A stretch of 64,000 nucleotides of DNA, taken from positions 434,001 to 498,000 of the forward strand of contig NZ_CP006681.1 of assembly GCF_000565175.1 (NCBI RefSeq). Direction: 5' to 3'. The notes below the pieces were generated by a model. It saw nothing but the letters and a program-made list of their open reading frames with translations. It was not told where the DNA came from and made no database searches. The DNA comes from Spiroplasma culicicola AES-1 (GTDB taxonomy: Bacteria; Bacillota_I; Bacilli_A; Mycoplasmatales; Mycoplasmataceae). Below, piece after piece: positions 1 through 64,000 of the stretch. A program made the translations under genes and the position numbers. Numbering within the stretch: position 1 is the first letter of the stretch; every line of letters starts with the position of its first letter.

Positions 1-2
1 AC

Positions 3-149
3 ATTACACTTCGTCATAATAAAATGCACTTCTACTTTGAAGGATTACATATTTCAGCTAGAGTTGTTGATAAATTCTTAGCAGTTAACTTCTGAGATAA
101 AGTTAAAACTGAAGCTTTATCATTATTAGGAACAACTGTTTTAAAATAA
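3..149 (+). CDS. C-terminal end of an unidentified protein (cut by window edge)
   Basis: An open frame runs in from the window edge and stops with TAA at 147-149, giving the last 48 residues of a protein that begins outside the window. One TGA is read as Trp (NFWDKV). The tail is mixed charged and hydrophobic, contains HFYFEGLHISARVVDKFL and ends LLGTTVLK. I do not recognise the family. It is followed directly by a palindromic terminator, which supports it as the real end of a gene. Confidence 0.6.
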
Positions 150-157
150 TAATCATA

Positions 158-187
158 AAAAAATCAACCAATTGGTTGATTTTTATT
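158..187. terminator. Bidirectional rho-independent terminator
   Basis: A perfect palindrome with A-rich left and T-rich right flanks (arms AAATCAACCAATT and AATTGGTTGATTT). It lies between two convergent genes and can terminate both. The stop codon of the minus-strand gene lies inside its T-rich flank. Confidence 0.8.
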
Positions 188-605
188 TTGTAATTTTGAC
201 AATATCTTTTGGTTTAATATTTAAATATTTAATAGAATTAGATGCCAATACATAAACTACAGTACTATTAGCGATGTATTCAGTCATTTTATTGGGTTTA
301 AAACTTGTAAATAATTCAACCACTTGATGGCGACGATCACAAAAAACTAAATCTACATTTTGGCGAAAACCAATTGAATTAAAACCTTTAGCATTAATAA
401 AGCGAAAACCAATATCATGATTTAAGTTTTCTTTAAATGCTAAAGAACCAAATTTGGCATTAATTGTTTTGATATTTCGAATATTGACATTAACAATGCT
501 ATCATTAATGATCAAATTATAAATTTGGTTATCATCTTTTTTAGTCTTAGTTTTTGATGACTTTACAAATTTAAATGTCTCTTTTGTTAATTTAATTAAA
601 CCCAT
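183..605 (-). CDS. DUF192-like small protein
   Basis: 140-residue protein with no signal peptide or membrane segment. The N-terminal 25 residues are Lys/Thr-rich. The C-terminal half resembles the DUF192 family: an aromatic/Gly approach (SIGFRQNVDLVFCD), a short hydrophobic strand (RHQVVELF), a Lys-Pro turn (KPNKMTEY), then the VYVLASNSIKYLNIKPKDIV block, which matches the family's ending (hydrophobic strand, helix, GD-like turn). DUF192 proteins have no firmly established role. The gene stands alone, divergent from the DJ-1 family gene. The family call is from motif memory only and is moderate. Confidence 0.55.
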   Translation of the reverse strand: MGLIKLTKETFKFVKSSKTKTKKDDNQIYNLIINDSIVNVNIRNIKTINAKFGSLAFKENLNHDIGFRFINAKGFNSIGFRQNVDLVFCDRRHQVVELFTSFKPNKMTEYIANSTVVYVLASNSIKYLNIKPKDIVKITK

Positions 606-642
606 ATTTTTTCACCTATGTAAATTATAAACTTTTTTTCTA

Positions 643-672
643 TATAATTAATAAAAGAAAGAGGTAAAAAAT
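643..672 (+). promoter_or_regulatory. -10 element and RBS of the DJ-1 family gene
   Basis: TATAAT at 643-648 is followed by a purine-rich ribosome binding site (AAAGAAAGAGG) just before the ATG at 673. No convincing -35 is seen, which is common in Mollicutes. Confidence 0.55.
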
Positions 673-1248
673 ATGGCAAAAGTAGCGATTTTTCTAGCAA
701 CAGGTTTTGAAGAAACAGAAATGATTTCAACTGTTGATGTCTTAAGAAGAGCTGAATCTTTATTTAAAGGCTCATTTGAACAAGTAGATATGGTATCAAT
801 TACAGATAAAACAGAAGTGACAGGAAGTCACAATATTACAATTAAAGCTGACAAAACTATGCAAACAATTAATTTTGATGAATATGATTGTTTAGTATTA
901 CCTGGAGGCCAACCTGGAGTTGATAACTTGATGCAATGTGAAGTATTAATGAATGCAATTGAAAAACATGCACAAGCAAATAAAACTTTAGCAGCAATAT
1001 GTGCTGCACCTCAAATTTTGGGAAAACTTGGTTTATTAGATAAAGTTGAAGTGACATTCTATCCTGGATGTGATTCATATTTAGATAATGCAGTTAAAAA
1101 ACCACAAATGAGTGCAATTGCTGATGGAAACATTATTACTGGAAGTTCAATTGGGGGCGCTTTACAATTTGCTTTACAAATTGTTGACCATTTTACTTCA
1201 ACAGAACAAATGTTAGCATTACACGAAACTTTAGTTTTCAATTATTAA
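673..1248 (+). CDS. DJ-1/PfpI family protein (YajL/ThiJ-like)
   Basis: 191 residues, the usual size for the single-domain DJ-1 family. The N-terminal strand and turn MAKVAIFLATGFEETE contain the conserved acidic residues near position 16. The nucleophile-elbow cysteine is C110 in AAICAAP, and the YDCLVLPGGQPG segment is typical. Family members act as protein deglycases, chaperones or redox-sensing proteins, and which applies here cannot be told from sequence. Soluble, cytoplasmic. It has its own promoter and ends in a strong terminator, so it is probably monocistronic. The family call is secure; the precise activity is not. Confidence 0.9.
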   Translation: MAKVAIFLATGFEETEMISTVDVLRRAESLFKGSFEQVDMVSITDKTEVTGSHNITIKADKTMQTINFDEYDCLVLPGGQPGVDNLMQCEVLMNAIEKHAQANKTLAAICAAPQILGKLGLLDKVEVTFYPGCDSYLDNAVKKPQMSAIADGNIITGSSIGGALQFALQIVDHFTSTEQMLALHETLVFNY

Positions 1249-1278
1249 AAAATTACCATTTTAAATGGTAATTTTTTT
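1248..1278 (+). terminator. Rho-independent terminator of the DJ-1 family gene
   Basis: Stem AAATTACCATTT / AAATGGTAATTT followed by a run of T, immediately after the TAA stop. Confidence 0.85.
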
Positions 1279-1292
1279 ATCCTTTTTTAATT

Positions 1293-1307
1293 TATAATAA
1301 AAATATG
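1293..1307 (+). promoter_or_regulatory. -10 box abutting the pncA start (possible leaderless mRNA)
   Basis: TATAAT at 1293-1298 lies only 6 bases before the ATG at 1305, and no Shine-Dalgarno sequence is present in the 25 bases upstream. A transcript from this -10 would start at or within a base or two of the ATG, so translation would be leaderless. The -35 region is only T-rich. Confidence 0.45.
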
Positions 1308-1775
1308 AAAGCTTTAATTGTAGTAGATTATCAATATGATTTTGCAGATCCAAATGGTAGTCTATATTGACCTGAAGGTGAAACATTAAAGGAAGGAATT
1401 GAACAAAAAATTAAGTTTTATAAAGACAATAATTGATTGGTTGTCTTTACAATGGATTGACATCCAGAAAATCATTGTTCTTTTGAAATTTGACCCCCAC
1501 ATTGTATTCAAAATACAAAGGGTGCTGAAATTTTAGTTGATACATCAGTAGCAGACTTTATTGTTAAAAAAGCTGTCAATATTGATGAAGATAGTTATTC
1601 AGGATTTAATTTCCAAGTAAAAGGAGTTGCTCCTTTAGAAGAGTGACTTAAAGAACAAAAAGTTGAAGAAGTTGAAATTTGTGGACTGGTAAAACAATAT
1701 TGTGTTGATGCCACTTATCAAGATGCTTTAAAACATGGTTTTAAAGCAAGCATTATTGAAGAATTAGTAAAATAG
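1305..1775 (+). CDS. pncA: Nicotinamidase (isochorismatase family)
   Basis: 156 residues. Hydrolyses nicotinamide to nicotinate and ammonia in NAD salvage (family knowledge). Catalytic residues are visible: D8 (VVDYQYDF), Lys88/89 (FIVKKAVN) and Cys133 (KQYCVDATYQDAL), the Asp-Lys-Cys triad. The metal-binding D51-x-H53 (MDWHPENHCSF) and H66 (PPHC) are present. Several TGA codons are Trp, so the gene is broken up under the standard code. It is shorter than most PncA proteins (about 180-210 residues) because it stops early; a matching tail is found out of frame just downstream (1792-1848). Loss of the last helix need not abolish catalysis. Confidence 0.85.
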
Positions 1776-1791
1776 AAGATTTGACTTTTAT

Positions 1792-1848
1792 GGACTTGTA
1801 AAAGCATTCAATAACTTAAATGGTAATTGAGATAAAGATATTTATTAA
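1792..1848 (+). pseudogene. Out-of-frame coding-like tail after pncA
   Basis: Eighteen codons ending in TAA encode GLVKAFNNLNGNWDKDIY in a different frame from pncA. The end of pncA (EELVK) and the start of this tail (GLVKAF) share LVK, as if a short insertion or duplication displaced the original C-terminus. There is no start codon or RBS. This is inference from 18 residues only. Confidence 0.3.
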
Positions 1849-1888
1849 ATTTATAATTCAAAAAGATAGTAATTTTGTAAAATAGGTT

Positions 1889-2006
1889 TATAATAAAAAT
1901 GTCAAGTTTCGAAAATGAAAAGAAGGCGTAAGTCTTCTTTTCTATTTGTAAACTCAAGAATAAAGATTTTATTCAAAACAAAATTAAATAGGAGGAATTT
2001 GCTATC
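1889..2006 (+). promoter_or_regulatory. Promoter and structured leader of the nusA operon
   Basis: TATAAT at 1889-1894 predicts a start near 1901 and a leader of about 105 nt. The leader begins with a perfect 9-bp hairpin (arms 1917-1925 and 1934-1942, loop GCGTAAGT) followed by a U-rich stretch, so it could act as an attenuator. In Bacillus subtilis NusA autoregulates its operon by termination in the leader; applying that here is inference. The strong RBS AGGAGG precedes the ATG at 2007. Confidence 0.55.
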
Positions 2007-3356
2007 ATGATTGATGGTGCTAAATTATTAGATGCAATTTATGACATTGCAGAAGAGAAAAAAATTGAAAAAGAAATAGTTTTTGAAGGAATTAGAGAAG
2101 GTTTTCAAAAAGCATATGAAAAATTCTTTGACCCTGAAGCTATTGTTAAAGTTGATATTGATGAACAAACAGGTCAAATTAAAGTATTTAAAGAATTAAC
2201 TGTTGTTCAAAAAATTGAAGATGAATGACTAGAAATTGGTTTAAATGATGCTAAAGCAGCTTATGGAGAAGACGTTACAATTGGAGATACTGTTTATGAA
2301 CCAGTTCCATTTGACGTTGATTTTAGTAAATTAGCTGTTATGCAAGTTGGGCAAATCATTAAACAAAAAATTCGTGAAGGTGAAAAAAATAAATTATATG
2401 AAGAATTTTTATCAAAAAATCACGAAATTGTTGGGGGAACTGTAAAAGATATTACAGAAACTAACTACTTAATTGATGTTGATGGTTCAATAATTCCAAT
2501 TTGAAATAAAAAAATGATTCCAGGAGAAGATTTTGATGAAGGAGATCGTATTTGTTTCTATGTTGAAGAAGTTTCAAAAGACAACAAACACTCACAAATT
2601 CAAGCTTCAAGAATTCACCCAGAATTCTTAGCAAGATTAATGGAAACTCAAGTTCCCGAAATTGCAGAAGGAATTATTGAAGTTAAATCAGTTTCAAGAG
2701 ATCCAGGAAAACGTTCAAAAATTGCTGTTTATTCACATGAAGAAGGAATTGATCCAATTGGAAGTTGTGTTGGTGCAGCTGGTTCAAGAATCAAAGAAGT
2801 ATCAAAAGAATTAAATGGTGAAAAAGTTGATATTGTTTTATGAGATGAAGATAGAAAAACATTTGTAATGAATTCTTTAGCTCCTGTAAAAGTTATTAGT
2901 ATTGATTTAGATGAAGAAGCAAATGAATGTTTTGTTGTTGTTCCAAATGAACAATTGTCATTGGCAATTGGTAAAAAAGGAATGGCTGCAAGATTAGTTG
3001 CTAACCTTGTAAACATGAAAATCAATATCTTGTCACTTGAAAATGCACAAGCTAAAGAAATGGAAATCTTGTGAAATGGAAACATTACTCAAGAAGAATT
3101 ATCAAATCCTGATTTCTTAAACAATGTTAACAAAAGACGTGAAAAAACAAGAAATAATTCAAAACCGTTAAATAACTTTAACAATGACAACTATTCAAAT
3201 GAATCTTCATACCAAGAAATTGATTCAAATATTTTTGTTGAAGATAATTCAATTGATGAAATAGAATCATATTCTGCTGCATTTGAAAATTTAGCAGTTG
3301 AAAATGAAGATGAAACTATTGATATGGATGAATATGATTCATATTACAAAGACTAG
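2007..3356 (+). CDS. nusA: Transcription termination/antitermination factor NusA
   Basis: 449 residues. Binds RNA polymerase and nascent RNA, modulating pausing, termination and antitermination. The N-terminal domain (about 1-120, starting MIDGAKLLDAIYDIAEE) contacts RNAP. An S1 domain follows (about 130-200, GTVKDITETNYLIDVDG), then two KH domains with DPIGSCVGAAGSRI and LAIGKKGMAARLVANL. The C-terminus is an acidic low-complexity tail (residues about 385-449) without the acidic repeats of proteobacterial NusA. First gene of nusA-rnpM-ylxQ-infB-rbfA. The rimP gene that usually precedes it is absent from this position. The start is set by the AGGAGG RBS. Confidence 0.97.
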
Positions 3357-3372
3357 TAAGGAAGTGATTTAA

Positions 3373-3645
3373 ATGGAAGATAAACATGTTGTTCTTAGAA
3401 AAGATGTATCATCAAATAAGATGTATCCAAAATTAGAATTAATTCGTATTGTTAAAAATAAAGAGGGACAGATTTTTATTGACCAAACTAGAAAAGCAAA
3501 TGGGCGAGGAGTTTATTTACGCCCAACGCTTGAATCACTTGCAAAAATTAAAAAAACTAAAGCTCTTGAACGAGGTTTAAAAACTAAAGTAGATGAAAGT
3601 ATTTTTGCTCAAATAGAAGATGAAATCAAAAATAACTGAGATTAA
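3373..3645 (+). CDS. rnpM: RNase P modulator RnpM (YlxR)
   Basis: 90 residues. YlxR-family RNA-binding protein, shown in Bacillus to bind and modulate the RNase P RNA and renamed RnpM (literature knowledge). The diagnostic core ELIRIVKNKEGQIFID, then KANGRGVYL, is intact. The usual N-terminal Cys-x-x-Cys-like segment is replaced by LRKDVSSNKM. The final codons read through a TGA as Trp (NNWD). RBS AAGGAAGTGATTTAAATG. The stop overlaps the next start as TAATG, so translation is coupled to ylxQ. Confidence 0.92.
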
Positions 3646-3971
3646 TGCAAGATTTATTAAATGTATTAGGACTTGCTTCATCTGCAAACAAACTTATTTC
3701 AGGAGAAACCTTATTTAAAAAGATTATTAAGAATAAAATTAAATTGGTATTAACAGTCAAAGATATGGGTGCTAGCCAATTGAAAAAAATCAATGATAAA
3801 TGTGCTTTTTATCAAGTTCCAATTTACAATGGTTTAATTGATACTATTCAATTAAACCAAGCAATTGGAAAAAACAATGTCAAAGCGATTGGCATTGAAG
3901 ATATTAACTTTGTAAAGTTAATATTAAAAAATATAAGCAAAGGAGATGTAAATTATGGCCAAACAAACTAA
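3645..3971 (+). CDS. ylxQ: L7Ae/L30e-family RNA-binding protein YlxQ
   Basis: 108 residues. A kink-turn RNA-binding fold of the L7Ae/L30e family. Visible features are the N-terminal helix with GLASSANKLISGE, the strand KLVLTVKDMGASQLKKI and the helix CAFYQVPIYNG, in the order found in YlxQ. Its position between rnpM and infB is the conserved one. It starts by a one-base overlap with rnpM and overlaps infB by 17 bases, so all three are translated in a coupled way. Its exact RNA target is not established. Confidence 0.9.
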   Translation: MQDLLNVLGLASSANKLISGETLFKKIIKNKIKLVLTVKDMGASQLKKINDKCAFYQVPIYNGLIDTIQLNQAIGKNNVKAIGIEDINFVKLILKNISKGDVNYGQTN

Positions 3972-5826
3972 TGCAAAACCAAATAATAATGCAAAGCAAC
4001 AAGCCAAAAACAAATCCAAAGCTCACACTGCTAACCTTAAAAGTAAACTTAAAGAAACAAAACAAACTGGTTTAATTGATGGAGTATTTGTCTATACAGA
4101 ACCATTATCAATTGCAGAATTTGCTGCAAAAATTAATAAGGGACCAGCTGAAATTGTAAAGTGATTCTTTACAAATGGAAGTATGGTTACTCAAAATCAG
4201 TTGTTAACAGAAGAGCAAATGGGAGAGTTATGTCTAGAATTTGGATATGACTTTAAAAAAGAGACTGCTGTTACCAAGGAAAATATTTTTGAAACATTTG
4301 ATGAAAATGATGATCCAAAAGATTTAAAATTAAAACCTCCAGTTGTCACTATCATGGGACACGTTGACCATGGAAAAACTACTTTATTAGATTCAATTAG
4401 AAATGCAAATGTAACTGATGGAGAATTTGGGGGAATCACTCAACATATTGGAGCCTACCAAGTAAATCTAAAAGACAATAAAATTACTTTTATTGATACT
4501 CCAGGTCACGAAGCTTTTACAGAAATGAGAGCTCGTGGTAGTGAAGTAACTGACATTGTAATTTTAGTAGTTGCCGCAGATGATGGAGTTATGCCCCAAA
4601 CTGAAGAGGCAATCGATCACGCCAAAGCTGCAAATGTACCAATTGTAGTTTTTGTCAATAAAATTGACAAACCTGATGCAGATCCAAGTAAAGTTAAAAT
4701 GGAATTAATGAACTATGGAATTGTTGCAGAAGAATATGGAGGCGATGTGCCTTTTATTGAAGGAAGTGCCAAGAATAAAGTTGGACTAGATACTTTACTT
4801 GAAACATTGCTATTTATAGCAGAAGTAAAAGATTTAAAAGCAAATCCAAATAAATTTGCTCGTGGAACAATTTTAGAAGCTCACCTTGATAAGGCTCGTG
4901 GACCAATTGCAACAGTTTTAGTGCAAACTGGAACATTAAATATGAGAGATATTTTTGTTGCAGGTGCAACTTTTGGAGCAATCAAAGATATTGAAAATGA
5001 AAATAAAGCAAAATTAAAAACTGTTCTTCCAGGACAACCAGCTCTAGTTGTAGGTTTAAACGAAGTACCAAGAGCTGGAGACAAATTTATGGTTGTAACT
5101 GAAGAAAAGATGGCAAGAGAAATTGCTGAAGCACAAGGGGTTAAACAAGCGCAAGAAGCTCGTCAAAAAAACCAAAGTTTTACATTAGATTCAATTAAAA
5201 ATCAAATTGAAGCTGGTGAATTAAAATCAATTAACATTATTTTAAAAGCAGATACTCAAGGAACAGTTGAGGCTGTAAGAAATTCAATGCTAAAAATTAG
5301 TATTGAAGGGGTTAAAATCAATGTTATTCGTGCAACAGTTGGTGCCATTTCAGTAAGTGATGTAACTTTAGCACTTGCTTCAAATGCTTTAATTTATGGA
5401 TTTAATGTTAGACCAAATGCTCAAGTTAGACAAAAAGCAGAAGAAGATGGTGTTGATATTCGTTTACACAACATTATCTACAAATTAATTGAAGAAATTG
5501 CAGAAGCTGCAACTGGAATGTTAGACCCAGTTTATGAAGAAAAATCTTTAGGTGAAGCTGAAGTGAGACAGTTATTTAAACACTCACAAGTTGGAACAAT
5601 TGCTGGATGTAGAGTCGTGGCAGGAAGCATTCCAAGAGGATCAAAAGTACATATTTTAAGAAACGGAATTGTAATTTATACAGGAGAAATGTCTTCTTTA
5701 AAGAACAAGAAGGATGATATTAAAGAGGCTCGTGAAGGTCAAGAATGTGGAATTACAATTAAGAACTTTAACGATTTAAAAGAAAATGATATAATAGAGG
5801 CATACAAAGTAGAAGAGGTGAAATAA
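3955..5826 (+). CDS. infB: Translation initiation factor IF-2
   Basis: 623 residues, short for IF-2 because the N-terminal extension is only about 70 residues of Lys/Asn/Gln-rich sequence, as in other Mollicutes. The GTPase that brings fMet-tRNA to the 30S subunit. The G domain starts near residue 130 with G1 GHVDHGKT at 135-142, switch [21 protein letters not shown] for guanine recognition, and GSAK as G5. Domains II-IV follow, including the C-terminal fMet-tRNA domain ([20 protein letters not shown]). One TGA is Trp at residue 70. Preceded by AAGGAGATG inside ylxQ. Confidence 0.97.
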
Positions 5827-5827
5827 T

Positions 5828-6172
5828 ATGGCAAACGACATTAAATTAGAAAGAGCTCAATCTACAATTTTAAGAGAATTGAACCTAATTTTACAAAGAG
5901 AATTTCCAGATAGTGAATTTGTAAATTCAATTTCAGTACATGAAGTTAGGTTAACAAACGATATGAGTCAAGCAAAAGTTTACTATTCTTCAATGGATAG
6001 TGAAGCAAATCTTGGTGATATCGAAGAAGAACTTAAAGAATATGCAAAAGAAATTAGAATGTTATTAGCAAGTAGAGTGGAAATGAGAAGTGTTCCTGAA
6101 TTAAAATTCGAATATGATAAATCACTTGAAAATGCCAATAAAATTGAAGAAATCTTAAAAGAAATTAAATAA
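5828..6172 (+). CDS. rbfA: Ribosome-binding factor A
   Basis: 114 residues, full length. Assists maturation of the 16S rRNA 5' end in the 30S subunit. The type II KH-like fold is recognisable: RAQSTILRELNLILQREF helix, VSIHEVRL-type strand (SVHEVRLTNDMSQAKVYYS), and the C-terminal helix with VPELKFEYDKSLENANKIEEIL, the conserved family ending. It starts two bases after the infB stop, with GAAGAGGTG as RBS, and the operon ends after it in a terminator. Confidence 0.95.
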   Translation: MANDIKLERAQSTILRELNLILQREFPDSEFVNSISVHEVRLTNDMSQAKVYYSSMDSEANLGDIEEELKEYAKEIRMLLASRVEMRSVPELKFEYDKSLENANKIEEILKEIK

Positions 6173-6174
6173 AT

Positions 6175-6222
6175 AAAAAATCTTGTAAGTTAGTTTTTAA
6201 ATTAATTTACAAGATTTTTTTT
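6175..6222 (+). terminator. Terminator of the nusA-rbfA operon
   Basis: Stem AAAAATCTTGTAA / TTACAAGATTTTT with a loop of about 18 bases and a long T run, right after the rbfA stop. Confidence 0.85.
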
Positions 6223-6276
6223 CTTTTTTTGTTAGAATTAAACAATAGTTTATTAAACTGTAAGAAAGGAATAACA

Positions 6277-7524
6277 ATGAAAAAAATAACATTACAAATA
6301 GTCTTTATTTCAATAATTACTTTTTTATATTATTTTTATAATGCATGAATTAATAGTTTGGATGGCAATGAAAGTTTAGCATTTCAAATTTTTGATCCAT
6401 TTAAATTAATAATTTTGGGAACATTATTTACAATTGTTTATGGAACAATTAAATCAATGTTCTTTAAAAAAATTATTAATATAAATTCGTATAAAAAAGA
6501 TTTAAGAAATAATCTTTTATTTGAGTTTGAAATTACACTAAATTATTTAGAAAAATTACAAAAATCATTAAAAGATCAAAATATAAATGATTTAAAAGCT
6601 CTTTTAAAAGAATTTAAAACAATTAAATATTGTCCAGTTTATTTAAATAGTTTAATTGATGAGCTTTCTTCAAATATTTTAATGGAAAAAGACTTTTCAT
6701 ATTTATTAGGAACAACTCAATTAATTACAAAATATATTCAAGATAATTTTGAATTAGAAAAGCAAAGAATCATTAGTACCAAACAAAAAGTTTTATTTGA
6801 AAATAAAATGACAGATAATTATTATTCATTATCAAGTTGACAATCAATTGGCTATTTTCTATCAATTGATGAACAAAAAGATATTAATAATAAATGAAAA
6901 ATCTCAAGTCTTTATATCTTAAGATTTTCAAGTTCACTATTTTTAGCTTTCAGTATTTCATTTGCAGTCTTTGCAATTATTGGTTTAATGAGTCTGCTTG
7001 GAGTACAAATTGTTATTGGAAAAATGTTTTTTATAGCATTTACTTTATCTGTTTATTTGATGAGTATCATTTTATTTGTAGTAAACATTTTAGCAAATGC
7101 CAAAAAGAATGATTTAGTAATATTTTGAAAACATATGAGCGTATTTTTTGTTTTTATTACACTAATCTTTTTAAATATCATTTTAAACTTAGTATTTTTC
7201 CCAGAAATTAGTAACGATCAAAGCGTTTGATATAAACAACAACTTGTTCAATTATTATTTTCAATTTTATATATTATTCTTTCATCAATGTTACTTTTAT
7301 ATATATTTGATGGTTTTATTCAAATTGTTAAAACCAAAAAATTTAATTGATTAATTTTGATAGAAGCATTTATATTACCATTAATTATTTTTACAACATC
7401 TTTAGTTTTAAATATCTTGTGAATTAAAAATGGTGAAGATGATAAATTGTATATTGTCAATTTCTGTTTATTATTTATCTTTTGATCTTCAACAGTTTTA
7501 TTGTCAAAATTTACTAGAAAATAA
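6277..7524 (+). CDS. Multi-pass membrane protein of unknown function
   Basis: 415 residues. Two N-terminal hydrophobic segments (about 5-25 and 40-65) are followed by a soluble, coiled-coil-prone region (about 75-190). A C-terminal block then has about six membrane helices (for example FLAFSISFAVFAIIGLMSLL, and the later ILYIILSSMLLLYIF). Many TGA Trp codons. Start at ATG 6277 with RBS AAGAAAGGA. No catalytic motif is recognised. It stands alone between two terminators. A sensor or transport function would be a guess. Confidence 0.75.
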
Positions 7525-7562
7525 AATAATCAGTGTTTAAATATAAAACAACTTTATATATT

Positions 7563-7593
7563 AAAAAATCTCTTTAAATTAAAGAGATTTTTT
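7563..7593. terminator. Bidirectional terminator
   Basis: Stem AAAAAATCTCTTT / AAAGAGATTTTTT between convergent genes; A- and T-flanked, so usable from both sides. Confidence 0.8.
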
Positions 7594-7664
7594 AAATATT
7601 TAACATGTTTTATATAAAAATTTATTCCTGACACTTTTTATTAAATTTTAAAGCTAAAGTATTT

Positions 7665-7979
7665 TTATTTGTTTTCATTTATAAATTTTTGAACAGAATT
7701 TATAAATTCTTCTCAATTTTTTAAATATTCTTCTAATTGCATTAACCCAATTTTAGTAATTTTATAGTATTTTCTAACAGGACCATTATTTGATTCAGCC
7801 AAATAATATGAAACAAATCCTTTATCTACTAATTTCTTAAAAATAGCATAAGCTGTTGATTCATTAATTGAAATAAATTTATTTAAAATTTTATTTAGCT
7901 CATATGCATAATAATCTTGTTTTCTTAAAAGGTCTAAGATAATCATATCTAAGACACCTTTTTTTAATTGTGTATCCAA
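7665..7979 (-). CDS. PadR-family transcriptional regulator
   Basis: 104 residues. Winged-helix PadR fold: LKKGVLDMIILDLLRKQDYYAYELNK helix pair, then STAYAIFKKLVDKGFVSYYL recognition helix and wing, and VRKYYKITKIGLMQLEEYL, all characteristic. Starts at a TTG codon three bases after the stop of the upstream DUF1700 gene, so it is translationally coupled. PadR proteins repress nearby membrane-protein genes; the PadR + DUF1700 pair is widespread in Firmicutes. Here PadR is the last gene of the operon rather than the first. Confidence 0.9.
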
Positions 7980-7981
7980 AT

Positions 7982-8962
7982 TTAAATTTTAACTTCATTT
8001 GGGTTATAAATTACTGTAAAAATTTGACTTGAAATGTTGAAAATTTCTATATTTAATGGAACATCCACATTTAATCTATATGTTTTTTCATATGATAATG
8101 TAAGAGTATAATTAACAGTAATTGTTTTTTTGAAATTATGTTCTCTCTTAATTTGAATTTTTTCATGAAGTTCTTTATTTTCAACAAATTCAACTTTATA
8201 TCAACTATTAATTCTTAATTCTCAATAATCCAATTCAATGTTTTCTTCATAATTCAATGTAGTAATATCTTGATTAATCATATTTTTTGAGATTGATGCT
8301 CCACCAATAGTTTTATCACCAGCAAAACATCCAATTAGACCACCAATAGTAAATAGTGAAAATATTGATAACATTACAATTGTTAATATATTTTTTAATT
8401 TAACATTTTTATTTTCTTTCTTAACATTCTTATATTCTCTTCCAGCTATTAATTCAATTGAAATTTGAAAAAATGTTTTTTGAAATGCATAAACATATTT
8501 GCTTATATAAATAAATAAAACTGAAAGTAAAGGCACTAATCCAAGTGACAACAGAGATCCACCAATTGCTTGTAAAGGTTCGTAATTGATTCAAAACATA
8601 GTTAAACAAAATAATGAAGCTGGTATTAAAGTAAAACCAATACTAATAAAGGCCAATAAAAAGACAAATACAATTAATTGTGGCAAAATTGTACATAATC
8701 CTAAAAATATTTTTGTACCTGTATATGATTTATATTTTTTCATCTTTTGTTGGTCAATGTCTATTTCTAATTCAGCATAGATGTTTTTTGCAATTACTTC
8801 TGGATTTTCAAAACTGTTAATAATATTGACAATTTCTTCTCCACTTTTATAACGATCATATATTTGTAAACGATAGTTAACCATAAAATCTTCGCGATCA
8901 ACTGGGTTTAAAAATTTAAGCTCTTTTTCTAATTCTTTTAAAAATAAAGTTTCTGCTTTCAT
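7982..8962 (-). CDS. DUF1700-family membrane protein with C-terminal extracytoplasmic region
   Basis: 326 residues. The N-terminal about 85 residues are the DUF1700-type cytoplasmic region (LKELEKELKFLNPVDREDFMVNYRLQIYDRYKSG). Membrane helices follow (TILPQLIVFVFLLAFISIGF, SLLSLGLVPLLSVLFIYI), a Lys-rich cytoplasmic loop, another helix (NILTIVMLSIFSLFTIGGLIG) and a C-terminal beta-rich domain of about 110 residues. The family accompanies PadR regulators, and the partner pair is probably involved in envelope-stress sensing (inference). RBS AAAGGGG. Confidence 0.75.
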
Positions 8963-8965
8963 ATT

Positions 8966-9361
8966 TTATTCCCCTTTAGATGAAGAAACTTCATCTGTTG
9001 TTTCTAGAAAATCAATACTATATTTTCTATCAAAATATATTTCTCTTACAAAAAATATTCAAACGATTAATGTAAATAAACAAATAATTGATCCTATTCC
9101 CGAAAATAGAAGTTTTATATCGTTTGTATTATTTATTTTTCCTTTTAAATCAAATGCTAAAATAAGGCCTAATCAAATACTGCCATATAAAAAATACAGT
9201 GAAAATAATCAAAAAAATACAATTGATTTTGCTGAAATTCCACCAATGCTAACTGAAATTGTTGCTAAAAACATTCCAATTGTTAACAAGGTTTGCAATA
9301 TTAGAAAAGCTATATTAACTCTAATTCTTTGCGCATTAACTTTTTTTAATTTTAATTCCAT
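8966..9361 (-). CDS. Small four-helix membrane protein, first gene of the PadR operon
   Basis: 131 residues with four hydrophobic segments. Starts ATG at 9361 with RBS AGGAGAG and ends SSSKGE four bases before the DUF1700 start. No family recognised. Contains three TGA Trp codons. Co-transcribed with the DUF1700 and PadR genes from the promoter at 9383-9411; likely a target and partner of that module. Confidence 0.7.
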
Positions 9362-9382
9362 TTTTGCTCTCCTATCTCTACT

Positions 9383-9411
9383 ATGATATATTGAGTATTT
9401 GATATAGTCAA
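9383..9411 (-). promoter_or_regulatory. Sigma-70-type promoter of the PadR operon, possible operator
   Basis: On the minus strand TTGACT (9406-9411) is separated by exactly 17 bases from TATCAT (9383-9388). The motif TGATATA occurs twice as a direct repeat 16 bases apart (9384 and 9400, plus strand), overlapping both promoter elements, where a PadR dimer could bind. Operator role is inference. Confidence 0.6.
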
Positions 9412-9502
9412 GTAGTAAATTAAAATTTTTAAGATTTTAGAATTAAATTAAATGAAAGGGCACTTACATATCTGAATTTAAAATAAAAACTGTTTAAAAA
9501 AT

Positions 9503-9541
9503 AAAAAAGCATATTCACTTTTTAGAAAGATATGCTTTTTT
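9503..9541. terminator. Terminator of the ECF S-component gene
   Basis: Stem AAAAAAGCATAT / ATATGCTTTTTT. The TAA of the minus-strand gene lies in its edge. Usable on either strand. Confidence 0.8.
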
Positions 9542-10235
9542 ATTGTCTATATTTGGATATGATTAATTGAATTCGATAAGTTGTTGTTACAAATAAAATA
9601 ATTGCGAATAAGTCAAATACCATTAGACTAATTCAAGTGTTTGCAAACATTAGTAAACTATAATCTTTTACTCCAACTTCAATCATTAATCGAAAATAAG
9701 TTAAAGTTGCTCCAACAAATGGTTGAATAAATAAAATTATAATTCCGCCACAAAACGAAGCCATAGCTCGTGATGTAGTACTTTTGTTTGTATATATACT
9801 AAATAGCTTTTCAAATAATAACCAAAACAAGAAGACTCATACAACAAGTCCTAATGCTGAAGTTAATCTAAAAAGTGGGCTCATTCCCCAAATTAAAAAT
9901 TGTAATAATCCATCTAACAAACCTATAATCATACCCCAGTATAATCCGACTACTTGAAAGCTTATAGCAATAATAAAGTATTTTAAGACAAATCCCACGT
10001 TTATACTTGTAATAAACATTGGAATAATCACATTTATTAAACTAACAGCTGTAGACATACTTAGTAACAAACTGACAATGGTTATATTAAGTGTTTCGCT
10101 CTTAAATTTTACATGTCTGTTCGTTTTAGATAGTTTGCTGATTTCATAATCTAAATCAATTGTGTCAAGATCATAAGTGAATTTAGTTTCACTTACTTGG
10201 TTTTGTGAATTAGATAATTCATCAGTCTTTTTCAT
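9540..10235 (-). CDS. ECF transporter S component-like membrane protein
   Basis: 231 residues: a charged cytoplasmic N-terminus of about 50 residues, then about six membrane helices. The segment TIVSLLLSMSTAVSLINVIIPMF followed by FVLKYFIIAISFQVVGLYWGMIIGLLDGLLQFL has the layout of vitamin-binding S components (FolT/ThiT-like family), which partner with the shared EcfA/EcfT module encoded elsewhere. The substrate cannot be read off, and no riboswitch is seen upstream. RBS TTGGAGAAATAAATG. Divergent from rsmE. Confidence 0.65.
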
Positions 10236-10340
10236 TTATTTCTCCAATCTAATTTTTAATATAAAAAACAGTTTGGAATTCAATTAATCATTACTTGACA
10301 ATAAATATTATATAATAAATTTATTAAAGGTGGAATTAAT

Positions 10341-11051
10341 ATGCATAGCTTTTTTGTTGATAAAAAAATAGACGATTCTTTTATCATTGAGGGACAAGAT
10401 GTTCACCACATTAAAAATGTGATTAAACTTAAATTAACACAACAAGTTTATTGTATTTATCAGAGTGAAAAATACTTGTGTTTACTAGAAACAATTGAAA
10501 TTGATCAATGTATTGTCAAAATCATTGAAAAGATTGAAAGTGATATTAAAAAAGTAACTATTAATTTATTTGCAGGGATTATTAGAGAGCAAAAATGAGA
10601 TTTTCTTTTACAAAAAGCCACTGAAATTGGCGTTGACAATATTTATCCTGTTATTTTTAAACGCAATGTTGTTCAAGTTGAACCTAAAAAAGAAGAAAGC
10701 AAGATTGCTCGTTGACAATCAATTTGTAAAGAAGCTGCCAAACAATCAAAACGAGTAAACATTCCTGTAGTTCACAAAGTTATAAGAACAATACCAGGTA
10801 TTTCAAAGATTGAAGCAGATTTAAAGTTGGTTGCTTGAGAAGAAACTGTTAAAAATAGTTTAAAAAACCAATTACAAACTGACTTTCAAACAATCAATAT
10901 TGTTGTAGGTCCTGAAGGGGGCATTGATGCAAGTGAAATTGCTCAATTAGAACAGTTAAATTATCATGTTGTAGGATTAGGCAACAACATTTTGCGTGCA
11001 GAAACAGCTTCACTTTATTTATTGAGTACAATTATGTATGAAAAACACTAG
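10341..11051 (+). CDS. rsmE: 16S rRNA (uracil-1498-N3)-methyltransferase RsmE
   Basis: 236 residues, SPOUT-class methyltransferase. N-terminal PUA-like domain (MHSFFVDKK, DVHHIKNVIKLK). The catalytic region has QKATEIGVDNIYPVIFKRNVV, WEE and the knotted SAM site VVGPEGGIDASEI followed by LGNNILRAETA, all hallmark motifs. Methylates U1498 of 16S rRNA. Single gene, RBS AAAGGTGG. Two TGA codons inside conserved motifs are Trp, confirming code 4. Confidence 0.95.
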
Positions 11052-11099
11052 TTTTTTAAAAATGGTATAATATCATTAGTGTTTTAGGGGTGACAAAAT

Positions 11100-12320
11100 A
11101 TGTTTCAAAAGAATGATTCTAAATTAATTACTGGTGATGTTAAGTTAATTAACGAACAATTAAAAACAGTTGAATTAGAAAAACCATTTAAACAATATAT
11201 TAATCGAAACATATTTTTCATTAAAAACGAACTAAAAGATATTGTTAGTGTTAAAAAGATTGGCAGTTATGCTATTAATGGTATTTATAATTTTGATCAA
11301 GCTCCAAAAATTGATCTTTTAGCCTTAAAATATGTCAATAAAGACATGTACAATACTTATCAACAAGAAATTGAAACACGTGATCATTTTGATGATTGTT
11401 GAAATTGCGAATTAAATGAAGTAATTTATCAAAAGTTAAAAAAGAAATATGAAATTATTGAAGATATTCAAGTTAATTATTTAATTAAAAAAGTTAAAGT
11501 AAATGTTGATTCTAAAGAATTCTTTCAATTTAAAGATGCAGTGCAAATTGATTTTTATAAAGAGGATAAAATTGGTTTTTCAATTATTATTAGAATTGCT
11601 TTATGTCATAATCAATATCCTGCAATTATTTGTCGCAAGCAAAGATATTATCAAACAAATGCTTTAGAATATGTTAAAGCATTTAAAACTTTAAATAAAT
11701 TAACAATTCGCAAAGTTGAAATTCTGTTTTTCTATATAAGATTAAATTATCGCAAAGAATTTAGCAACAAACAAAGACTAATGGCAAAGATTTTGATTTT
11801 AAGTGATTTACAATATCAATTAGTTAAAAATTCTCATATGCAAGATTGATTAACACAAGTTTTTAATCACTTATTTCCAAATAAAAAAATAATCGACAAT
11901 ATTTTTCAATCAAATAACTTATATTATAAGAAATTAAAGTTGTTTGAAAAAATGTATCGTTCATTTAATTTAAAACACTTGGATTGAGTTTTTCATAACA
12001 CTTATCCAAATACAAAAGATTTTTTAGATAAATATTTAGAACAATCAAAACATTGAATTAATGAAAAGGCATATTTAGATGACAATATTTATTTTTGATA
12101 TGATTCAAATCCTTACATTAAAAATACATTGGGAAATTCAAATTACACAATGAAAAAAAATAAAAAGTTATATGATGACTTAGATATTTTTATTCATTCA
12201 AAAAATATTTATCCTTCAGATAAAGAAATTGGTTTATTCTTAGTATTTTTAAGTTATTATAGATTTAATATAATTAACATTGAAAAAGAAGTAGATAGGA
12301 GGGGAATAGAACTTGGCTAA
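11100..12320 (+). CDS. Unknown protein, weakly nucleotidyltransferase-like
   Basis: 406 residues, soluble and basic. Residues about 50-75 (VKKIGSYAINGIYNFD, then PKIDLLALK) vaguely recall the GS...D-x-D opening of polymerase-beta-type nucleotidyltransferases, but the first Asp is replaced and the match is weak. Helical C-terminal half with many aromatic residues. RBS AGGGGTGACAAA. Overlaps the next gene by eight bases, so the two are coupled and probably act together. No secure function. Confidence 0.6.
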
Positions 12321-13647
12321 AATTAATATAATTGATCAATTTAGAATTGGAGTCAATAAAAATGTTGTCACTGATAGTAAATTAAATCAAAAAATTAAAG
12401 ATTCATATAATGAATTTGAAAAACTATTAACTGATAAAGGTTTTACTTTAAAGAAGTTAAGTGATTTTAAATATCGTTCATTTAATTCAAAAACTAAGAC
12501 CATTGATTTAGAATTAGCTGTTGTTAAGTATTTTCCTTCTTTAACTTTTAAACATACTTCTTTTTTAGAAAGTATTTTAGAAATTTTTCAACAATTGCCA
12601 ATTAAATACAAAATTAAAAAGAATCAAAATTACATTGCAATTCATGAAACCTATAAAGACCAAGCAATTAATTATCGTTTTATTTTATTAATTCGCAAAA
12701 AGAAAAATGACTTATTAATTGATTATGTAAATCGCAATGGAATTGTTCAAGATGATCGAGCATTGCAATTAACTGAAGCATTTGCTAAAGCAAATAAAAT
12801 TAGTGGCAACACTTTATCAAGTGTTAAACGTTTAATCAATTACATTTTAAAAGATCAATTTAAATATACCTATAATCTTGATTATTTTATTTTGACATGA
12901 TTTTATGAGTTTATTGCCAAAAGTATGAATCAATATTTGGATACAAAATTCAATAATTTAGATAAATCATTTGACTATAAAAAATTAAATGAAGTTAAAT
13001 ATTTAAGTAAATGATTTAAACAAAAAATTAATATCAATAATTTATATTATTTTATATTTTCAAAATTTAATAACTATAATAGTTATTTTTTCTCAGAATT
13101 ACAATCTGAATCAATTGAAATCTTTGCCGATATTTCACGTTATTCTTTGAATACAAATTCTAATTTTATTCAAAGAAGTAGTTTTTTTGCACAAATGAGA
13201 ATTTTTGATTTACAAAACTTTGATGATTTAAGTTATATTCAATCGCATTGTGGCAATGAATATGGTTATTCAAAAATTGCTTGAGATAAAGCCAGAAACG
13301 AAGGCAAACGTTATTTTGCAAGTCCCAAAATTATCACAGGAAATTCTAACTTTGCTATCTTTCAAAGATTATTTACAAGTATTAGTACTGACTTGTATTC
13401 AAAATTATCACAAGAATTAAAAGAAGAAATCAAATCAATGCGTCAAAGAGAAGCAATGGAAGATTTAAATTTAGTAGCTCACAACTGATTGTCAAGTTAT
13501 GAAGAAAAAATTAAGTATTTAAAACCATATTTTGATCACAAATATCCTTTATCAACTCAAAGTGATTGAAATACAATTATAAGAATGATTACAACTATGG
13601 TTGATAAAGTCAATGAAAATGATTGAATTATAGAAAATGATAATTAA
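12313..13647 (+). CDS. Unknown protein paired with the preceding gene
   Basis: 444 residues, soluble. Starts at TTG 12313 with a perfect RBS (AGGAGGGG) inside the end of the previous gene. It shares with its neighbour a style of short N-terminal beta-rich segment (FKYRSFNSKTKTIDLELAVVKYF, residues about 55-77) followed by a helical domain, so an ancient duplication is possible. Near the C-terminus a Lys/Glu helix precedes EDLNLVAHNWLSSYEEK. No motif is diagnostic. Stops 12 bases before the RpiR regulator gene. Confidence 0.6.
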
Positions 13648-13659
13648 TAGGTGAAATAA

Positions 13660-14415
13660 ATGAAAAGCATACGAGAAATATTAAGCAATTTAGCATCACA
13701 AGAACCAGAGAGTATTGAAAAGTCAATTGCAAAAGCAATAATGAAAGATTACGATAAAGGCATATTTAAAAATCAAACAGAAATTGCAAAGGAAGCATAT
13801 GTATCTGAATCTGCTTTAACTAAATTTTCAAAAAAAATTGGTTATGCTGGATGAAAAGAATTTTATTATAATTTAAAAATTGAATATAAAAAATATTATC
13901 TTGAATTTGATGAAAATATTAATAAAGATAATTTTGTTTTAGATGAAATGGTTAAATTTAATGCTTATATTCATAAAGAATCTCAATTTCTAAATAATCT
14001 TTCTAATGAAATATTTTTAAAAAAGAAAGTAATTATGTTTTCTGGATATCAAATGGAAGTTGTAACTGACTATTTTAATGATTTATTAGTAGAATTAGAT
14101 ATTGAAGTAACTATTTTAAAAAACAGAAATTTATTTAGAAAATTATTAGAGCGCAATCTTGATGACTATGTTTTAGTTATGATTTTAACTGGTAATGACA
14201 ATAATTTTTTAGTTGAACATTATGAACTATTAGATCAAAATATAAAAACTAATAATCTTTTTGTAATTAGTTCAAATTCTCAAAAGCATAAAGTAACAGC
14301 ATATAGAGATTTATTTGTGTTGACTTCATTTGGTGGATATTCAGGATATAAATTTAGACGAATTTTTATAGAGTACTTTTTCTTAAATGTATATTATTTA
14401 TTAAAAACTTTCTAA
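13660..14415 (+). CDS. RpiR-family transcriptional regulator (beta-glucoside locus)
   Basis: 251 residues. N-terminal HTH_6-type domain (about 1-80: SIEKSIAKAIMKDYDKGIFKNQ, TEIAKEAYVSESALTKFSKKIGYAGW) with the usual A-x-x-x-x-V/S-x-x-x-x-x-x-F-x-K-K-x-G-Y/F pattern. A degenerate SIS-like sugar-phosphate sensing domain follows (about 120-240), lacking a clear GxGxS loop. Lies just upstream of the beta-glucoside PTS and 6-phospho-beta-glucosidase, which it probably controls. Ends in a terminator, so it forms a separate transcript. Confidence 0.8.
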
Positions 14416-14430
14416 TATAGAAAGTTTTTT
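14403..14430 (+). terminator. Terminator after the RpiR gene
   Basis: Stem AAAACTTTCTA / TAGAAAGTTTT with a T run; the stop codon is within the stem. Confidence 0.8.
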
Positions 14431-14496
14431 CTATTATAAGCAATCATATAGATAAATTTTCCAATTGATAGATAATCTACATATAGAGGGGGTATT

Positions 14497-16980
14497 ATGC
14501 AAAAAATTAATTTATATGCACCAGTTGATGGTGTAATCAATAAAATTGAAAAAATTAGTGATGACGTTTTTGCACAAAAAATGCTTGGAGATGGATTTTT
14601 TATTGTTCCAGAAAGTAATGAATTCCATTCATTTTTTGAAAATTCACAGATTGAAATGATTTTTGATACTAAACATGCGTTACATATTAAAGATTTAGAA
14701 TCTGGTTGTGTTGGATTAATTCATATTGGATTAGACACAGTATCATTAAATGGTGAACCATTTAATATAAAAGTAAAAGAGAAATCAAAAGTTACAATTA
14801 AAGATGTACTTGTTGATGTTGATTTAGAATTGATTAAATCAAAAAACATTAGTACAGAAACTGCAATTGTATTTGAAACTACACAATTTAATAATTTAAC
14901 AATTAAATTAAATAAAACTGGAAAAGTTAAAGCCGGAGATTTAATTGGTGAAATTAACTTTGAAAAAGAAACAACAAAGGTTTCTTCAAAAACATTAGGA
15001 ACTTTTGAAAATCAATATTTAAAAACTGCCAAAGAGATTTATCAATATGTTGGTAAAAAAGATAATGTAAAAGATTTTTATAACTGTATGACAAGACTTA
15101 GAATTGTTATTGGTGACAAAACTAAAGTTAATGAAGATAGTTTAAAAAAACTTGGATTAGTGAAGGGACTTAATTGAAATGGACAAGAACTTCAAATAAT
15201 TATTGGAGGAGAAGTTTATAAAGTTAAAGAAGAATTTGAAACTGTTATGGCTGGTACTGCACAAAATACAGTAGCAAAAGTTAAAATCCCATTTTATAAA
15301 AAAATACTTCCAACAATTACTGGAATTATGCAACCAAGTATACCAGCTCTTTTAACAATTGGTATTATTGGGGCTTTATACAATATTTTATTGCTAGCAA
15401 ATGTTGTCCAACCTGTTCCAGAAAGTGGGAATTTAGGAGAAATAGATATGTTTAGTGGTGTACTTTACATATTATCAAAAGTTGGATTAAATTTAATTGG
15501 AATTATTTTTATATACACAACTGTAAGATTTTTAAAAGGAAATACAATAATGGCAATTTTTATTGGATACTCATTAGTATCACATCTATTTTTCTTTGGT
15601 GGGGGAAATGGGTGGCCATTATTTACAATTGGATCACAAGAAATTTATGTAAAAAATTATGTTGATTCAATGCTACCATTTATTATTGCTGGATTTATTT
15701 ATTTCTACTTTGATAAATGAGTAAAAACATGAATGCCTACAAGTGTGGATGTCGTATTTAGACATACATTAACATATCTATTCACAATTACTCTTACTTT
15801 ATTTGTAGTTGGACCAATTTTTGGAACAATTGAGCAATTAATGGCCTTATTGTTTATTAACTTTGAAGCAATTCCATTGGGAATTGGAGTTGCGATCTTT
15901 GCATTTATATGACAACCATTAGTTTTAACAGGAACACATTTAGCAATTGCTGTTGCATTGGGAACTCCAATTCAAGAAAACGGATATTCATTATTGTGAT
16001 TTGGGATTTTCTTAGGAACATTTGGTCAATTAGGTGCTGCACTTGGTTCTGCATTAAGAACTAATAATAGTCAAATTAAACAAGTAGTTTATGGAGCAGC
16101 TCCAGCTGCAATATTTGGAATTACTGAACCGTTAATCTATGGAGTAACACTTCCAAGATTAAAACCATTCTTATTTGGATGCGTATCTGCAGCAATTGGT
16201 GCCTTGTTTATTGTTAATACTGGGGCACGTGTGCTTGAAAGTGGATATATGACATTAGGAATTATTACAATTCTAAATATTGGACCAACTGGTATTTACA
16301 CAGTATGAGCAACCATTGGTCTATTAATTACTATTGGATCAGCGATTGCCTTAACATGAGCATTTGATATAGATAGAATTAATGAGTACAAAGGTGCTCT
16401 AGCTACTGTAAAAAAAATAGCATCAAGATATGCAACTATTTTAAATTTAAAATCTAAAGAAGAAAAGCAAAAAATTATTAAGCGTTTTGATACAAACTTA
16501 AATGATTTAAAAGAAAATAACAAATTGTTTAAAGAATTTGAAAAATTTAGTGTTAAACTACAGAAACTAAATATTACATTAGAAAAAATTAATAAAACAG
16601 AAGAAAAACATAAATATAAACTTTACAAAAATGCTTTAAAAAATGAAGGAACTGAAAAGTTTGAACTTTTAGTTGAAAATTATAATAACTTTAACTTGGA
16701 TCTTAAAAAACAGCCTTTAATTGAGCAAAAAAACTTATTAATCACAGAAATGGAAGCAATCAAAAAACAAATTATTAGCTTACAAGAAAAAACTATGAAA
16801 GATACTTCTAAAGTTTTAGATGAACTTGCAAAAGAAACTAAGTTTGATGAAATGAAAAATTATGCAGATTTATTCTATAACTCAGTTTATTCAATCAATA
16901 TTTTCTTTGGAGAGCTTGATAAAAAAGAATTTAAAATTAATAATAAAGAATTTAAGCAATTTTTAGTAGAAAGAGGTTAA
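14497..16980 (+). CDS. Beta-glucoside PTS permease EIIABC with C-terminal coiled-coil extension
   Basis: 827 residues. Order is EIIA-EIIB-EIIC. EIIA of the glucose class (1-150) has H60 (TKHALHI) and the phosphorylated H76 (GLIHIGLDTV). EIIB (about 175-250) has the phosphocysteine C197 in FYNCMTRLR, with Met where Ala is usual. EIIC (about 265-640) has GITEPLIYGVTLPRLKPF, the sugar-binding motif of the beta-glucoside/Glc superfamily. About 190 extra residues follow, Lys/Glu-rich and coiled-coil-like, not part of normal PTS permeases. RBS AGAGGGGG. Imports and phosphorylates a beta-glucoside for the next gene. Confidence 0.9.
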
Positions 16981-16983
16981 TTT

Positions 16984-18381
16984 ATGAGCAAATTACCTAA
17001 AGATTTTTTATGAGGAGCATCAACTAGCGCTTATCAAGTTGAAGGAGCATGAGATACTGATGGAAAAGGGAAATCAGTACAAGATGTAAAAACTTCATTC
17101 CCACAAGGAGTAACAGATTTTAAAGTTGCATCAGATCATTATAATCACTTTAAAGAAGATGTTGCTTTAATGGCTGAAATGGGATTTAAATCATATCGTT
17201 TTTCAATATCTTGAACAAGAATTTTACCAAATGGAGTGGGTGAAGTTAATCAAAAGGGAATTGATTTTTATAATCAATTAATTGATGAACTTTTAAAATA
17301 CAATATTAAACCAATTGTTACAATTTATCATTTTGATTTACCAGAAATTTTAGATAATGATGGGGGTTGAATGAATCGCAAGACAATTGATGCATTTGAA
17401 GAATTTTCAAGAATTATCTTTGAAAACTTTGGAGATCGTGTTGAATATTTTCAAACTATTAATGAACAAAATATGATGGCATTAGTACCTGCAGCTATTT
17501 TGGGAGTTGAAAGAGCAAAAACTGCAAAATTAAAAGATATTTATCAATGCAATCATCATATGTTCCTAGCTTCAGCAAAAGCTTATAATTTATGTCACAA
17601 AATAGCACCAAATGCAAAAATTGGGCCAGCACCAAATATTACAGCAATTTATCCAAATTCAAATAAACCAGAAGACTTTTATGCAGCACTAAATTTAAGT
17701 TCTTTAAGAAATTGATTTTATTTAGATTTACCTGTATTTGGAGTTTATAACAAAACTGCTATGAATATTTTGAAAAAAATTGATGCAGTATTTGAGATTC
17801 AACCAGGAGACATGGATTTATTAAGTAATGCTAAACCTGATTTTATTGCTTTTAATTATTACACAACAGCAACAGTTAAAATGCCCCAAGATAATGAAAT
17901 GGTAGTTGGTGGAGATCAACAAATGGGAGCAAAAATTCCTGGATTCTTTGAACAAGTTGAAAATAACAATTTAAGTAAAACTCAATTTGGATGAGAAATT
18001 GATCCTTATGGATTTAAAAATACACTAATTGAAATGTATACAAGATATAATTTACCTTTATTATTAACAGAAAATGGTCTAGGAGCTTATGATGAATTAA
18101 CTCCTGATGGAAAAGTTCACGATCAATATAGAATTGAATTTTATCAAAAACATTTTAAATACATGATTGAAGCAGTTGAAGAAGGAGTTGACCTAATTGG
18201 ATATAATCCTTGAAGTGCAATTGATTTAGTATCAACTCATGAAGGTATTAAAAAGAGATATGGATTCATTTATGTTGATAGAACAGAAGATGATTTAAAA
18301 GAATGTAAAAGATATCGTAAAGACAGTTTTTATTGATATAAAAAAGTAATTGAAACAAATGGAGAAGATATCTCAAATTAA
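16984..18381 (+). CDS. 6-phospho-beta-glucosidase (GH1)
   Basis: 465 residues, full length. Hydrolyses the 6-phospho-beta-glucoside delivered by the upstream PTS. GH1 N-terminal signature [16 protein letters not shown]; acid/base E161 in TINEQN (Gln instead of the common Pro); nucleophile E363 in LTENGLG. The C-terminal [11 protein letters not shown], the phosphate-recognising stretch of 6-phospho-glycosidases, is present. Starts three bases after the PTS stop, with AGAGG at the end of the PTS gene as RBS. Ends in a strong terminator. Confidence 0.93.
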
Positions 18382-18408
18382 AAAAATCCTGGATTTCCAG
18401 GATTTTTA
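18381..18408. terminator. Bidirectional terminator
   Basis: Perfect stem AAAAATCCTGG / CCAGGATTTTT with loop ATTT, between convergent genes; overlaps the stop codons of both. Confidence 0.9.
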
Positions 18409-18936
18409 TCATTTTTCTTCATCAACAACATTGTTTTTCAAGATTTCTGTACGTTTTTTAACATAGTCTTTTTCAACTTTTCCAATGTGGTGATATAAAT
18501 CACGACTTGATTTAATTCTCAGTTTTTTTAACTCTTCATCACAAAAGACTCAAGTTAATCATACAATGTGGAAGTGACGTAAATATTTAATTTCTCTTTC
18601 ATCATACATTTCATAACTCAAACTTTGAGCTTCACGTTGAGCAAAGTCAACTCATTTTTGGGGATCAACATTTTGATCATAGGCTTCTTTGGCCAATTCT
18701 TGGTAGTTCAGCGCTTTTTTAACAATAATATCTTCAAGTGATTGAAGCGTATTGGCAATTTCAGCCACAATTGCTTGGTCAAATTCATCATAAGAATTAA
18801 ATTGATGTTTTGATAAATAGAACATTTTAGTATTTAAATTACTTACTGGGTTTCCACCACTACCTAAGTGTTCTCTTTCAGTAATGATTTTCATTTCACT
18901 TTCAATTTCTTTATAGAAATCTGATTTAATACGCAT
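18406..18936 (-). CDS. Conserved-looking hypothetical protein
   Basis: 176 residues, soluble, acidic and helical, ending NNVVDEEKW. The start was chosen at ATG 18936 (MRIKSDFYKEI) because GAGGTG lies eight bases upstream; an upstream in-frame ATG at 18954 has no RBS. Contains several Trp-TGA codons in the second half. No domain recognised. Lies between the beta-glucoside operon and truB. Confidence 0.65.
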
Positions 18937-19053
18937 TCTAAAACACCTCGTCAATCCTTTAAATAAGTCATATTAATATCTATATTATAGCATAAATTCT
19001 AGTGATTTTTATATCATTGTGGACTATTCTGTGTGATAATAGAAATAAGAGTG

Positions 19054-19100
19054 TATAATAATTATTATGTTTTTATACTAGAAGGGGGATAACTATTTTT
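19054..19100 (+). promoter_or_regulatory. -10 element and RBS of truB-ribF
   Basis: TATAAT at 19054-19059 with an adjacent AT palindrome, then AGAAGGGGG as RBS before ATG 19101. No good -35. Confidence 0.45.
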
Positions 19101-20018
19101 ATGGACATTAAACAATCTGGAATATTTTTAGTTAATAAACCCCAAGGAATTACAAGTCACGATTTAATTCAAAAGATTAAACGTAAATTAAATATCAAAA
19201 AGATTGGTCATGCTGGAACTTTAGATCCTTTAGCGACAGGTTTAATGGTTGTCTTGGTCAATCAAGCAACCAAGATTTCAAATTACTTATTAAGTAGTGA
19301 TAAAAGTTATGAAGTTGAAATGAAGTTATTTGTCAAAACAGATACAGGTGACATTACTGGAGAAGTAATTGAAACTCAAGACGAACATAAGATTTCAAGA
19401 AAAGAAATTGAACAAGTAATTGCAAAATATAATGGTTACATGTATGAACAATATCCCCCAATTTATTCAGCTGTTAAAGTTAATGGCAAAAAATTATATG
19501 AATATGCAAGAATTCATCAAGAAGAACAAGTTGAAATTAAGCCAAGAACTGTAACTATTAATACTTGTAGTTTGCTAGATTTTAATCCAAAAGCCAATAC
19601 TATTCGTTTACAAGTAAATTGTAGTAAAGGAACTTATATTCGCAGTCTTGTTCAAGATATTGCTCAAGAATTTGATGCCATTTGTACAGTGTCAGCTCTT
19701 CATCGCAATATGTCAGGAAAATTTGATGTTGCTCAAGCAAAAGAATGAAATCAAGTCCAAGAAAGTGATTTAATCTCAATGTATAACGGATTATTACAAA
19801 ATGATCACAATTTAATTGAATATCACAAAGTAAAAGATATAATACAAGGTAGAGCCATAAACTTAACAGGAAAAAATATTCCAATTGTTTTTTTAATTGA
19901 TGACAAAAAGAATGTTTTGGCAATTTATAAATGAGTAGCTCACGATTTATATACATGTCAACGAGGTTTATGAGATGAAAGTGTTTTAAACTTAACAGAA
20001 GCAGAAAGAGAGTTTTAG
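19101..20018 (+). CDS. truB: tRNA pseudouridine-55 synthase
   Basis: 305 residues. Makes pseudouridine 55 in the T-loop of tRNAs. N-terminal GIFLVNKPQGITSHDLI; catalytic D42 in HAGTLDPLATGLM; YPPIYSAVKVNGKKLYEYAR; GTYIRSLVQDIA; all family signatures in order. A PUA-like C-terminus follows. Coupled to ribF one base downstream. In many relatives truB follows rbfA directly; here about 13 kb of sugar and regulatory genes intervene. Confidence 0.96.
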
Positions 20019-20019
20019 A

Positions 20020-20760
20020 ATGGAAAAAAAAGAACTATATTTAACAAATGAAGAACAGTTTAATATTGGCAATACCAATATTATTTGTATTGGATTTTTT
20101 GATGGATTGCACAAATTGCACCGCCAAATTATTGACAAAACTAAACAATTGGCCCAAGAATTTAATGAAAAATGATCAATTGTGACATTTTCAGAAAAAG
20201 TCAGTGATTTTTTATCAAAACAACACAATCAATTTCAATCAAAAATAATTAAATATTCAAATATTGAACAACAATATAATCCCGATTACTTATTTGAAAT
20301 TCAAGTAAATCAAAATACTATTTCAATTGATAAAGATCAATTTATTAGTTATTTAAAAAATAATTTAAATGTTAATAAAATTGTTGTGGGTTCAGACTTT
20401 GCCTTTGGTCATATGGGAAAAGGCCACGTTGATGATTTAGTAGCTGCATTTGGTCAAGAAAATGTAATTGTTTTTCAAAGAGTAAGTACATATTCAACAA
20501 CTGATTTAAAAGAATTGTTAAAGGATGGAGAAATTGAACAATTGAATGAAAAGATGGGACAAAACTATCAAATTCAATTGGAAAATACACATGAAGGGCA
20601 TTTTAAAATTATTGATACATTTGTACAAATTAAAAATGCCAATTATGTACTATTAGTTGATGGAAAAGAAATGATTGCTCAATTTGATCGCAATAAAGTT
20701 TTTTTTAAAGATTACATTGCAAAACAAAATATAATTGTAGAAATGATAAAGAAAGTATAA
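20020..20760 (+). CDS. ribF: FAD synthetase RibF, adenylyltransferase module
   Basis: 246 residues, against about 310 for standard bifunctional RibF. The FMN adenylyltransferase half is recognisable: nucleotide-binding CIGFFDGLHKLH (H-x-x-H variant of HxGH), KIVVGSDFAFGHMGKGHVDDL, and STTDLKELLKDGEIEQLNEKMGQNYQI in place of SSTxIRxLL. The riboflavin kinase half is reduced to about 75 residues without clear kinase motifs, so the protein may make FAD from FMN only (inference). Starts at ATG 20020, coupled to truB. Confidence 0.88.
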
Positions 20761-20762
20761 TA

Positions 20763-21674
20763 ATGTTTAGAAAAAGCTTATTTACATATCCAGGAAATAA
20801 ATTTAAGGTTTTAGAAGAAATTGCATCTTATGTAGATAAAGAAGATATCTTTTTAGACTTATTTTGTGGTAGTGGTGTAGTGGGGTTAAATATGCCCTGT
20901 AATGAAGTAATATTAAATGATATAAATAGTAATTTGATAGAAATATTAGATTTTTTTCATAAGAATTCAAAAGAAAAAATTATAGCTAGAATAGAAGAAA
21001 AACTTGAATACTTTAATCTTTCAAATTCTTATAGGAATGGTTTTAAATATTATAAGGAACAAGTTGAAAATAAAAATAATGGTTTAAAGGAATATAATAA
21101 GCAAAATTATAATATATTTAAGAATCATTATAACTTATCTTTAAATAAAGATGTTTTAGACCTTTTTATTTTAAAAACTTATGGTTTTAATAATGAAATA
21201 CGGTTTAATTCTGTTGGAGAATATAATATTCCTATTGGTAAAACAGATTTTAATCAAGCAACTGTAAATAGAATTGGCAGTTTCAAGGAATTATGTTCAA
21301 TAAAGAAAATAGAATTCTTAAATTATGATTTTGATAGTAAAGAACTAAAAAAATATATTGATAAAGCTACAGTTATATATATAGATCCCCCATACTTATT
21401 AACATTAGCAACATATAATTCAACATGAAATGTTGAGGAAGAACAAAGACTTATTAATTTTATGCAAGATTTAATTAATAAAAAGAAAAAAATAATTATT
21501 TCAAATATTTTAAATAGAGGTGAAAAATGTAACCAATATTTAAATAGCTTTATTAAAAAGAATAAATTAAATGTAAAAATAGTTGAAATTAATTATGCAT
21601 CGTCTAGTTATAATAAAATAAATAGGGGAATGAAAGATCTAGAGGTATTAATAGATAATTATGAATCCAAATAA
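20763..21674 (+). CDS. DNA adenine methyltransferase, D12 class (first of pair)
   Basis: 303 residues. Transfers methyl from SAM to N6 of adenine. SAM-binding motif I is DLFCGSGVVGLN (from residue 32) and catalytic motif IV is DPPY (208-211), in the alpha (D12) order. The N-terminal YPGNKFKVLEEIASYV is typical of D12 enzymes. It overlaps the second methyltransferase by 14 bases. Two D12 enzymes beside one nuclease suggest an asymmetric site with one enzyme per strand (compare the two fused halves of M.FokI). Begins two bases after ribF and marks the left edge of the defence island; ATA and AGA codons become common from here. Confidence 0.9.
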
Positions 21675-22707
21675 TAGAAGATATATAGGGAATAAATATA
21701 ATTTAAAAGATTGAATTTTTTCTGAGATAGAAAATTCCTTAAACCAAAATAATGATATTAATAAAAATTTTAAATTTATAGATGCCTTTTCTGGAACTGG
21801 TAGCGTAGGTTTAAAATTTGCGGATGAAAACTATGATGTCGTTTTAAATGATAATTTATATCATAATTTTTTAATTTATAATGCATTTACTGGAATTGAT
21901 AAAATTAATATGCCTAAAATGGAACAATTACTAGAAAATTATAATAATTATGATTATGCTGAAGGAAATAACAATCATTTCTCAAATTTATTTGGAAATA
22001 AATATTTTTCATTAGAAAATTCCTATATTATTTGAGAAATTAGAAAAGACATAGAAGAATTATATTCAGATAGTAAAATTAATTTTTATGAGTATAGCTA
22101 TTTAATTTCTGCTTTACTTTTAGCCACTGATAAAGTTGCAAATACAGTAGGCCATTATGAAAGTTTTTTAAAAAGAAGTGAAACTAGTAGTATAAAAAAA
22201 ATTAATTTAAAACATTTATCATTAAAAACTTATTATGTTAATTTTCAAATTTTTAATATGGATATTAATCAATTAATTCAAGAACAAAAATTTGATTATA
22301 ATTCAATTTTATATTTAGATCCTCCTTACAATGCTAGACAATATATAAATTTTTATCATGTTTTAGAATATATCTCAATTGGTAAAGAAAGTGAAATTTT
22401 TGAAGGCAATTCTATGAAGTTTAAGAGGGATCATTTAAAAAGTGAATATTCAAGATCTAAAGCCATTTATTATTTTGAAGAACTTGTGAATTATTCTTCT
22501 TCTAAATATATTATATTATCATATAATAATACATATAATGCTAGATCAACTGCTTCTAATAATAAAATGTCAGAAAAAGATATATTAAAAATCTTAAACA
22601 AGATTGGTAAGGTGAGCATTGTAGAAAAGGATTATGCATTTTTTAATTCAGGAAAGACTAAATTAAATGATCATAAAGAAAGGTTGTATATTTGTGTGAG
22701 ATACTAA
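21661..22707 (+). CDS. DNA adenine methyltransferase, D12 class (second of pair)
   Basis: 348 residues. N-terminal NRRYIGNKYNLKDWIF, motif I DAFSGTGSVGLKFAD (from residue 41), motif IV LDPPYN (D220). The C-terminal region has HERLYICVRY-like ending and IILSYNNTYNARSTA, common to D12 enzymes of type II systems. Overlaps both neighbours, so the MTase pair and the nuclease are translated from one coupled mRNA. The target sequence cannot be inferred. Confidence 0.9.
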
Positions 22708-24028
22708 AACTATAAGTAATTTAATAGCAAATATAACTAATAGTGATTTAACAACAAGACATAACAAGGGTAATACTCATATTTTTACAGAGTATCTAAA
22801 TACTAATAGAAGAAATTTCAGCACCTTAATACATTCAATGAAATTTATTATTAAAGCTGATGAAAATAAAAAACAGAAGTCTGGACAATCACGTTTTAAA
22901 CAACATGAACCCAGACTGAAATCCTTAAATTTTATTATTAAATTGGGTCAAGATAAGTTTCAAATTACAGAATTAGGTGAGGAATTTTTAAAATATATTA
23001 ATTATATTGAAACTCTAACATTAGGAGAGATAGAGTTTAAGATATTAAAAAATATATATTGCTTTTTAATATTATTTTCAAATTTAAATAAAAGAGATAA
23101 TAATTATTTTTTATCAGAATATTCAAAATTCAAACATTTTCTCTTGAAAGTTAATAGACAAGAAAAATTATTTGAAGATTTATGATCCATATATCTTAAA
23201 AATGGTGAAGAATTAACTGAAAAAGAATATATTGCGTTAATTAAAATTAGAATATATCCATTTTTAAAAGATGATTTAGATAAAGAATTTGCATCAGATA
23301 TTGATTGAAATCGAATAGTAGCAGAAAACCAAGATTCTATTTTATTTGAATTTAGTGACAGTTATCATATATCAACATTTTTTGCAGAAATACTAATTAT
23401 GTATTTTTTAGATCTTTTATTAAAAGGACTAGATTTTGATGATACATTGGAAAAAATATGCGAACATTTGGAAATAAATAATTCAGATATTATTTTCCAT
23501 TTAAAGGAAATAGTCTTTAATAGTAGTTTTACTTTAAATTTTTATGATGTAATAACTGAAAACATCGTGAATTATGAAATTAATAGAGATGATATAAAAA
23601 GACAATTAAAGAAAAATGTTAATAGTTATTTATCAAAGGAAAAACATAGAAATAACTTTAAAAAAATTAATGTTAGAGATAGAACATTATTTAATCAAAA
23701 TAAATACATTGTTAAAGAATTTTATGATTTTCAATGTTTCTTTGAAGAGAATTATAGCTGTCGTTATTTTAAACAGTATAATTCAGTGAAGAATTATGTA
23801 GAGATACATCATATAATTCCGCATTCTAAATCAGATAGTTTTAAAAATTCTATTGAAGTATTGGGTAATTATATTTCACTTTGTCCAAATTGTCATAAAC
23901 AAATTCATAATGGTACTAGAAATGATGTTGAGATGATGCTTAAAAAAATTTATGAGTTTAAACAGCAGGAATTAATGGAAGAAAATTTAGAATGCACATT
24001 TGAAATGTTAATGAGTTTTTTCTTTTAG
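22667..24028 (+). CDS. Type II restriction endonuclease, HNH family (probable)
   Basis: 453 residues. An N-terminal region of about 370 residues without recognisable motif (presumably DNA recognition) is followed by a C-terminal HNH nuclease. That domain has EIHHIIPHSKSDSF, then LCPNCHKQIHNG, giving the His-Asn-His/Cys-x-x-Cys zinc arrangement around residues 380-415. Start chosen at ATG 22667 with GGAAAG ten bases upstream; GTG 22694 with AAAGAAAGG is an alternative. Overlaps the second methyltransferase, which fits expression of modification before restriction. Confidence 0.8.
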
Positions 24029-24131
24029 TTTAATTAAAAATAAATTAATATTTAAAATAGATTGATGATATTTTTGATTTTTATAAATTATTTTTGATAG
24101 TATTAAGTTAGATAGAAATGAAGGACAAAAT

Positions 24132-24497
24132 ATGAATTGTAGCCCATATGATTATTTGAGTAAAAAAGAATTAGGTGTTTGAGACAAAGCAAAGAGGTGC
24201 GCTTGTCCTGATAATGACTGTGAACAAAATCATAAAATATGTGCTTTATGTTTGGGAACTATTGTTTTTGCAGCGTATGTAGAATGTCAACCAAATAGTG
24301 ATTTTAAATGAAATATTGATCATATAATTCCTAAAAAAAGATTTAACAGTTTAATAGGAGAAGCAATAAAAAGAAAAATAGTATCTGTAAATGATGAAAG
24401 AAATTTACAAATAGTTCATGTTTCATGTAATGAAATCAAAGGTGATAATTTTAACAGTAATGAAATAAATGGCTATGGCATAATAGAGTACAATTAA
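24132..24497 (+). CDS. Small HNH endonuclease-like protein
   Basis: 121 residues. Cys-rich N-terminus (CACPDNDCEQNHKICALC) followed by an HNH core WNIDHIIPKKRFNS and NDERNLQIVHVSCNEIKGD. Resembles stand-alone HNH nucleases that accompany restriction systems. Possibly a Vsr-like or accessory nicking enzyme of the preceding R-M system, but that is inference. RBS AAGGACAAA. Own terminator downstream. Confidence 0.7.
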
Positions 24498-24506
24498 TAT
24501 TAAAGT

Positions 24507-24540
24507 AAAATAACCCAACTAATCAAAGGGTTATTTTTTT
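24507..24540 (+). terminator. Terminator closing the R-M operon
   Basis: Stem AAAATAACCC / GGGTTATTTT with a seven-T run. Confidence 0.85.
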
Positions 24541-24600
24541 ATTTAAAAATCTATTAATTAGAATAATAGCTTAAAACAAACTAATAATGCTTGCTCTCTA

Positions 24601-24629
24601 TTGCAAAAAAAAAAAAAAAAATCTACAAT
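24601..24629 (+). promoter_or_regulatory. Promoter with 17-A homopolymer spacer (candidate phase-variable switch)
   Basis: TTGCAA at 24601-24606 and TACAAT at 24624-24629 are exactly 17 bases apart, and most of that spacer is part of an uninterrupted run of 17 A (24605-24621). A transcript would start near 24636, with a GGGGG RBS at 24645-24649 and ATG at 24655. Slippage in the A run would change the spacing and switch the DndC operon on or off. The same design controls vlp lipoprotein genes in Mycoplasma hyorhinis (literature knowledge). Confidence 0.7.
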
Positions 24630-24654
24630 TATATATAGAAAATAGGGGGTAAAA

Positions 24655-26082
24655 ATGGAAAGAAAGGATCAATATTTATCTAAGGTTAGACATACCAAAG
24701 ATATTATTATTGAGGTTTATACAAAGAATAATTTTAATTGAATGGTTGGTTTTTCTGGTGGAAAGGATTCTACAGTTTTAGTTCAAATTATAATGGAAGC
24801 ATTGTTAGAGATTCCCAACATTTCTAATTTTGATAATATTATTCATATTGTTAGTTCTGATACATTAATTGAAAATCCTATTGTTTTAAAGCAATTAAAT
24901 ACTTCATTAAAATTAATAGAAAATTTTGCAATTGATAATAAATTACCAATAAAAGTACATAAGGTTGAACCCGATATTGAAGAATCATTTTGAGTTAATT
25001 TAATTGGTAGAGGTTATCCTTTACCAAATCAAAGTTTTAGATGATGTACAGATAGATTAAAAATTAAACCAATGAATCAAAAAATGGAAGAACTTTCACT
25101 AAAAAATGAAGTTTTAACAGTTCTTGGTGTAAGAAAAGGTGAATCTGCTTCAAGAGATATAAAATTAGTCAAGAATGATATTAAAGATTCCTTATTCAAG
25201 AAGAATGATACAAATAATAAATTAATATTTGCCCCAATTGAAGAATTCAGTCTATATGATATTTGAAGTTATTTAGCAGAATCGCGAATTAATTTTTTTA
25301 AAACAAATAATAATACTTTATCTTTACTTTATGAAGATTCTTCAGTTGGAGTTGAAGAATGCCCTTCAAGTTTAGATGACAAATTACAAAAAGGATGTGG
25401 AAATTCACGATGAGGATGTTGATTGTGTCCAGTAGTTACACAGGATAAATCATTAGAAGGCTTTGTAAACTCAGGACAAACTTGGTTAAAACCCTTATTA
25501 GAATTTAGAGAAGAACTTATTCAAGGTAGAGATAAAGTTTTAAATAGGTTTAATGCATCATTAAGAATAAGTAAAACCAGTAACAATATTTCTTTACTTA
25601 AATACAGATATATGGATTTAAAAATAAAAAATGATAATTATTTTTTACCTAAAAAACTTGGTAGAGATGAAATACGATTTGGATATTTTGATAAAAATAA
25701 AAATATATTGATTAATGATAAAAAAATAAAAGTTATTAGTGAAACAGAATATAAGAATTTAGTAGATACAAATATTATTGATCCTTATTCAAATTCTTGT
25801 GCAGAGGAAATATTTGAATATGTTATAAAACTAGATAAAAATAGTAATAATCAAATTCTTTCAGTTCCTGGTTTAGGACCTTATACGTTGAAATACAGAA
25901 AGGAATTATTAAAATCTATTAAAAAATTAAAAAGAGAAATGTCTAGTTATGATATTGAAATTATTTCAGATCAGGAAATTAAATTAATCGAAAAAATTAT
26001 AGTAAATGTAGAAAATAAATTAAATGAGAGGCATTTTAATATAACAAAAGAAGGAGAAAAAGTATATGAGTCAAGAATATAA
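24655..26082 (+). CDS. dndC: DndC-like PAPS-reductase-family protein (DNA phosphorothioation)
   Basis: 475 residues. In Dnd systems DndC is an ATP pyrophosphatase with an Fe-S cluster that helps place sulfur in the DNA backbone. PP-loop SGGKDST at 34-40; HIVSSDTLIENP; FWVNLIGRGYPLP; FRWCTDRLKI with C131; LGVRKGESASRDIKL; and CGNSRWGCWLCPVV with C248, C255 and C258, giving the four expected cluster cysteines. LLEFREEL follows. These blocks match DndC very closely. Unusually, no dndA, dndB, dndD or dndE is nearby; a MORC-type ATPase, Z1 and DUF4420 follow. Overlaps the next gene by 17 bases. Confidence 0.92.
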
Positions 26083-27847
26083 TGAAGAGATGGAAATTCC
26101 GCGTAGTAATAGGGAATATTTAGGCTATATTGATAAAACAACAGACCATATTTATATGTTGTCTGAATTTATAGATAATTCTATTCAATCTGCAAAAGAT
26201 CATAAATTTAAAAATGTAGAAGTAAAAATCTGTATTGATAAGAAAAAGGGAATTTTATATATTAGAGATGATGCGGGTGGAATTGCGTTTAAAAATAGAG
26301 GAATTGCCATTAAAAATGGAAAAGATGAGACCGAACAAGGAGATACTTTAAATATGTTTGGTGTTGGTATGAAAATGGCTTCTATATGATTTGGTAGGAA
26401 AATGACATTTTTTACAAAATCAGTTGAAGATGATTTTAGTTATTCTTTAACTCTAGATGTAGATAAATTGGAACACTCAGATTTTAAAGTTGAAGTTCAG
26501 AAGAACATTGATATTACATCAACATCAGGAATAGATTTTCTACATGAGCATGGAACAATTGTGAAAATTGAAAATTTTCATTTAAATGGTCCACATGCAG
26601 GTAGATATGATAAAAAAATGTTTGTTAAAGGCGATAAAAAAGATGGAAAAGCACTTGAAGAGCAAATAGCTTGTCGTTTTTCAAGATATTTAAAAAATCA
26701 TTTTTTAAGAATAACTTTTAGTTATATTGATGATAAAGGCCTAGAACAAATGGATGGTACAAAACCACTTGTTATTACAGAAAGTACAATTCCAAATTTA
26801 TATTTATCTCAAAAAGACAAAAATGATTATGAATATTTACAAGGTAAAAATGTTAAAGAGGCAACCTTTTATAAAAAGATTATGAAGGAAATCTATAATA
26901 AATATGAAAGCATGTTTGATAATGATATTGAATTTGGTGATTTAACTTATAGAAAGATAATTGAAACTTTTGAAAATCAAGAAGAATTTAAATTTAAAAC
27001 CAAAATTCAATTAGATGAAAAATTTAATAATATAAAAATCCCTTTTACTTTTGGATATATTAAAAAAGAAAGTGCTTTTATGAAATATACAGGTTTATCT
27101 GTTTATCAAGATGATAGAGCAGTAATATCAGGACCAAATACAAATAAAACAAAATTAACATGACTTACTTTTGATAAAGCACTATCAAATAAATCTGTAA
27201 AGGTAACACTGCGTTTTATTGGAGAAATTGATTTAAATAATAAATCAATGTTTAGAGTAGATAATAACAAAATGGGTTTTCATGGAACAGTAAAAGAAGA
27301 TATTGAAGAAATTATTTCTAGAAAATTTCAAAAACATTTGGCAGATCTAATTGATAAACTTTTAGATATTATTTTATATAAAGATGAACAACATGCATCT
27401 GATGAAGCTATAAGAATTGAAAATGAAAGATTTGCAAAAGAAATTAATAAACATAACATTTTAGAAAATTGTTCAGTTGAAACTGAAAATTTAAATGTAC
27501 ATGAAAATGATGGAGAAAGACCTGTTAATTCTTTTAAAGTATTAGATAAAGTAACAAATGAGTATAAATTTAATTTTATACATTATTTACAGGATTTAGA
27601 TGATCAAAGAAGAATTTTTAGAGCAAATGTAGAAGTAGATAATACAGAAGGCAAATATTTATATATTTTATTTGTAAACAAGAAATTTGTTGGCTTTAAA
27701 CCAACTATGAAAGATGAAGATTTTTCAGTATTAGTAAATCCGATTATTAAATTAATTATTCATAGTTTAAAAGATGTTAAAGATCATGAAGCAAGAGTTG
27801 AAAAATTTTATAATATAGTTGAAGTTATTCAAGGTGATGAAAAATAA
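26066..27847 (+). CDS. MORC/MutL-like GHKL ATPase (Mza-type)
   Basis: 593 residues. GHKL ATP-binding site: N-box LSEFIDNSIQSA (N38), G1 box RDDAGGI (68-73), G2 box GVGMKMAS (99-106). A transducer-like region follows and an acidic C-terminal domain about residues 400-593. Prokaryotic MORC/MutL-like ATPases next to Z1 and DUF4420 proteins were described as part of restriction-like operons and, with an AIPR protein, as the Mza defence system (literature knowledge). Likely senses or remodels DNA. RBS AAGGAG within the end of dndC. Two TGA Trp codons. Confidence 0.85.
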
Positions 27848-27848
27848 T

Positions 27849-29258
27849 ATGTTTAAATTTATAAAAGATTTAACTATTGAATATAGAAATAACTTTGTTG
27901 AAAATGATCACTATAAAAAATTGAAAAATAATTTTTTAGAATCAAATCCCCATTATATGAAAGATGCATATCGTGATGTTTATGAAGTAAATGTTAAAAA
28001 TACTTTAAGTGTTTTTAATGATGAATTAAAAAGAAGTAGTATCTTATTAGCTGGTGAAGTGCAATCGGGTAAAACAAATAATATGTTATTTATAACTGCA
28101 GCATTAATTGGTCTTGGTTTTAATAAAATTATTTATTTTACAGGTACAAAAAATAATTTAAACAAACAAAACATAAAAAGATTTAAAGATTTTTTTAAAG
28201 ATGCAGAATTTAAAGATTTTTCAAATGCAAAATCTTTATTTAATAATTCAAATAAGGTTGAGATATTTTATGGAATTAAACAAAATCTTGGAAATATTAA
28301 CTCGTTATTAAATGATATGGATATAAGTCAATATGAAAACTGAAATGTTTTAATTATTGATGATGAATGCGATGAAGCCTCATCTGAAAAAACTAAAGAA
28401 AATAGAACCGTTAATGCAAATATTTTAAAATTATATGAAACAAATTTTAAAAAAGTTGTTTATTTGCCAGTAACTGCAACACCTTATGCAAATTTAACTT
28501 CATTTACTGATGGTTTAGCACCAAATTATGTAATACCACTTGTTTCATCAACTTCATATTGTGGATTAAAAGTATTTTCTGATAATGACTTATATAAAAT
28601 TATAGATAAAAGTATTGTAGATAAAATTTATGCTAGGAATTTTGATGTTCAAACTGAAGAAATTTTTATGAAATATATAATTGATTTTTTAATAGAATGT
28701 TATCGAGATGAAAAGAATTATCAATTCCTTATCAATATAACTGTAAACACAACTCCAATAAAAGACTATGATAAATATATTAGAAAAATCATTTCAAAAT
28801 TAAAAGTTAAAAATAAAGCTTTTTATAATAATTTTATTGGAAATGATGAGTATATTAGTTTTAAGCAATGACTAGATAAATTAGAAGTTAAAATGATTAT
28901 TGAAGGTTTTGAATATATAAGAACAACTAATCCAGAAATAATAATTGGGGGCAATTTATTGTCAAGAGGTATAACTTTTGATGATCTAATTTATGAAATA
29001 ATGTTAAATCACTCTGAAAGTGGAATTTTTTCAAGTGATACTTTATTGCAACGTGCTCGATGGTTTGGATATAGACTTCGCTATATTTATAAGATGAGAA
29101 TTTATACATCTAATATTGGCTATAACTTTTACAACAATATTTATGAAATTGATACACGTATAAGAAGTTTATATGAAAATGATTATTCAAATTCTAAAGA
29201 TAAAATTATGCGAATAAAAGATATTTTTAAAGAATATTCATATAAATGAACAAATTAG
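27849..29258 (+). CDS. Z1-domain ATPase/helicase-like protein, short form
   Basis: 469 residues, about half the usual Z1 protein. Walker A GEVQSGKT (residues 69-76), DEAD-like box IIDDECDEASSE, VTATPYANLTS, and the Z1 signature GGNLLSRGITFDDL followed by LQRARWFGYR with the arginine finger. So the SF2-type motor core is complete while the C-terminal domains of longer family members are missing. Start set at ATG 27849, one base after the ATPase stop, with AAGGTGATG as RBS. Confidence 0.85.
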
Positions 29259-29269
29259 GAGAATAAAAT

Positions 29270-30232
29270 ATGAGCATAAATGATACAGATATAAATATTA
29301 TTGATCAAAAAAATGGATATATTTTTTTCACTACAACTGATGTTAAAAATTTTTATATTTTAAAACCAACTATGTATAATGCTTCTCTACCTAAATCAAT
29401 TAAACCTTTGAAAAAACCTAATTTTTCTTATTATCCTTCTGTGAATTCAATAACTAGTTTTCAAAAAGAAGATGCTAGAATTAGAGTTTTACCCAATTAT
29501 AAAGTTGCAATCGAATATAATGATAAAAAAATGGATGGAGAAGTTTTGGCATTTGAAAAAGGTATAAATATAAGAGTTGCTGAATTAATATATACAACAT
29601 TTATAAATACTCATGAAATAGCAAATTCAATGTTTGAGATTGTAAAAGAATTTGAAAATATATTTGGTCTTATTTGAAAAATTGATAAAAAATTTCAAAT
29701 AGGTTTAATTGGTGAATTACTTGTAATGCAAAAAAATGAAGATTATATAGACATTTTAATGGAAGGTTTTCATGGAGAAAATATAGCTGATAAAAATTTT
29801 GAATCAATTACAGATTTTGAACTAAAAACAAAAAAGGGAATAAAAAATATAGAAGTTAAAACTTCTATATCAAATGAAGGGCTATTTACATTAAAAAATA
29901 ATCAATTAAATACAAGTATTAATGATTATTTTGCAGCTGTTACTATAGAAATAGTTAAAAAAGGGGGTCAAACATTAATTGATTTAATCGATTGATATTT
30001 AGAACTTCCTTCCTTAAAAAGTGAATTAAAAAATATGTTTTTAGATTTGAAAGAATCACATGATAGTAGAAATTTATTAAGATTCGATCCAAGAACTGTA
30101 AAATTAAAATTTATTGATATACACAAATTACCAAAAATTCAAAATACAGATGATAGAATTAAAAATATTAAATTTCAAATTGATCTAAACCATTTTGAAG
30201 ATATCCAGTTAAAAAGCATTATTGCCTCTTAA
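29270..30232 (+). CDS. DUF4420 (PD-(D/E)XK-type) nuclease-like protein
   Basis: 320 residues. The C-terminal half carries GLIGELLVM, then SITDFELKTKKGIKNIEVKTS at about residues 180-202, giving Glu, Asp and E-x-K of a PD-(D/E)XK nuclease. This is the DUF4420/PF14390-type protein that accompanies MORC-type ATPase and Z1 genes. The N-terminal half is beta-rich. Last gene of the operon; its stop lies inside a 14-bp terminator stem. RBS TTAGGAG. No AIPR gene follows, unlike full Mza loci. Confidence 0.8.
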
Positions 30233-30250
30233 AAGTCAATAATGCTTTTT
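30211..30250. terminator. Bidirectional 14-bp terminator
   Basis: Perfect stem AAAAAGCATTATTG / CAATAATGCTTTTT between the DUF4420 gene and the convergent small gene. Confidence 0.9.
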
Positions 30251-30254
30251 AAAA

Positions 30255-30602
30255 TTATTTTTCATAAAAATAGCTATGACTTTTTACAAAATCAATAACT
30301 TTTTTTATTTCAGATTTTGTTTCATTAAATATTGCAGCTTCAATAGCCATATCCAAAGTTTTAAGTAAATCGTTTAAACCGCTGTAAGAATCAAATTCAG
30401 GATCATATTTTTTAGCTGTGAAATCATATAATAAAAAATATGAATAATAAATTCTTGCTTCATCATCGATACTTTCATGATATTCTTCTGAACTATTATT
30501 CTTTTTTTCAGAAAGGTTGAATTGTTCATTATTATATCTGCTTTTTAATTCTTGAGCTTCATTATTATCTTTTGGAATAATTAATGTTTTTTTTACTGCC
30601 AT
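30255..30602 (-). CDS. Small acidic protein, unknown
   Basis: 115 residues. Lys/Thr start (MAVKKTLIIPKDNNEA), a polar Asn/Ser/Glu-rich middle, then an amphipathic helical C-terminus (SGLNDLLKTLDMAIEAAIF). Strong RBS (AGGAGGC) on the minus strand. The only minus-strand gene in the island, between the DndC operon and viperin. Could be a regulator or an antitoxin-like accessory; nothing in the sequence proves it. Confidence 0.6.
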   Translation of the reverse strand: MAVKKTLIIPKDNNEAQELKSRYNNEQFNLSEKKNNSSEEYHESIDDEARIYYSYFLLYDFTAKKYDPEFDSYSGLNDLLKTLDMAIEAAIFNETKSEIKKVIDFVKSHSYFYEK

Positions 30603-30760
30603 TAAAATGCCTCCTATTCTATTTATATTATCTCCAACAAATTACTAAAAGTAAATAACTGGGTGTTTGTTTTGGTCATTTTTTATTAAAATATTAATTT
30701 CTACATTATAAATATATGAAGTTATTTTGATAAAATATCTTATATAGAAAGATAAAAGAT

Positions 30761-31627
30761 ATGTATACAATTGAACAATTAAATAGTATTAAATTGAATT
30801 TTCACTTTAGTATGTTTTGCAATATGAGATGTAAATTTTGCTTTTATGCTCCATTGATTGCAAAAGCAAAACGTGAAGATAATTTAAACAATTGATTAGA
30901 AATAATTAAAAAAGTTGCCTTTTTTAAAGCAATTAACTTTGCAGGTGGAGAACCTACACTTTATTGAAATCAATTAAAACAAATGGCTAAACTATGTAAA
31001 GAATTAGGTCTTAAAGTTACTTTAATAACAAATGGAACAGTAATTAAAAATAAATCTCAAAATGAAGTAAATGATCTATTACAGTATTTTAATAGTGTGG
31101 GAATTAGCATGGATTCAATTGATTTAAATATAAACCAAAATTCAGGTAGAGCGATTGGCAATAAATCTGCATTATCTGAAGATGATTATTTAGAGGTTGG
31201 AGCAAAAATAAAAAAAGCAGGGTGTCAACTTAAAATTAATTCTGTAGTTCATTCTTTAAATAAAAATACAAGGATGATAGATTTTATAGAAAAAATTGAT
31301 CCATATAAATGAAAAATAATGCAAGTTAGTTCTGTTGGTCAAGAATTTCATAAGGATTTCATTATTTCTAAGTCTGATTTTGATAAATTTTTAGAAATAA
31401 ATGATATTAAAAATAAACATAGTTTTGTAAAATCAATTGAAGATGAAACTACTGTTACATCAACTTATGTGATGATTGATGGAGAGGGATATTTCTATAA
31501 TTCAGATCAAATATATAATAAGAATAATAAAAGTATTTTAAAAGAAAATGTAGATGTATTAGAAGAATTTAATAAATGTAATTTTGATATAAATTCTCAA
31601 TTAGATAGATATAAAAATGAAAAATAA
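30761..31627 (+). CDS. Prokaryotic viperin (radical SAM antiviral enzyme)
   Basis: 288 residues. Viperins convert nucleoside triphosphates to 3'-deoxy-3',4'-didehydro forms that stop viral polymerases; prokaryotic homologues protect against phages (literature knowledge). Radical-SAM cluster C20-x3-C24-x2-C27 in FCNMRCKFCFY, preceded by LNFHFS; INFAGGEPTLYW; LITNGTVI; ISMDSID; SGRAIGNK; CQLKINSVVHSLN; YKWKIMQVSSVGQEF; and the C-terminal ETTVTSTYVMIDGEGYFYNS. These match viperin block by block, including the C-terminal region absent from MoaA-like enzymes. No nucleotide kinase neighbour. Confidence 0.9.
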
Positions 31628-31760
31628 AATTTATGGTAAAGAACATTGGCAAAATTACTATTAACAAATAACATATTCAGTTTATTAATAAAAAAATATT
31701 AAGATAATAACAACATTAATTATTACTTTTAAATATTAGAAGTTTTAAAGTGAGGTAAAG

Positions 31761-33185
31761 ATGAAACAACTTATAGTTAAGATGAAAACAATTATTAATG
31801 ATGAATTATTGGCTTATGAGAAAAAATCAAAAATAACAAATAATAGAATAAAACAATCATTGTATAAAAAGAATGTAAATTTTTTAAATGAAAGAAGTAT
31901 TGCATTTCAAATAACTAAAGCTTTAGAAAGTCACTTAAACTTGTTGAATTTAATTATTTACTCTGAATTTCATTTGAAATCACAAGTAACGCTGACTCAG
32001 AAAGCAAAAAAAGATATATCATTGGAAATACCTGAGTATAAAAAAGAGTCTAATAAATATGATTATTATCCTGATACATATCTATCTTTTAAAAATAATA
32101 AAGGAATTATTACTGACATTTTTATTGAATATAAAGTAGATAGTGCTTTTTCATTTAGAAAATTGGCGGGAGATTTTTTGAAATTTAAATATTATACTTG
32201 AAAGGGCAAAGGCAATAATAATTTTATATATATTCTTTTTGGTAAGAAAAATACTGCGGGAATTGAAATCCCATGTATGTATCAAGTTCATGACAATAAT
32301 AATATTCAAGAAATTAATAAATATTTAATTGAGAAAGATTTAAACAAGAAAGCGAATATTTTTTATTACATTAATGATAAAGGCAATTCAGTTGAAATAA
32401 AAGAAAATACGCTTATTAATGCTAATAAACTATTGGATGAAATTATCAAACTTGAAGAGGAAAATTTATATAATGAAATTCATGATTATTCACAAAAAGA
32501 TTATTTCTCAAATATAAATCAATTTATTTTTGGAGAGAAAGTTTTACTATCAAAGATAATTCAAAATAATTTTTATCAGATTAAACAACTTTATAAAGAA
32601 ATAATAGAAAGAAAAAATATTAATCTACTATTACCTAAAAAAACATATTTATCAATTAAAGATTTTGTAAAAAATGATATTTCAAATATTAGTTTAACAG
32701 TTAAAGAAATAGCAAATCATTTCAATAAACAAATTATTAGAAAGTCTACTAGTTCAAAAAAAGGTATAAACCAAGCTGAATTTACTATTAGGCTAAAAAG
32801 ATCACTTTGAATGTTAATAATATTAGATAAATTTTCAAAGGATAATGATTTTAAAACTAGAATTTTAAATGAAAATAGTTTTAGTCAAAGAGAATGAAAT
32901 GAAATTGAATTATTGAAAGAACGTCTTGATGAAATATATAAAAGTAAAGAAAATTTTAATATTTTATCATTGGGATTAATTTATTATATTGTTAATTTAT
33001 ATGAAGAAGTTGGAGCACTTGAAGGTAATGAATATGTATTATCAAAAGAATTTAAAGCATTTAGAACTAATAAGAAAATTGAAAAATATATAAGAAATAT
33101 ATGTGAAGAATTAAATATAAAAAATGAATCTGAAGACATTTCTGATAAAGAAATAGGATTAAATATCATTAATGCGTTATTATAA
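31761..33185 (+). CDS. Large unknown protein with nuclease-like motif
   Basis: 474 residues, soluble. Residues about 90-145 (YYPDTYLSF ... TDIFIEYKVDSAFSFRKLAGDF) contain PD, then an E-Y-K triad spaced as in PD-(D/E)XK nucleases, followed by FIYILFGKK as a possible core strand. The rest is helical and Lys/Glu-rich. RBS AAGTGAGG. Follows viperin by 133 bases without an obvious terminator and may be co-transcribed. A restriction-like nuclease or viperin partner is possible; unproven. Confidence 0.6.
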
Positions 33186-33679
33186 TAGTTATTTAGTTAT
33201 CTATATTTATCATTTTTCAATATCATTATTTTAACGAAACCAGAAAAATATTGATAGGATAATACATTCAATATAAATAGAATATAATCAGTTATTAGAG
33301 GTTAATTTATCCAAGAAAGAATAACAAATATAATAAGATATTATCTTGACTATTTACAATATTATAAAAAAAATGAATCTCAAAATATAAAAGAACAGCA
33401 AGAAGTATTTAATAAAGATAATTTAATCAATATCCTTGGAGATAAAGAATGATTAATAGTAATAATATAAGTTGATTTAAACAATCTAAAAAAGAAAATA
33501 AATGACTTAAATAGATTTAAAAATCACATCAAATAAGAATAGTAACTTTAAGGGGAGTAGTTCAATATTGAGATAAATATTGAGTTTTTCGTGAAAAGTT
33601 GCTTTTTGTTTGTAAAAAATAATTGTGAATTTGATAAAATAAAAACAGTTTAAATTTTAAGTTAATAGGAGAAAAGAAT
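33186..33679. other. Gene-poor gap
   Basis: About 490 bases without an intact gene. Holds the decayed fragment at 33306-33536, a weak hairpin at 33562-33588 (TCAATATT / AATATTGA then GTTTTT), and the leader and RBS (ATAGGAGAAAAG) of the ABC transporter operon. Nothing else is seen. Confidence 0.5.
33306..33536 (+). pseudogene. Decayed coding fragment
   Basis: A frame without start codon encodes QERITNIIRYYLDYLQYY and continues to GDKEWLIVII, where TAA (33468-33470) interrupts it; the same frame resumes with VDLNNLKKKINDLNRF until a second stop. Amino-acid content is like the island proteins. Best read as the remnant of a gene. Source unknown. Confidence 0.35.
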
Positions 33680-34741
33680 ATGAAAAAAATAATTATGTCT
33701 GTATTAATTTTATTAAATTGTTTTTTAATAACTACATTTGTATTGGGATGTAATCCATTAAGGGAAGGTAAAATTCTAATTACTGATATGGCAGGTGATG
33801 AAGTATATATTGATGAAAATCCCAAAAAAGTAGCTGCAGTGTCACCTTCTACGGGAGACTTAATGATTGCTTTTGGTATGGGTGAATATCTTGATGGTAC
33901 TTATTATAGTGTTCTTGATAATTCATGAGCTAAAGAAATTTATCCAACCTCAATTGAATTATTTGGCTATGATTATGACACAAGTGTTGAAACATTTATT
34001 GTAAGAGATGTTGATTTAATTTTTATTCCAGAACCTACAACTGCAAGAAATCTTAGAAAACATGGCCTTAATGCTTTGTGTATTAGACAATTTGCTGAGA
34101 CTGGCTATGATGAATATGTATTTACATTTTCAAATATAGTAAAACAAATATGGCCTGTTGAAACATCAGAAATTGTTGACTACTGACAAAATGATTTTTT
34201 AACAGCTGTTAGAGAAGTTAAAAAAGTTTTAGACGATCATGAAGTAGATATAAGAACATTATATTATATATGCGGTGATAAAGATCGCGGATTAGGTTAT
34301 ACAGATTTAGGAAAATCAATGTTAGAATATGTTTTTGATATTTTAAAAATTGATTTTATTTGTGATCGTTTTGAAACTAATAGACCTAGTGTAGAAGCAG
34401 TTGCAAAAGAAGATCCAGACTTGGTTGTAATTGGTGGAATTTATCAAAGAAGTTTGTTTGAAAGAATTCATAAAGAAAATGTATGGAAAGACTTAAGAGC
34501 AGTAAATGAAAATAATGTATACACAATTCCATTAAGTTTTGTAAGTTGAGAGCAAACTTCAGCTGAAAGTTCATTGTTTATTTATGATATAGCGAATAAA
34601 CTTTATCCAAATCTATTTGATTTTGATATTGGAGAATTAACTAAACAAACTTTAAATAAATATTTTAATTATAAAATAAACGATCAAAATTTAAACTATA
34701 TGTTACAAGGATTGGATAAAAACGGACAATGATTAATTTAA
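33680..34741 (+). CDS. Substrate-binding lipoprotein of an iron/cofactor ABC transporter
   Basis: 353 residues. Lipoprotein signal with lipobox FVLGC (Cys24). Mature part is a type III helical-backbone metal-receptor fold (BtuF/FhuD/FepB class): GDEVYIDENPKKVAAVSPSTGDLMIAFG, VDLIFIPEP, and EDPDLVVIGGIYQ with WKDLRAVNENNVYTIP. It would bind an iron chelate, haem or cobamide outside the membrane; the ligand cannot be told. First of a four-gene operon (binding protein, permease, ATPase, HAD) inserted in the defence island. Overlaps the permease gene by 13 bases. Confidence 0.88.
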
Positions 34742-35760
34742 TGGTTATAAAAAAGAAACCTAAAAAAATAAATATAATATTTTATTTTATACTTTTTTCA
34801 TTGATATTTACTTTACTATTTTTTTCAAGTCTTTATTTTGGCAGATTCTCAATGAAAATTAATGTCTTTTTTGAAGCTCTATTCAATGCAAAAACAAAAT
34901 ATACGATTGAGAGAAGTATAATTATTAACTTGCGTTTACCTAGAACAATTGCTGCAAGTTTAATAGGAATATCTTTAGCATTATCTGGACTTGTATATCA
35001 AGAAATTTTTCAAAACAAATTAGTTTCACCTGATTTATTAGGTGTTTCAAGTGGTGCAAGTGTTGGTGCATGCTTTGCAATACTCGTTGGTTTAGGTGGG
35101 ATATGAATTTGTACATTTTCTTTTGTTTTTGGAATTATTTCAATGATTTTAACGTTGTTTATTGCAAAGGTATTTAGAAATGATTCGCCAATAATTTTAC
35201 TATTATCCGGAATTATAATTTCAGGATTTATGGGAGCAGTATTAAGTTTAATAAAATATTTAGCAGATTCAGACAGTCAACTAGGTGAAATTACTTTTTG
35301 ATTATTGGGTTCATTTTCCAAAGTTATTATGAGTGATGTTTGAATAATTTTGCCAATAGTCAGTATTTGTTCAATTATACTCTTAATTTTGAGATGAAGA
35401 ATTAATATCATTTCATTAGGTAGAGAAGAAGCTACAACTAGGGGATTAAATTATAAAATACATTTATTAGTACTGATCATTGTTGTTACAATTTTAACTT
35501 CTATTTCAGTTGCCTTTGCTGGAGTCATTGGTTGAGTAGGATTAGTGATACCACATATAACTAGAATTATTGTTGGAAGAAATAATGTATTTTCTATTCC
35601 AATATCAATATTTTTAGGTGCAATTTTTTTATTATTATGTGATATTATATCAAGATCGTTTACTAATTCTGAAATACCTTTATCTGCAATAACTGGCTTT
35701 ATTGGAACACCAACATTTATTGTGATTTTAGCACTAAAAAAGGGGAATATATATGAATAA
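34729..35760 (+). CDS. FecCD-family ABC permease
   Basis: 343 residues with about ten membrane helices. FecCD signatures: RLPRTIAASLIGISLALSG, LVSPDLLGVSSGASVGA, FWLLGSF, LGREEATTRGL and AFAGVIGWVGLVIPHITR. Usually works as a homodimer with two ATPases. Overlaps both the binding-protein gene and the ATPase gene, so all are coupled. Confidence 0.92.
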
Positions 35761-36517
35761 TATAGTTTTAAAGGAATTAAATTTTTCTTATAAGAATAAG
35801 CAGGTATTAAATAATATAAGTGCTAATTTTGAAGAAAATGAAATATCAGTTATTTTAGGTTTAAATGGATGTGGCAAAACTACTATTCTAAAATTAATAA
35901 CAGGTTTACTAAAAATAAAAGAAAATACAATTAGTTTAAATGAATTAAATATTAATGAAATTAAAAATCATCAATTATCAAAATTAGTTTCTTATGTGCC
36001 ACAGTTAATAAATAATAACAATACTTTTCTAGTTCAAGATTTTTTAATGTTTAGCTTTGCAAATAGATTAAAATTTTATTCACAACCAAGTAAAGAACAA
36101 CTTGGTATTGTTAAGGGCATAGCAAAAGAATTCTTAATTGAAGATTTATTAGATCAAAGTATTGCCCACTTAAGCGGAGGACAAAAACAAATGGTCTACA
36201 TTTGTAGTGCAATTATTCAAGACACACCAATAATTGTATTAGATGAACCACTTTCAGCACTTGATTTGAAAAATCAATATAAAATAATTGAAATTCTAAA
36301 AAAATTAAAAGATAAAGGAAAAACGATTATTTTATCTTGTCATAATCCAAATATTTGTTTACATTTAGATGCAAAAGTATTTCTAATAAAAGAAGGAAAA
36401 CTAATTAATCAAGGTCCAGCACGCAAAATTATAACTCCAGTAATTTTAAAAGAGATTTATGGCAATAATCTTAAATATAGTAAGGAATCAGATTATGATG
36501 AAATTACATTCAGATAA
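35753..36517 (+). CDS. ABC transporter ATPase (FepC/BtuD-like)
   Basis: 254 residues. Walker A GLNGCGKTT, Q-loop SYVPQ, signature LSGGQKQ, Walker B IVLDEP with ALD, and the switch His in LSCHNPN. Energises the FecCD permease. Overlaps the permease by eight bases; the RBS AAGGGG lies in the permease end. Overlaps the next gene by 23 bases. Confidence 0.93.
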   Translation: MNNIVLKELNFSYKNKQVLNNISANFEENEISVILGLNGCGKTTILKLITGLLKIKENTISLNELNINEIKNHQLSKLVSYVPQLINNNNTFLVQDFLMFSFANRLKFYSQPSKEQLGIVKGIAKEFLIEDLLDQSIAHLSGGQKQMVYICSAIIQDTPIIVLDEPLSALDLKNQYKIIEILKKLKDKGKTIILSCHNPNICLHLDAKVFLIKEGKLINQGPARKIITPVILKEIYGNNLKYSKESDYDEITFR

Positions 36518-37235
36518 TGATTATAAGTTTATAATTTTTGATATTGGAAAAACTCTATTTGATAAAAATGAGCAAAAACATATTTCAAAAAATATTATTT
36601 CTTCAATTTTAACCTTAAAATCTAAAGGAATAAAAGTAGGAGTATGTACTATGAGAACTTATGATTGATGTAAAAAAAATGTTAATATAAATTTTGATTT
36701 TTATATTTGTTTAAATGGATCATATATTGTATGCAATAATAAGGTGATATTTCAAAGTAGAGTAGAAAATGTTTTTTTGAATTTTGATCAGTTAACCTAT
36801 GGGTCAAAAACAGCATTCTTTAAAAACTATTCATCCCAAAACCTTGCTGTTTCAAATGGTTTTGTAAATGATCAGATGGGAATTTTAAAATGGCCTTTTG
36901 TTATTGTATTATTTAATATCAATTCTTCTTCTATAAAAGATTTTGAGAATAAATATAATATATATCATTGAAATGAAACAAATTCTGTGGCTTTACAAAA
37001 TAAAAAATGTTCAAGGGTAAATGGTATTTCTAAGGTTTTAAAATATTTTAACCATAATGAAAAATTTTTATATTTTGGTGATGGACCAAATGATTTAGAA
37101 ATCTTTCAAAAATATGATTATTGTATTATGATGGGAGATGGATATCATAATTTAGAAAAATTTGCTTTTGCTAAAACTGATTCATGCTCTGAAGAAGGAG
37201 TATATAAATATTTAAAACAAATTTCAATTATTTAA
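36495..37235 (+). CDS. Cof-type HAD protein with altered motif I
   Basis: 246 residues. HAD superfamily, Cof subfamily order: motif I FDIGKTLFD, motif II VCTMR, a cap domain of about 90 residues, a Lys region NKKCSRVNG, and motif IV YFGDGPNDLEIF. Normal motif I is D-x-D-G-T; here the second Asp, the general acid/base, is Gly (D-I-G-K-T). Hydrolysis should be impaired, though the nucleophile Asp and metal-binding motif IV remain. Start at ATG 36495, with AAGGA nine bases upstream, inside the ATPase gene. Operon position suggests a role with the transported ligand. Confidence 0.75.
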
Positions 37236-37518
37236 TAATACGTAAAAAGAATTATCTTTGATTTTAAATAATTTAGTTAAAAATAAGTCGAAATAACAAC
37301 ATTAAGGGGGACAATGATTATATAGATACTAATTAATTCGTGTATTTAAAGCTATAAATTCCATATTAAAACTACTATAATATACAGTAATCTTGTACAA
37401 TTATAGTAGTTTTAATATTTATATTTAAATAGATTACTTTAAATTTTAAAAATAGCTAATAAAAAAATCAATAATTTAGTAAATAAAAATTGGTTTTTTT
37501 CTGTTGGGAGAATAAGAT
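37236..37518 (+). promoter_or_regulatory. Intergenic region with long hairpin
   Basis: About 280 bases before the pentapeptide-repeat gene. A perfect 13-bp inverted repeat (AAAACTACTATAA at 37368-37380, TTATAGTAGTTTT at 37401-37413) encloses a 20-base loop with a minor TACA/TGTA stem. It contains the -10-like TATAAT (37376-37381). A related structure lies at 39502-39546. It may terminate the ABC operon or be a promoter-operator. RBS GGGAG precedes ATG 37519. Confidence 0.5.
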
Positions 37519-39468
37519 ATGGTTTATAACGAAGGGAATATAAAATCATTTTATGAAATTTTAGACAATAATAAAGATGAATATATATCTTCTTTTGATT
37601 TAAAAGATGTAAAATTATTTAATCTTAATTTGTCAAATTTGCATTTAAAAAATATTACATTTTGTAATGTGTATTTTTGAAAAGTAAATTTTGTCAATAT
37701 TATTTTTGAAGATTGTTTATTTGAAGACTGTATTTTTGAAGATACAACATTAAATTTTGTAACATTTGATAAAGATGAACTTATTAAAACCAAATTTTTA
37801 AACGCTAAGGGTAAGGTACTTAATATATTAGATACAATTTCTGAAGAATTGATTTTTGAATCTATTGGCATTGAAGAATTAAATATTGTAAATTCAAAAT
37901 TAGATATTTTTAATATTATTAAAAGTAATATAATTGAGTTTAAATTATATAGAAATAAATTTAATGAATTGTATTTAGAAAATAGCGTAATAGATTTAAA
38001 AATAAAAGAGTGTACTTTTATTCAATTAATTGCTAAACAAAATATATTCAATTACTTACTATTGAATAAAATTGTATTTGATATTGTAGATATTATAAAT
38101 AATACAGTGTATGATTTAAAAATATTTAATTCAAAATTTCTTAATAGTGAGTTTAGACAAAATTTAATTTTATTAACTAAAATAACAGAGTTACAAACTA
38201 GTAAAACGTTAGTTAAAAATAATATTATATTTTTAAATGAACTTAGAGATATTGATGAAAGAAAAGTATTACTTTTAAAATCTAATTATCAAGATTTTGA
38301 TCATGTGGACTTGTATAAAACTGGGGATAGATATTTGAATATTTATTTATTTGATAATCAATCAATTACTAAAAGTCTATTTTATTTAAGAGCTATTAAT
38401 ATCTATTTTTATGAAATTAAATCTAATTTTCAAAAATATAAAATAGTAAATGATCAAAATTTTATAGGATTATGAAAGAAAATATTTCTAGAAATTATCA
38501 ACATTAAATATAAAGAATTTAATGTTGAAATTGATTATTTTAATGAAGATATACAATATGATATTTTAAATTTATATGATTATTTAATTTTTGGAGACCT
38601 TGATTTGCATAAAAATTTAATGAAAAAAAGAAATAAATATATAATTGATGAAGATGTTGAAACAGACCAAAAAGTTCTAAAAGATGAATATGGATACAGG
38701 TCATCAATATACTATAAATATTCAAAAGGTTATGAAGATGATGAAGCTTTTGAAGAATATGAAGAAAAACAAATTCATTTTGATAAAGATAAAAAAGATA
38801 TTCTAGAAGAGAAAACAAATAATTGTAAAAAAGAGATATTGTCTAGGGAATATGGCTTAAAAAATGTTAATAATATCTTTAGTAAAAGAATTATGGTATT
38901 AACAATTGATCTGCATGGAACCAAAAATGATGTAGATTCAATATATAAAATTAATATGAGTATATTCTCGAATAAAAAACTTGTAGAAACTAAATATATT
39001 GTTTTTAAGCCTAAAAACTATGATTTATATCCAAATTCATATTTAAAGAGTTCTTTTATTGAAAAAAATGATAATCTTTCAGGGTTTGAATCATATAAAA
39101 AGTTAGAACATCTCCCAAAACTTGAAGATTTTATCAATGATATTTTAATTATTTTTAAAGATATTGATTATGTAATCACATATAATTCTTCGTATCATTT
39201 AAGAATATTTTTAAAAGCAATTGAACCTTATTGTGAAGTGTATATTAACTATTTTGATATATATACAATTGCAAAGTATAAATATATGGACAAAGATATT
39301 TCTAAAAAAATGTTTGATATTGCTCAATATTTAAGTATTACTTCTGATGAATTTGAAGGTGATTTTGGTAGAAATTTTACAATATTTAAGATATTTATAA
39401 ATTTATATTCTGAAAAAGAATATGAGGAAGTTTTTTATTTAAAAAAACATTATTTAAAAGAAACTTAG
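37519..39468 (+). CDS. Pentapeptide-repeat protein fused to a degenerate exonuclease-fold domain
   Basis: 649 residues. The N-terminal part (about 30-240) has a five-residue repeat, for example FCNVY-FWKVN-FVNII-FEDCL-FEDCI-FEDTT, predicting a right-handed quadrilateral beta-helix. A charged linker (about 360-440, many Glu/Asp/Lys) follows. The C-terminal about 200 residues have the DnaQ/DEDD layout: strand RIMVLTIDLHGT (D-x-H instead of D-x-E), DYVITYNSSYHLRIFL in place of HNxxFDxxFL, and INYFDIYTIAKY for the Dxxxxx segment. Key acids are lost, so it is probably non-catalytic. First gene of the second defence block; RBS GGGAG. Confidence 0.7.
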
Positions 39469-39501
39469 AAATATATAATATTTTTAAATTTTATAAACAT
39501 T

Positions 39502-39548
39502 AAACCTACTATAATGTACATTATTAATGTACAATTATGGTAGTTTTT
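39502..39548 (+). terminator. Long hairpin terminator, related to the one at 37368
   Basis: Arms 39502-39522 and 39526-39546 pair along about 20 bp with a small bulge on each side, followed by TTTTTTA. The outer part (CCTACTATAAT ... ATTATGGTAG) matches the outer part of the hairpin at 37368-37413. Lies 33 bases after the stop of the pentapeptide-repeat gene and 25 bases before the next start. Confidence 0.6.
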
Positions 39549-39571
39549 TATATTTGTGGGGGTATAAAGAT

Positions 39572-40342
39572 ATGCATGTAATTAAAAATGATAGTTATTT
39601 TTTTGCGTTTAATAAAAGAAGCGCCTATAACATTATAGAAAGATTTAAAAATAAAAGATTGGTGGTAATTGACTTTGAAGCTTTTCAGTTTCACATGAGA
39701 AATAAAAATAAATTTAAACAAATTACAATAAATGATATACCATATACAGTTTGTTTAAACACAATGACATTTAATTTTGATTTAAATCAATTTATTTCAA
39801 CAAACGAAAAAGTTTATCAATTTAGAGATGAATGAAGAAGTGAAAATGAATTATTATTAGAACTTGAGAAAATGGCTATTTTTATTGCAAATTATGTTAA
39901 AACTAATGAAATTGACTATTTTTTATTTATGGCAGATTTTTTAGAAAAACGAGCATTAGAATTTTTTGTTACTAAATTTGGTGCTGAAATTAACTTGGAT
40001 AAATACTTGAACATAAGGGGTTTTGATTTATATAGTGGTTTCTTTTTTAATGAATCAAATTTTAAAATTTTATCCTATAAACATAAAGTTCAAGACATGA
40101 TAAAAACTTTTATGTATAAAAATGGTGATGAATATGAAAATTTTGAAATCGGAAGAGATGGGATGAAACATTTTGAAGAAATTTTAAAAGGTAGAAATTC
40201 TGATGTATTAAATTTTGAAAAAGTAAAGAAACATAGCTGAATTGATTTACAGAAGGGTACTGAGTTAATGAATTATATTTGTCAATTAGCAAATTGACCA
40301 GAGGAACTAATTTTAAATATAGATTTATTAAAAAATGAATAA
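39572..40342 (+). CDS. DEDD exonuclease-like protein, family A copy 1
   Basis: 256 residues. Begins with a short basic segment then RLVVIDFEAFQF, a D-x-E as in exonuclease motif I. Residues about 105-130 (NEIDYFLFMADFLEKRALEFF) and GFDLYSGFFF correspond in order to exonuclease motifs II and III, but the catalytic Asp residues are not clear. Related to the gene at 46398, which has IIDIEAFSW and IIYFGGLLERKNFKF at the same places. Start at ATG 39572 with GGGGGT upstream; an earlier ATG lies within the terminator hairpin and was rejected. Confidence 0.6.
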
Positions 40343-40355
40343 AGAGGATAAAAAT

Positions 40356-42680
40356 ATGTATGTTAAAAAGTTTGAGAAAGCAAAATTTATTGAATTTCAT
40401 AATGGATATGAATGAAAATGAAAATTTGAATTAAATTCTGGAAAACACATAATTGTAGAACAAGGGGTTTTAAAATTTATTCTTGGACGTGTTCCTATTA
40501 AAAATGAAGAACTTTTATTAGAATTTAAAGTTAATCATATTGAAAACCCAAATGAATTAATTAAAATAAAAAGTATTTATTTGGTTCATGAATATAAAAT
40601 TAAAATTCTAACTGAAATGATAAGTGATATATTAAATCCAATTGGGATTAATCCATGAGATGTATATAACATATTAAAAAAAGTAGAACGAAAAATGTAT
40701 GCAAGTAATAGTGAGAGTTCTACTTCTTATAACTATTTTGTTAAGCAATTAGAGAAATTTGCACAAAATATTGAAAGTGAAAATAGAGATATAAAAACGG
40801 GAATCGATAAATTAATACCTCTAAAAAATAAAATTGAATCTATTAAAAAATATGAAAAAATGATTTTATTTTATTTAGATAATTCAATTAAACCTTTATA
40901 TATAAATCAATTATTGTTTTCTTTGAATTACCAAAAAATTGAATTTGATCTTTCTGATAATTTAATTAATTATATTACTAACTTTTTTTATGATCAACAC
41001 AATTATGATCTAAAAAATGAATTTACATATATTAATGATTTGTTAATCAGTTTAGGTGTTTTGGTTAATGATAAACTTAGAATGGCTTATGAAATGCGAT
41101 ATCTTTGTACTTTGAAAGCATTTGATACTGGAAATACTTATTTAGAAAAAGATGAATTTAATTCATTATTCGAATATAAATTATTATTTGAAAATAGAAA
41201 TGAAATAACTCAAACATTATTCAATAAAAAATGAATTATAGAAGAGAATAATGTAATTTTTGAAAAATTAATCTATATACAAGAAAAAAGTGTCTCTGAA
41301 AAATTGGTTCATTTTCTTATGGAAAATAATGAATTAACTAATAATTTAGATGAATTTTTATTTAATAAAACAATTGAAGAAATAAAATTGTCTGATGAAC
41401 AAAAAGAAGCTTTAAAGTTATTTTCAAATAATAAAATACTTTTAATAAACGGTGGCGCTGGAACTGGAAAAACAACTGTTATAAAAGCTATGATTGAATT
41501 ATTTTTAAAAGCTTATCCAATGTCTTCTAAAAAAATATTTGTTGCAGCTCCAACAGGGATGGCTGCAAATAATATTAAAGAAAAAATGAATGATGATATA
41601 TTTAGGAACACTAAAATTGGTACAATTCATTCAATTCTTGAAGCAATTGATTTCCATACATTTATGAGAAATGAAAATAACAAAATTGAAGCTGACTTAT
41701 TAATTGTTGATGAATCATCAATGATTAATTTATTTGCATTTTATAGTTTATTTAAAGCAATTCCAAATACTATTAAAAGAATTGTGTTCATTGGAGATAG
41801 CAATCAATTACCACCAATTGAAGTTGGTAATGTTTTTGAACAGATGGTTAATTTTGATTTCATACCAAAAGTAACTTTAAAACAAAATCATAGGCAATTA
41901 AATGGTAAAGGTATTATTGAGTTATCACAAAAAATATTAAGCAATGATCTTAATAGAACAAATGTTTATGAATTTATTGATTCATTAAAAAAATATTCAG
42001 ATATTGAAATGATGTTTGATATCAAACCTGATGAATTATATGAAATGATGTATGAAAAATACAGTGTACCAAAAGAAGAATACATTCAACAAAAATTTCA
42101 AATAATTACTCCAGTCACATCTTCAGAAAAAGAATATTCTTATAATGATTCAAAATTAAATACAAAAATTTCAAATAAAATAAATACTGATAAAAAGTTT
42201 CATAAAAATATTAAATTAAATGATAAAATAATGATTTTAAAAAATGATAATAATATTGAAATTTATAATGGACAATTGGGATGAATCAATCCAAAAGAAA
42301 ATAAAATAGATGATGTAATATTTTATAATATGAAAATGAAAAACAAAGATTTACCTATATTTGATAATTCAAATCAAATATATACTTTTGCTTCATCTTC
42401 AACAGTTCAAATGAAATTGGCCTATGCAATAACTGTTCATAAATCTCAAGGAGGAGAATTTGATGAGTTAATGTATTGTGTTGAAGGCAAAACAAGTAAT
42501 GAAAGATTATTTCACAATAAAAGAATGGCATATACTGCAGTAACACGAGCAAAAAATAATCTAATTCTTTGTGGAAAAAAGGAAGTTTTTGTTGAACAAA
42601 TATTGACAAATTTTAAAAATATAAAATCAATGATGATTTATTTTATCAATAATTGTTTAACAGTAAAAGAAGGAGAATAA
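40356..42680 (+). CDS. RecD2-like SF1B DNA helicase
   Basis: 774 residues. N-terminal about 340 residues include an OB-like start and helical region similar in layout to RecD2. The motor: Walker A NGGAGTGKTT near residue 366, APTGMAANNI (motif Ia), TIHSIL, LIVDESSM (motif II), IGDSNQLPPIEVGNVFEQM (motif III), LKQNHRQ (motif IV), ITVHKSQGGEFDELM (motif V) and AYTAVTRAKNNLIL (motif VI). Predicted 5'-3' DNA helicase. RBS AAAGAGGA. Followed two bases later by an OB-fold gene, so a helicase and a possible ssDNA-binding protein are co-expressed. Chromosomal RecD2 copies normally sit elsewhere. Confidence 0.88.
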
Positions 42681-42682
42681 TA

Positions 42683-43021
42683 ATGAATTTATTTATTGGG
42701 ATTGGAAATATTTCAAATATATCTGAATTAAAAATAGCTAAAAATAATCAACCATTTGTAAATGCAACATTATGAACAACAAATATTGGTGCTGAAAAAT
42801 TACAAAAACAAATCATGGTGATGTTTCAATCATTTGGAAATATTGCATATGAACTTGAACATATTAAAAATGATATTACTAAAACTGATGAATTCTTAGT
42901 AATTGGGTTTGCAAATATATCTTCAAATTTTAAAGGTATAAGTATAGAAAAAATTATAAAAATAAATGATAAAACTGATATTAACAATTTCTTTGAAAAT
43001 GAATTATGGAAAATATTATAG
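42683..43021 (+). CDS. Small SSB-like OB-fold protein
   Basis: 112 residues. The N-terminus MNLFIGIGNISNISELKIA followed by NNQPFVNATLWTTN follows the beta-1/beta-2 pattern of single-stranded DNA-binding proteins (MNxxxLxGxLxxxPELxxxxxGxxVxxxxLAxxR). No acidic SSB tail (it ends FENELWKIL). RBS AAGGAG. Overlaps the next gene by 16 bases. Probably coats or hands over single strands for the neighbouring helicase; inference. Confidence 0.55.
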
Positions 43022-43500
43022 ATATAAATGTTTTATTTAATAAATATAAATTGAAATATCCTATTAGTGAGATTAACCAAAAAATTAATCAATTAGTATT
43101 GGATAAAAAAATATATTTATTAAATAATGCAAAATTTTCGTATTCTTTTATTAAAGAATACGAAAAAAATGAAGAAAAAATAAATGATTTTGTTAATAAA
43201 ATCTTAGAATACAGTTACTTTGCTACATTTGTAGACGATAGTCTTTTAAGAAAATATTGTATAGATCTCTATGAGTTTATACATACAGTACAAAAAAAAG
43301 ATTATAAATTTGAAATATATGGAAATATTATTACTAAAGGATGTAAAATACATATTTGAAAAGAAAATAAATTATCTTTTGAACAAGTTATGAAAATAAT
43401 TGAAAACTATGATGAAGAAAAACAATGTGAAATACTAAAAAATGAGTATTTTTCATCAAAATTTGAATATTCAAAATATATAGAAGGAAGGTTTAAATAA
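43006..43500 (+). CDS. Unknown protein between OB-fold and Z1 genes
   Basis: 164 residues, helical and charged, no signal or membrane segment. N-terminal MENIIDINVLFNKYKLKYPISEINQKINQL resembles a winged-helix-like start. Overlaps both neighbours (stop TAA shares a base with the next ATG), so it is strictly coupled with the OB-fold and Z1 genes and likely belongs to their complex. No family recognised. Confidence 0.6.
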
Positions 43501-46037
43501 TGACAAATAATGCTGAAACAATATATAAACAGTATTTAGCTTTGGAAAATTTTAATATGTTTTCAAAAGCTGAAATTATTGATAAATTAGCTATTAAATT
43601 TGAATTACCAAAAGAGCAAATTTTAAAAATAGTATCTGAGGATCCAAATAGAAATATTTTTAATTTTAAAAATTCAAAAATATTAAAATATAAACCAATT
43701 GAGGAATTGGAATTAACAAATTTTACAAATTATTTACAAGGTTTAAATAGAAATTATATTGATTTAAAAAACCTTAAAGAAGAAACTGTTGATATTTTAA
43801 AACAAATTAGTGTTGCTGATGAGGTTGAAGAATTCAAAATTAAAGGATTAGTAATTGGAGATATTCAGTCAGGTAAAACTTCTTCAATGGTTGGTTTGAT
43901 TAATGGAGCTTTTGATATAGGTTATAAATCAGTAATACTTTTATCTGGTTTAATTAATGATTTGCGTGAACAAACAAGTAAAAGGTTAAATCAAGGTTTT
44001 GGTGTTGAAAAAGATGAAATTAATTCTTGATTTGATTTAGAAAAACAAGACATTGTAAATCAAACAATAGATGGAGAAATTTCAAAATCAAATTCAACAC
44101 GTTATATGTTAAACGAAACTAAAAAAACATATTGAGTAACTAAAAAAACAGTTCCTATTTTAAAAACACTAAATTCTTTATTTGATCAATATCATGAGTT
44201 TTCACTTAAACCTACAAGCGATGGCAAAGAATCTGATTTAACTAAAACATTAAACTCAAAAATATTAATAATTGATGATGAAGGGGATTTAGCATCTCAA
44301 GATGCTTCTTCTGCTTCTTCAGAAAATGTTACAAAAACAAATGCATTAATAATTGAATTGATGAAAAAATTCAAAAAAGTTTCTTATGTTTCTTATACAG
44401 CAACTCCGTTTGCTAATTTATTAACAGATAGAGATAAAACTCATGAGGGAGAAACATTATTTCCTGATAAATTTATTTCGTTAATTACACCAGGAATAAA
44501 CTATACTGGTTTTTCTAAGTTTAATCGTTTATATTCAGAGTTTAATAGTGTTAAATTTCTTAATGAAGAAAAACTAAAAGAATTTAAAAATGATAATTTT
44601 ATAGATTTTGATAAATACAATGATTTTATTGAGACCATTAAAGTATTTTTATTTACAACAAGTTTATTCAAATTAAACGAAAATTCAATGGTTGTAGAAA
44701 ATGAATATTTTAAAACAATGTTAATAAACATTGACATAAAAAATGATAATCAAATTCTTTTTAGAAATCATGTTCAAAATATTTTAATGCAAATTAAAAA
44801 AGAATTTATGTTTAATACTGAAAGTTTTAAAAATGAATTAGAACAAATTATAAAAGATAAATATTTTAATTTATATTACTTATTTATTGAAAAATTTAAT
44901 TTTGACTTTTGAAATACTTTTGAACATGTTTTAGATAATGCGGAAATTAAAATTGTTAATAAAGATAATATAGATTCAAAAGTATTTGAAATTGAAACTT
45001 CAAAGATTGAAAAGATACAAATAGTAATTGGGGGATTCAAATTATCAAGAGGACTTACAATTCCTGGACTATTCACAACTGTATTTTGAAGAAATACAAA
45101 TACTTTTGACTCTGCAATGCAAATGTGTAGATGATTTGGTTATAGAGATAATTATTTGGAATACATAACTGTATTTACAACTAAAAAAGCTTGATCAGAT
45201 TTCTACAGTATGTTTGAAACATATGATGACTTTAAAAAAGAAGTTACGTTCCAAGAAGAACAAGGCCTAAGTGCAGATGAATTTATAATAAAAATTAGTT
45301 CTGCTCACAGATTATTACCTACAAGTAAAAATAAAATGAAGGGTGCTGATAAAATATATGATAAATGATCAAAAACTGGAAGAAATCAAATCTATAATTA
45401 TGATTTAGATGAAAAAATTTTGGAAAATAATTTAAATGTCTTGAGTGAATGAACAAAAGAGATAGAGTTTACAGAATATAAACATAACTTTATAGCACAA
45501 AACGTAAAATTTAATAATATTAAAAACTTACTTGAAAACCTAACTTTTGAAAATATGGCAAAACAAAAAATTGATAATCATTGTATGATTTTTGATAAAA
45601 ATCAATCTGATAAATGAGATGTTGTAATTAAAAATATTCATAGTAAAGCAAATGGTATACATTATTTAAATGAAAATATATCAATCAATTTAAGTAAAAA
45701 AAGTTTTGTTTGAAAACATATTGATAATAAAAATATTGCTCATGTTAGAACAATTTTAACAACTGATTTTGAAAATTATTTTTTTGATTTAGAAGATAAT
45801 AATGTTAACAATCAATATGAATTTAAAAGTAAGTTATTGGATTTAAATCATCCTGTGTTGTTTATTTCATTACTGAAATTTGTAAATGAAGTTGAGGATG
45901 AAAATAATCAATCACAATTGCCAGTAGTAGCAATTGCATTTTATAATCCGCATGAAAAGGAAATATATAAATCAAATAAAATTGTTTATATAAATACTTC
46001 AGGCCAAGAAATTACTGAGGAAGAAATTTTATCTTAA
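43500..46037 (+). CDS. Z1-domain ATPase/helicase-like protein, full length
   Basis: 845 residues. Walker A VIGDIQSGKTSSM near residue 120-130, ILIIDDEGDLASQ, YTATPFANLL and the Z1 signature IVIGGFKLSRGLTIPGL with MQMCRWFGYRDNYLEY, plus about 300 further residues typical of long Z1 proteins. Contains five or more TGA Trp codons. It differs strongly from the short Z1 at 27849 (they share only the core motifs), so this is a separate system. No MORC-type ATPase or DUF4420 is adjacent. Confidence 0.88.
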
Positions 46038-46397
46038 AACAATAATTCTTTAATTTTATTATTAAAAATATATAAGTAAAAACAAATTAATTTCTAAGAT
46101 AATATTTTATGAATTATATGAGATATGATAATTAAATGCTTTTAGAATAAATAATGATAAAATTTAAATATCGACTAATTTAGAAAATTATTTGATATTC
46201 TATTTGATAATTATTTAAAGATAAATTCTTCAGGTTTTTTGAAGATAGTTTAAATGAGTGAACTGAATCAATTATATTTGCTTATTGGAAATGACTTGAT
46301 TAACAAATATTAAATAAAGATTTGTTAGAAAATGAATAATGATTAATTCATTTAAATATTTTTATGTTTTAAAAAGTATAAATAGAAAAGAAAATAT
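46038..46397 (+). pseudogene. Gap with decayed coding fragment
   Basis: About 360 bases without an intact gene. A frame around 46180-46296 encodes FRKLFDILFDNYLKINSS and continues to EDSLNEWTESIIFAYWKWLD before a stop; it uses TGA as Trp twice and has no start codon or RBS. This looks like the remnant of a gene end. The rest is AT-rich with no clear element. Confidence 0.3.
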
Positions 46398-47075
46398 ATG
46401 AATAATAGTAAAATAATTAAAATTGGGAATAAAATTAGTATAGAAATATTTTTAGATAAATATAAGGAAATAATTAAAAATATTAATAACTCAAGATCTG
46501 CAATTATTGATATTGAAGCTTTTTCTTGAAATGATGATTCAAAGAAAAATGTTAATGATAGAAATCCTTTTATGATTGGTATTGTATTTTTTGAAATCAA
46601 GAATTTCAAAATAAATAATGTGCAATATCAACAGCTAATAATTGAACAATTTAATGATAAAAATGATTATTCTGTAAAATTGCAAATTCTTAAAAATAAA
46701 TTATATTCTTTTATAAAGGAACAAAATATTAATACAATCATTTATTTTGGTGGTCTTTTAGAAAGAAAAAATTTTAAATTTTCTTCAAATAATTATTTTG
46801 TTTACGATATATATGATATTTATAAACAAAATTCAGGAGTTGATATTTTAAATAATAAAAAAATTAAAATTAAAAAATTATTAGAAATAATTACTGAATT
46901 TAATTTTTCTAATAATATTTCAAGTGACTGAGTTCGTTTAAGTGCAAATAAAGTTTTTAGAGATAAACAAGAATTAGAATTAAAGGATAAAATCTTAAAT
47001 TATAGTAGAGAAGAATTAGAAATTAATGTAAAGGTGATTGAGATTTTATTGTTAAAATATAATTGTTTAATATAA
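46398..47075 (+). CDS. DEDD exonuclease-like protein, family A copy 2
   Basis: 225 residues. SRSAIIDIEAFSWNDD gives a D-x-E like exonuclease motif I; NINTIIYFGGLLERKNFKF and FVYDIYDIYK follow in the order of motifs II and III. Similar to the protein from 39572 in all three places. A C-terminal motif (SANKVFRDKQELELKDKIL) could supply the last acid. It closes the second defence block. A DnaQ-like fold is inferred from motif order; nuclease activity is uncertain. ATG 46398; RBS weak (AAAAGAAA). Confidence 0.6.
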
Positions 47076-47103
47076 TTGAAGAATAATTTAATTAGGAGAA
47101 TAT

Positions 47104-47547
47104 ATGAAAAAAATTATTGATAATTTATACTTAGGAGATAGACATAGTGCACCAAATGATACACAATTGCGTATTAGTTGTGCTGAGGAAATCTTTTATA
47201 ATGTAGCAGATGATACAAGTAAAGATATTTATTGAGATAGAGATGAACCTGCAGTTTATTATAAATTTGAAGATTATCCAGATTTTAATAATATGGATAT
47301 AAATATAATTAAAGATGCTATTAATCAAATAGAAGAAAATATTGATACTAAAAAGATTTATGTTCATTGTTTGTGAGGAGTTAACAGAAGTGCTTCAATA
47401 GTATTTATGTATATGGTTCGCAATAACTTAATTGCTGGAAATACATATAAAGAATCACAAAAAGCATTTTGAAGCATTTATCCAGATCACAGTCCAAATC
47501 CAGGATGAAAAGAGTTTTTGATTAAAAATTATCCATATAATTTTTAA
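47104..47547 (+). CDS. Dual-specificity protein phosphatase-like
   Basis: 147 residues. The P-loop HCLWGVNRSAS (C89, R95) is the cysteine-phosphatase signature C-x5-R-S. IIDNLYLGDRHSAPN at the start and EDYPDFNNMDINII as the general-acid loop region agree with atypical DSPs. Rare in Mollicutes; may act on protein or nucleotide/sugar phosphate. RBS TAGGAG. It ends in a terminator at the right edge of the island. Relation to defence is unknown. Confidence 0.85.
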
Positions 47548-47594
47548 TAGATACCTTTAGTTCTCGATATTAACTAAAATTATCATTATAGATA

Positions 47595-47623
47595 TTATCC
47601 TTACAGTTAGTAAGGATTTTTTA
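47595..47623 (+). terminator. Terminator at the right edge of the island
   Basis: Stem ATCCTTAC / GTAAGGAT, loop AGTTA, then TTTTTTA. Confidence 0.8.
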
Positions 47624-47701
47624 TTTGTATATAGAAAAAATTTTAAAATTATCTTAAAATTTGGAAAATATAAGATAAAATATCTATGAGGAGGGATGTT
47701 T

Positions 47702-49828
47702 ATGGATAAATTATCTAAAAAACAAATTATATTAGATTTAGATGTAAAAAGTAAGGAAGAAGCTTTTACTCAAGTTTCTATTATAGCTAAGAAATTAGGT
47801 TTTATAAAAAATGAAAAAATTCTTGAAAAATTATTTTTAGAAAGAGAACTTGAAATTTCGACTGGATTAGAGGAAGGATTTTCAATTCCACATGCAAAGG
47901 GACCACAAATATTAAAAAGTGGTATATTTTTTGTAAAATATAAGAATAATTTAGAGTGAGAAACTTTTGATAATAAAGGTGTTAAATTTTCAATTTTTTT
48001 ATTAATTTCAGAAAATGATTATAATAGCAACCATTTAAAAGTATTAAGTCAGATCTCTATGAAATTGGTTGACAAAGAATATAGACAAAAATTATCTACA
48101 ACTAATAATGTTGATGAAATTATAAAGTTGTTAGAACATACATTTGAAGAGGAAAAAGAAGAAAAAAATACAAATGATTTAATAACTATATGTGCAATTG
48201 TAGCATGTCCAGCAGGATTAGCACATACATATATGGCAAAAAAGTCACTTGAACAAGCAGGTGAAGAATTAAATTTAAATATTATAGTTGAAGCGCATGG
48301 CGCAATGGGAATTGAAAATAAAATTAATAATGAAACTATTAATAATTCTCAAGGAGTTATATTAGCAACTGATGTGGGGGTTGATTTAGAAAAACGATTT
48401 GATGGTATATATAATTTAAAATCTTCAACAAAAGAAGTAATAAAAGATTCAAAGAAAGTAATTAATACTTTAATTGAAGACTCTAAAAATTTTACTAAAG
48501 GTGAAATTAAATTTGATTTAAAACAAAAAGAGGTTCCCAAAGGAAAAAATAAATTTACTAGGTCATTAAATTATGCAAAGAAAGATGTTACAAAACATTT
48601 AATGACTGGTATTAGTTATATAATCCCTTTGGCAATTGCAGCTTCAGTATTGATAGGGATATCAAGACTTTTGGCACTAGCAACAGGTTATAATGATTTA
48701 TGGGCTGAATTTGGAGACAAAACACCTCAGGAAATCTGAGATAACCAAGGATGACTTGCATGATTATGGTCATTGGAATATATGGGGACAAAAATTGGAT
48801 TAGGAACATTATTTGTACCATTTATTACTGGTTTTATTGCATTTTCAATAGCAGGAAAAGGTGGTTTGACTCCTGGATTCATCGTTGGTTTTATTTGTGT
48901 ATTTAGAGAAATGGGATTTGTTGGTGGAATGGTTGGTGGACTTACAACTGGTTATATAATTCTGTTAATACAAAAATATGCAATTATTAAAGGCAGTTGA
49001 TCTTCATTAACTCCAATATTATTTGTACCAGTTTTAGGAACATTACTTGGGGGAACAATTACTTGATTTGCTTATGGTTATCCATTCTACCAATTAAATG
49101 TTATATTGAGAGATTCATTAACTAGTTTGACTGATTCTAATGCTGGTGGTGCATTAGTTGCAATGATTTTTGCAGGAATGATTGCATTTGATTTAGGAGG
49201 ACCAATTAATAAGGCAGCTTATGGAATTAGCGCAGGATTTTTAGCAGAAGCTACACAGCAGGATTTATCTAGTTTTATACCTAATACTGGAGTTCAAATT
49301 GCCATTATATTACCACCGTTAGGTTTAGGAATAAGTTCTATAATTGGTAAATGATATTATAGCGATGATTTAAAAGAAAGTGGAAAAGCTGCTTTCATAA
49401 TGGGAATTGTTGGAGTAAGTGAAGGAGCAATTCCTTTTGCAATCAAAAATCCAATTAGAGTTACTTTATTAAATGTAATTGGATGTATGGTAGCTGCAGC
49501 TATGGCTATTACACTTGGAAGTATCAATACAGTAAATCTAAGTGCTGTTTACGCATGAGGATTTCCAATAAAACCCCATTTTTATATATTATCTATTATG
49601 GTAGGACTGTCAATTATTGTTATAGGAAATCTTTTCTTTCAAAAAATTTCTTGGCATAAAGAAAACCAAATAAAATTTAAATTATATAGCCCAATTCCAG
49701 AAATTACTAATTTTGGAATTAGTATACAAAATATTTTTAGAAAAAAAGATAATAAAAAAATAAAACATTTATCAAGTATTCAAATAGATTTAAATAAAAA
49801 AAAGGAGTCAATTGCTAATGAAAAATAA
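47702..49828 (+). CDS. Fructose-family PTS EIIABC (mannosylglycerate-type)
   Basis: 708 residues. EIIA (1-150) with active H64 in FSIPHAKGP; EIIB (160-255) with C169 in VACPAGLAHTYMAKK; EIIC (about 300-650) with GGLTPGF and GAIPFAI-type loops of the fructose/mannitol class. The adjacent GH38 alpha-mannosidase makes mannosylglycerate or an alpha-mannoside the likely substrate, by analogy with E. coli MngA/MngB. Start at ATG 47702, seven bases after GAGGAGGG; ATG 47696 sits on the RBS. Overlaps the next gene by 11 bases. Confidence 0.88.
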
Positions 49829-52532
49829 AAATTACTATATTGCCCATACTCATTGAGATAAAGAATGGTATAAAACTTATGAAGAATTTCGTGTTAAATT
49901 TTTAAAATATTTTAGAGAAATTTTAGATACTTTAGAAAAAGATAATAATTTTACATCTTTTATGTTTGATGGACAATCATCTGTTATAGAAGATTATCTT
50001 CAAATCAATCCAAATGAAATTGAACGAATTAAAAAATTAGTTAAAAGTAAAAGATTAAGATTAGGACCGTGATTTACGCTTCCTGACAATTATTTAACAA
50101 GTGGAGAGTCTCTCGGTAGAAATTTACTAATTGGTTCAAATATAGCAGAAGATTTTGGTTATAGCCAAGAAGTTTGTTATATTCCCGATTCTTTTGGACA
50201 ATGTGCAAATATGCCACAATTAATAAAATCGATGGCATTAAAAGGAGCAATATTTTGAAGAGGAGTTGATTCAAAATCAACTGAAAAAGGATATTTTAAA
50301 TGAAAAGGTTCTGATAGTACTGAAGTGATAGCTGTTCATTTACCATTAGGATATGGATATTCTAAAAAAATTCCTGAAGATGGTACTCATATTGAATATA
50401 TTAATGAAATTGAATCAATGTTACAAAAAAAATATGTTGATAATAAACTTCTATTTATGGGTGGTTCAGATCATGAACCAATTCAAAAGAAATTACCTGA
50501 ATTATTAAAAGAAATTAATTTATATTATAAAGAAAATGATATTGATTCAGAAATATTTATTTCAAATATTGATGACTATTTTGATGATTTAATAAAAGAT
50601 ATCGATGAAAGAACTTTGGAATACGTAGATGGAGAATTAAGAAGTGCTGGTGATCAAAGAATTCATTATGGAGATGCTTCAAGTAGAATGGATTTAAAAC
50701 AGTTAAATCGAAATATAGAATTTAAATTATCTGAACTTCTTGAACCAATTTTGACAATTGGAAAAATATATTTTGATATAAAGTATGATAATAATTTAGT
50801 TAACTACATTTGAAAGTTATTATTTGCAAACCAAGCTCATGATTCTGCTTGTGCAACTTGTACTGATGAAGCTCATGAAGATATTAAAAATAGATATAAT
50901 CGCGCAAATCAAATTATTGATGAATTAATTTTAACTACTAATAAGGAAATTTTTTCAAAAATAAATTTTAAAGACTTTGGGAAACCTATTATTTTATATA
51001 ATACAAATGTTGCAAAGAGATTATCTGAAATTGTAAATATTGAAATTATTTCTAAAACAAGTGATTTTAGAATACTTGATGAAATTGGAAATTTAATTAA
51101 TTTTGATTTAGTAGAACAAGTTGAAATTGATATGGTTCAAGAAAATATTGATTATTGTAACTATTTAAGCATGGTTTCTGCTGCAGAAGATTATAAAAAT
51201 GAAAATAAGGGAGAAAATTTTTCAAATTTTTCAAACGTTATGTATAAGAGTTTAATAGCAATTGACTCAAATAAAATTTCGGGATTATCTTTTAAAATAG
51301 TCTATATAAATGAACAACCTTCAAATAGCAAAATAATTCAAACAATTGATGCAGATACTACATTTGAAAATAATTTTGCAAAGTATTTAATTCAAAAAAA
51401 TGGAACTCTTAAGATTATTACAAAAGATATGACTTATGATAATTTACTTTATTTTGAATCTGTTGGAGATGATGGCGATTCATATGATTATTCTCCACCA
51501 TTAAAAGATACAAAATTCAATACTTTAAATAGTGAACCAAAAATTGAAGTTATTAAATCAAATGATTTTCTAAAAAAAATATCTATTAAACATGAAATGT
51601 TATTACCAAAATCATTAAATAAGGATAGGATTTCAAGATCAAATGATTTAATAAAAAATGAATATGAATTAATAGTTACTTTTTGAAAGAAAAAAGAAAC
51701 TGTTGATGTTGAAGTTAATATTAAAAATAATTCAATTGAGCACATGTTATCTTTAAATTTAGGAATTAATGAGAAAGTCTTAACAAATATTGCAGGACAA
51801 CAATTTGGAAATATTAAAAGAATAAATACACTTGAGATAAAAAAAGACTGAAAAGAATCACAAAGGAATATAGATTATGGTCTTTACCCATTTCAAAAAT
51901 TTGTTTCATTACAGAGTGAAAAGAATGGATTGATAATTGGTACTCATGATTCAAGTGAATATAATATATATGATGATCAAACATTAAGAATAATATTATT
52001 TAGATCTTATGAATATATGGGTAAACCAAATTTAGAATTCCGCCCAGGAAGACCATCTGGAATATTTTGAAAAACTCCAGAGTCAAAAATGTTAAAACCT
52101 TTAAACTATAAAATTAAATTACTATCTTTTAACGGTAATAAAGAAAGTAATAAAGCAATAACATTAATAAAAGAAGAAATTAGACAACCAGTAAATTTTG
52201 AAGTTATTGAAGATATATTTTTCAAAAAAGCTGAAGAATCAATTAATATTTTTTCAGAGACATTAATTTCTACAAATGAAAGTGGCATTAATATGTCAGC
52301 TTTAAAAATATCTGAAAAAAAAGATAAAGAAATTATTTTTAGATTTTATAATCATTCAAATGCAGATATTAATGATGTAAATTTTAATTTAGATAAAAAG
52401 ATTAAGAAAATATCATTCTCAAACTTTAAAGAACAAAGTTTTAAAAATAGAGAACTTTCTTTAGAAGAAAATAAAATTGTTATTCCAAAAATTCGTAAAA
52501 ATGAGTTTTTAACTTTAAAATTAGAATTCTAA
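49818..52532 (+). CDS. Alpha-mannosidase (GH38, MngB-like)
   Basis: 904 residues, full length for bacterial GH38. N-terminal YYIAHTHWDKEWYKTYEEF with the zinc-binding HTHWD; nucleophile D124 in CYIPDSFGQ; FWRGVDSKS; and GGSDHEPIQ. Cleaves 2-O-(6-phospho-mannosyl)glycerate or a similar phosphorylated alpha-mannoside after PTS import. Its start lies within the PTS gene with AAAGGAG as RBS, so uptake and cleavage are coupled. Confidence 0.92.
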
Positions 52533-52539
52533 AAAATGA

Positions 52540-52561
52540 TATAATATCAAAGGTGAAATAA
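52540..52561 (+). promoter_or_regulatory. -10 element and RBS of the RpiR gene
   Basis: TATAAT at 52540-52545 and AAAGGTG RBS before ATG 52562, 29 bases after the mannosidase stop. Confidence 0.5.
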
Positions 52562-53416
52562 ATGAAAAATAATTTTAGTAGTCTTATAAAGAAAAATACA
52601 GATAAATTTTCAAAAAAAGAAAATAAAATTATTGAATATATAAATAATAATTTAGATAAGATAGATTTTATTTTATTAAATGATATTATAGAAAATTGTG
52701 ATATTGGTTATTCGACATTCTATGGATTTTTAAAAAAAATTAAATTAGATAATTTTAAAGCATTGATTTTAAGTGTAAAAAAAGATCTTATTGATAATGA
52801 AATAGCTTCAAATTTTATTAAAAATGGAGCAGAAGAATCACTTATTTTAGTTCACTATTTTAAATTACTAAAATTAAATTCTGAAAAATTTAATCATGAT
52901 TTAATAGAAGCAATAATAAAGAATATTTTTAAAGCAAATCATATATATTTTATAGGTCTTGGAGAAAGTTACCTTACAGCAATGCTTTTTTCAAATAGAC
53001 TCTCAAGATTTGGTTTTAAAACTTCAGTTATTGATAGAGAAAGTGGTCAGATGCTTGTTAAAGCAATGACAATGGATAAAAATGATTTGTTATTTGCAAT
53101 ATCAATGAGTGGAGAAACAAAAATAATCTTAAATGCAATTGAAATTGCAAAAGAAAATGGAACAACTATAATTGGTTTAAGCGAAAGAGGAGGTCATATG
53201 GAAAAACTATGTGATATATCTGCTCTTTTACAATTTATAGTTTCTGATAAGATGCTAGATGAAGCATATATAAGTAATATGCTTCCAATGATTTATTTTA
53301 TAGATGTAATATCAAAATTTATTGTTGAAAAAGATGAAAAGTTTATAAAACATAGACAAAAAACATCTGATGTAATTTCATTGAAAACAAAATTTTCAAA
53401 TAATAAAAATAACTAA
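52562..53416 (+). CDS. RpiR-family regulator of the mannoside operon
   Basis: 284 residues. HTH_6 domain (1-80: FSKKENKIIEYINNNLD, CDIGYSTFYGFLKKIKLDNFKAL). SIS sugar-phosphate domain (about 110-250) with HIYFIGLGESYLTAMLFSNRL and ISMSGETKIILNAIEIAKENG, an intact S-x-S/T-G-E sensor loop. Probably responds to the phosphosugar made by the upstream PTS. Confidence 0.88.
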   Translation: MKNNFSSLIKKNTDKFSKKENKIIEYINNNLDKIDFILLNDIIENCDIGYSTFYGFLKKIKLDNFKALILSVKKDLIDNEIASNFIKNGAEESLILVHYFKLLKLNSEKFNHDLIEAIIKNIFKANHIYFIGLGESYLTAMLFSNRLSRFGFKTSVIDRESGQMLVKAMTMDKNDLLFAISMSGETKIILNAIEIAKENGTTIIGLSERGGHMEKLCDISALLQFIVSDKMLDEAYISNMLPMIYFIDVISKFIVEKDEKFIKHRQKTSDVISLKTKFSNNKNN

Positions 53417-53418
53417 TA

Positions 53419-53471
53419 AGTAAGAATTGAGTATAAATTTATACTTATAACTTGCTTTTTTTTTTTTTTTT
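53419..53471 (+). terminator. Terminator with 16-T run (possible second role in lipoprotein promoter)
   Basis: A long imperfect hairpin (core AGTATAAATTTATACT) is followed by 16 T (53456-53471). The same stretch can be read as a promoter spacer: TTGCTT (53452-53457), 15 bases, TAAAAT (53473-53478), just before the lipoprotein gene. Confidence 0.7.
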
Positions 53472-53501
53472 CTAAAATTAGTCTTATATTTAGGAGGAAA
53501 T

Positions 53502-54068
53502 ATGAAAAGAATATTAAATTTATTAGCAATTACAGGTTTGCTTGCAACAACCAGTGCAACAGTAATTTCATGTAAACCAAATGAACCTATCAATAGTGAT
53601 CCATATGAAAATATGTCAGTTGACCAATTAGAATTAATTTTAGAGCAAAAACAAGACCAAGAAAATGATTTTGATTTTGAATCTTATTTTAAAGAACAAT
53701 ATAATTATTTAATTGAAATTGGTTATGAAGGTAAAATAATATGAAATGAAGAAAATGGGATTTGAGAACAAAGTGATGATTGAGAAGAAACACCAGAAGA
53801 ATGATCTATTTTTATTAAGCAAATTGGAACTTTTGAAAAAAATAGTAAAACTTTAGCAAATTTACAAAAAATTCAATTAGATATTGACGAAGTAAATTAT
53901 AGAATCTATTTATTGGATGATTCTCATGAAACTAATATGGTATCAGCAGAAGTCTTAATTAATTATATTTCAGATTGAAAAACAGCAGAAACTGAAGATA
54001 ATTATGAAGTTCTTTTATCTGAATATGCTTATTCATATGCAGATAAAATTATTGAAAGATATTCATAG
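53502..54068 (+). CDS. Lipoprotein of unknown function
   Basis: 188 residues. Signal peptide MKRILNLLAITGLLATTSATVISC with the lipidated Cys24. The mature part is acidic and Gln/Glu-rich, with many TGA Trp codons. Typical Spiroplasma/Entomoplasma surface lipoprotein with no recognisable domain. RBS TTAGGAGG. Preceded by a 16-T run that may influence its promoter. Confidence 0.8.
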
Positions 54069-54101
54069 AAAATTATTTAAATAAATCAAAGTTTTTTTAA
54101 T

Positions 54102-54130
54102 AAAACCACTTTATAAAGTGGTTTTATTTT
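54102..54130 (+). terminator. Terminator after lipoprotein gene
   Basis: Palindrome AAAACCACTTTATAAAGTGG then TTTT. Confidence 0.85.
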
Positions 54131-54171
54131 TATATAATATAGAAACAAATAGAGAGCATTGGTGAAGTTTT

Positions 54172-54765
54172 ATGTCCAATTCATTTAAAAGAATTAAAAA
54201 TCAAACATTATTTGTAGGTTTTCCATTAGCTTTAATTTCAAGTTTTGATAATAAATACCAAGAAAATATTACTCCAATTTCAAGTTTTTTTTCTTTAAAT
54301 AATACAATAGTTTTTGCAATTGGAAAGAAATCACAATGTTATGAAAACATTAAATTTTCTTCAAATGTTATTGTAAATATTCCTGACTTTTCAAGTTGAG
54401 AAAAAGTTGAAAAAATGGCAGAGATCTATTATCGTTTTTCAAAAGAAGAATCAAAAAATAATGATCATTTTAAAAAAATTAATGATGAATTTGATAAACT
54501 TGGTTTTACAAAGTTAGAGTCACCATTTCAAGGATTATCAAGAATTGAAGAATGTCCAATTTCAATTGATTTAAGGATTAAAAAAATTATTCCAGATAAT
54601 GAATTCATGTTAGTAACTGGAGACATTTATGGAGTTCATGTTCATCAAGAACTATTAGATGAAAATGATAATATTGATTCAAAAAAATGAGAACCTTTAA
54701 TTTATAAATTAAAAGAATATACAAAAACAGATCCTAATCCTTTAGGAAAACATATTGCAAAATAA
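54172..54765 (+). CDS. Flavin reductase-like (FMN split-barrel) protein
   Basis: 197 residues. A split-barrel flavin-binding layout: LFVGFPLALISSFDN followed by ITPISSFFSLNNTIVFAIGKKSQCYENIKFSSNVIVNIPD, as in the flavin reductase-like domain (NTTPxSxF-type motif). A later LVTGDIYGVHVHQELL closes the barrel. Binds FMN; oxidoreductase partner unknown. Single gene, RBS GGTGAAG, weak terminator at its end. Confidence 0.8.
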
Positions 54766-54791
54766 ACTTCTAAGAAAGTTTATTTTTTATT
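54764..54791 (+). terminator. Weak terminator
   Basis: Short stem AAACTT / AAGTTT followed by T-rich sequence. Confidence 0.5.
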
Positions 54792-54803
54792 TTGTATATA
54801 CAA
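54792..54803. promoter_or_regulatory. TreR operator (GH65-pgmB operon)
   Basis: TTGTATATACAA, a perfect 12-bp palindrome, identical to the known B. subtilis TreR operator and to the second copy at 60514-60525. Lies 65 bases before the GH65 start and can overlap the -35 region (TTGTAT). Confidence 0.85.
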
Positions 54804-54868
54804 CTTAAATTTATTAAACTAATCTAATTATTTATATAAATATAAAATTATAAATAGGAGGAAAGTAT

Positions 54869-57133
54869 ATGAATTTAAAAGTCGAATATACAAATTTTAA
54901 TCCAAATAATCGTCGTGTTGAAGAATCAAATTTAACAATAGCTAACGGTTATATTGGAATGAGAGGCTCATTTGAAGAGGGTACTGCTTTAAATATTGAT
55001 TCAGTTGAAGGAACTTACTTAAATGCTTTTTATGATTTTTTTGATATTACTTATGCTGCAAAGTATACTGGATATCCAGATTTATATCAAAGAATGGTTC
55101 CTTTAGTAAATATGCAAAATCTTGAATTATTGATTGACAATCAACGTTATTTATTTGATGGTAAAAATATTGAAAACTATAATTTAAGATTGGATATGAC
55201 AAATGGACAATTAATTAGAACTTATAAATTAAATTTAAATAATAATGAATACATTGAATTTGAGTTTAAAAAGATGTTAAGTCAAGTAAACTATGAATTA
55301 TTTTTACAAAATATTAATATTAATTTTTGTTTTAATAATCCAAAATCAGTGCAAATTAATTTTCCAGTTATTTTTAAAGAATTAGATGTTGATAAAGGAA
55401 TTCCAAATGACCCAAGAAATAAAGTAAAGGGTGATGATGCTTTTAAACAATTGAACAAAATTGTAGAAAAATCATATCAAGCAATTGAATATCAAACAAT
55501 TAATAGTGATTTAAAAATGGTATATGCTACAAAAATTAAAGGTTTAGAAGATTTTGAATATAGTGAAACTGTAGAAGGAATGAGTTTTTCAAAAACTATT
55601 GAAAAACAATCAATAAATATTGAAAAAACTTCAATCATGTATGATCAAAGATTTGAAGAAACTAACTTAAAGAATGCTTTAACTAAATTAGAAGAATATT
55701 GTCAACAAAACTATTCATTTTATGTTGCAAAAAATGAACTATTCTTTAATGAATTTTGATTAAAAGCAAATTCATTTTTTGGAACTAAAAATGATAAATT
55801 ACATACTGCCAATAACTTTAATATGTTTCAGTTATATACAAATATTGGAAAATTACCTTGAACAAATGTAGCTGCTAAAGGATTAAGCGGAGAAGGATAT
55901 GCAGGTCATTATTTTTGAGATTCAGAAATTTATATCATTACTGCTTTAACTTTATTTGATCCACAACTTGCAAGAGCCATGTTAATGTTTCGATACAATA
56001 CTTTAGATGGAGCTCGCAATATTGCTCGCCTATTAAATCATCCAAAAGGAGCTTTATATCCTTGAAGAACAATTAATGGAAATGAAACAAGTACTTATTA
56101 TCCAGCAGGAACTGCTCAATATCATATTAATGGTGATATTTCATATACTATTATCAATTACTTTAAAGCAACTAAAGATGAAGAATTCTTATTCAATTAT
56201 GGAATTGATGTTTTAGTAGAAACTGCACGAGTTTGAGCAGATAAAATTGTAGTTTATAATGGACAAGCTCATATTAACTCTGTAACTGGGCCTGATGAAT
56301 ATCAAATTATTGTCAATGATGATTATTGAACCAATTGTGTAGCTCAATTTAACTTAAATTGAGCTGTCAAAGTATTGGAAATGTTAAAAGAAAGTAATCA
56401 AAATTTATATGAACAAAAAATTAAAGATTTAAAGATTGATATAGGAGAAGTAAATCTGTGAAAATCATTGGCACCATTAATTTACTTTAATTATGACCAA
56501 GATTTAGATTTAAATCCTCAACATGATAATTTTATGAAACGAAAACCAGTTACAAAAGAAATTATTGAAAAACATAAACCATTTTTAAGAAAATTACATC
56601 CTTTATCAATTAATAGTTATCGAGTTACTAAACAAGCTGACGTTGTTCTTGCCAATTTATTTTTCTATGATAAAAATAAACTTAAAACTATGGAAAACAA
56701 CTGACATTTTTATGATTCAACAGATACAGCAGATAGTAGTTTATCAAAATGTATTTATGCAATAATGGCTGCTAGATTAAAAATTGATGATTTTGGCTTT
56801 GAATATTTTAAAGAATCAATCAACTTAGATTTATATGATACTCATAAAAATACTGATAGAGGATTGCATATGGCCAATATGGCAGGAGTTAGAATGTTTA
56901 TCATTTATGGACTGTTGGGAATTAATATTGAAAAAGAATATTTAGAAATTGATCCACGATATAATGACATTATTGATGAATACAACATTAATGTAGTTTA
57001 TCAAAATGTACTTTTAAATTTTAGTGTTAAAAATAAAAAAATAATGATTACTACAAATGAAAAACAATCAATAAATATTAAGTTTAAATCACAAATATAT
57101 ACTTTAGAAAAAGAACTTGAATTGACAATTTAA
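54869..57133 (+). CDS. GH65 phosphorylase, probably trehalose-6-phosphate phosphorylase
   Basis: 754 residues, full length. GH65 disaccharide phosphorylases cleave with phosphate to give beta-glucose 1-phosphate. N-terminal beta domain with NLTIANGYIGMRGSFEEG; catalytic (alpha/alpha)6 barrel with GLSGEGYAGHYFWDSEIY; general acid E477 in TGPDEYQIIVNDDYWTN; GVRMFIIYGLLG near the end. With TreB and beta-phosphoglucomutase in the same TreR regulon, the likely substrate is trehalose 6-phosphate, as in Lactococcus. RBS TAGGAGG. Stop shares a base with the next ATG. Confidence 0.9.
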
Positions 57134-57789
57134 TGAAATTGCCCAAGTTAGCGATTTTTGATTGTGATGGAGTTATTACAAAAACAGCTCACCTTCATTA
57201 TTTCGCTTGAAAACAAATTGCACTTGAAAAATTAGGTATAGATTTAGATGAAACTTATTTAGATATTTTTAGAGGTCTTTCAAGAATTGATAGTTTAAAA
57301 AAAATATTAGCAGCTTTTCCAGAGATTAAATTAACTAAAAAAGAAGAACAAGAATTTATTAATCTTAAAAATGATTATTATAAAGAATTAATTAAAGATA
57401 AAAATAATATTGAATTATTGACAAATACAGTTGAATTTATAAAGCAATTAAAAAAACAAAAAGTTTTAATTGCTTTAGCTTCAACAAGTCGCAATTCAAA
57501 AACTTTGTTAGAATTGTTTGAAATTGACAATTTGTTTGACTATATTGTTGATCCTGATGATATTGCCACTCACAAACCAAACCCTGAAATCTTTTTAAAT
57601 GCTGCACAACATTTTAACATTAATCCCAGTGATTGTTGAGGGATTGAAGATGCCAATGTTGGAGTTGAAGCAATTAAAAGAGCAAATATGTTTTGTATTG
57701 GAATTGGTAGTAAGAGTGAAGTAGGTAATGCCGATATTGTATTTGACAATTGTGATCAATTAAATTTAGATGAAATTTTAAATCAATAA
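57133..57789 (+). CDS. pgmB: Beta-phosphoglucomutase
   Basis: 218 residues. HAD-family phosphomutase converting beta-glucose 1-phosphate to glucose 6-phosphate. Motif I FDCDGVI (D10, D12), substrate cap YFAWKQIALEKLG, GLSRIDSL, motif II ASTSRN, motif III KPNPEIFLNAA and motif IV GIEDANVGVEAI. Completes the phosphorolytic trehalose route. Coupled to the GH65 gene by overlap. Confidence 0.93.
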
Positions 57790-57790
57790 T

Positions 57791-57829
57791 AAAAAAATCA
57801 AACTGTTTAATAAACAGTTTGATTTTTTA
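57791..57829. terminator. Bidirectional terminator
   Basis: Stem AAAAAATCAAACTGTTTA / TAAACAGTTTGATTTTTT between convergent genes. Confidence 0.9.
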
Positions 57830-57834
57830 TATTT

Positions 57835-58173
57835 TTATAATGTATAGAAAGATTTTTTATAAAATATGGTTCCAATATAGCCATAGGCAAATAGGGGGAA
57901 GTTTAAGGTTAACAGTTGGATAAAAGATAATCATTGCAAAACTGTAATGTTATGTTCTTGATCAATATTGTGTAGAATTCTTTGAGTCAATATTATATGA
58001 ATAATAAATAATATTAAACTCACAAGTGAAATGATAATTAAAATTCATCAAAAATCAAATGGTTTTGTAACTGCCACAAATATTGTTCCCAAGATTAAAC
58101 TTCCAGTTCATATACCCCCAAGTGCATAACCACCTTTAGTTACTTGTTCTGATTTATCAACTAATCTTGCCAT
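57835..58173 (-). CDS. Small membrane protein of the trehalose operon
   Basis: 112 residues, three hydrophobic segments (for example WILIIISLVSLILFIIHIIL) separated by short loops. Starts at ATG 58173, 23 bases after treB, with TGGAAG as RBS. Reading needs four TGA codons as Trp. No family recognised; last gene of the lipoprotein-treB operon. Confidence 0.7.
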
Positions 58174-58196
58174 ATTTTACTTCCATTCTATATTTA

Positions 58197-59849
58197 TTAT
58201 AATGTAGCTGTTTTTAATTTAGATTTTTTTTCTTTTTTTGCTTCAAGTTTTTTTAAGTCTGCTTCTGTTGGAATATAGTTTGGATCGTATTTTTTAAATA
58301 CAGGCATTTTTCCAAAGATAATTGATAAAATAATTGCCACAGAAGCATTAATAATATTGGCAATAAAGAACCACAAGTAACCTGTACCAGGTCAAGTTGT
58401 AACCCCATCAGCTTTAGAAGTGATTTGCACACTTAAGAATCCCAATCAACTACCATTTCCAATTGATTGAGCAGTAACTCCAGAGATTACAAGCAATTCT
58501 AATGAAATTGCTGCTGAAATTGATCCTGCCAAGAATGGGAATAAGTATTTTAGATTTACTCCATATAAAGCAGGTTCAGTAACTCCTAAATAAGCTGCTA
58601 CAACTGATGATGAGCCAATTTCTTTAGCTTTTGGATCTTTACGATTTAAGATCATTCACCCAATTACAGCACTACCTTGACCAATTGCTTGGGCACAAAC
58701 TGACATAAAGATGAAATCTCCTCCGTTATTGGCAACATTTTGAATCATTACTGCATTTAGTAAGTGATGCATTCCCGTAATTACAAGACCTGCATGCAAT
58801 CCCCCAATTATAACAGCAAAGAAATATTTGGCAATTGAGTTTGTTAATGCTCATTTGAAAGCTAAACCAATTGCACTACCAACAATATAACCTGCTGGAC
58901 CAATTAAGAATAATCCAATAGTGTAAGTGGCCAAAACTGTTACAGTTGGTACAGAAATTTGATTGATAACATTTGGACTAACTCTTTTAATCCAATTATT
59001 AATATAGGCTCCAATGACCCCAATTCCAATTGCTGGAATTACTTGAGACGTATAGGCTATTTTTCAAGGATATTTCATAAATCCTCAATCAAAACTAACA
59101 TCTTTTCCAGCATTTTCAAGTTCTTTTACAATATCTCAAATCCATAAACTCTTAATATTGGTATCATTAAAGACGTCATAAACGTTTAACATTGGTGAAA
59201 TTAACAGAGTTAATCCAACAATGATTCCCAGGATTTCGTCTGCTCCCATTTTTTTGAAGATACTTCAACAAATATGAACGGGTAGCCATCAAAAACAGGC
59301 TTGGGCTGGTATTCATAAAAATCCATTTAATCCATTCATAAATTGTGACATTGCAACCATACTTCATCCAACTAAAGGATTTCCATTTTCATCAAATCCT
59401 CTAAAGAATGTTTCACTAAAGGTTGCTTCAAAAATATTTCTTATTCCAAGTATAATACCCCCAGATACAAGGACTGGTACTATTGGAATAAAGATATCTG
59501 ACATGTAATTTAAAAATCTTTTAAAGAAATTTTCTTTTTGATTTAGAATACCTTTTACATCACTTTTTGTAGATTTTTCTAAACCAAATCTTGCAATAAA
59601 TTTATCATAAATTTTTGCAACATCAGTTCCAAAGACAATTTGATATTGACCTGAAGCTGTAAAAGCACCTTTTACTCCTTCAAGGTTTTTAATAATATCT
59701 TCTTTAATTAATGTACTGTCTTTTGGAACAATTCTAAGTCGAGTTAAACAGTGAGTTGAATATGATATGTTGTCTTTTCCTCCAAGTGATTGCATTAAAG
59801 TATCTAGATATTTATCATCAACAATATCTAATAATTTAACTTTAGCCAT
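58197..59849 (-). CDS. treB: Trehalose PTS permease EIIBC
   Basis: 550 residues, no EIIA domain (as usual for TreB, which borrows a glucose-class EIIA). EIIB with phosphocysteine C34 in STHCLTRLRIVP; EIIC with GLHAGLVITGMHHLLNAVMIQN, SSSVVAAYLGVTEPALYGVNLKYLFPF, typical of trehalose permeases. Imports trehalose as trehalose 6-phosphate. Its ATG overlaps the stop of the upstream lipoprotein (TAATG), so the two are translated together. Confidence 0.93.
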
Positions 59850-60349
59850 TATTTATTGATCATTGCAAAACTTGCAAAATCCTCATCTAATGTTTCAATC
59901 ACTTTTGAGTCTTCTTCAAATGAAGTTCCATTTTCATTTAAAATTCCTACAACTTTTGTTTTTAAATATTCAACTTTAAGATACATTCTATCTCCTGACT
60001 CACCTCAAAGGATAACTCCATCCTTATCTACTGCAGGTTTTCCACTAGAATTTAGTACTGAGATGGAATAAGTTTCAACTATGTAAATAGCTTCTCGTTC
60101 TATATACTCATTACTATTTGCGGGTATTATTGAATTTTGATCTTTAATTTCTTTATAAACATCATCATATAAATCTTTTATATTGTCATATGCTTTTAGA
60201 TCTTCTAAATTAATGTTTATAATTTCTTGTAATTTACCATCATCTTGCTTATATTTGACACTATAAACATCTCCCGTACAAGCAACTACAATTGCTGAAC
60301 TGCTTGAAATTAGTGAAAAACTTGCCAATAATGTTAACAACTTTTTCAA
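59849..60349 (-). CDS. Lipoprotein translationally coupled to treB
   Basis: 166 residues. Signal peptide MKKLLTLLASFSLISSSSAIVVAC with Cys24. The mature part has no known domain. Start is a TTG at 60349 with AAGGAAAGG ten bases upstream. Its stop shares a base with the treB start. A surface lipoprotein in a PTS operon is odd; it might help capture trehalose, which is inference. Confidence 0.8.
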
Positions 60350-60389
60350 AATATTTTTTTCCTTTCCTTGGTAACTTATACCTAATATT

Positions 60390-60417
60390 ATTGTAAGAAA
60401 CTAGGGGGTTTTTACAA
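60390..60417 (-). promoter_or_regulatory. Promoter of the lipoprotein-treB operon
   Basis: On the minus strand TTGTAA (60412-60417) and TACAAT (60390-60395) are 16 bases apart. Confidence 0.5.
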
Positions 60418-60442
60418 CAAGTAGTGTTTAAGGGGTTTTAAT

Positions 60443-60480
60443 AAAAAAAAAAAAAAAATACCAATAAATAGGGTATTTTT
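60443..60480 (-). terminator. Terminator after treR with 16-A/T run
   Basis: Stem AAAAATACC / GGGTATTTTT, followed on the minus strand by 16 T (60443-60458 read as A on the plus strand). Confidence 0.75.
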
Positions 60481-60513
60481 GGAAAAACATTTTATTTATG
60501 AAATATAAATTTG

Positions 60514-60525
60514 TTGTATATACAA
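60514..60525. promoter_or_regulatory. TreR operator (upstream of lipoprotein-treB operon)
   Basis: TTGTATATACAA again, identical to 54792-54803. Lies four bases past the treR stop, 165 bases before the lipoprotein start and before the treR terminator hairpin; the arrangement could also control read-through from treR. Confidence 0.8.
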
Positions 60526-60529
60526 GCAT

Positions 60530-61252
60530 TTAAACTATTTTTGAAAAACTTAATTCAAAATATTCTTGACGATAATGGCGTTCAAAGATTTCAATAATAT
60601 CATTGTCCTTACTACATACAATTCCATAAACAACTGGAACTTTTTGAATATCATTATAGTTTAAGATAGTTTTATCAACTTCATTTGGAATTTCTAATTT
60701 AATATTGTTTATTTGATTATCCAATTCAATATTATTAAAATCAATGAAATCAATTAAACTATTTTTTATATGATCTAAGTTAATAGTTTTGAATTTTGAT
60801 TTTAAAATAAAAGAATTGATATATAGAATAGATTCGTTTATATCATTATAAAAAATTTTTCGATAGCCATAATAATCTTCAATGTTATCAATTAAAATAT
60901 AGTTATTTTTTTCAATAATGTTTTTTAAAATACTTAAGTCAATTTCACTAACTTCTTTTTGATTATGTTTATATTTTTTACCAATACTTGTCATTGTCAC
61001 TCAATTAATATGTGGATTGATATAATAGCCACTACCTTTTTTTGCTTTAATAAATCCCTTGTGAAGTAATTTTGAAAGTTCAATTCTGGCTGTTTGACGT
61101 GAAGTTTTAAATTTAGTTGCCAAAAAGTTTTCACTTGGAAGTGGTTTTGAAAGATCTACTTTCTCATTTTGAATAATTTCCAATAGATATTGTTCAATAG
61201 TTTTATTTATATGTTGATCACTCATCTCATTTTTCACACTTTCTTTAATCAT
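60530..61252 (-). CDS. treR: GntR-family trehalose operon repressor TreR
   Basis: 240 residues. N-terminal GntR winged helix (about 17-80: LPSENFLATKFKTSRQTARIELSKLLHKGFIKAKKGSGYY). C-terminal UTRA-type domain that binds a sugar phosphate (trehalose 6-phosphate in relatives); it is divergent here. Identity as TreR rests on the neighbours (treB, GH65, pgmB) and on two perfect Bacillus-type TreR operators nearby. Terminated by its own hairpin. Confidence 0.85.
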
Positions 61253-61334
61253 TACTTTTAGTTTAACATTGACTTAATAATAACCAAGTAGTTAAATGTT
61301 TTTTATTTAATAATGTTTAAGTAAATTAAAGGTT

Positions 61335-61370
61335 TATAATGTTAAAATAAACATAGAGAGGGTGATCTAG
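61335..61370 (+). promoter_or_regulatory. -10 element and RBS of the next operon
   Basis: TATAAT at 61335-61340 and AGAGAGGGTG RBS before ATG 61371; no clear -35. Confidence 0.5.
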
Positions 61371-61886
61371 ATGGAGATTAGTAATTATTTAAAATCAATT
61401 TATAAAGTCTTAAATGAATCTGGATGTACTCAAATAGAATTTTATGAATCTCAAGATGCCAAGTTTAATGCTAAAAATGGTTTTCGTGTCATTAAAGATG
61501 TATATAAAATTAGATATATGAATTCAAACTACAAATTTATTAATTTTTATTTAACTTTTAATAATAACAATCTAATATATCGCGCAAGTAACAGACAAAC
61601 TGTTTCATTTGCAATTAATGCTGAAAACAAAACTAACCAAGAAATAAATGAAATTATTGAAATGTATTTAGAAAGAGATAGTCATTTAGGTTTTGATCCA
61701 ATGGAGTTTTCACTACAATCCAGTCCTGTAAGATTTCTTGACAGTTTAGATCCCAAAGAAATAAATATCTATGTCGAAATCTTACGTTATAAAAACACCA
61801 CACCACAATCTTCATCGATTAGTGATTTTATGTTTTTTGACAATTTCTTAACTTTTGAAACTGAATTTTTACCACTATTTCTGTAA
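61371..61886 (+). CDS. Unknown protein
   Basis: 171 residues, soluble. N-terminal NYLKSIYKVLNESGCTQIEFYESQ then a beta-rich middle (FRVIKDVYKIRYMNSNYKFINFYLTF) and a C-terminus with the run TTPQSSSIS. No family recognised. Followed 24 bases later by the Cys-rich protein and probably co-transcribed. Confidence 0.6.
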   Translation: MEISNYLKSIYKVLNESGCTQIEFYESQDAKFNAKNGFRVIKDVYKIRYMNSNYKFINFYLTFNNNNLIYRASNRQTVSFAINAENKTNQEINEIIEMYLERDSHLGFDPMEFSLQSSPVRFLDSLDPKEINIYVEILRYKNTTPQSSSISDFMFFDNFLTFETEFLPLFL

Positions 61887-61910
61887 TAACAACTATGAGG
61901 AGTGATAAAA

Positions 61911-62678
61911 ATGTATTATGAAAAAACTTGTTGTGTATGTAACGAACAAATTGATCCCAGAGAAGCTTGAAGTATTATTAAAATAAAATGATTGCTTCCA
62001 AGAAGAGAAATTCACCACAATGTTTATGTGCAATTAAAATGTATTGTAAATGACTTAGACACTGAGGACTTTAGAATGAGCCATCCTTTATTTGATATAA
62101 CAATGTTTGTTAGAACCAAATGAAAAGGAGAATTTGAAACAACGTTAAATATTAACTATAACCAACCAATTTATGTTGAGGGTAAAAATTTAAATGAAAA
62201 AGTAGACCACCATGAAGTTGATCCAACTTTAAATAACCATAAAATCCAGCTAAATTTCTTTATGTATTTTGCAAAATTGACCAATTTTAAAGAATGATAT
62301 CGAAATATGTTGTATTTTATGATGCCAATTTTAAATAAAATGTTAAAACTAAAAGAAGGCAAAAAAGCAATTGAAAGTAAATTCAAAAAAATCACTAAAT
62401 ACTTTGATTTTGATCACGTTTATGAAAATGTAACAGGATTAAAACGAATTAAATATAATTACAGTGTTTTTGAAAGATTAAATGATGAAGAATTTCAAAA
62501 ATGTTATACCAATAAAGAAGTTGATTGTTTTACATTTAAGTTGTCTTCAATTGAAGCAATTTATACTAAAGTGGCACGAAAAGTGACAGATGATTATAAA
62601 ACAATTGTAGCTCCTTACTTAGAAGCACGCAAAAATGCCAAATTTAAGCCAACTCGTGTAAGAGCATTTGAAATGTAA
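61911..62678 (+). CDS. Unknown protein with N-terminal Cys motif
   Basis: 255 residues. N-terminus YEKTCCVCNEQIDPREAW looks like half a zinc ribbon (C-C-x-x-C); no second Cys pair is close, so metal binding is uncertain. The rest mixes strands and helices with no diagnostic motif. RBS GAGGAGTG. Ends in a terminator whose stem includes the stop codon. Confidence 0.6.
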
Positions 62679-62697
62679 TAGTAATTACATTTTTTTA
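62673..62697 (+). terminator. Terminator
   Basis: Stem ATGTAAT / ATTACAT with loop AGTA and a T run. Confidence 0.8.
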
Positions 62698-62740
62698 TTT
62701 ATAAGATTTAATCTTATTTAACCAAAAGGGGCATAAAATT

Positions 62741-63514
62741 ATGAAAAAATTATTATTAACTTTAACAACTGCAATTGTACCAATTACAACAATTACAACA
62801 GTAGTTTCTTGTTCTCCAGATGCAGAAGATTTATTTTTCAGAAATGCTGAAGTTATAGAAGAAGTGACAGATTTATTAAAATCAATTCCAAAATCTCAAA
62901 CTTTAAAGGAATTTAAAAATGATATTGAAGATACTTTAAATCAATATCTTGAAACTAAAAATTTAACTAATAAAATGAAAGAATTTTATGTTGATGATTT
63001 ATATTGAGTCTATACAAATAATTCAAAAAATAAAATAACACAAGATTCGTTTGTTCAGCAAGATTTTTCAACTGTCAATTATGTAGTTAAAGTTGATTTT
63101 GAAGAAAAAGATGGTTTAGAATGAGAAAGTGAAACTGAAGAATTTAGTATTTATAATACATCAATAAAATATGAAGAAAATAGACTACATTTTGATAATG
63201 CTTTAAATACTGTTGATCAGCGTTATGAATATGAAACTAATGAAAGTCTATTTGAATTAAAACAAGAAATCGTTGAAGAATTTAGTGAACAATTGGCAAC
63301 AGAATTTAAAGACTCAAATGAAACTGCATATAATTTAATGTCAGGTGATTTTATTGCCGATTATCATCTTAAAGTTGAAATTGAAGGAATTGAATCTGTA
63401 AAAGATATTGATACTTCAAAAAGATATGATGTAAAATTTTTATCAGGAACAGCTGTTGATTTTGGTGATAACGATTTTATTTTAGAGGAAGTTAAATTTA
63501 AAAAAGATAATTAA
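62741..63514 (+). CDS. Lipoprotein of unknown function
   Basis: 257 residues. Signal peptide MKKLLLTLTTAIVPITTITT with lipobox VVSC (Cys24). Mature part acidic, with two similar-length halves, no known domain. RBS AAAGGGGC. Typical Mollicute surface lipoprotein. Confidence 0.82.
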
Positions 63515-63531
63515 AATAGAAAATAAGCACA

Positions 63532-63568
63532 AAAAAACATTCCATGGCTAAAAGGAATGTTTTTTATT
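63532..63568. terminator. Terminator after lipoprotein
   Basis: Stem AAAAAACATTCC / GGAATGTTTTTT around a 10-base loop. Confidence 0.85.
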
Positions 63569-63628
63569 ATTTAAAATATCTATAACTTAATTGATCGCAT
63601 CATATTTTAAAAAGTATTAATACGTTAT

Positions 63629-64000
63629 TTAATATGATTTATCTGCAAAGTAATTAAGAGTATATCTATCTATATTATTTACTACGTCATTATAAACATT
63701 GGGAGGGCTTACAATAACTGCGTCTGCTAGATAACTAACAGACATATATAATATATCAAATAATAGTAAGAATAGCAATCATAATAAAAATATAAAATAA
63801 TTTTTATGCTATAAAAAATGTTTTATAGCTTGGCGTGAATTAATTCTTGAGTATTTTTCTTGATAAATTACGTGATAAATATTTTCATTGGTAGTTATAA
63901 ACATATAATTGGCTCATAATGTTCATAGCAAATCTTGATAATTAATACATAAATCCAATAAATCTAGTTCATTTTCATTTAAATAATTGATTTCAATTAA
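63629..64000 (-). pseudogene. Membrane-protein gene interrupted by an in-frame TAG (cut by window edge)
   Basis: A minus-strand frame enters from the right edge (LIEINYLNENELDLLDLC ... SRQAIKHFL), meets TAG at 63809-63811, and continues in the same frame with HKNYFIFLLWLLFLLLFDIL, a membrane helix, then YLADAVIVSPPNVYNDVV to a TAA at 63629-63631. The frame has no other stop across 124 codons, so a single gene with a nonsense mutation is the simplest reading; a real end at the TAG is the alternative. Confidence 0.55.

Follow-up and report, generated by a model that had tools for sequence, protein, structure and literature searches.

The dndC operon and its upstream region

The window analyzed here is a 64-kb stretch corresponding to bases 434001-498000 of the 1.175-Mb genome of the wall-less bacterium Spiroplasma culicicola, and positions in it are counted from its first base. 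Genes were read in code 4, in which TGA encodes Trp, as they are in Mycoplasma and Spiroplasma; this code and the gene content both point to the Spiroplasma group. A four-gene operon is located on the plus strand, and its genes overlap or almost touch each other. The first gene, dndC, encodes a DndC-like sulfurtransferase of the PAPS reductase family (24655-26082), whose SGGKDS loop and Cys residues are kept in seven homologues. It is followed by genes for a GHKL ATPase (26066-27847; PF13589), a Z1-domain helicase-like protein (27819-29258; PF10593 and PF04851) and a DUF4420 protein that is a putative PD-(D/E)XK nuclease (29270-30232; PF14390). Read in code 4, all four frames are intact, whereas taking TGA as a stop codon would interrupt them. 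A terminator-like hairpin followed by T's lies upstream of the operon on the plus strand (24507-24541; 10-bp stem, -9.7 kcal/mol, z -2.5) and separates it from the preceding genes, and a strong hairpin closes it (30209-30252; -17.5 kcal/mol, z -7.3).

The neighborhood of the operon includes two D12-type methyltransferases and an HNH protein on the upstream side. One opposite-strand gene is found downstream, followed by a prokaryotic viperin gene (30761-31627; NF038283, 234 bits with a cut-off of 180) and then by a 474-aa gene of no named family. An antiviral function of the DndC-GHKL-Z1-DUF4420 operon is presumed from its protein families.

The operon had been described, from the sequence alone, as a DndC DNA-modification or defense operon. 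A DndC-like gene does head it, with a score of 325 bits to TIGR03183 against a cut-off of 290. However, a genome-wide search with the DndD model TIGR03185 returned no match, so the canonical Dnd phosphorothioation system was rejected and DNA modification by this operon is at most putative. Membership in the MZA defense system was rejected as well, because the scores of 28 bits for MzaB and 55 bits for MzaC fall far under the curated cut-offs of 850 and 1500. The operon shares a DndC-like protein with the Dnd and MZA systems, and its ATPase and Z1 proteins are weakly similar to MzaB and MzaC, respectively. Unlike in those systems, DndC, GHKL, Z1 and DUF4420 proteins together constitute a cassette of its own.

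The start codon of dndC (ATG, 24655) is preceded on the same strand by a ribosome-binding site, GGGGG (24645-24649). Further upstream, the sequence reads TTGC (24601-24604), a homopolymer of 17 A's (A17, 24605-24621), TC (24622-24623) and a -10-like box TACAAT (24624-24629), which places A17 33 bp 5' of the start codon. When TTGCAA (24601-24606) is taken as the -35-like box, the two boxes are 17 bases apart, as the sequence-only reading had stated. That reading also had the run of 17 A's fill the spacer exactly. The spacer is indeed mostly A, but it consists of 15 A's and TC; the first two A's of the tract belong to the -35-like box, and the other 15 of the 17 lie inside the spacer. Both boxes are consensus matches only, agreeing at 9 of 12 positions, and by themselves they are no better than chance, with 50 such sites in 6.7 kb vs 60 in shuffled sequences. 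Significance of the dndC promoter from the hexamers alone was thus rejected. Since hairpins bound the operon on both sides, the A17 promoter is the only evident one for these genes. Only three A/T runs of at least 10 bases are present in the whole window, 16, 16 and 17 long, and the dndC tract is the longest. The other two are located at 53456-53471 and 60443-60458.

Long A/T tracts in the genome

A total of 58 A/T runs of at least 9 bases were found in the genome, of which 54 are 15-20 bases long and only four are 9-13. Under Markov models of order 1, 3 and 5 that had been trained on the window, the expected number of runs is about 300-650 for lengths of 9-14, vs 4 observed, and 0.6-5 for lengths of at least 15, vs 54 observed. 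A chance origin of the A17 tract was rejected on these expectations. The tracts are thereby marked as a maintained class, intermediate runs being nearly absent while the long ones are kept.

The analysis of flanks covered the genome stretches around the A/T runs of at least 15 bases. TTG and TANNNT flanks at promoter distances are present at 30 of the 54 tracts, vs 354 of 7398 runs of 4-8 bases (~5%; Fisher p 3e-25); the remaining 24 tracts fail this strict promoter test. The spacers implied by the promoter-flanked tracts range from 14 to 19 bases, and only three of them, including that of dndC, are 17. Tract lengths cluster at 16-17, and both A and T tracts occur. Not every tract is a promoter spacer, for example one found at the end of an insertion sequence (IS). 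The genes that follow the tracts were named by inspection and with a lipobox motif; most of them encode surface lipoproteins, PTS sugar transporters or membrane proteins. The dndC operon is the only recognisable defense operon headed by such a tract in the genome. A slippage-prone spacer tract before a DndC operon, as had been proposed, is well supported by the genome-wide class, together with the one-base length differences and the T16 tract of a relative described below, but it is one of about 50 such tracts and not a singular feature. Many other genomes of the family possess several to dozens of runs of at least 14 bases.

In some promoters, two successive long tracts are separated by about 10-75 bases (L042:2001-2049, L043:2001-2048, L055:5897-5940 and L041:5947-6055). 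An A16 tract is also found 14 bases 5' of a gyrA-like gene (L022:2001-2016; G000:C1:4530), which is an odd site for a switch.

Related operons and differences in tract length

A dndC homologue is present in seven of the 60 genomes of the family, this one included, each species being represented by one genome. The close form of the operon, with ~60% identity, was found in three other genomes (G034, G035 and G032). The G034 operon is 62% identical to that of S. culicicola, and its dndC is preceded by TTGA-T16-A-TATAAT and then by a short open frame. This promoter resembles the promoter of a nearby lipoprotein gene, which carries T17, and it adjoins an IS copy; both features suggest capture. No such tract lies upstream of dndC in G035 and G032, that is, in two of the four close orthologues. 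Because one tract is of A and the other of T, and their flanks are unrelated, a tract before dndC was apparently gained twice independently.

Three distant homologues (L019, L020 and L021) belong to a second form of the cassette, in which GHKL, Z1 and a third gene are followed by DndC and an unassigned gene; a GmrSD-like gene is also present in L020. We further surveyed 43 methyltransferase-domain loci of the genus, several of which are weak matches and probably housekeeping methylases. No run of at least 13 bases was found in 41 of them, and neither of the two runs that were found has the form of a spacer. Tract promoters are thus not a general feature of methylase genes, and given the weak matches the Fisher value for this comparison is not counted as evidence.

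Differences of one base in tract length were found both between near-identical promoters within the S. culicicola genome (697378 with T16 vs 737555 with T17, and 722500 with T17 vs 731588 with T16) and among ten nearly identical IS copies of G034 (L056-L065) with a tract at one end, seven with T16 and three with T17, although one-base homopolymer assembly errors could mimic the differences in both the promoter pairs and the IS copies. The ten IS copies show a single SNP across 10 x 1130 bp and provide a natural gauge of slippage.

A putative promoter switch and its known counterparts

We infer that the A17 tract is probably a slipped-strand promoter-spacer switch placed before a DndC-type operon of presumed defense function; variation in its length, any resulting change in transcription and a role of the operon against phage are all putative. 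The operon has one evident promoter, and the tract would make the spacer of that promoter variable. Slipped-strand mispairing during replication would add or remove A's, and this would alter both the spacing of the -35 and -10 boxes and the twist of the DNA that separates them. Efficient transcription is expected near one spacer length, with the present 17 predicted to be ON, and weaker transcription at other lengths. Operon-ON and operon-OFF cells would consequently be mixed in a population, as described for the vlp genes of Mycoplasma hyorhinis. Such a switch is argued for by the genome-wide tract class, the one-base differences between promoters, the T16/T17 variants of the IS and the T16 spacer tract that G034 has of its own, and also by the intact and hairpin-bounded operon. 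The tractless close orthologues, the tracts that fail the strict promoter test and the chance level of the boxes count against it.

Alternatively, the tract could be a structural or regulator-read promoter element of a regulon comprising surface, sugar-uptake and dndC genes, with a length selected near 16-17 that sets promoter strength or allows regulation, and no random switching. The clustering of tract lengths at 16-17 is in favor of this explanation, and the tracts carried by several PTS operons could suggest regulated expression. It is made unlikely by implied spacers that vary from 14 to 19, by the occurrence of A as well as T tracts, and by near-identical promoters with tracts of unequal length. 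It is even more improbable that the tract is an effectless by-product of AT-rich sequence, with dndC transcribed constitutively or from elsewhere: box-like sites do arise by chance in large number, two close orthologues lack the tract and some tracts, such as that at the IS end, are not promoter spacers, but composition predicts hundreds of the nearly absent runs of 9-14, promoter flanks are strongly enriched at the tracts, and the upstream terminator-like hairpin leaves the A17 promoter as the evident one.

The reading of A17 as a spacer switch can be extended to the whole genome, where we regard the case as evenly balanced. Many of the about 50 tracts would be promoter-spacer switches, and the DndC-GHKL-Z1-DUF4420 operon would have been placed under one at least twice independently, with A17 and with T16, resulting in transcriptional bet-hedging of phage defense alongside surface lipoproteins and sugar transporters. 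If this is true, these genome-reduced bacteria use one random promoter device to switch both their phage defense and their surface proteins. With A/T runs of 9-14 nearly missing and 54 of 15-20 present, the genome bears a clean, testable signature of switches that are kept as a class.

Phase-variable defense through repeats in coding sequence is already known. In the open-access literature searched, no homopolymer in a promoter spacer before a defense operon was found, nor was any defense operon, of dnd type or otherwise, described as switched by a poly-A or poly-T tract in its promoter. The closest counterpart is provided by the vlp lipoprotein genes of M. hyorhinis, in which indels in a promoter poly-A tract are stated to switch transcription (Citti and Wise 1995, as cited in PMC10502178). 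Both loci belong to mollicutes and have a poly-A tract in the promoter region, and at dndC a long homopolymer lies between the -35 and -10 boxes. Unlike in vlp, the tract precedes a defense-type operon and not a surface lipoprotein, and its length variation is putative. In the Mycoplasma mycoides cluster, GC(T)16-20 motifs occur upstream of a lipoprotein family, and their function was reported as unknown (PMC3053259). Like many tracts in the present genome, these motifs combine TTGC and a T tract 5' of genes, whereas the tract before dndC is of A. The tract class described here offers a likely role for them.

Slippage of simple repeats is also known to act on phage defense and restriction-modification (R-M), as proposed here for dndC. 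The Pgl phage-growth-limitation system is phase-variable through a G tract in pglX (PMC4365076), and phase-variable R-M genes were reported in M. agalactiae (PMC9465063). The repeats of these systems lie within genes, where slippage changes the frame of one gene only, whereas the A17 tract lies in the promoter of a whole operon, and all four genes, rather than a single reading frame, would toggle between ON and OFF together.

What the first reader, a model, noticed from the sequence alone, without database searches (positions are those of the whole stretch)
24655..30232. DndC joined to a MORC-type ATPase, Z1 and DUF4420: a hybrid of phosphorothioation and Mza-like systems
The four genes overlap or abut and share one promoter and terminator. 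DndC is convincing at all motifs, yet no dndA, B, D or E is present, and the rest are the MORC/MutL-like ATPase, Z1 and DUF4420 proteins of Mza-type loci, without AIPR. DndC could supply the self-mark where other loci use a methyltransferase, or be repurposed as a sulfur-handling effector.
Basis: partly seen in the sequence, partly recalled or inferred. Interest (0 to 1): 0.88.

Follow-up and report, generated by a model that had tools for sequence, protein, structure and literature searches.

The report
Sulfur-marking enzyme in a MORC restriction operon
A family of tiny wall-less bacteria carries a four-gene operon in which DndC, an enzyme known for putting sulfur into the DNA backbone, sits where related operons carry a DNA methyltransferase, and has lost its docking site for its usual partner, so this is probably an unrecognised sulfur-based restriction system.

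Summary
Read with genetic code 4, 24655-30232 holds four intact overlapping or abutting genes: DndC, a MORC GHKL ATPase, a Z1-domain SF2 helicase and a DUF4420 nuclease, ending in a strong hairpin terminator. The complete genome has no DndB, DndD or DndE and no second DndC. In all 320 held genomes of the order, DndC occurs in eight (three genera); in 8/8 it lies in a MORC-Z1-DUF4420 operon, in two gene orders, and the three genome-wide Dnd searches are negative in all eight. In the phylum sample the same core otherwise carries a 5-methylcytosine methyltransferase (18 loci), never both. Outside the order, 76 of the 80 nearest DndC loci are DndD-linked and none has Z1. The eight DndCs form one clade (100/99) and keep the PP-loop, five cysteines and DNA-specificity loop, but lack the whole segment that binds DndD, present in 76/76 canonical DndCs. 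Best reading: a restriction-modification system of the known MORC/Z1/novel-nuclease type whose methyltransferase was replaced by DndC, parallel to BREX type 4. It is not Dnd and not Mza. Whether phosphorothioate is really made, and how without DndD/DndE, needs mass spectrometry.

The parts
24601..24629 (+). candidate sigma-70-like promoter (TTGCAA-17-TACAAT) before dndC
   Evidence: 9/12 match, not above chance, so weak
24655..26082 (+). dndC-like gene (475 aa): PP-loop sulfurtransferase with SGGKDS, specificity loop GYPLPNQSFRW, Cys131/236/248/255/258; lacks the DndD-binding C-terminal segment
   Evidence: TIGR03183 325 bits > 290; PF01507; alignment with 76 canonical DndCs
26066..27847 (+). 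MORC-type GHKL ATPase (593 aa): EFIDNS, DDAGGI, GVGMKMA, MORC-specific S5 motif GLSVYQDDRAV
   Evidence: PF13589 3.5e-11; motifs; matches the GhXhhpXXRhl motif of PMC2292703
27837..29258 (+). SF2 helicase with C-terminal Z1 domain (473 aa): GEVQSGKT, DECDEAS, ATPYA, DTLLQRARWFG
   Evidence: PF10593 2.3e-15, PF04851 5.8e-9; motifs; the ORF finder also allows an upstream TTG at 27819
29270..30232 (+). DUF4420 predicted PD-(D/E)XK nuclease (320 aa), E-D-ExK motif (GELL ... TDF ... IEVK)
   Evidence: PF14390 1e-7; motif conserved in all DndC-linked homologues aligned
30209..30252 (+). hairpin terminator (16 + 2 bp stem) overlapping the DUF4420 stop
   Evidence: -17.5 kcal/mol, z -6.2, 0 of 200 shuffles as stable

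Best explanation
A restriction-modification system in which the self-mark is a sulfur on the DNA backbone instead of a methyl group. Shown: the operon, its recurrence, the slot exchange with an m5C methyltransferase, intact catalytic motifs in all four proteins, absence of DndB/DndD/DndE from the genome, and loss of the DndD-docking segment. Inferred: a housekeeping cysteine desulfurase charges DndC's iron-sulfur centre; DndC reads a short motif with its specificity loop (Asn-Gln-Ser, closest to the Asn-Gln-Thr class that PMC12193691 assigns to G-ps-ATC) and puts phosphorothioate into host DNA; the MORC ATPase and Z1 helicase clamp and move along unmarked DNA and drive cleavage by the DUF4420 nuclease, as the Z1 helicase N.CglI drives R.CglI (PMC4267653). 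Least certain is how DndC works without DndDE: either alone, like a methyltransferase, or on the MORC/Z1 machine.
For: (1) Recurrence: 8 of 320 genomes of the order have DndC, 8/8 in MORC-Z1-DUF4420 operons, in 3 genera and two gene orders, with gaps from -80 to +30 nt. (2) Slot exchange: in the phylum sample the same core carries an m5C methyltransferase in 18 loci, one of them in this very genome (L240/L259); none of the 8 DndC loci has one within the 18 kb examined, nor has this 64-kb window. (3) No DndD, DndE or DndB in any of the eight genomes, while the searches ring in canonical genomes. (4) The segment equal to E. coli DndC 433-482, whose L458/E462/R471 mutant loses DndD binding (PMC12193691), is present in 76/76 DndD-linked DndCs and wholly absent in 8/8 here; the numbering check matches at 11/11 positions. 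PADLOC profiles agree: the MORC-linked DndCs tested align mostly to about position 365-388 of 468-481 and canonical ones to 457-469. (5) All five cysteines, the PP-loop and the specificity loop are kept in 8/8. (6) The eight form one clade, 100/99. (7) All eight genomes have a cysteine desulfurase.
Against: No measurement of phosphorothioate. Every characterised PT writer needs an ATPase plus a DNA-binding or nicking partner (DndD+DndE, or SspC+SspB), and DndC alone has not been shown to modify DNA. MORC and Z1 are present in m5C versions too, so they may be purely restrictive and leave DndC without a helper. Loss of the DndD segment also fits a DndC with another substrate. No PT-reader domain was recognised in the operon, though non-recognition of marked sites would not need one.
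Confidence: 0.62

Rival explanations
1. DndC in these operons modifies something other than the DNA backbone (a base, a nucleotide pool, tRNA or a protein partner) and works as a sulfur-transfer effector or regulator of a MORC-Z1-DUF4420 abortive system.
For: The DndD-docking segment is gone and DndD/DndE are absent; PP-loop enzymes thiolate many substrates (general knowledge).
Against: [quoted passage not shown]
Confidence: 0.17
2. Phosphorothioate is made, but MORC-Z1-DUF4420 is activated by the mark or by its loss in a suicide response (SspE-like sensing), rather than cleaving unmarked foreign DNA.
For: Layout B (G028, G080, G084) and the G137 locus carry a DUF262/GmrSD_N protein, weakly related to SspE where tested, and a DUF262 gene also abuts a canonical dndCDEA locus in G536.
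Against: Four of eight loci, the window included, have no DUF262 gene in the operon; the core with an m5C methyltransferase has ordinary R-M architecture.
Confidence: 0.13
3. Decayed Dnd system: DndC is a leftover of a lost dndBCDE operon that happens to lie beside an unrelated MORC operon.
For: Dnd genes are often incomplete in genomes (PMC10853773).
Against: 8/8 carriers in 3 genera share the linkage, in two gene orders, with overlapping reading frames and intact catalytic residues, and form one clade.
Confidence: 0.04
4. Canonical phosphorothioation with unrecognised, very divergent DndD/DndE supplied in trans from elsewhere in the genome.
For: Profile searches can miss very divergent proteins.
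Against: TIGR03185 and TIGR03184 found nothing in this genome or the seven relatives except one 16.8-bit chance match, and the DndC has no DndD-binding segment.
Confidence: 0.04

Closest known systems
Type-3 MORC restriction operons of Iyer, Abhiman and Aravind 2008 (MORC + SF2-Z1 helicase + novel E-D-ExK restriction endonuclease, often with an m5C methylase)
   Same: Same three-gene core with the diagnostic motifs GhXhhpXXRhl, DThhQXuRhFG and E-D-ExK.
   Different: The DNA methylase is absent and DndC takes its place.
Dnd phosphorothioation (DndABCDE)
   Same: DndC family above the equivalog cut-off; same five cysteines, PP-loop and specificity loop.
   Different: No DndB/DndD/DndE in the genome, no DndD-binding segment; PMC10853773 treats DndD+DndE as an obligate core and puts apparent absences down to poor assemblies, which does not apply to this single-contig genome.
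BREX type 4
   Same: A PAPS-reductase-family sulfurtransferase replaces the methyltransferase of a restriction-like system (PMC12839542).
   Different: None of the island proteins scanned was assigned to PglZ, BrxC or BrxL; the enzyme here is DndC, not the divergent BrxP. A BrxP-like PAPS reductase is, however, paired with the same MORC core in G229 and G364.
Ssp (SspABCD)
   Same: PAPS-reductase sulfurtransferase working with a non-DndD ATPase.
   Different: No SspB (DUF4007) match, though that search had no positive control; P0001 matches SspD at 40 bits against 347 for DndC.
Mza (MzaABCDE)
   Same: GHKL ATPase and Z1 protein, distantly related.
   Different: Scores far below equivalog cut-offs; no AIPR found.
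CglI / NgoAVII (M, R, N proteins; N = DEAD-Z1)
   Same: Z1 helicase as the ATP-driven motor of a restriction complex (PMC4267653).
   Different: m5C methyltransferase, PLD-type nuclease, no MORC.

Membership tests
Dnd phosphorothioation system | DndC sulfurtransferase | tested here: met
   TIGR03183 325 > 290 bits; five cysteines and PP-loop
Dnd phosphorothioation system | DndD ABC-ATPase and DndE | tested here: not met
   no match in this single-contig genome; controls ring
Dnd phosphorothioation system | DndD-binding C-terminal segment of DndC | tested here: not met
   0 residues in 8/8 against 46-50 in 76/76 canonical
Dnd phosphorothioation system | cysteine desulfurase (DndA or housekeeping substitute) | tested here: met
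   Aminotran_5 at G000:C1:894941-896059, 366 bits, not in the operon
Dnd phosphorothioation system | phosphorothioate in host DNA | not testable with these tools
   needs LC-MS/MS or iodine cleavage
MORC type-3 restriction operon (Iyer 2008) | GHKL motifs plus MORC-specific GhXhhpXXRhl | tested here: met
   EFIDNS, DDAGGI, GVGMKMA, GLSVYQDDRAV
MORC type-3 restriction operon (Iyer 2008) | SF2 helicase with DThhQXuRhFG domain | tested here: met
   DTLLQRARWFG; PF10593 2e-15
MORC type-3 restriction operon (Iyer 2008) | linked nuclease with E-D-ExK | tested here: met
   DUF4420 motif conserved
MORC type-3 restriction operon (Iyer 2008) | DNA methylase (frequent, not universal, in that class) | tested here: not met
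   no m5C methyltransferase in the 64-kb window; the neighbouring D12 N6A pair lies outside the operon and is absent near G249, G084, G028 and G137
Mza | MzaB and MzaC at equivalog level, AIPR protein | tested here: not met
   27.9/850 and 54.7/1500 bits; no AIPR domain in the island proteins scanned
BREX type 4 | PglZ, BrxC and BrxL with a PAPS reductase | tested here: not met
   none assigned among the island proteins scanned; not searched genome-wide
Ssp | SspB (DUF4007) | tested here: inconclusive
   no match, but no control rang

The most novel reading that the evidence does not exclude
A further class of DNA phosphorothioation machinery: a DndC that has shed its DndD dock and inserts backbone sulfur with a MORC GHKL ATPase and a Z1 helicase in place of the DndD-DndE (or SspC-SspB) scanning engine, so that one complex both writes and enforces the mark.
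Probability: 0.3. Interest if true: 0.92.

Novelty: new variant of a known kind. Interest (0 to 1): 0.8.

Why it matters
The current comparative-genomic view holds that phosphorothioation by Dnd proteins cannot exist without the DndD-DndE pair (PMC10853773). Here a clade of DndCs in single- or two-contig genomes is uncoupled from that pair, has lost the docking segment and is bound instead to a MORC restriction core. If it still writes phosphorothioate, a two-part question becomes directly testable in a four-gene, 5.6-kb operon: what is the minimal PT writer, and can prokaryotic MORCs take part in reading or writing DNA marks. It also suggests that the modification slot of MORC-Z1 systems is exchangeable (m5C methyltransferase, DndC, BrxP-like), as in BREX.

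Tried and rejected
Mza membership: rejected on scores and no AIPR. PADLOC 'MTase_II' PDLC03333 hit on DndC as a hint of a known R-M annotation: rejected, canonical DndCs score higher on it, so the model is simply DndC. PAPS-reductase genes on plasmids not called dndC (Alkalihalophilus H55, Malaciobacter H60): no Z1, MORC or DUF4420 annotated next to them. Viral contigs: many DndC-like genes, none beside Z1. Z1 and MORC trees to count swaps of the modification gene: DndC-linked cores fall in three places, but starred branches force only one change and two long branches meet, so no count is claimed. Plasmid searches with Z1, DUF4420, MORC and the BrxP-like protein: only weak hits or none. PDB sequence searches: nothing useful. 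Structure prediction was not run: it would not decide the question. Literature: no held paper found that joins DndC with MORC/Z1 or phosphorothioation with Spiroplasma; the library lacks preprints and most subscription journals.

Full report
WHAT IS THERE. The window uses genetic code 4: in table 11 the genes are broken by TGA, in table 4 they are open. Four genes lie on the + strand: dndC 24655-26082 (475 aa), a MORC-type GHKL ATPase 26066-27847 (593 aa), a Z1-domain SF2 helicase 27837-29258 (473 aa) and DUF4420 29270-30232 (320 aa). Neighbours overlap by 17 and 11 nt and are then 11 nt apart. A 44-nt hairpin (-17.5 kcal/mol, z -6.2) covers the DUF4420 stop. A promoter candidate at 24601-24629 exists but such matches are no commoner than chance. 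So an operon is well supported by layout; the single promoter is not shown.

THE FOUR PROTEINS. DndC passes the NCBI equivalog cut-off (325 against 290 bits). MORC has the GHKL motifs and the S5 motif GLSVYQDDRAV, which fits the GhXhhpXXRhl signature that Iyer et al. give as specific to MORCs. The helicase has GEVQSGKT, DECDEAS, ATPYA and the Z1 motif DTLLQRARWFG, which fits their DThhQXuRhFG. DUF4420 keeps the E-D-ExK nuclease motif (GELL, TDF, IEVK) in every DndC-linked homologue aligned (the G137 DUF4420 gene looks frame-broken and was left out).

NO DND SYSTEM ELSEWHERE. The genome is one 1,175,131-base contig with one DndC. DndD (TIGR03185), DndE (TIGR03184) and DndB (TIGR03233) give no match in it or in the seven relatives described below, except a 16.8-bit DndD chance match in G137; the same searches find the genes in canonical genomes. 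A housekeeping class-V aminotransferase of the cysteine desulfurase type is present (366 bits).

RECURRENCE. A profile of the DndCs searched over the 320 held genomes of the order finds eight carriers in three genera. All eight have DndC in a MORC-Z1-DUF4420 operon: layout A, dndC-MORC-Z1-DUF4420 (window genome, G074, G272, G249, G137), and layout B, MORC-Z1-DUF4420-dndC-X-DUF262 (G028, G080, G084). Outside the order the picture is the opposite: of the 80 nearest DndC loci returned from a scan of 84,980 species, about 76 are DndD-linked by profile, the rest are cut, prophage-borne or unclear, and none has Z1 nearby. The non-mollicute DndC genomes of the phylum and class samples (G174, G184, G218, G234, G237, G374, G536) all have DndD next to DndC.

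SLOT EXCHANGE. DUF4420 was used as an anchor in 392 genomes of the phylum. Eighteen Z1-DUF4420 loci, with a MORC-like ATPase in most, carry an m5C methyltransferase, including a second locus in the window's own genome (G000:C1 about 774-784 kb, L240/L259). An m5C profile built from seven of them rings in 14/14 of these loci tested and in none of the eight DndC loci, nor anywhere in the 64-kb window. Two further loci (G229, G364) carry a BrxP-like PAPS reductase instead. Thus the same core takes an m5C methyltransferase, DndC or a BrxP-like enzyme; in BREX type 4 the same replacement of methyltransferase by PAPS reductase is accepted (PMC12839542).

LOSS OF THE DNDD DOCK. In E. coli B7A DndC, residues 433-482 are predicted to bind the DndD globular domain, and the mutant L458D/E462A/R471A loses DndD binding in pull-downs (PMC12193691). 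An E. coli DndC read from L261 agrees with the published numbering at all eleven positions checked. In an alignment of 76 DndD-linked DndCs (E. coli plus 75 loci) and the eight MORC-linked ones, the segment is present in 76/76 (46-50 residues) and absent in 8/8 (0 residues). All eight keep the five cysteines equal to C146, C262, C273, C280 and C283, and the specificity loop GYP-x-P-xxx-FRW. PADLOC profiles show the same independently: two canonical DndCs align to position 457/468 and 469/481 of their best models, the MORC-linked ones mostly stop near 365-388. Total length does not show it, because the mollicute proteins share a mid-protein insert with Bacillales DndCs. On the shared core the eight form one clade with 100/99 support, which fits one ancient uncoupling.

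MECHANISM. Most likely a restriction-modification system whose self-mark is phosphorothioate. Shown: operon layout, recurrence, exclusivity with m5C methyltransferase, intact active-site motifs, missing DndB/D/E, missing DndD dock. Inferred: DndC charged by the housekeeping desulfurase, motif reading by the specificity loop (Asn-Gln-Ser here and Asn-Gln-Thr in G137; PMC12193691 assigns Asn-Gln-Thr to G-ps-ATC), and restriction by an ATP-driven MORC/Z1 complex that activates DUF4420. CglI/NgoAVII give an experimental precedent for Z1 helicases as motors of a restriction complex (PMC4267653). The weak point is that every characterised PT writer uses an ATPase and a DNA-binding or nicking partner; either this DndC acts alone, as a methyltransferase would, or MORC/Z1 serve it.

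LIMITS. No phosphorothioate was measured. The genome scan outside the order returned only the best 80 of at least 484 relatives, so more divergent hybrids in other phyla may exist. Eight loci share ancestry, so 8/8 is not eight independent events, though two gene orders and about 33-62% identity show long maintenance. The library held no paper joining DndC with MORC or Z1, but it lacks preprints and most subscription papers.

Noticed in passing
window 30761-31627 (+): A prokaryotic viperin (NF038283 234 bits, cut-off 180; PADLOC pVip 6e-64) follows the operon downstream, so the operon sits in a defence island.
   Followed up: partly
window 20763-24028 (+): Two D12-class N6-adenine methyltransferases and an HNH-domain protein, probably a type II R-M cassette; a similar cassette lies on the other side of the operon in G074 (L009:3957-7216). 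Not part of the DndC operon.
   Followed up: partly
window 37519-46037 (+): A second candidate defence cluster: pentapeptide-repeat fusion protein, a 271-aa protein, RecD-like helicase (40335-42680), two small unknown genes and a second, longer Z1 protein (43500-46037, MzaC-like 187 bits but far below the cut-off).
   Followed up: partly
G000:C1 about 774-784 kb (L240, L259): The same genome has a second MORC-Z1 locus with a decayed DUF4420-like protein (motif lost), a DUF262-type protein and a divergent m5C methyltransferase.
   Followed up: yes
L013:10427-16031; L239:2051-8017: MORC-Z1-DUF4420 loci paired with a BrxP-like PAPS reductase rather than DndC; in L013 an apparently frame-broken m5C methyltransferase lies 6 kb upstream.
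   Followed up: partly
L137, L151 (viral contigs), L063 (prophage-like region of Kroppenstedtia): Solitary phage-type DndCs without DndD nearby that also lack the DndD-binding segment but keep all five cysteines; L136 keeps the segment.
   Followed up: partly
L279:256-6445: Canonical dndCDE plus a DndA-like desulfurase directly beside a DUF262/GmrSD-type gene, the same domain that follows dndC in layout B.
   Followed up: no
PADLOC model PDLC03333: Labelled type II methyltransferase, but canonical DndCs match it at 337-381 bits: apparently a mislabelled DndC model.
   Followed up: yes

What the first reader, a model, noticed from the sequence alone, without database searches (positions are those of the whole stretch)
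30761..31627. Prokaryotic viperin in a Mollicute
All viperin blocks are present in order, including the C-terminal region that separates viperins from MoaA-type enzymes. Viperin makes chain-terminating nucleotides; in a wall-less minimal cell with a small nucleotide pool this is notable. No nucleotide kinase is adjacent, unlike several known prokaryotic viperin loci.
Basis: partly seen in the sequence, partly recalled or inferred. Interest (0 to 1): 0.75.

Follow-up and report, generated by a model that had tools for sequence, protein, structure and literature searches.

The report
Viperin in a Spiroplasma defence island
A mosquito-associated wall-less bacterium (Spiroplasma culicicola) carries an apparently intact copy of viperin, an antiviral enzyme that makes chain-terminating nucleotides, next to other anti-phage genes; it is an ordinary member of a known family in a bacterial group where it has hardly been noted.

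Summary
Window 30761-31627 (+) is one 288-codon gene under code 4 (three TGA=Trp). It passes NCBI's viperin equivalog cut-off (234 bits against 180) and PADLOC's model for viperins without a kinase. It folds like solved viperins (Z 29; best other radical SAM enzyme 19) and keeps the viperin signature residues. In a tree it sits inside the prokaryotic viperins, in a clade of Bacilli, Treponema, Selenomonadaceae, Helicobacter and Mollicutes. The gene lies in a defence island behind ribF: an adenine-methylase/HNH restriction system, a DndC + MORC-type ATPase + Z1 helicase + DUF4420 cluster, then viperin. The host has MetK and a NifU/SufU scaffold. Viperin is patchy in the order (6 of 320 genomes over cut-off) and broken in one relative. 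It is as diverged between species as ordinary orthologues and under purifying selection, so it is old in the genus, not a recent import. No kinase is adjacent, but that is usual. Most likely it is a ddh-nucleotide synthase that protects against phages. Substrate and phage protection are untested. New member of a known kind; interest modest.

The parts
30761..31627 (+). viperin (288 aa, code 4): radical SAM nucleotide dehydratase; Fe-S cysteines C20, C24, C27
   Evidence: NF038283 over cut-off, PADLOC pVip, AlphaFold model pLDDT 86 and fold match Z 29 to viperins, tree, residues
20020..20760 (+). ribF (FAD synthetase), conserved left border of the variable region
   Evidence: Pfam PF06574; found in all 20 genomes of the genus; in relative G180 the next gene shared downstream lies 4 kb away, here 43 kb
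20763..24028 (+). restriction-modification set: two D12/Dam-type adenine methyltransferases (20763-21674, 21661-22707) and an HNH protein (22667-24028)
   Evidence: Pfam PF02086 twice and PF01844, PADLOC MTase_II
24655..30232 (+). second defence cluster: DndC-type sulfurtransferase (24655-26082), HATPase_c_3/MORC-type ATPase (26066-27847), Z1-domain helicase (27819-29258), DUF4420 PD-(D/E)XK protein (29270-30232)
   Evidence: TIGR03183 DndC 325 bits over cut-off 290; Pfam PF13589, PF10593, PF14390; MzaB/MzaC weak matches
30255..30602 (-). 115-aa hypothetical gene pointing away from viperin
   Evidence: no Pfam, NCBIfam or PADLOC match
31761..33185 (+). 474-aa orphan gene 133 bp downstream of viperin, possible partner or separate defence gene
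   Evidence: no family match; in the genus only in this genome; no plasmid or viral relative

Best explanation
The gene encodes a working prokaryotic viperin (SAM-dependent nucleotide dehydratase). Shown here: family membership, fold, and conservation of the cluster-binding cysteines, the GGEP/SAM region and the viperin-specific C-terminal residues; a setting in a defence island; purifying selection; a host with SAM synthetase and an Fe-S scaffold. Inferred from the family: the [4Fe-4S] cluster splits SAM, the 5'-deoxyadenosyl radical takes H4' from a bound ribonucleoside triphosphate, and loss of the 3'-OH gives a 3'-deoxy-3',4'-didehydro-NTP. That product terminates RNA chains made by phage (or host) RNA polymerase and so lowers phage yield. 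It acts as a stand-alone enzyme without a dedicated nucleotide kinase. Which nucleotide it uses (CTP, UTP or GTP) cannot be read from the sequence.
For: NF038283 equivalog over cut-off and full length; PADLOC pVip E 5.6e-64. Model (pLDDT 86, pTM 0.87) matches mouse and Trichoderma viperins with bound CTP at Z 28-29, next family Z 19. Of residues aligned with mouse viperin, N77, H79, C84, C88, C91, GGEP, S180, R194, K220, N222, W246, K247, E293, Y302 and D306 are identical in the window. The tree places it deep inside viperins, with long non-viperin branches outside. dN 0.19 against dS about 1.27 (near saturation) with the G191 copy. MetK, NifU_N and four other radical SAM proteins are in the genome. 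Neighbours are R-M and DndC/Z1/DUF4420 genes. Published: expressed Asgard viperins protect E. coli from T7 (PMC11291487); bacterial viperins make ddhCTP, ddhUTP and ddhGTP (PMC10732462).
Against: No activity measured. Only 9 of 48 Asgard viperins gave anti-T7 protection in the first assay (PMC11291487), so membership does not guarantee defence in a given assay. The mouse Lys120 position, which I recall as a phosphate contact, is Ala here, as it is in most of this clade. Shared location in a defence island is only association. The relatives G191 and G182 have it outside this island. One relative's copy is broken, so the gene is dispensable.
Confidence: 0.85

Rival explanations
1. It has viperin chemistry but its role is not phage defence: ddh-nucleotides act on host metabolism or transcription, or (in a mosquito-associated cell) affect RNA viruses of the insect.
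For: Metabolic roles are argued for the eukaryotic enzyme (PMC9642334). The gene is old in the genus and keeps an ordinary rate of divergence. In G191 no neighbour looked at was a recognised defence gene.
Against: Patchy presence, a broken copy in G193, different location in each genome, and repeated neighbourhood with defence genes (window; G182, G230, G238) fit defence better.
Confidence: 0.1
2. It is a different radical SAM enzyme (MoaA, PqqE or peptide-maturase type) that looks like viperin.
For: It shares the radical SAM core; weak hits to MoaA (44 bits) and PqqE (50 bits).
Against: The prokaryotic viperin model scores 4-5 times higher and over cut-off; fold gap Z 29 against 19; C-terminal viperin residues kept; inside the viperin clade.
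Confidence: 0.02
3. The gene is a decaying, inactive remnant.
For: The copy in G193 is broken; most relatives lack the gene.
Against: Full-length frame, catalytic residues intact, purifying selection against both intact relatives.
Confidence: 0.03

Closest known systems
Prokaryotic viperins (pVips; NCBIfam NF038283; PADLOC PDLC02903, without kinase)
   Same: Full-length match over the curated cut-off, all signature blocks, fold, kinase-free arrangement, defence-island setting
   Different: At most about 36% identical to members outside the genus; Tyr29 after the CxxxCxxCF motif is found only in the three Spiroplasma sequences among 98 (others mostly Ala, mouse His); Ala57 where most other viperins have Lys/Arg; read with TGA=Trp
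Kinase-linked viperins of Bacteroidetes (PDLC02904, PDLC02905)
   Same: Same enzyme domain
   Different: They carry a fused or adjacent P-loop kinase; none here
Eukaryotic viperin (RSAD2, mouse 5VSL/6Q2P)
   Same: 29% identity over 261 residues, same fold and catalytic residues
   Different: No ER/lipid-droplet N-terminal helix, no C-terminal extension ending in Trp
MoaA (GTP 3',8-cyclase) and other radical SAM maturases
   Same: Radical SAM barrel and CxxxCxxC
   Different: Score far below viperin models; C-terminal region unlike

Membership tests
Prokaryotic viperin (NF038283) | Curated equivalog HMM over cut-off across full length | tested here: met
   234.3 bits, cut-off 180, profile 2-281 of 281
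Prokaryotic viperin (NF038283) | Radical SAM CxxxCxxC cluster motif and GGEP SAM region | tested here: met
   C20, C24, C27 and G62-P65; invariant in the alignments
Prokaryotic viperin (NF038283) | Viperin-specific NxH near the N-terminus and C-terminal E...SY...D residues | tested here: met
   N13, H15, E227, T235-Y236, D240 align with mouse N77, H79, E293, S301-Y302, D306
Prokaryotic viperin (NF038283) | Phylogenetic position inside viperins, not among other radical SAM enzymes | tested here: met
   107-row and 46-row trees; smallest large supported set 23-24 rows, all viperins
Prokaryotic viperin (NF038283) | Fold closest to solved viperins, C-terminal part included | tested here: met
   Z 24-29 to 11 viperin entries, next 19.0; model residues 1-288 covered
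Prokaryotic viperin (NF038283) | Produces a ddh-nucleotide | not testable with these tools
   needs biochemistry
Prokaryotic viperin (NF038283) | Protects against phage | not testable with these tools
   needs infection assay
Kinase-associated viperin (PDLC02904/02905) | Adjacent or fused nucleotide kinase | tested here: not met
   no kinase domain among the genes scanned; kinase queries have no match in the window
MoaA | TIGR02666/02668 over cut-off | tested here: not met
   43.8 bits (cut-off 284) and 41.2 bits (cut-off 325)

The most novel reading that the evidence does not exclude
The Spiroplasma viperins are a sub-family with an altered nucleotide pocket (Tyr29 next to the cluster loop, Ala57 in place of the usual Lys/Arg), hence a different substrate range. 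In Mollicutes the enzyme works together with a helicase/ClpA-like four-gene defence system that abuts it in three of seven full-length viperin loci (G230, G238, and a remnant in G182).
Probability: 0.12. Interest if true: 0.55.

Novelty: new member of a known kind. Interest (0 to 1): 0.35.

Why it matters
It extends a shared eukaryote-bacterium immune enzyme to wall-less, genome-reduced insect bacteria. There a nucleotide-based chain terminator must be tolerated by a small host whose own RNA polymerase is exposed to it. The 72%-identical G191 copy, the 53%-identical G182 copy and the broken G193 copy give a natural comparative set. The held open-access library has no paper on viperin in Spiroplasma or Mollicutes: four papers mention viperin and Spiroplasma, none about this, and none holds viperin, Mollicutes and defense systems together. 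The gene passes the cut-off of NCBI's own model, so automatic annotation very probably names it already.

Tried and rejected
Non-viperin radical SAM enzyme: rejected by HMM score, fold and tree. Artefact of reading stops through: rejected, since the organism uses TGA=Trp and neighbouring and relatives' genes also need it. Recent horizontal import: not supported; identities to G191 (72%) and G182 (53%) lie inside the distribution for reciprocal best hits (medians 60% and 59%) and GC is that of the window. A single Mollicute clade: rejected if G279's copy is included (AU p 0.021), not rejected without it (p 0.32). Dedicated kinase: none. The 474-aa downstream gene as an MZA-type or other known partner: no match in any library, no relative found. 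A first genome-contig scan with the single sequence found nothing; an alignment of relatives was needed. Phage records: no match; several IMG/VR contigs carry related viperins, but not close ones. Substrate prediction from sequence was not attempted beyond listing unusual residues.

Full report
What is there. Under code 4 the interval 30761-31627 on the + strand is one gene of 288 codons with three TGA codons read as Trp; under the standard bacterial code it falls apart. The window is G000:C1:434001-498000 of a one-contig genome of 1,175,131 bases. That is exactly the size listed for Spiroplasma culicicola (PMC5091035), a mosquito-associated member of the Apis clade (PMC10232968).

Identity of the protein. 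NCBIfam NF038283 (viperin_w_prok, equivalog) scores 234 bits against a cut-off of 180 over its full length. The next non-viperin family scores 58 bits and MoaA 44. PADLOC's model for viperins not associated with kinases scores 214 bits, ahead of the kinase-associated (191) and kinase-fused (135) models. The AlphaFold model built from ten relatives has pLDDT 86 and pTM 0.87. Eleven viperin entries match at Z 24-29, including mouse and Trichoderma enzymes with bound CTP; the best other radical SAM enzyme has Z 19.

Residues. I aligned 98 viperins with mouse viperin. The cluster cysteines, GGEP, and mouse N77, H79, S180, R194, K220, N222, W246, K247, E293, Y302 and D306 are all kept in the window protein; R245 is Lys. 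Which of these touch the triphosphate is from my memory of the mouse-nucleotide structures and was not tested here. Two departures stand out. Tyr29, just after the cluster motif, is found only in the three Spiroplasma sequences (mostly Ala elsewhere, His in mouse). Ala57 stands where mouse has K120 and most prokaryotes Lys or Arg; this Ala is shared with 14 other rows, all in the same wide clade.

Relatives and phylogeny. In 320 genomes of the order, 8 have a match at E<=1e-25 and 6 pass the cut-off: this genome, G182 and G191 of the genus, and G229, G230 and G279 of another family; G238 scores just below, and G193 holds a broken copy. In a class-wide sample 12 of 395 match at E<=1e-40. The trees put the window protein with G191 and G182 (support 100), inside a 23-24 row clade (98-99) of Mollicutes, other Bacilli, Treponema, two Bacteroidales, Selenomonadaceae, Synergistaceae, a Fusobacteriaceae and a Helicobacter, well inside viperins. 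One clade for all seven Mollicute sequences is rejected (AU p 0.021); without G279's copy it is not (p 0.32). So at least two acquisitions by Mollicutes are likely.

Age and selection. Viperin identity is 72% with G191 and 53% with G182; reciprocal best hits between sampled parts of the same genomes have medians of 60% and 59%. dN is 0.19 and 0.35 against dS above 1, near saturation. The gene is therefore old in the genus and under purifying selection, although its position differs between species: the only neighbour shared with the window is a small gene (24132-24497) that also lies near the viperin locus in G182 and G193. This pattern suggests repeated loss or movement; which of the two is not resolved.

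Setting. The conserved genes up to ribF (20020-20760) are shared with relatives. In G180 the next gene shared downstream lies 4 kb beyond ribF; here it lies 43 kb beyond, just outside the window. G186 and G194 carry cytosine methylase genes behind ribF, with a GmrSD-type and a MutH-type gene respectively, so the site behaves as a hotspot for defence genes. Here it holds two adenine methylases and an HNH protein; a DndC (325 bits, cut-off 290) with a MORC-type ATPase, a Z1 helicase and a DUF4420 protein; then viperin; then an orphan 474-aa gene. Further on are a RecD-like helicase and a second Z1 protein.

Can the host run it. The genome has MetK, a NifU/SufU-type scaffold and four other radical SAM proteins, so the cofactors the enzyme needs are plausible. 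A reductant was not looked for.

Kinase. The P-loop kinase fused or adjacent to many Bacteroidetes viperins has no counterpart in the window. This is a normal state, for which PADLOC has its own model, and not a peculiarity of this locus.

Mechanism. Shown: family, fold, residues, context, selection. Inferred: SAM cleavage, H4' abstraction, formation of a ddh-NTP, termination of RNA chains, phage protection. Bacterial viperins make ddhCTP, ddhUTP and ddhGTP (PMC10732462). In E. coli, 9 of 48 Asgard viperins protected against T7 in the first assay (PMC11291487), so protection must be tested, not assumed.

Side finding. In three of the seven full-length Mollicute viperin loci the gene abuts the same SF1-helicase to ClpA-like ATPase system or its remnant: about 45 bp downstream of it in G230, at its other end in G238, and about 10 bp downstream of a remnant of the last gene in G182. 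Full-length relatives of that ATPase occur in many Mollicute genomes without viperin, so it is a neighbour by preference, not an obligate partner. The window's viperin is not beside it.

Verdict. It is a new member of a known kind, in a defence island, with modest interest.

Noticed in passing
window 24655-30232: DndC (over the TIGR03183 cut-off) in one tight cluster with a MORC-type HATPase, a Z1 helicase and a DUF4420 PD-(D/E)XK protein, with no DndB, DndD or DndE recognised beside it: perhaps a phosphorothioation-linked relative of MZA-type defence.
   Followed up: partly
window 20760-64000: About 43 kb between ribF and the next gene shared with relative G180 (4 kb there); other species carry methylase and restriction-like genes at the same site, which looks like a defence hotspot.
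   Followed up: partly
L025:113-10143, L027:1499-10935, L022:9117-10796: A four-gene SF1-helicase/ClpA-like ATPase system abuts viperin in three Mollicute genomes (as a remnant in G182).
   Followed up: partly
L012:1483-3693 (-): In a Bacilli genome (G526) a ribonuclease III domain (PF00636) is fused to the N-terminus of a viperin.
   Followed up: no
L024:9188-9998: Viperin of G193, 92% identical in part to the intact G191 copy, is broken (stop and frame change).
   Followed up: no
window 40335-46037: RecD-like helicase, two small genes and a full-length Z1-domain protein (MzaC-like, 845 aa): a second candidate defence cluster.
   Followed up: no
window 24132-24497: Small 121-aa conserved gene without a known family, near the viperin locus in G182 and G193 as well.
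   Followed up: partly

What the first reader, a model, noticed from the sequence alone, without database searches (positions are those of the whole stretch)
37519..47075. Candidate new system: exonuclease-fold proteins, RecD2-like helicase, OB-fold protein and full-length Z1 in one block
From 39572 to 46037 the genes are packed with overlaps or a few bases between them: exonuclease-like, RecD2-like helicase, SSB-like OB protein, unknown, Z1. A related exonuclease-like gene closes the block, and a pentapeptide/exonuclease-fold fusion opens it. Each piece acts on DNA, none is a methyltransferase, and the combination matches no named defence system that I recall. It suggests recognition and unwinding of invading DNA followed by degradation.
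Basis: partly seen in the sequence, partly recalled or inferred. Interest (0 to 1): 0.9.

Follow-up and report, generated by a model that had tools for sequence, protein, structure and literature searches.

The report
Three-gene SSB–adaptor–Z1 ATPase defence-like unit
In a small mollicute genome, a DNA-motor ATPase of a family used in restriction and anti-phage systems is always encoded with a single-stranded-DNA-binding-like protein and a small winged-helix-like protein instead of its usual MutL-type partner and nuclease; this looks like an undescribed variant of a known kind of DNA-defence machine, while the other genes that were lumped with it are local passengers.

Summary
The genes are real, but only under genetic code 4 (TGA=W). 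The seven-gene "system" is not conserved. Its 3' part is: an SSB-like OB gene (42683-43021), a 164-aa gene (43006-43500) and a long Z1 SF2 ATPase (43500-46037) occur together, same order, overlapping or a few bases apart, in exactly the same 7 of 60 genomes of the family, each gene absent from the other 53. RecD2-like, exo1, exo2 and pentapeptide genes are absent from all six other loci; exo1 is a stand-alone gene in six other genomes; pentapeptide and exo2 genes are unique to this genome. The OB-linked Z1 proteins are one clade (SH-aLRT 99), sister to Z1 proteins of Mza-like MutL-Z1-DUF4420-AIPR operons. So an SSB-like and a winged-helix-like protein stand where MutL, nuclease and AIPR stand elsewhere. 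Neighbourhoods are rich in restriction genes (4/7 loci against 0/18 control windows). Best reading: a lineage-specific variant of Z1-ATPase defence, in which OB/wH proteins recognise ssDNA or junctions and load or trigger a dsDNA motor. No nuclease is recognisable in the core, so the effector step is open; defence itself is untested.

The parts
42683..43021 (+). CORE: SSB-like OB-fold gene, 112 aa (ATG; an in-frame TTG at 42653 is less likely); no acidic SSB tip, instead a conserved C-terminal W-[KR]-x-[LF]-like end
43006..43500 (+). CORE: 164-aa protein, predicted winged-helix-like domain (residues about 54-121) with helical C-terminus; adaptor candidate
   Evidence: AlphaFold pLDDT 84; best fold match CtsR DNA-binding protein, VIA Z 5.4 over 65 residues, weak; present only in the same 7 genomes
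43500..46037 (+). CORE: long Z1 protein, 845 aa, SF2 ATPase: GDIQSGKT (motif I), IDDExD (II), TATPFAN (III), LSRGLT (V), QMCRWFGYR (VI), C-terminal alpha/beta region of unknown role
40335..42680 (+). Local addition: RecD2-like SF1B helicase, accessory paralogue (the probable housekeeping copy is at G000:576650-578281)
   Evidence: in none of the six other loci
39572..40342 (+). Local addition: exo1, DxE-containing exonuclease-like protein; stand-alone family in 6 other genomes
   Evidence: ORF listed from 39527
46398..47075 (+). Flanking gene exo2, distant relative of exo1, 360 bases after Z1, found only in this genome
37519..39468 (+). Flanking gene: degenerate pentapeptide-like N-terminus and unknown C-terminus, found only in this genome

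Best explanation
The functional unit is the three-gene operon OB-unk-Z1 (42683-46037). It is a variant of the Z1-ATPase DNA-defence theme (CglI N-protein, MutL/MORC-Z1-DUF4420, Mza). The Z1 protein is an SF2 DNA translocase/ATPase (shown by motifs and fold; activity inferred from N.CglI). In place of the GHKL (MutL/MORC) protein, nuclease and AIPR that accompany its nearest relatives, it has an SSB-like OB protein and a small winged-helix-like protein. Proposed mechanism (inferred): the OB protein binds ssDNA, or ssDNA-protein complexes, exposed at replication or recombination intermediates of incoming DNA; the winged-helix-like protein bridges it to duplex DNA and to Z1; ATP-driven translocation by Z1 then blocks, remodels or exposes the invading DNA for cleavage, either by the uncharacterised Z1 C-terminal region or by nucleases supplied in trans. 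In this one genome exo1 and an accessory RecD2-like helicase stand translationally coupled upstream and may add resection. Shown: gene set, order, co-occurrence, clade, SSB relation, SF2 motifs, restriction-gene context. Inferred: complex formation, substrate, defence role and effector step.
For: Perfect co-occurrence of OB, unk and long Z1 in the same 7 of 60 family genomes across 3 genera, with overlapping genes in nearly all, while upstream and downstream genes differ. The OB-linked clade of Z1 has SH-aLRT 99 (quick tree) and scores over 1080 bits against at most 376 bits for all other Z1 in 395 class genomes. Most of the nearest outside Z1 genes have a MutL/MORC-type gene directly upstream and a gene of about 310-330 aa downstream, and none has an OB or unk hit. 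OB is SSB-related. The Z1 model matches SF2 ATPases (RIG-I, FANCM translocase, Mfd; VIA Z about 17; HsdR among the Foldseek matches). Restriction/abortive-infection genes lie within the 20-kb window in 4 of 7 loci against 0 of 18 windows from the same genomes, leave-one-locus-out; R-M, AIPR, type IV-like and REase_MTES genes are named. N.CglI, a Z1 ATPase, hydrolyses about 170 ATP/s on dsDNA and is needed for cleavage by its partner (PMC4267653). SSB-ssDNA is a known trigger of helicase-nuclease defence (AbpAB, Hna).
Against: No nuclease is recognisable in the core and no methyltransferase or toxin is constant beside it, so the cutting or killing step is missing. No experiment. The set is known from one bacterial family only. 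The winged-helix assignment rests on a weak fold match (Z 5.4). In this window and in G166 and G177 the leave-one-out neighbourhood test found no restriction gene within the 20 kb tested; in the window such genes lie 11-23 kb upstream.
Confidence: 0.55

Rival explanations
1. The OB-unk-Z1 operon is a DNA repair or fork-rescue module of mobile or accessory DNA, not a defence system: an accessory SSB with a fork-remodelling translocase.
For: SSB relation and SF2 translocase fold close to FANCM, Mfd, RecG and RadD; no nuclease or toxin in the core; in G177 it follows rpoB-rpoC with no recognised defence gene near.
Against: Patchy presence in 7/60 genomes at unrelated sites, restriction-rich neighbourhoods, and descent next to Mza/MORC-Z1 defence ATPases.
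Confidence: 0.22
2. One reading: one seven-gene system, with RecD2 helicase and exonucleases degrading DNA recognised by OB and Z1.
For: In this genome exo1, RecD2, OB, unk and Z1 are packed with overlaps or a 2-base gap, so they are probably co-transcribed.
Against: RecD2, exo1, exo2 and the pentapeptide gene are absent from all six other OB-unk-Z1 loci; exo1 lives alone in six genomes; pentapeptide and exo2 genes are singletons.
Confidence: 0.1
3. Two units are fused at this site: exo1 plus the RecD2-like helicase form one, OB-unk-Z1 another, and they share transcription only. (Compatible with the best explanation; it concerns the upstream genes.)
For: Accessory RecD2-like paralogues lie near MORC-Z1 and REase_MTES genes in other genomes (G182, G186).
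Against: exo1 and RecD2 are not neighbours in any other genome seen.
Confidence: 0.3
4. The core is a decayed Mza/MORC-Z1 system that lost MutL, nuclease and AIPR and picked up unrelated small genes.
For: The Z1 clade is sister to Mza-type Z1; no effector is seen.
Against: Three genes kept together over deep divergence (Z1 31-49%, OB 18-54% identity to the window's) with all SF2 motifs intact: maintained, not decaying.
Confidence: 0.08

Closest known systems
Mza system (MzaC = Z1 protein) and MutL/MORC-Z1-DUF4420-AIPR operons
   Same: Homologous long SF2-Z1 ATPase; the OB-linked clade is its sister; both stand among restriction genes
   Different: No GHKL protein, no DUF4420-type gene and no AIPR in the operon; SSB-like and winged-helix-like genes upstream instead; NCBIfam MzaC score 186.6 against a 1500 cut-off
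CglI/NgoAVII restriction systems (N-protein with DEAD and Z1 domains; PMC4267653)
   Same: Z1 ATPase as a separate motor subunit working with partner proteins
   Different: No PLD-B3 endonuclease partner and no constant methyltransferase; here OB and winged-helix-like partners
Third MORC operon type with a distinct SFII helicase bearing DThhQXuRhFG (Iyer et al. 2008, PMC2292703)
   Same: This Z1 carries the motif as DSAMQMCRWFG
   Different: GHKL ATPase and RE-fold nuclease absent
AbpAB and Hna (SSB-triggered helicase-nuclease defence)
   Same: Works-like only: helicase-type motor with SSB-ssDNA as the cue
   Different: Their SSB is the phage's; here an SSB-like gene is part of the operon; the proteins are not shown to be related
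Bacterial SSB
   Same: The N-terminal 75 residues align with mollicute SSBs
   Different: No acidic C-terminal tip; conserved C-terminal Trp instead

Membership tests
Mza system | MutL/GHKL protein encoded directly upstream of Z1 | tested here: not met
   no MORC/MutL-type homologue in the six other OB-linked loci by BLAST with the window's MORC protein; OB and unk occupy the upstream position in all seven; outside relatives have it
Mza system | MzaC equivalog score | tested here: not met
   NF041933 186.6 bits, cut-off 1500
Mza system | DUF4420-type nuclease and AIPR protein downstream of Z1 | tested here: not met
   downstream genes differ in all seven loci and none matches the window's DUF4420 protein; AIPR lies within 10 kb in G181 and G199 but beside methyltransferase genes
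CglI-type restriction system | PLD-fold R-protein and cognate methyltransferase | tested here: not met
   none in the operon; a PLD-helicase and a methyltransferase are directly upstream in G191 only
SF2 helicase/translocase with Z1 domain | motifs I, II, III, V, VI and Z1 domain | tested here: met
SF2 helicase/translocase with Z1 domain | ATPase and translocation activity | not testable with these tools
   needs purified protein
SSB | OB-fold SSB core homology | tested here: met
   (by sequence profile; fold of the OB protein itself was not predicted)
SSB | acidic C-terminal tip | tested here: not met
RecD2 (40335-42680) | TIGR01448 equivalog score | tested here: not met
   304.6 bits, cut-off 500; a RecD2-like copy stands elsewhere in the genome
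DEDD exonuclease (exo1, exo2) | recognised exonuclease domain | tested here: inconclusive
   D-x-E motif only; no profile match; fold not predicted

The most novel reading that the evidence does not exclude
A defence system in which a dedicated SSB-like subunit, rather than a sequence-specific or GHKL partner, recruits a Z1 dsDNA translocase to ssDNA-containing intermediates of invading DNA and acts without a separate nuclease, for example by stalling or dismantling replication, or with a nuclease hidden in the Z1 C-terminal region.
Probability: 0.3. Interest if true: 0.75.

Novelty: new variant of a known kind. Interest (0 to 1): 0.55.

Why it matters
Z1 ATPases recur in restriction and anti-phage operons, yet what Z1 does apart from its nuclease and MutL partners is not known. 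A minimal three-gene form without either would let the Z1 motor be studied on its own, and a built-in SSB-like subunit suggests that sensing of ssDNA-protein complexes, seen in AbpAB and Hna through phage SSB, can be carried by the defence operon itself. It also shows that small mollicute genomes keep elaborate, little-described DNA-defence genes.

Tried and rejected
Table 11 reading of the block (broken ORFs; rejected). Single-sequence scan of genome contigs with the window Z1: no relatives. Viral contigs with the Z1 alignment: none. Rfam and tRNA: nothing in the window. PDB sequence searches with OB, unk, Z1 and exo1 profiles: no credible match. Relation between the pentapeptide protein's C-terminus and exo1: none. 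Foldseek for the 164-aa protein: no match at E under 0.001; winged-helix rows by VIA at Z up to 5.4, so the fold is a lead, not a finding. Z1 on plasmids and phage-labelled contigs: of the five regions opened, three hold Mza-like or MutL-Z1 sets, one a Z1 gene beside HaeIII R-M genes and one an AIPR-Z1 pair; none has OB or unk. Promoter-like sites are no more frequent than in shuffles. The careful tree did not finish; the quick tree was used. Literature searches found no named system of this make-up, but the library lacks most subscription papers.

Full report
Reading frame and genome. The window lies at G000:C1:434001-498000 of a 1.18-Mb single-contig genome. With the standard code the block is broken; with table 4 (TGA=W) it resolves into intact genes, so the host is a mollicute; a genus mate carries a spiralin-domain protein, so a Spiroplasma relative is likely (inference).

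What is in the block. 37519-39468, 649 aa: weak pentapeptide-like start (below Pfam's cut-off) and an unassigned remainder. 39572-40342 (ORF from 39527): exo1, no match to any library, with a D-F-E-[AS]-F motif in all full-length homologues. 40335-42680, 781 aa: RecD2-like SF1B helicase, 304.6 bits to TIGR01448 (cut-off 500), with a RecD2-like copy, probably the housekeeping one, elsewhere in the same genome. 42683-43021, 112 aa: OB gene. 43006-43500, 164 aa: unknown. 43500-46037, 845 aa: Z1 protein. 46398-47075, 225 aa: exo2, distantly related to exo1 (hhalign E 1.9e-5). Next comes a dual-specificity phosphatase gene (47104-47547).

What is conserved. In 320 genomes of the order, Z1 occurs in 63; seven carry the 845-aa type. 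Fetching 20 kb around each of the six others and comparing all genes shows one constant unit: OB, unk, Z1, same order and strand, overlapping by 1-16 bases as a rule (one start codon choice in G181 and one 3-base gap in G197 aside). A profile of OB finds these seven genomes and, far below them, ordinary ssb genes; a profile of unk finds the same seven of 60 family genomes and no other. RecD2, exo1, exo2 and the pentapeptide gene are in none of the six. exo1 occurs by itself in six other genomes without the core; the pentapeptide and exo2 genes are found only here. In G166 and G177 another gene (334/340 aa) fills the slot just upstream of OB and occurs nowhere else in the family: the upstream slot is variable.

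What the Z1 protein is. Its motifs are those of an SF2 ATPase: GDIQSGKT, IDDEGD, TATPFAN, LSRGLT, QMCRWFGYR, kept in all seven with conservative changes and shared with Z1 proteins from other phyla. The model (pLDDT 81, 31 sequences) matches RIG-I, FANCM and Mfd at Z about 17, and HsdR appears in the Foldseek list. The motif D-T-h-h-Q-x-u-R-h-F-G of the 'distinct SFII helicase' of MORC operons (PMC2292703) is present as DSAMQMCRWFG. In a 40-protein tree the OB-linked Z1s are one clade (SH-aLRT 99), sister to the long (mostly 910-975-aa) Z1s of other bacteria; in 395 class genomes the five OB-type Z1 genes that were sampled score over 1080 bits and everything else at most 376. Those nearest outside Z1 genes mostly have a MutL/MORC-type gene directly upstream and a gene of about 310-330 aa downstream, often followed by one of about 700 aa: the Mza/MORC arrangement. 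A second, MORC-linked Z1 set is present in the same window (26066-30232).

What the partners are. OB aligns over its first 75 residues with mollicute SSB (93.7%, E 1.8e-7; the SSBs had been found with the OB profile, so the figure is not independent). It lacks the acidic tip and ends in a conserved Trp followed by a basic residue, a plausible docking motif (inference). unk has no sequence relative; its model (pLDDT 84) holds a winged-helix-like domain, best match CtsR at Z 5.4, which is suggestive only. Neither has conserved residues that look catalytic.

Setting. With a leave-one-locus-out search using methyltransferase, restriction, AIPR, MORC, Schlafen-like and viperin proteins, 4 of 7 core loci have such genes within their 20 kb and 0 of 18 windows from the same genomes do (Fisher p about 0.003 by hand). 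Named neighbours include type II restriction enzyme and methyltransferases and AIPR (G181), a methyltransferase fusion and PLD-helicase (G191), AIPR, methyltransferase and a type IV-like enzyme (G199), D12-type methyltransferases, HNH and a REase_MTES helicase (G197), and a Schlafen-like helicase with a MazG-like gene (G166). In the window a D12/D12/HNH set, the MORC-Z1-DUF4420 set and a viperin lie 11-23 kb upstream.

Mechanism. Established for a relative: N.CglI, a Z1 ATPase, uses about 170 ATP per second on dsDNA and drives cleavage by its partner (PMC4267653). Established for unrelated systems: SSB-ssDNA triggers AbpAB and Hna. From these I infer that OB provides ssDNA or junction recognition, unk couples it to Z1, and Z1 translocates. 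What then harms the invader is not shown: there is no recognisable nuclease in the core. exo1 and RecD2 could supply resection in this genome but not in the other six.

Judgement. The core fails the defining features of each named system tested (see membership tests) but is clearly related to Z1 defence ATPases, so I call it a new variant of a known kind. Interest 0.55: a clean, conserved, unnamed gene set with an unexpected SSB-like partner, but confined to one family and with function inferred.

Noticed in passing
window 30761-31627: A prokaryotic viperin (NF038283 234 bits, cut-off 180; PADLOC pVip) in a mollicute, followed by a 474-aa orphan gene (31761-33185) with no family match and only a short weak match in one of the 59 other family genomes.
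   Followed up: partly
window 24655-30232: PAPS-reductase-like, MORC/GHKL, Z1 and DUF4420 genes in a row; the first three recur in G182 (L098:3-4414) at 46-60% identity with an accessory RecD2-like gene nearby. The PAPS-reductase-like member of a MORC-Z1 set looks unusual.
   Followed up: partly
window 20763-24028; L042:4667-8016: Two D12 adenine methyltransferases and an HNH nuclease; a related D12/D12/HNH set lies beside the OB-unk-Z1 locus of G197.
   Followed up: no
L040:11842-12843 and L041:8377-9396: A 334/340-aa protein of unknown kind directly upstream of OB in G166 and G177 and nowhere else in the family: a candidate optional fourth subunit.
   Followed up: partly
L042:4182-4565, 12076-13149, 18627-19745: Pieces of the PLD-ResIII helicase family that is intact in L038 and L039: one N-terminal piece and two C-terminal pieces 68% identical to each other, as if decayed or shuffled.
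   Followed up: no
window 46398-47547: exo2 and a dual-specificity phosphatase gene 28 bases apart; a relative of the phosphatase (28%) lies near an exo1 gene in L091 (1814-2311).
   Followed up: no
window 39572-40342; L090-L095: exo1 is a stand-alone accessory gene family of this lineage (28-65% identity) with no library match; its function is open.
   Followed up: partly
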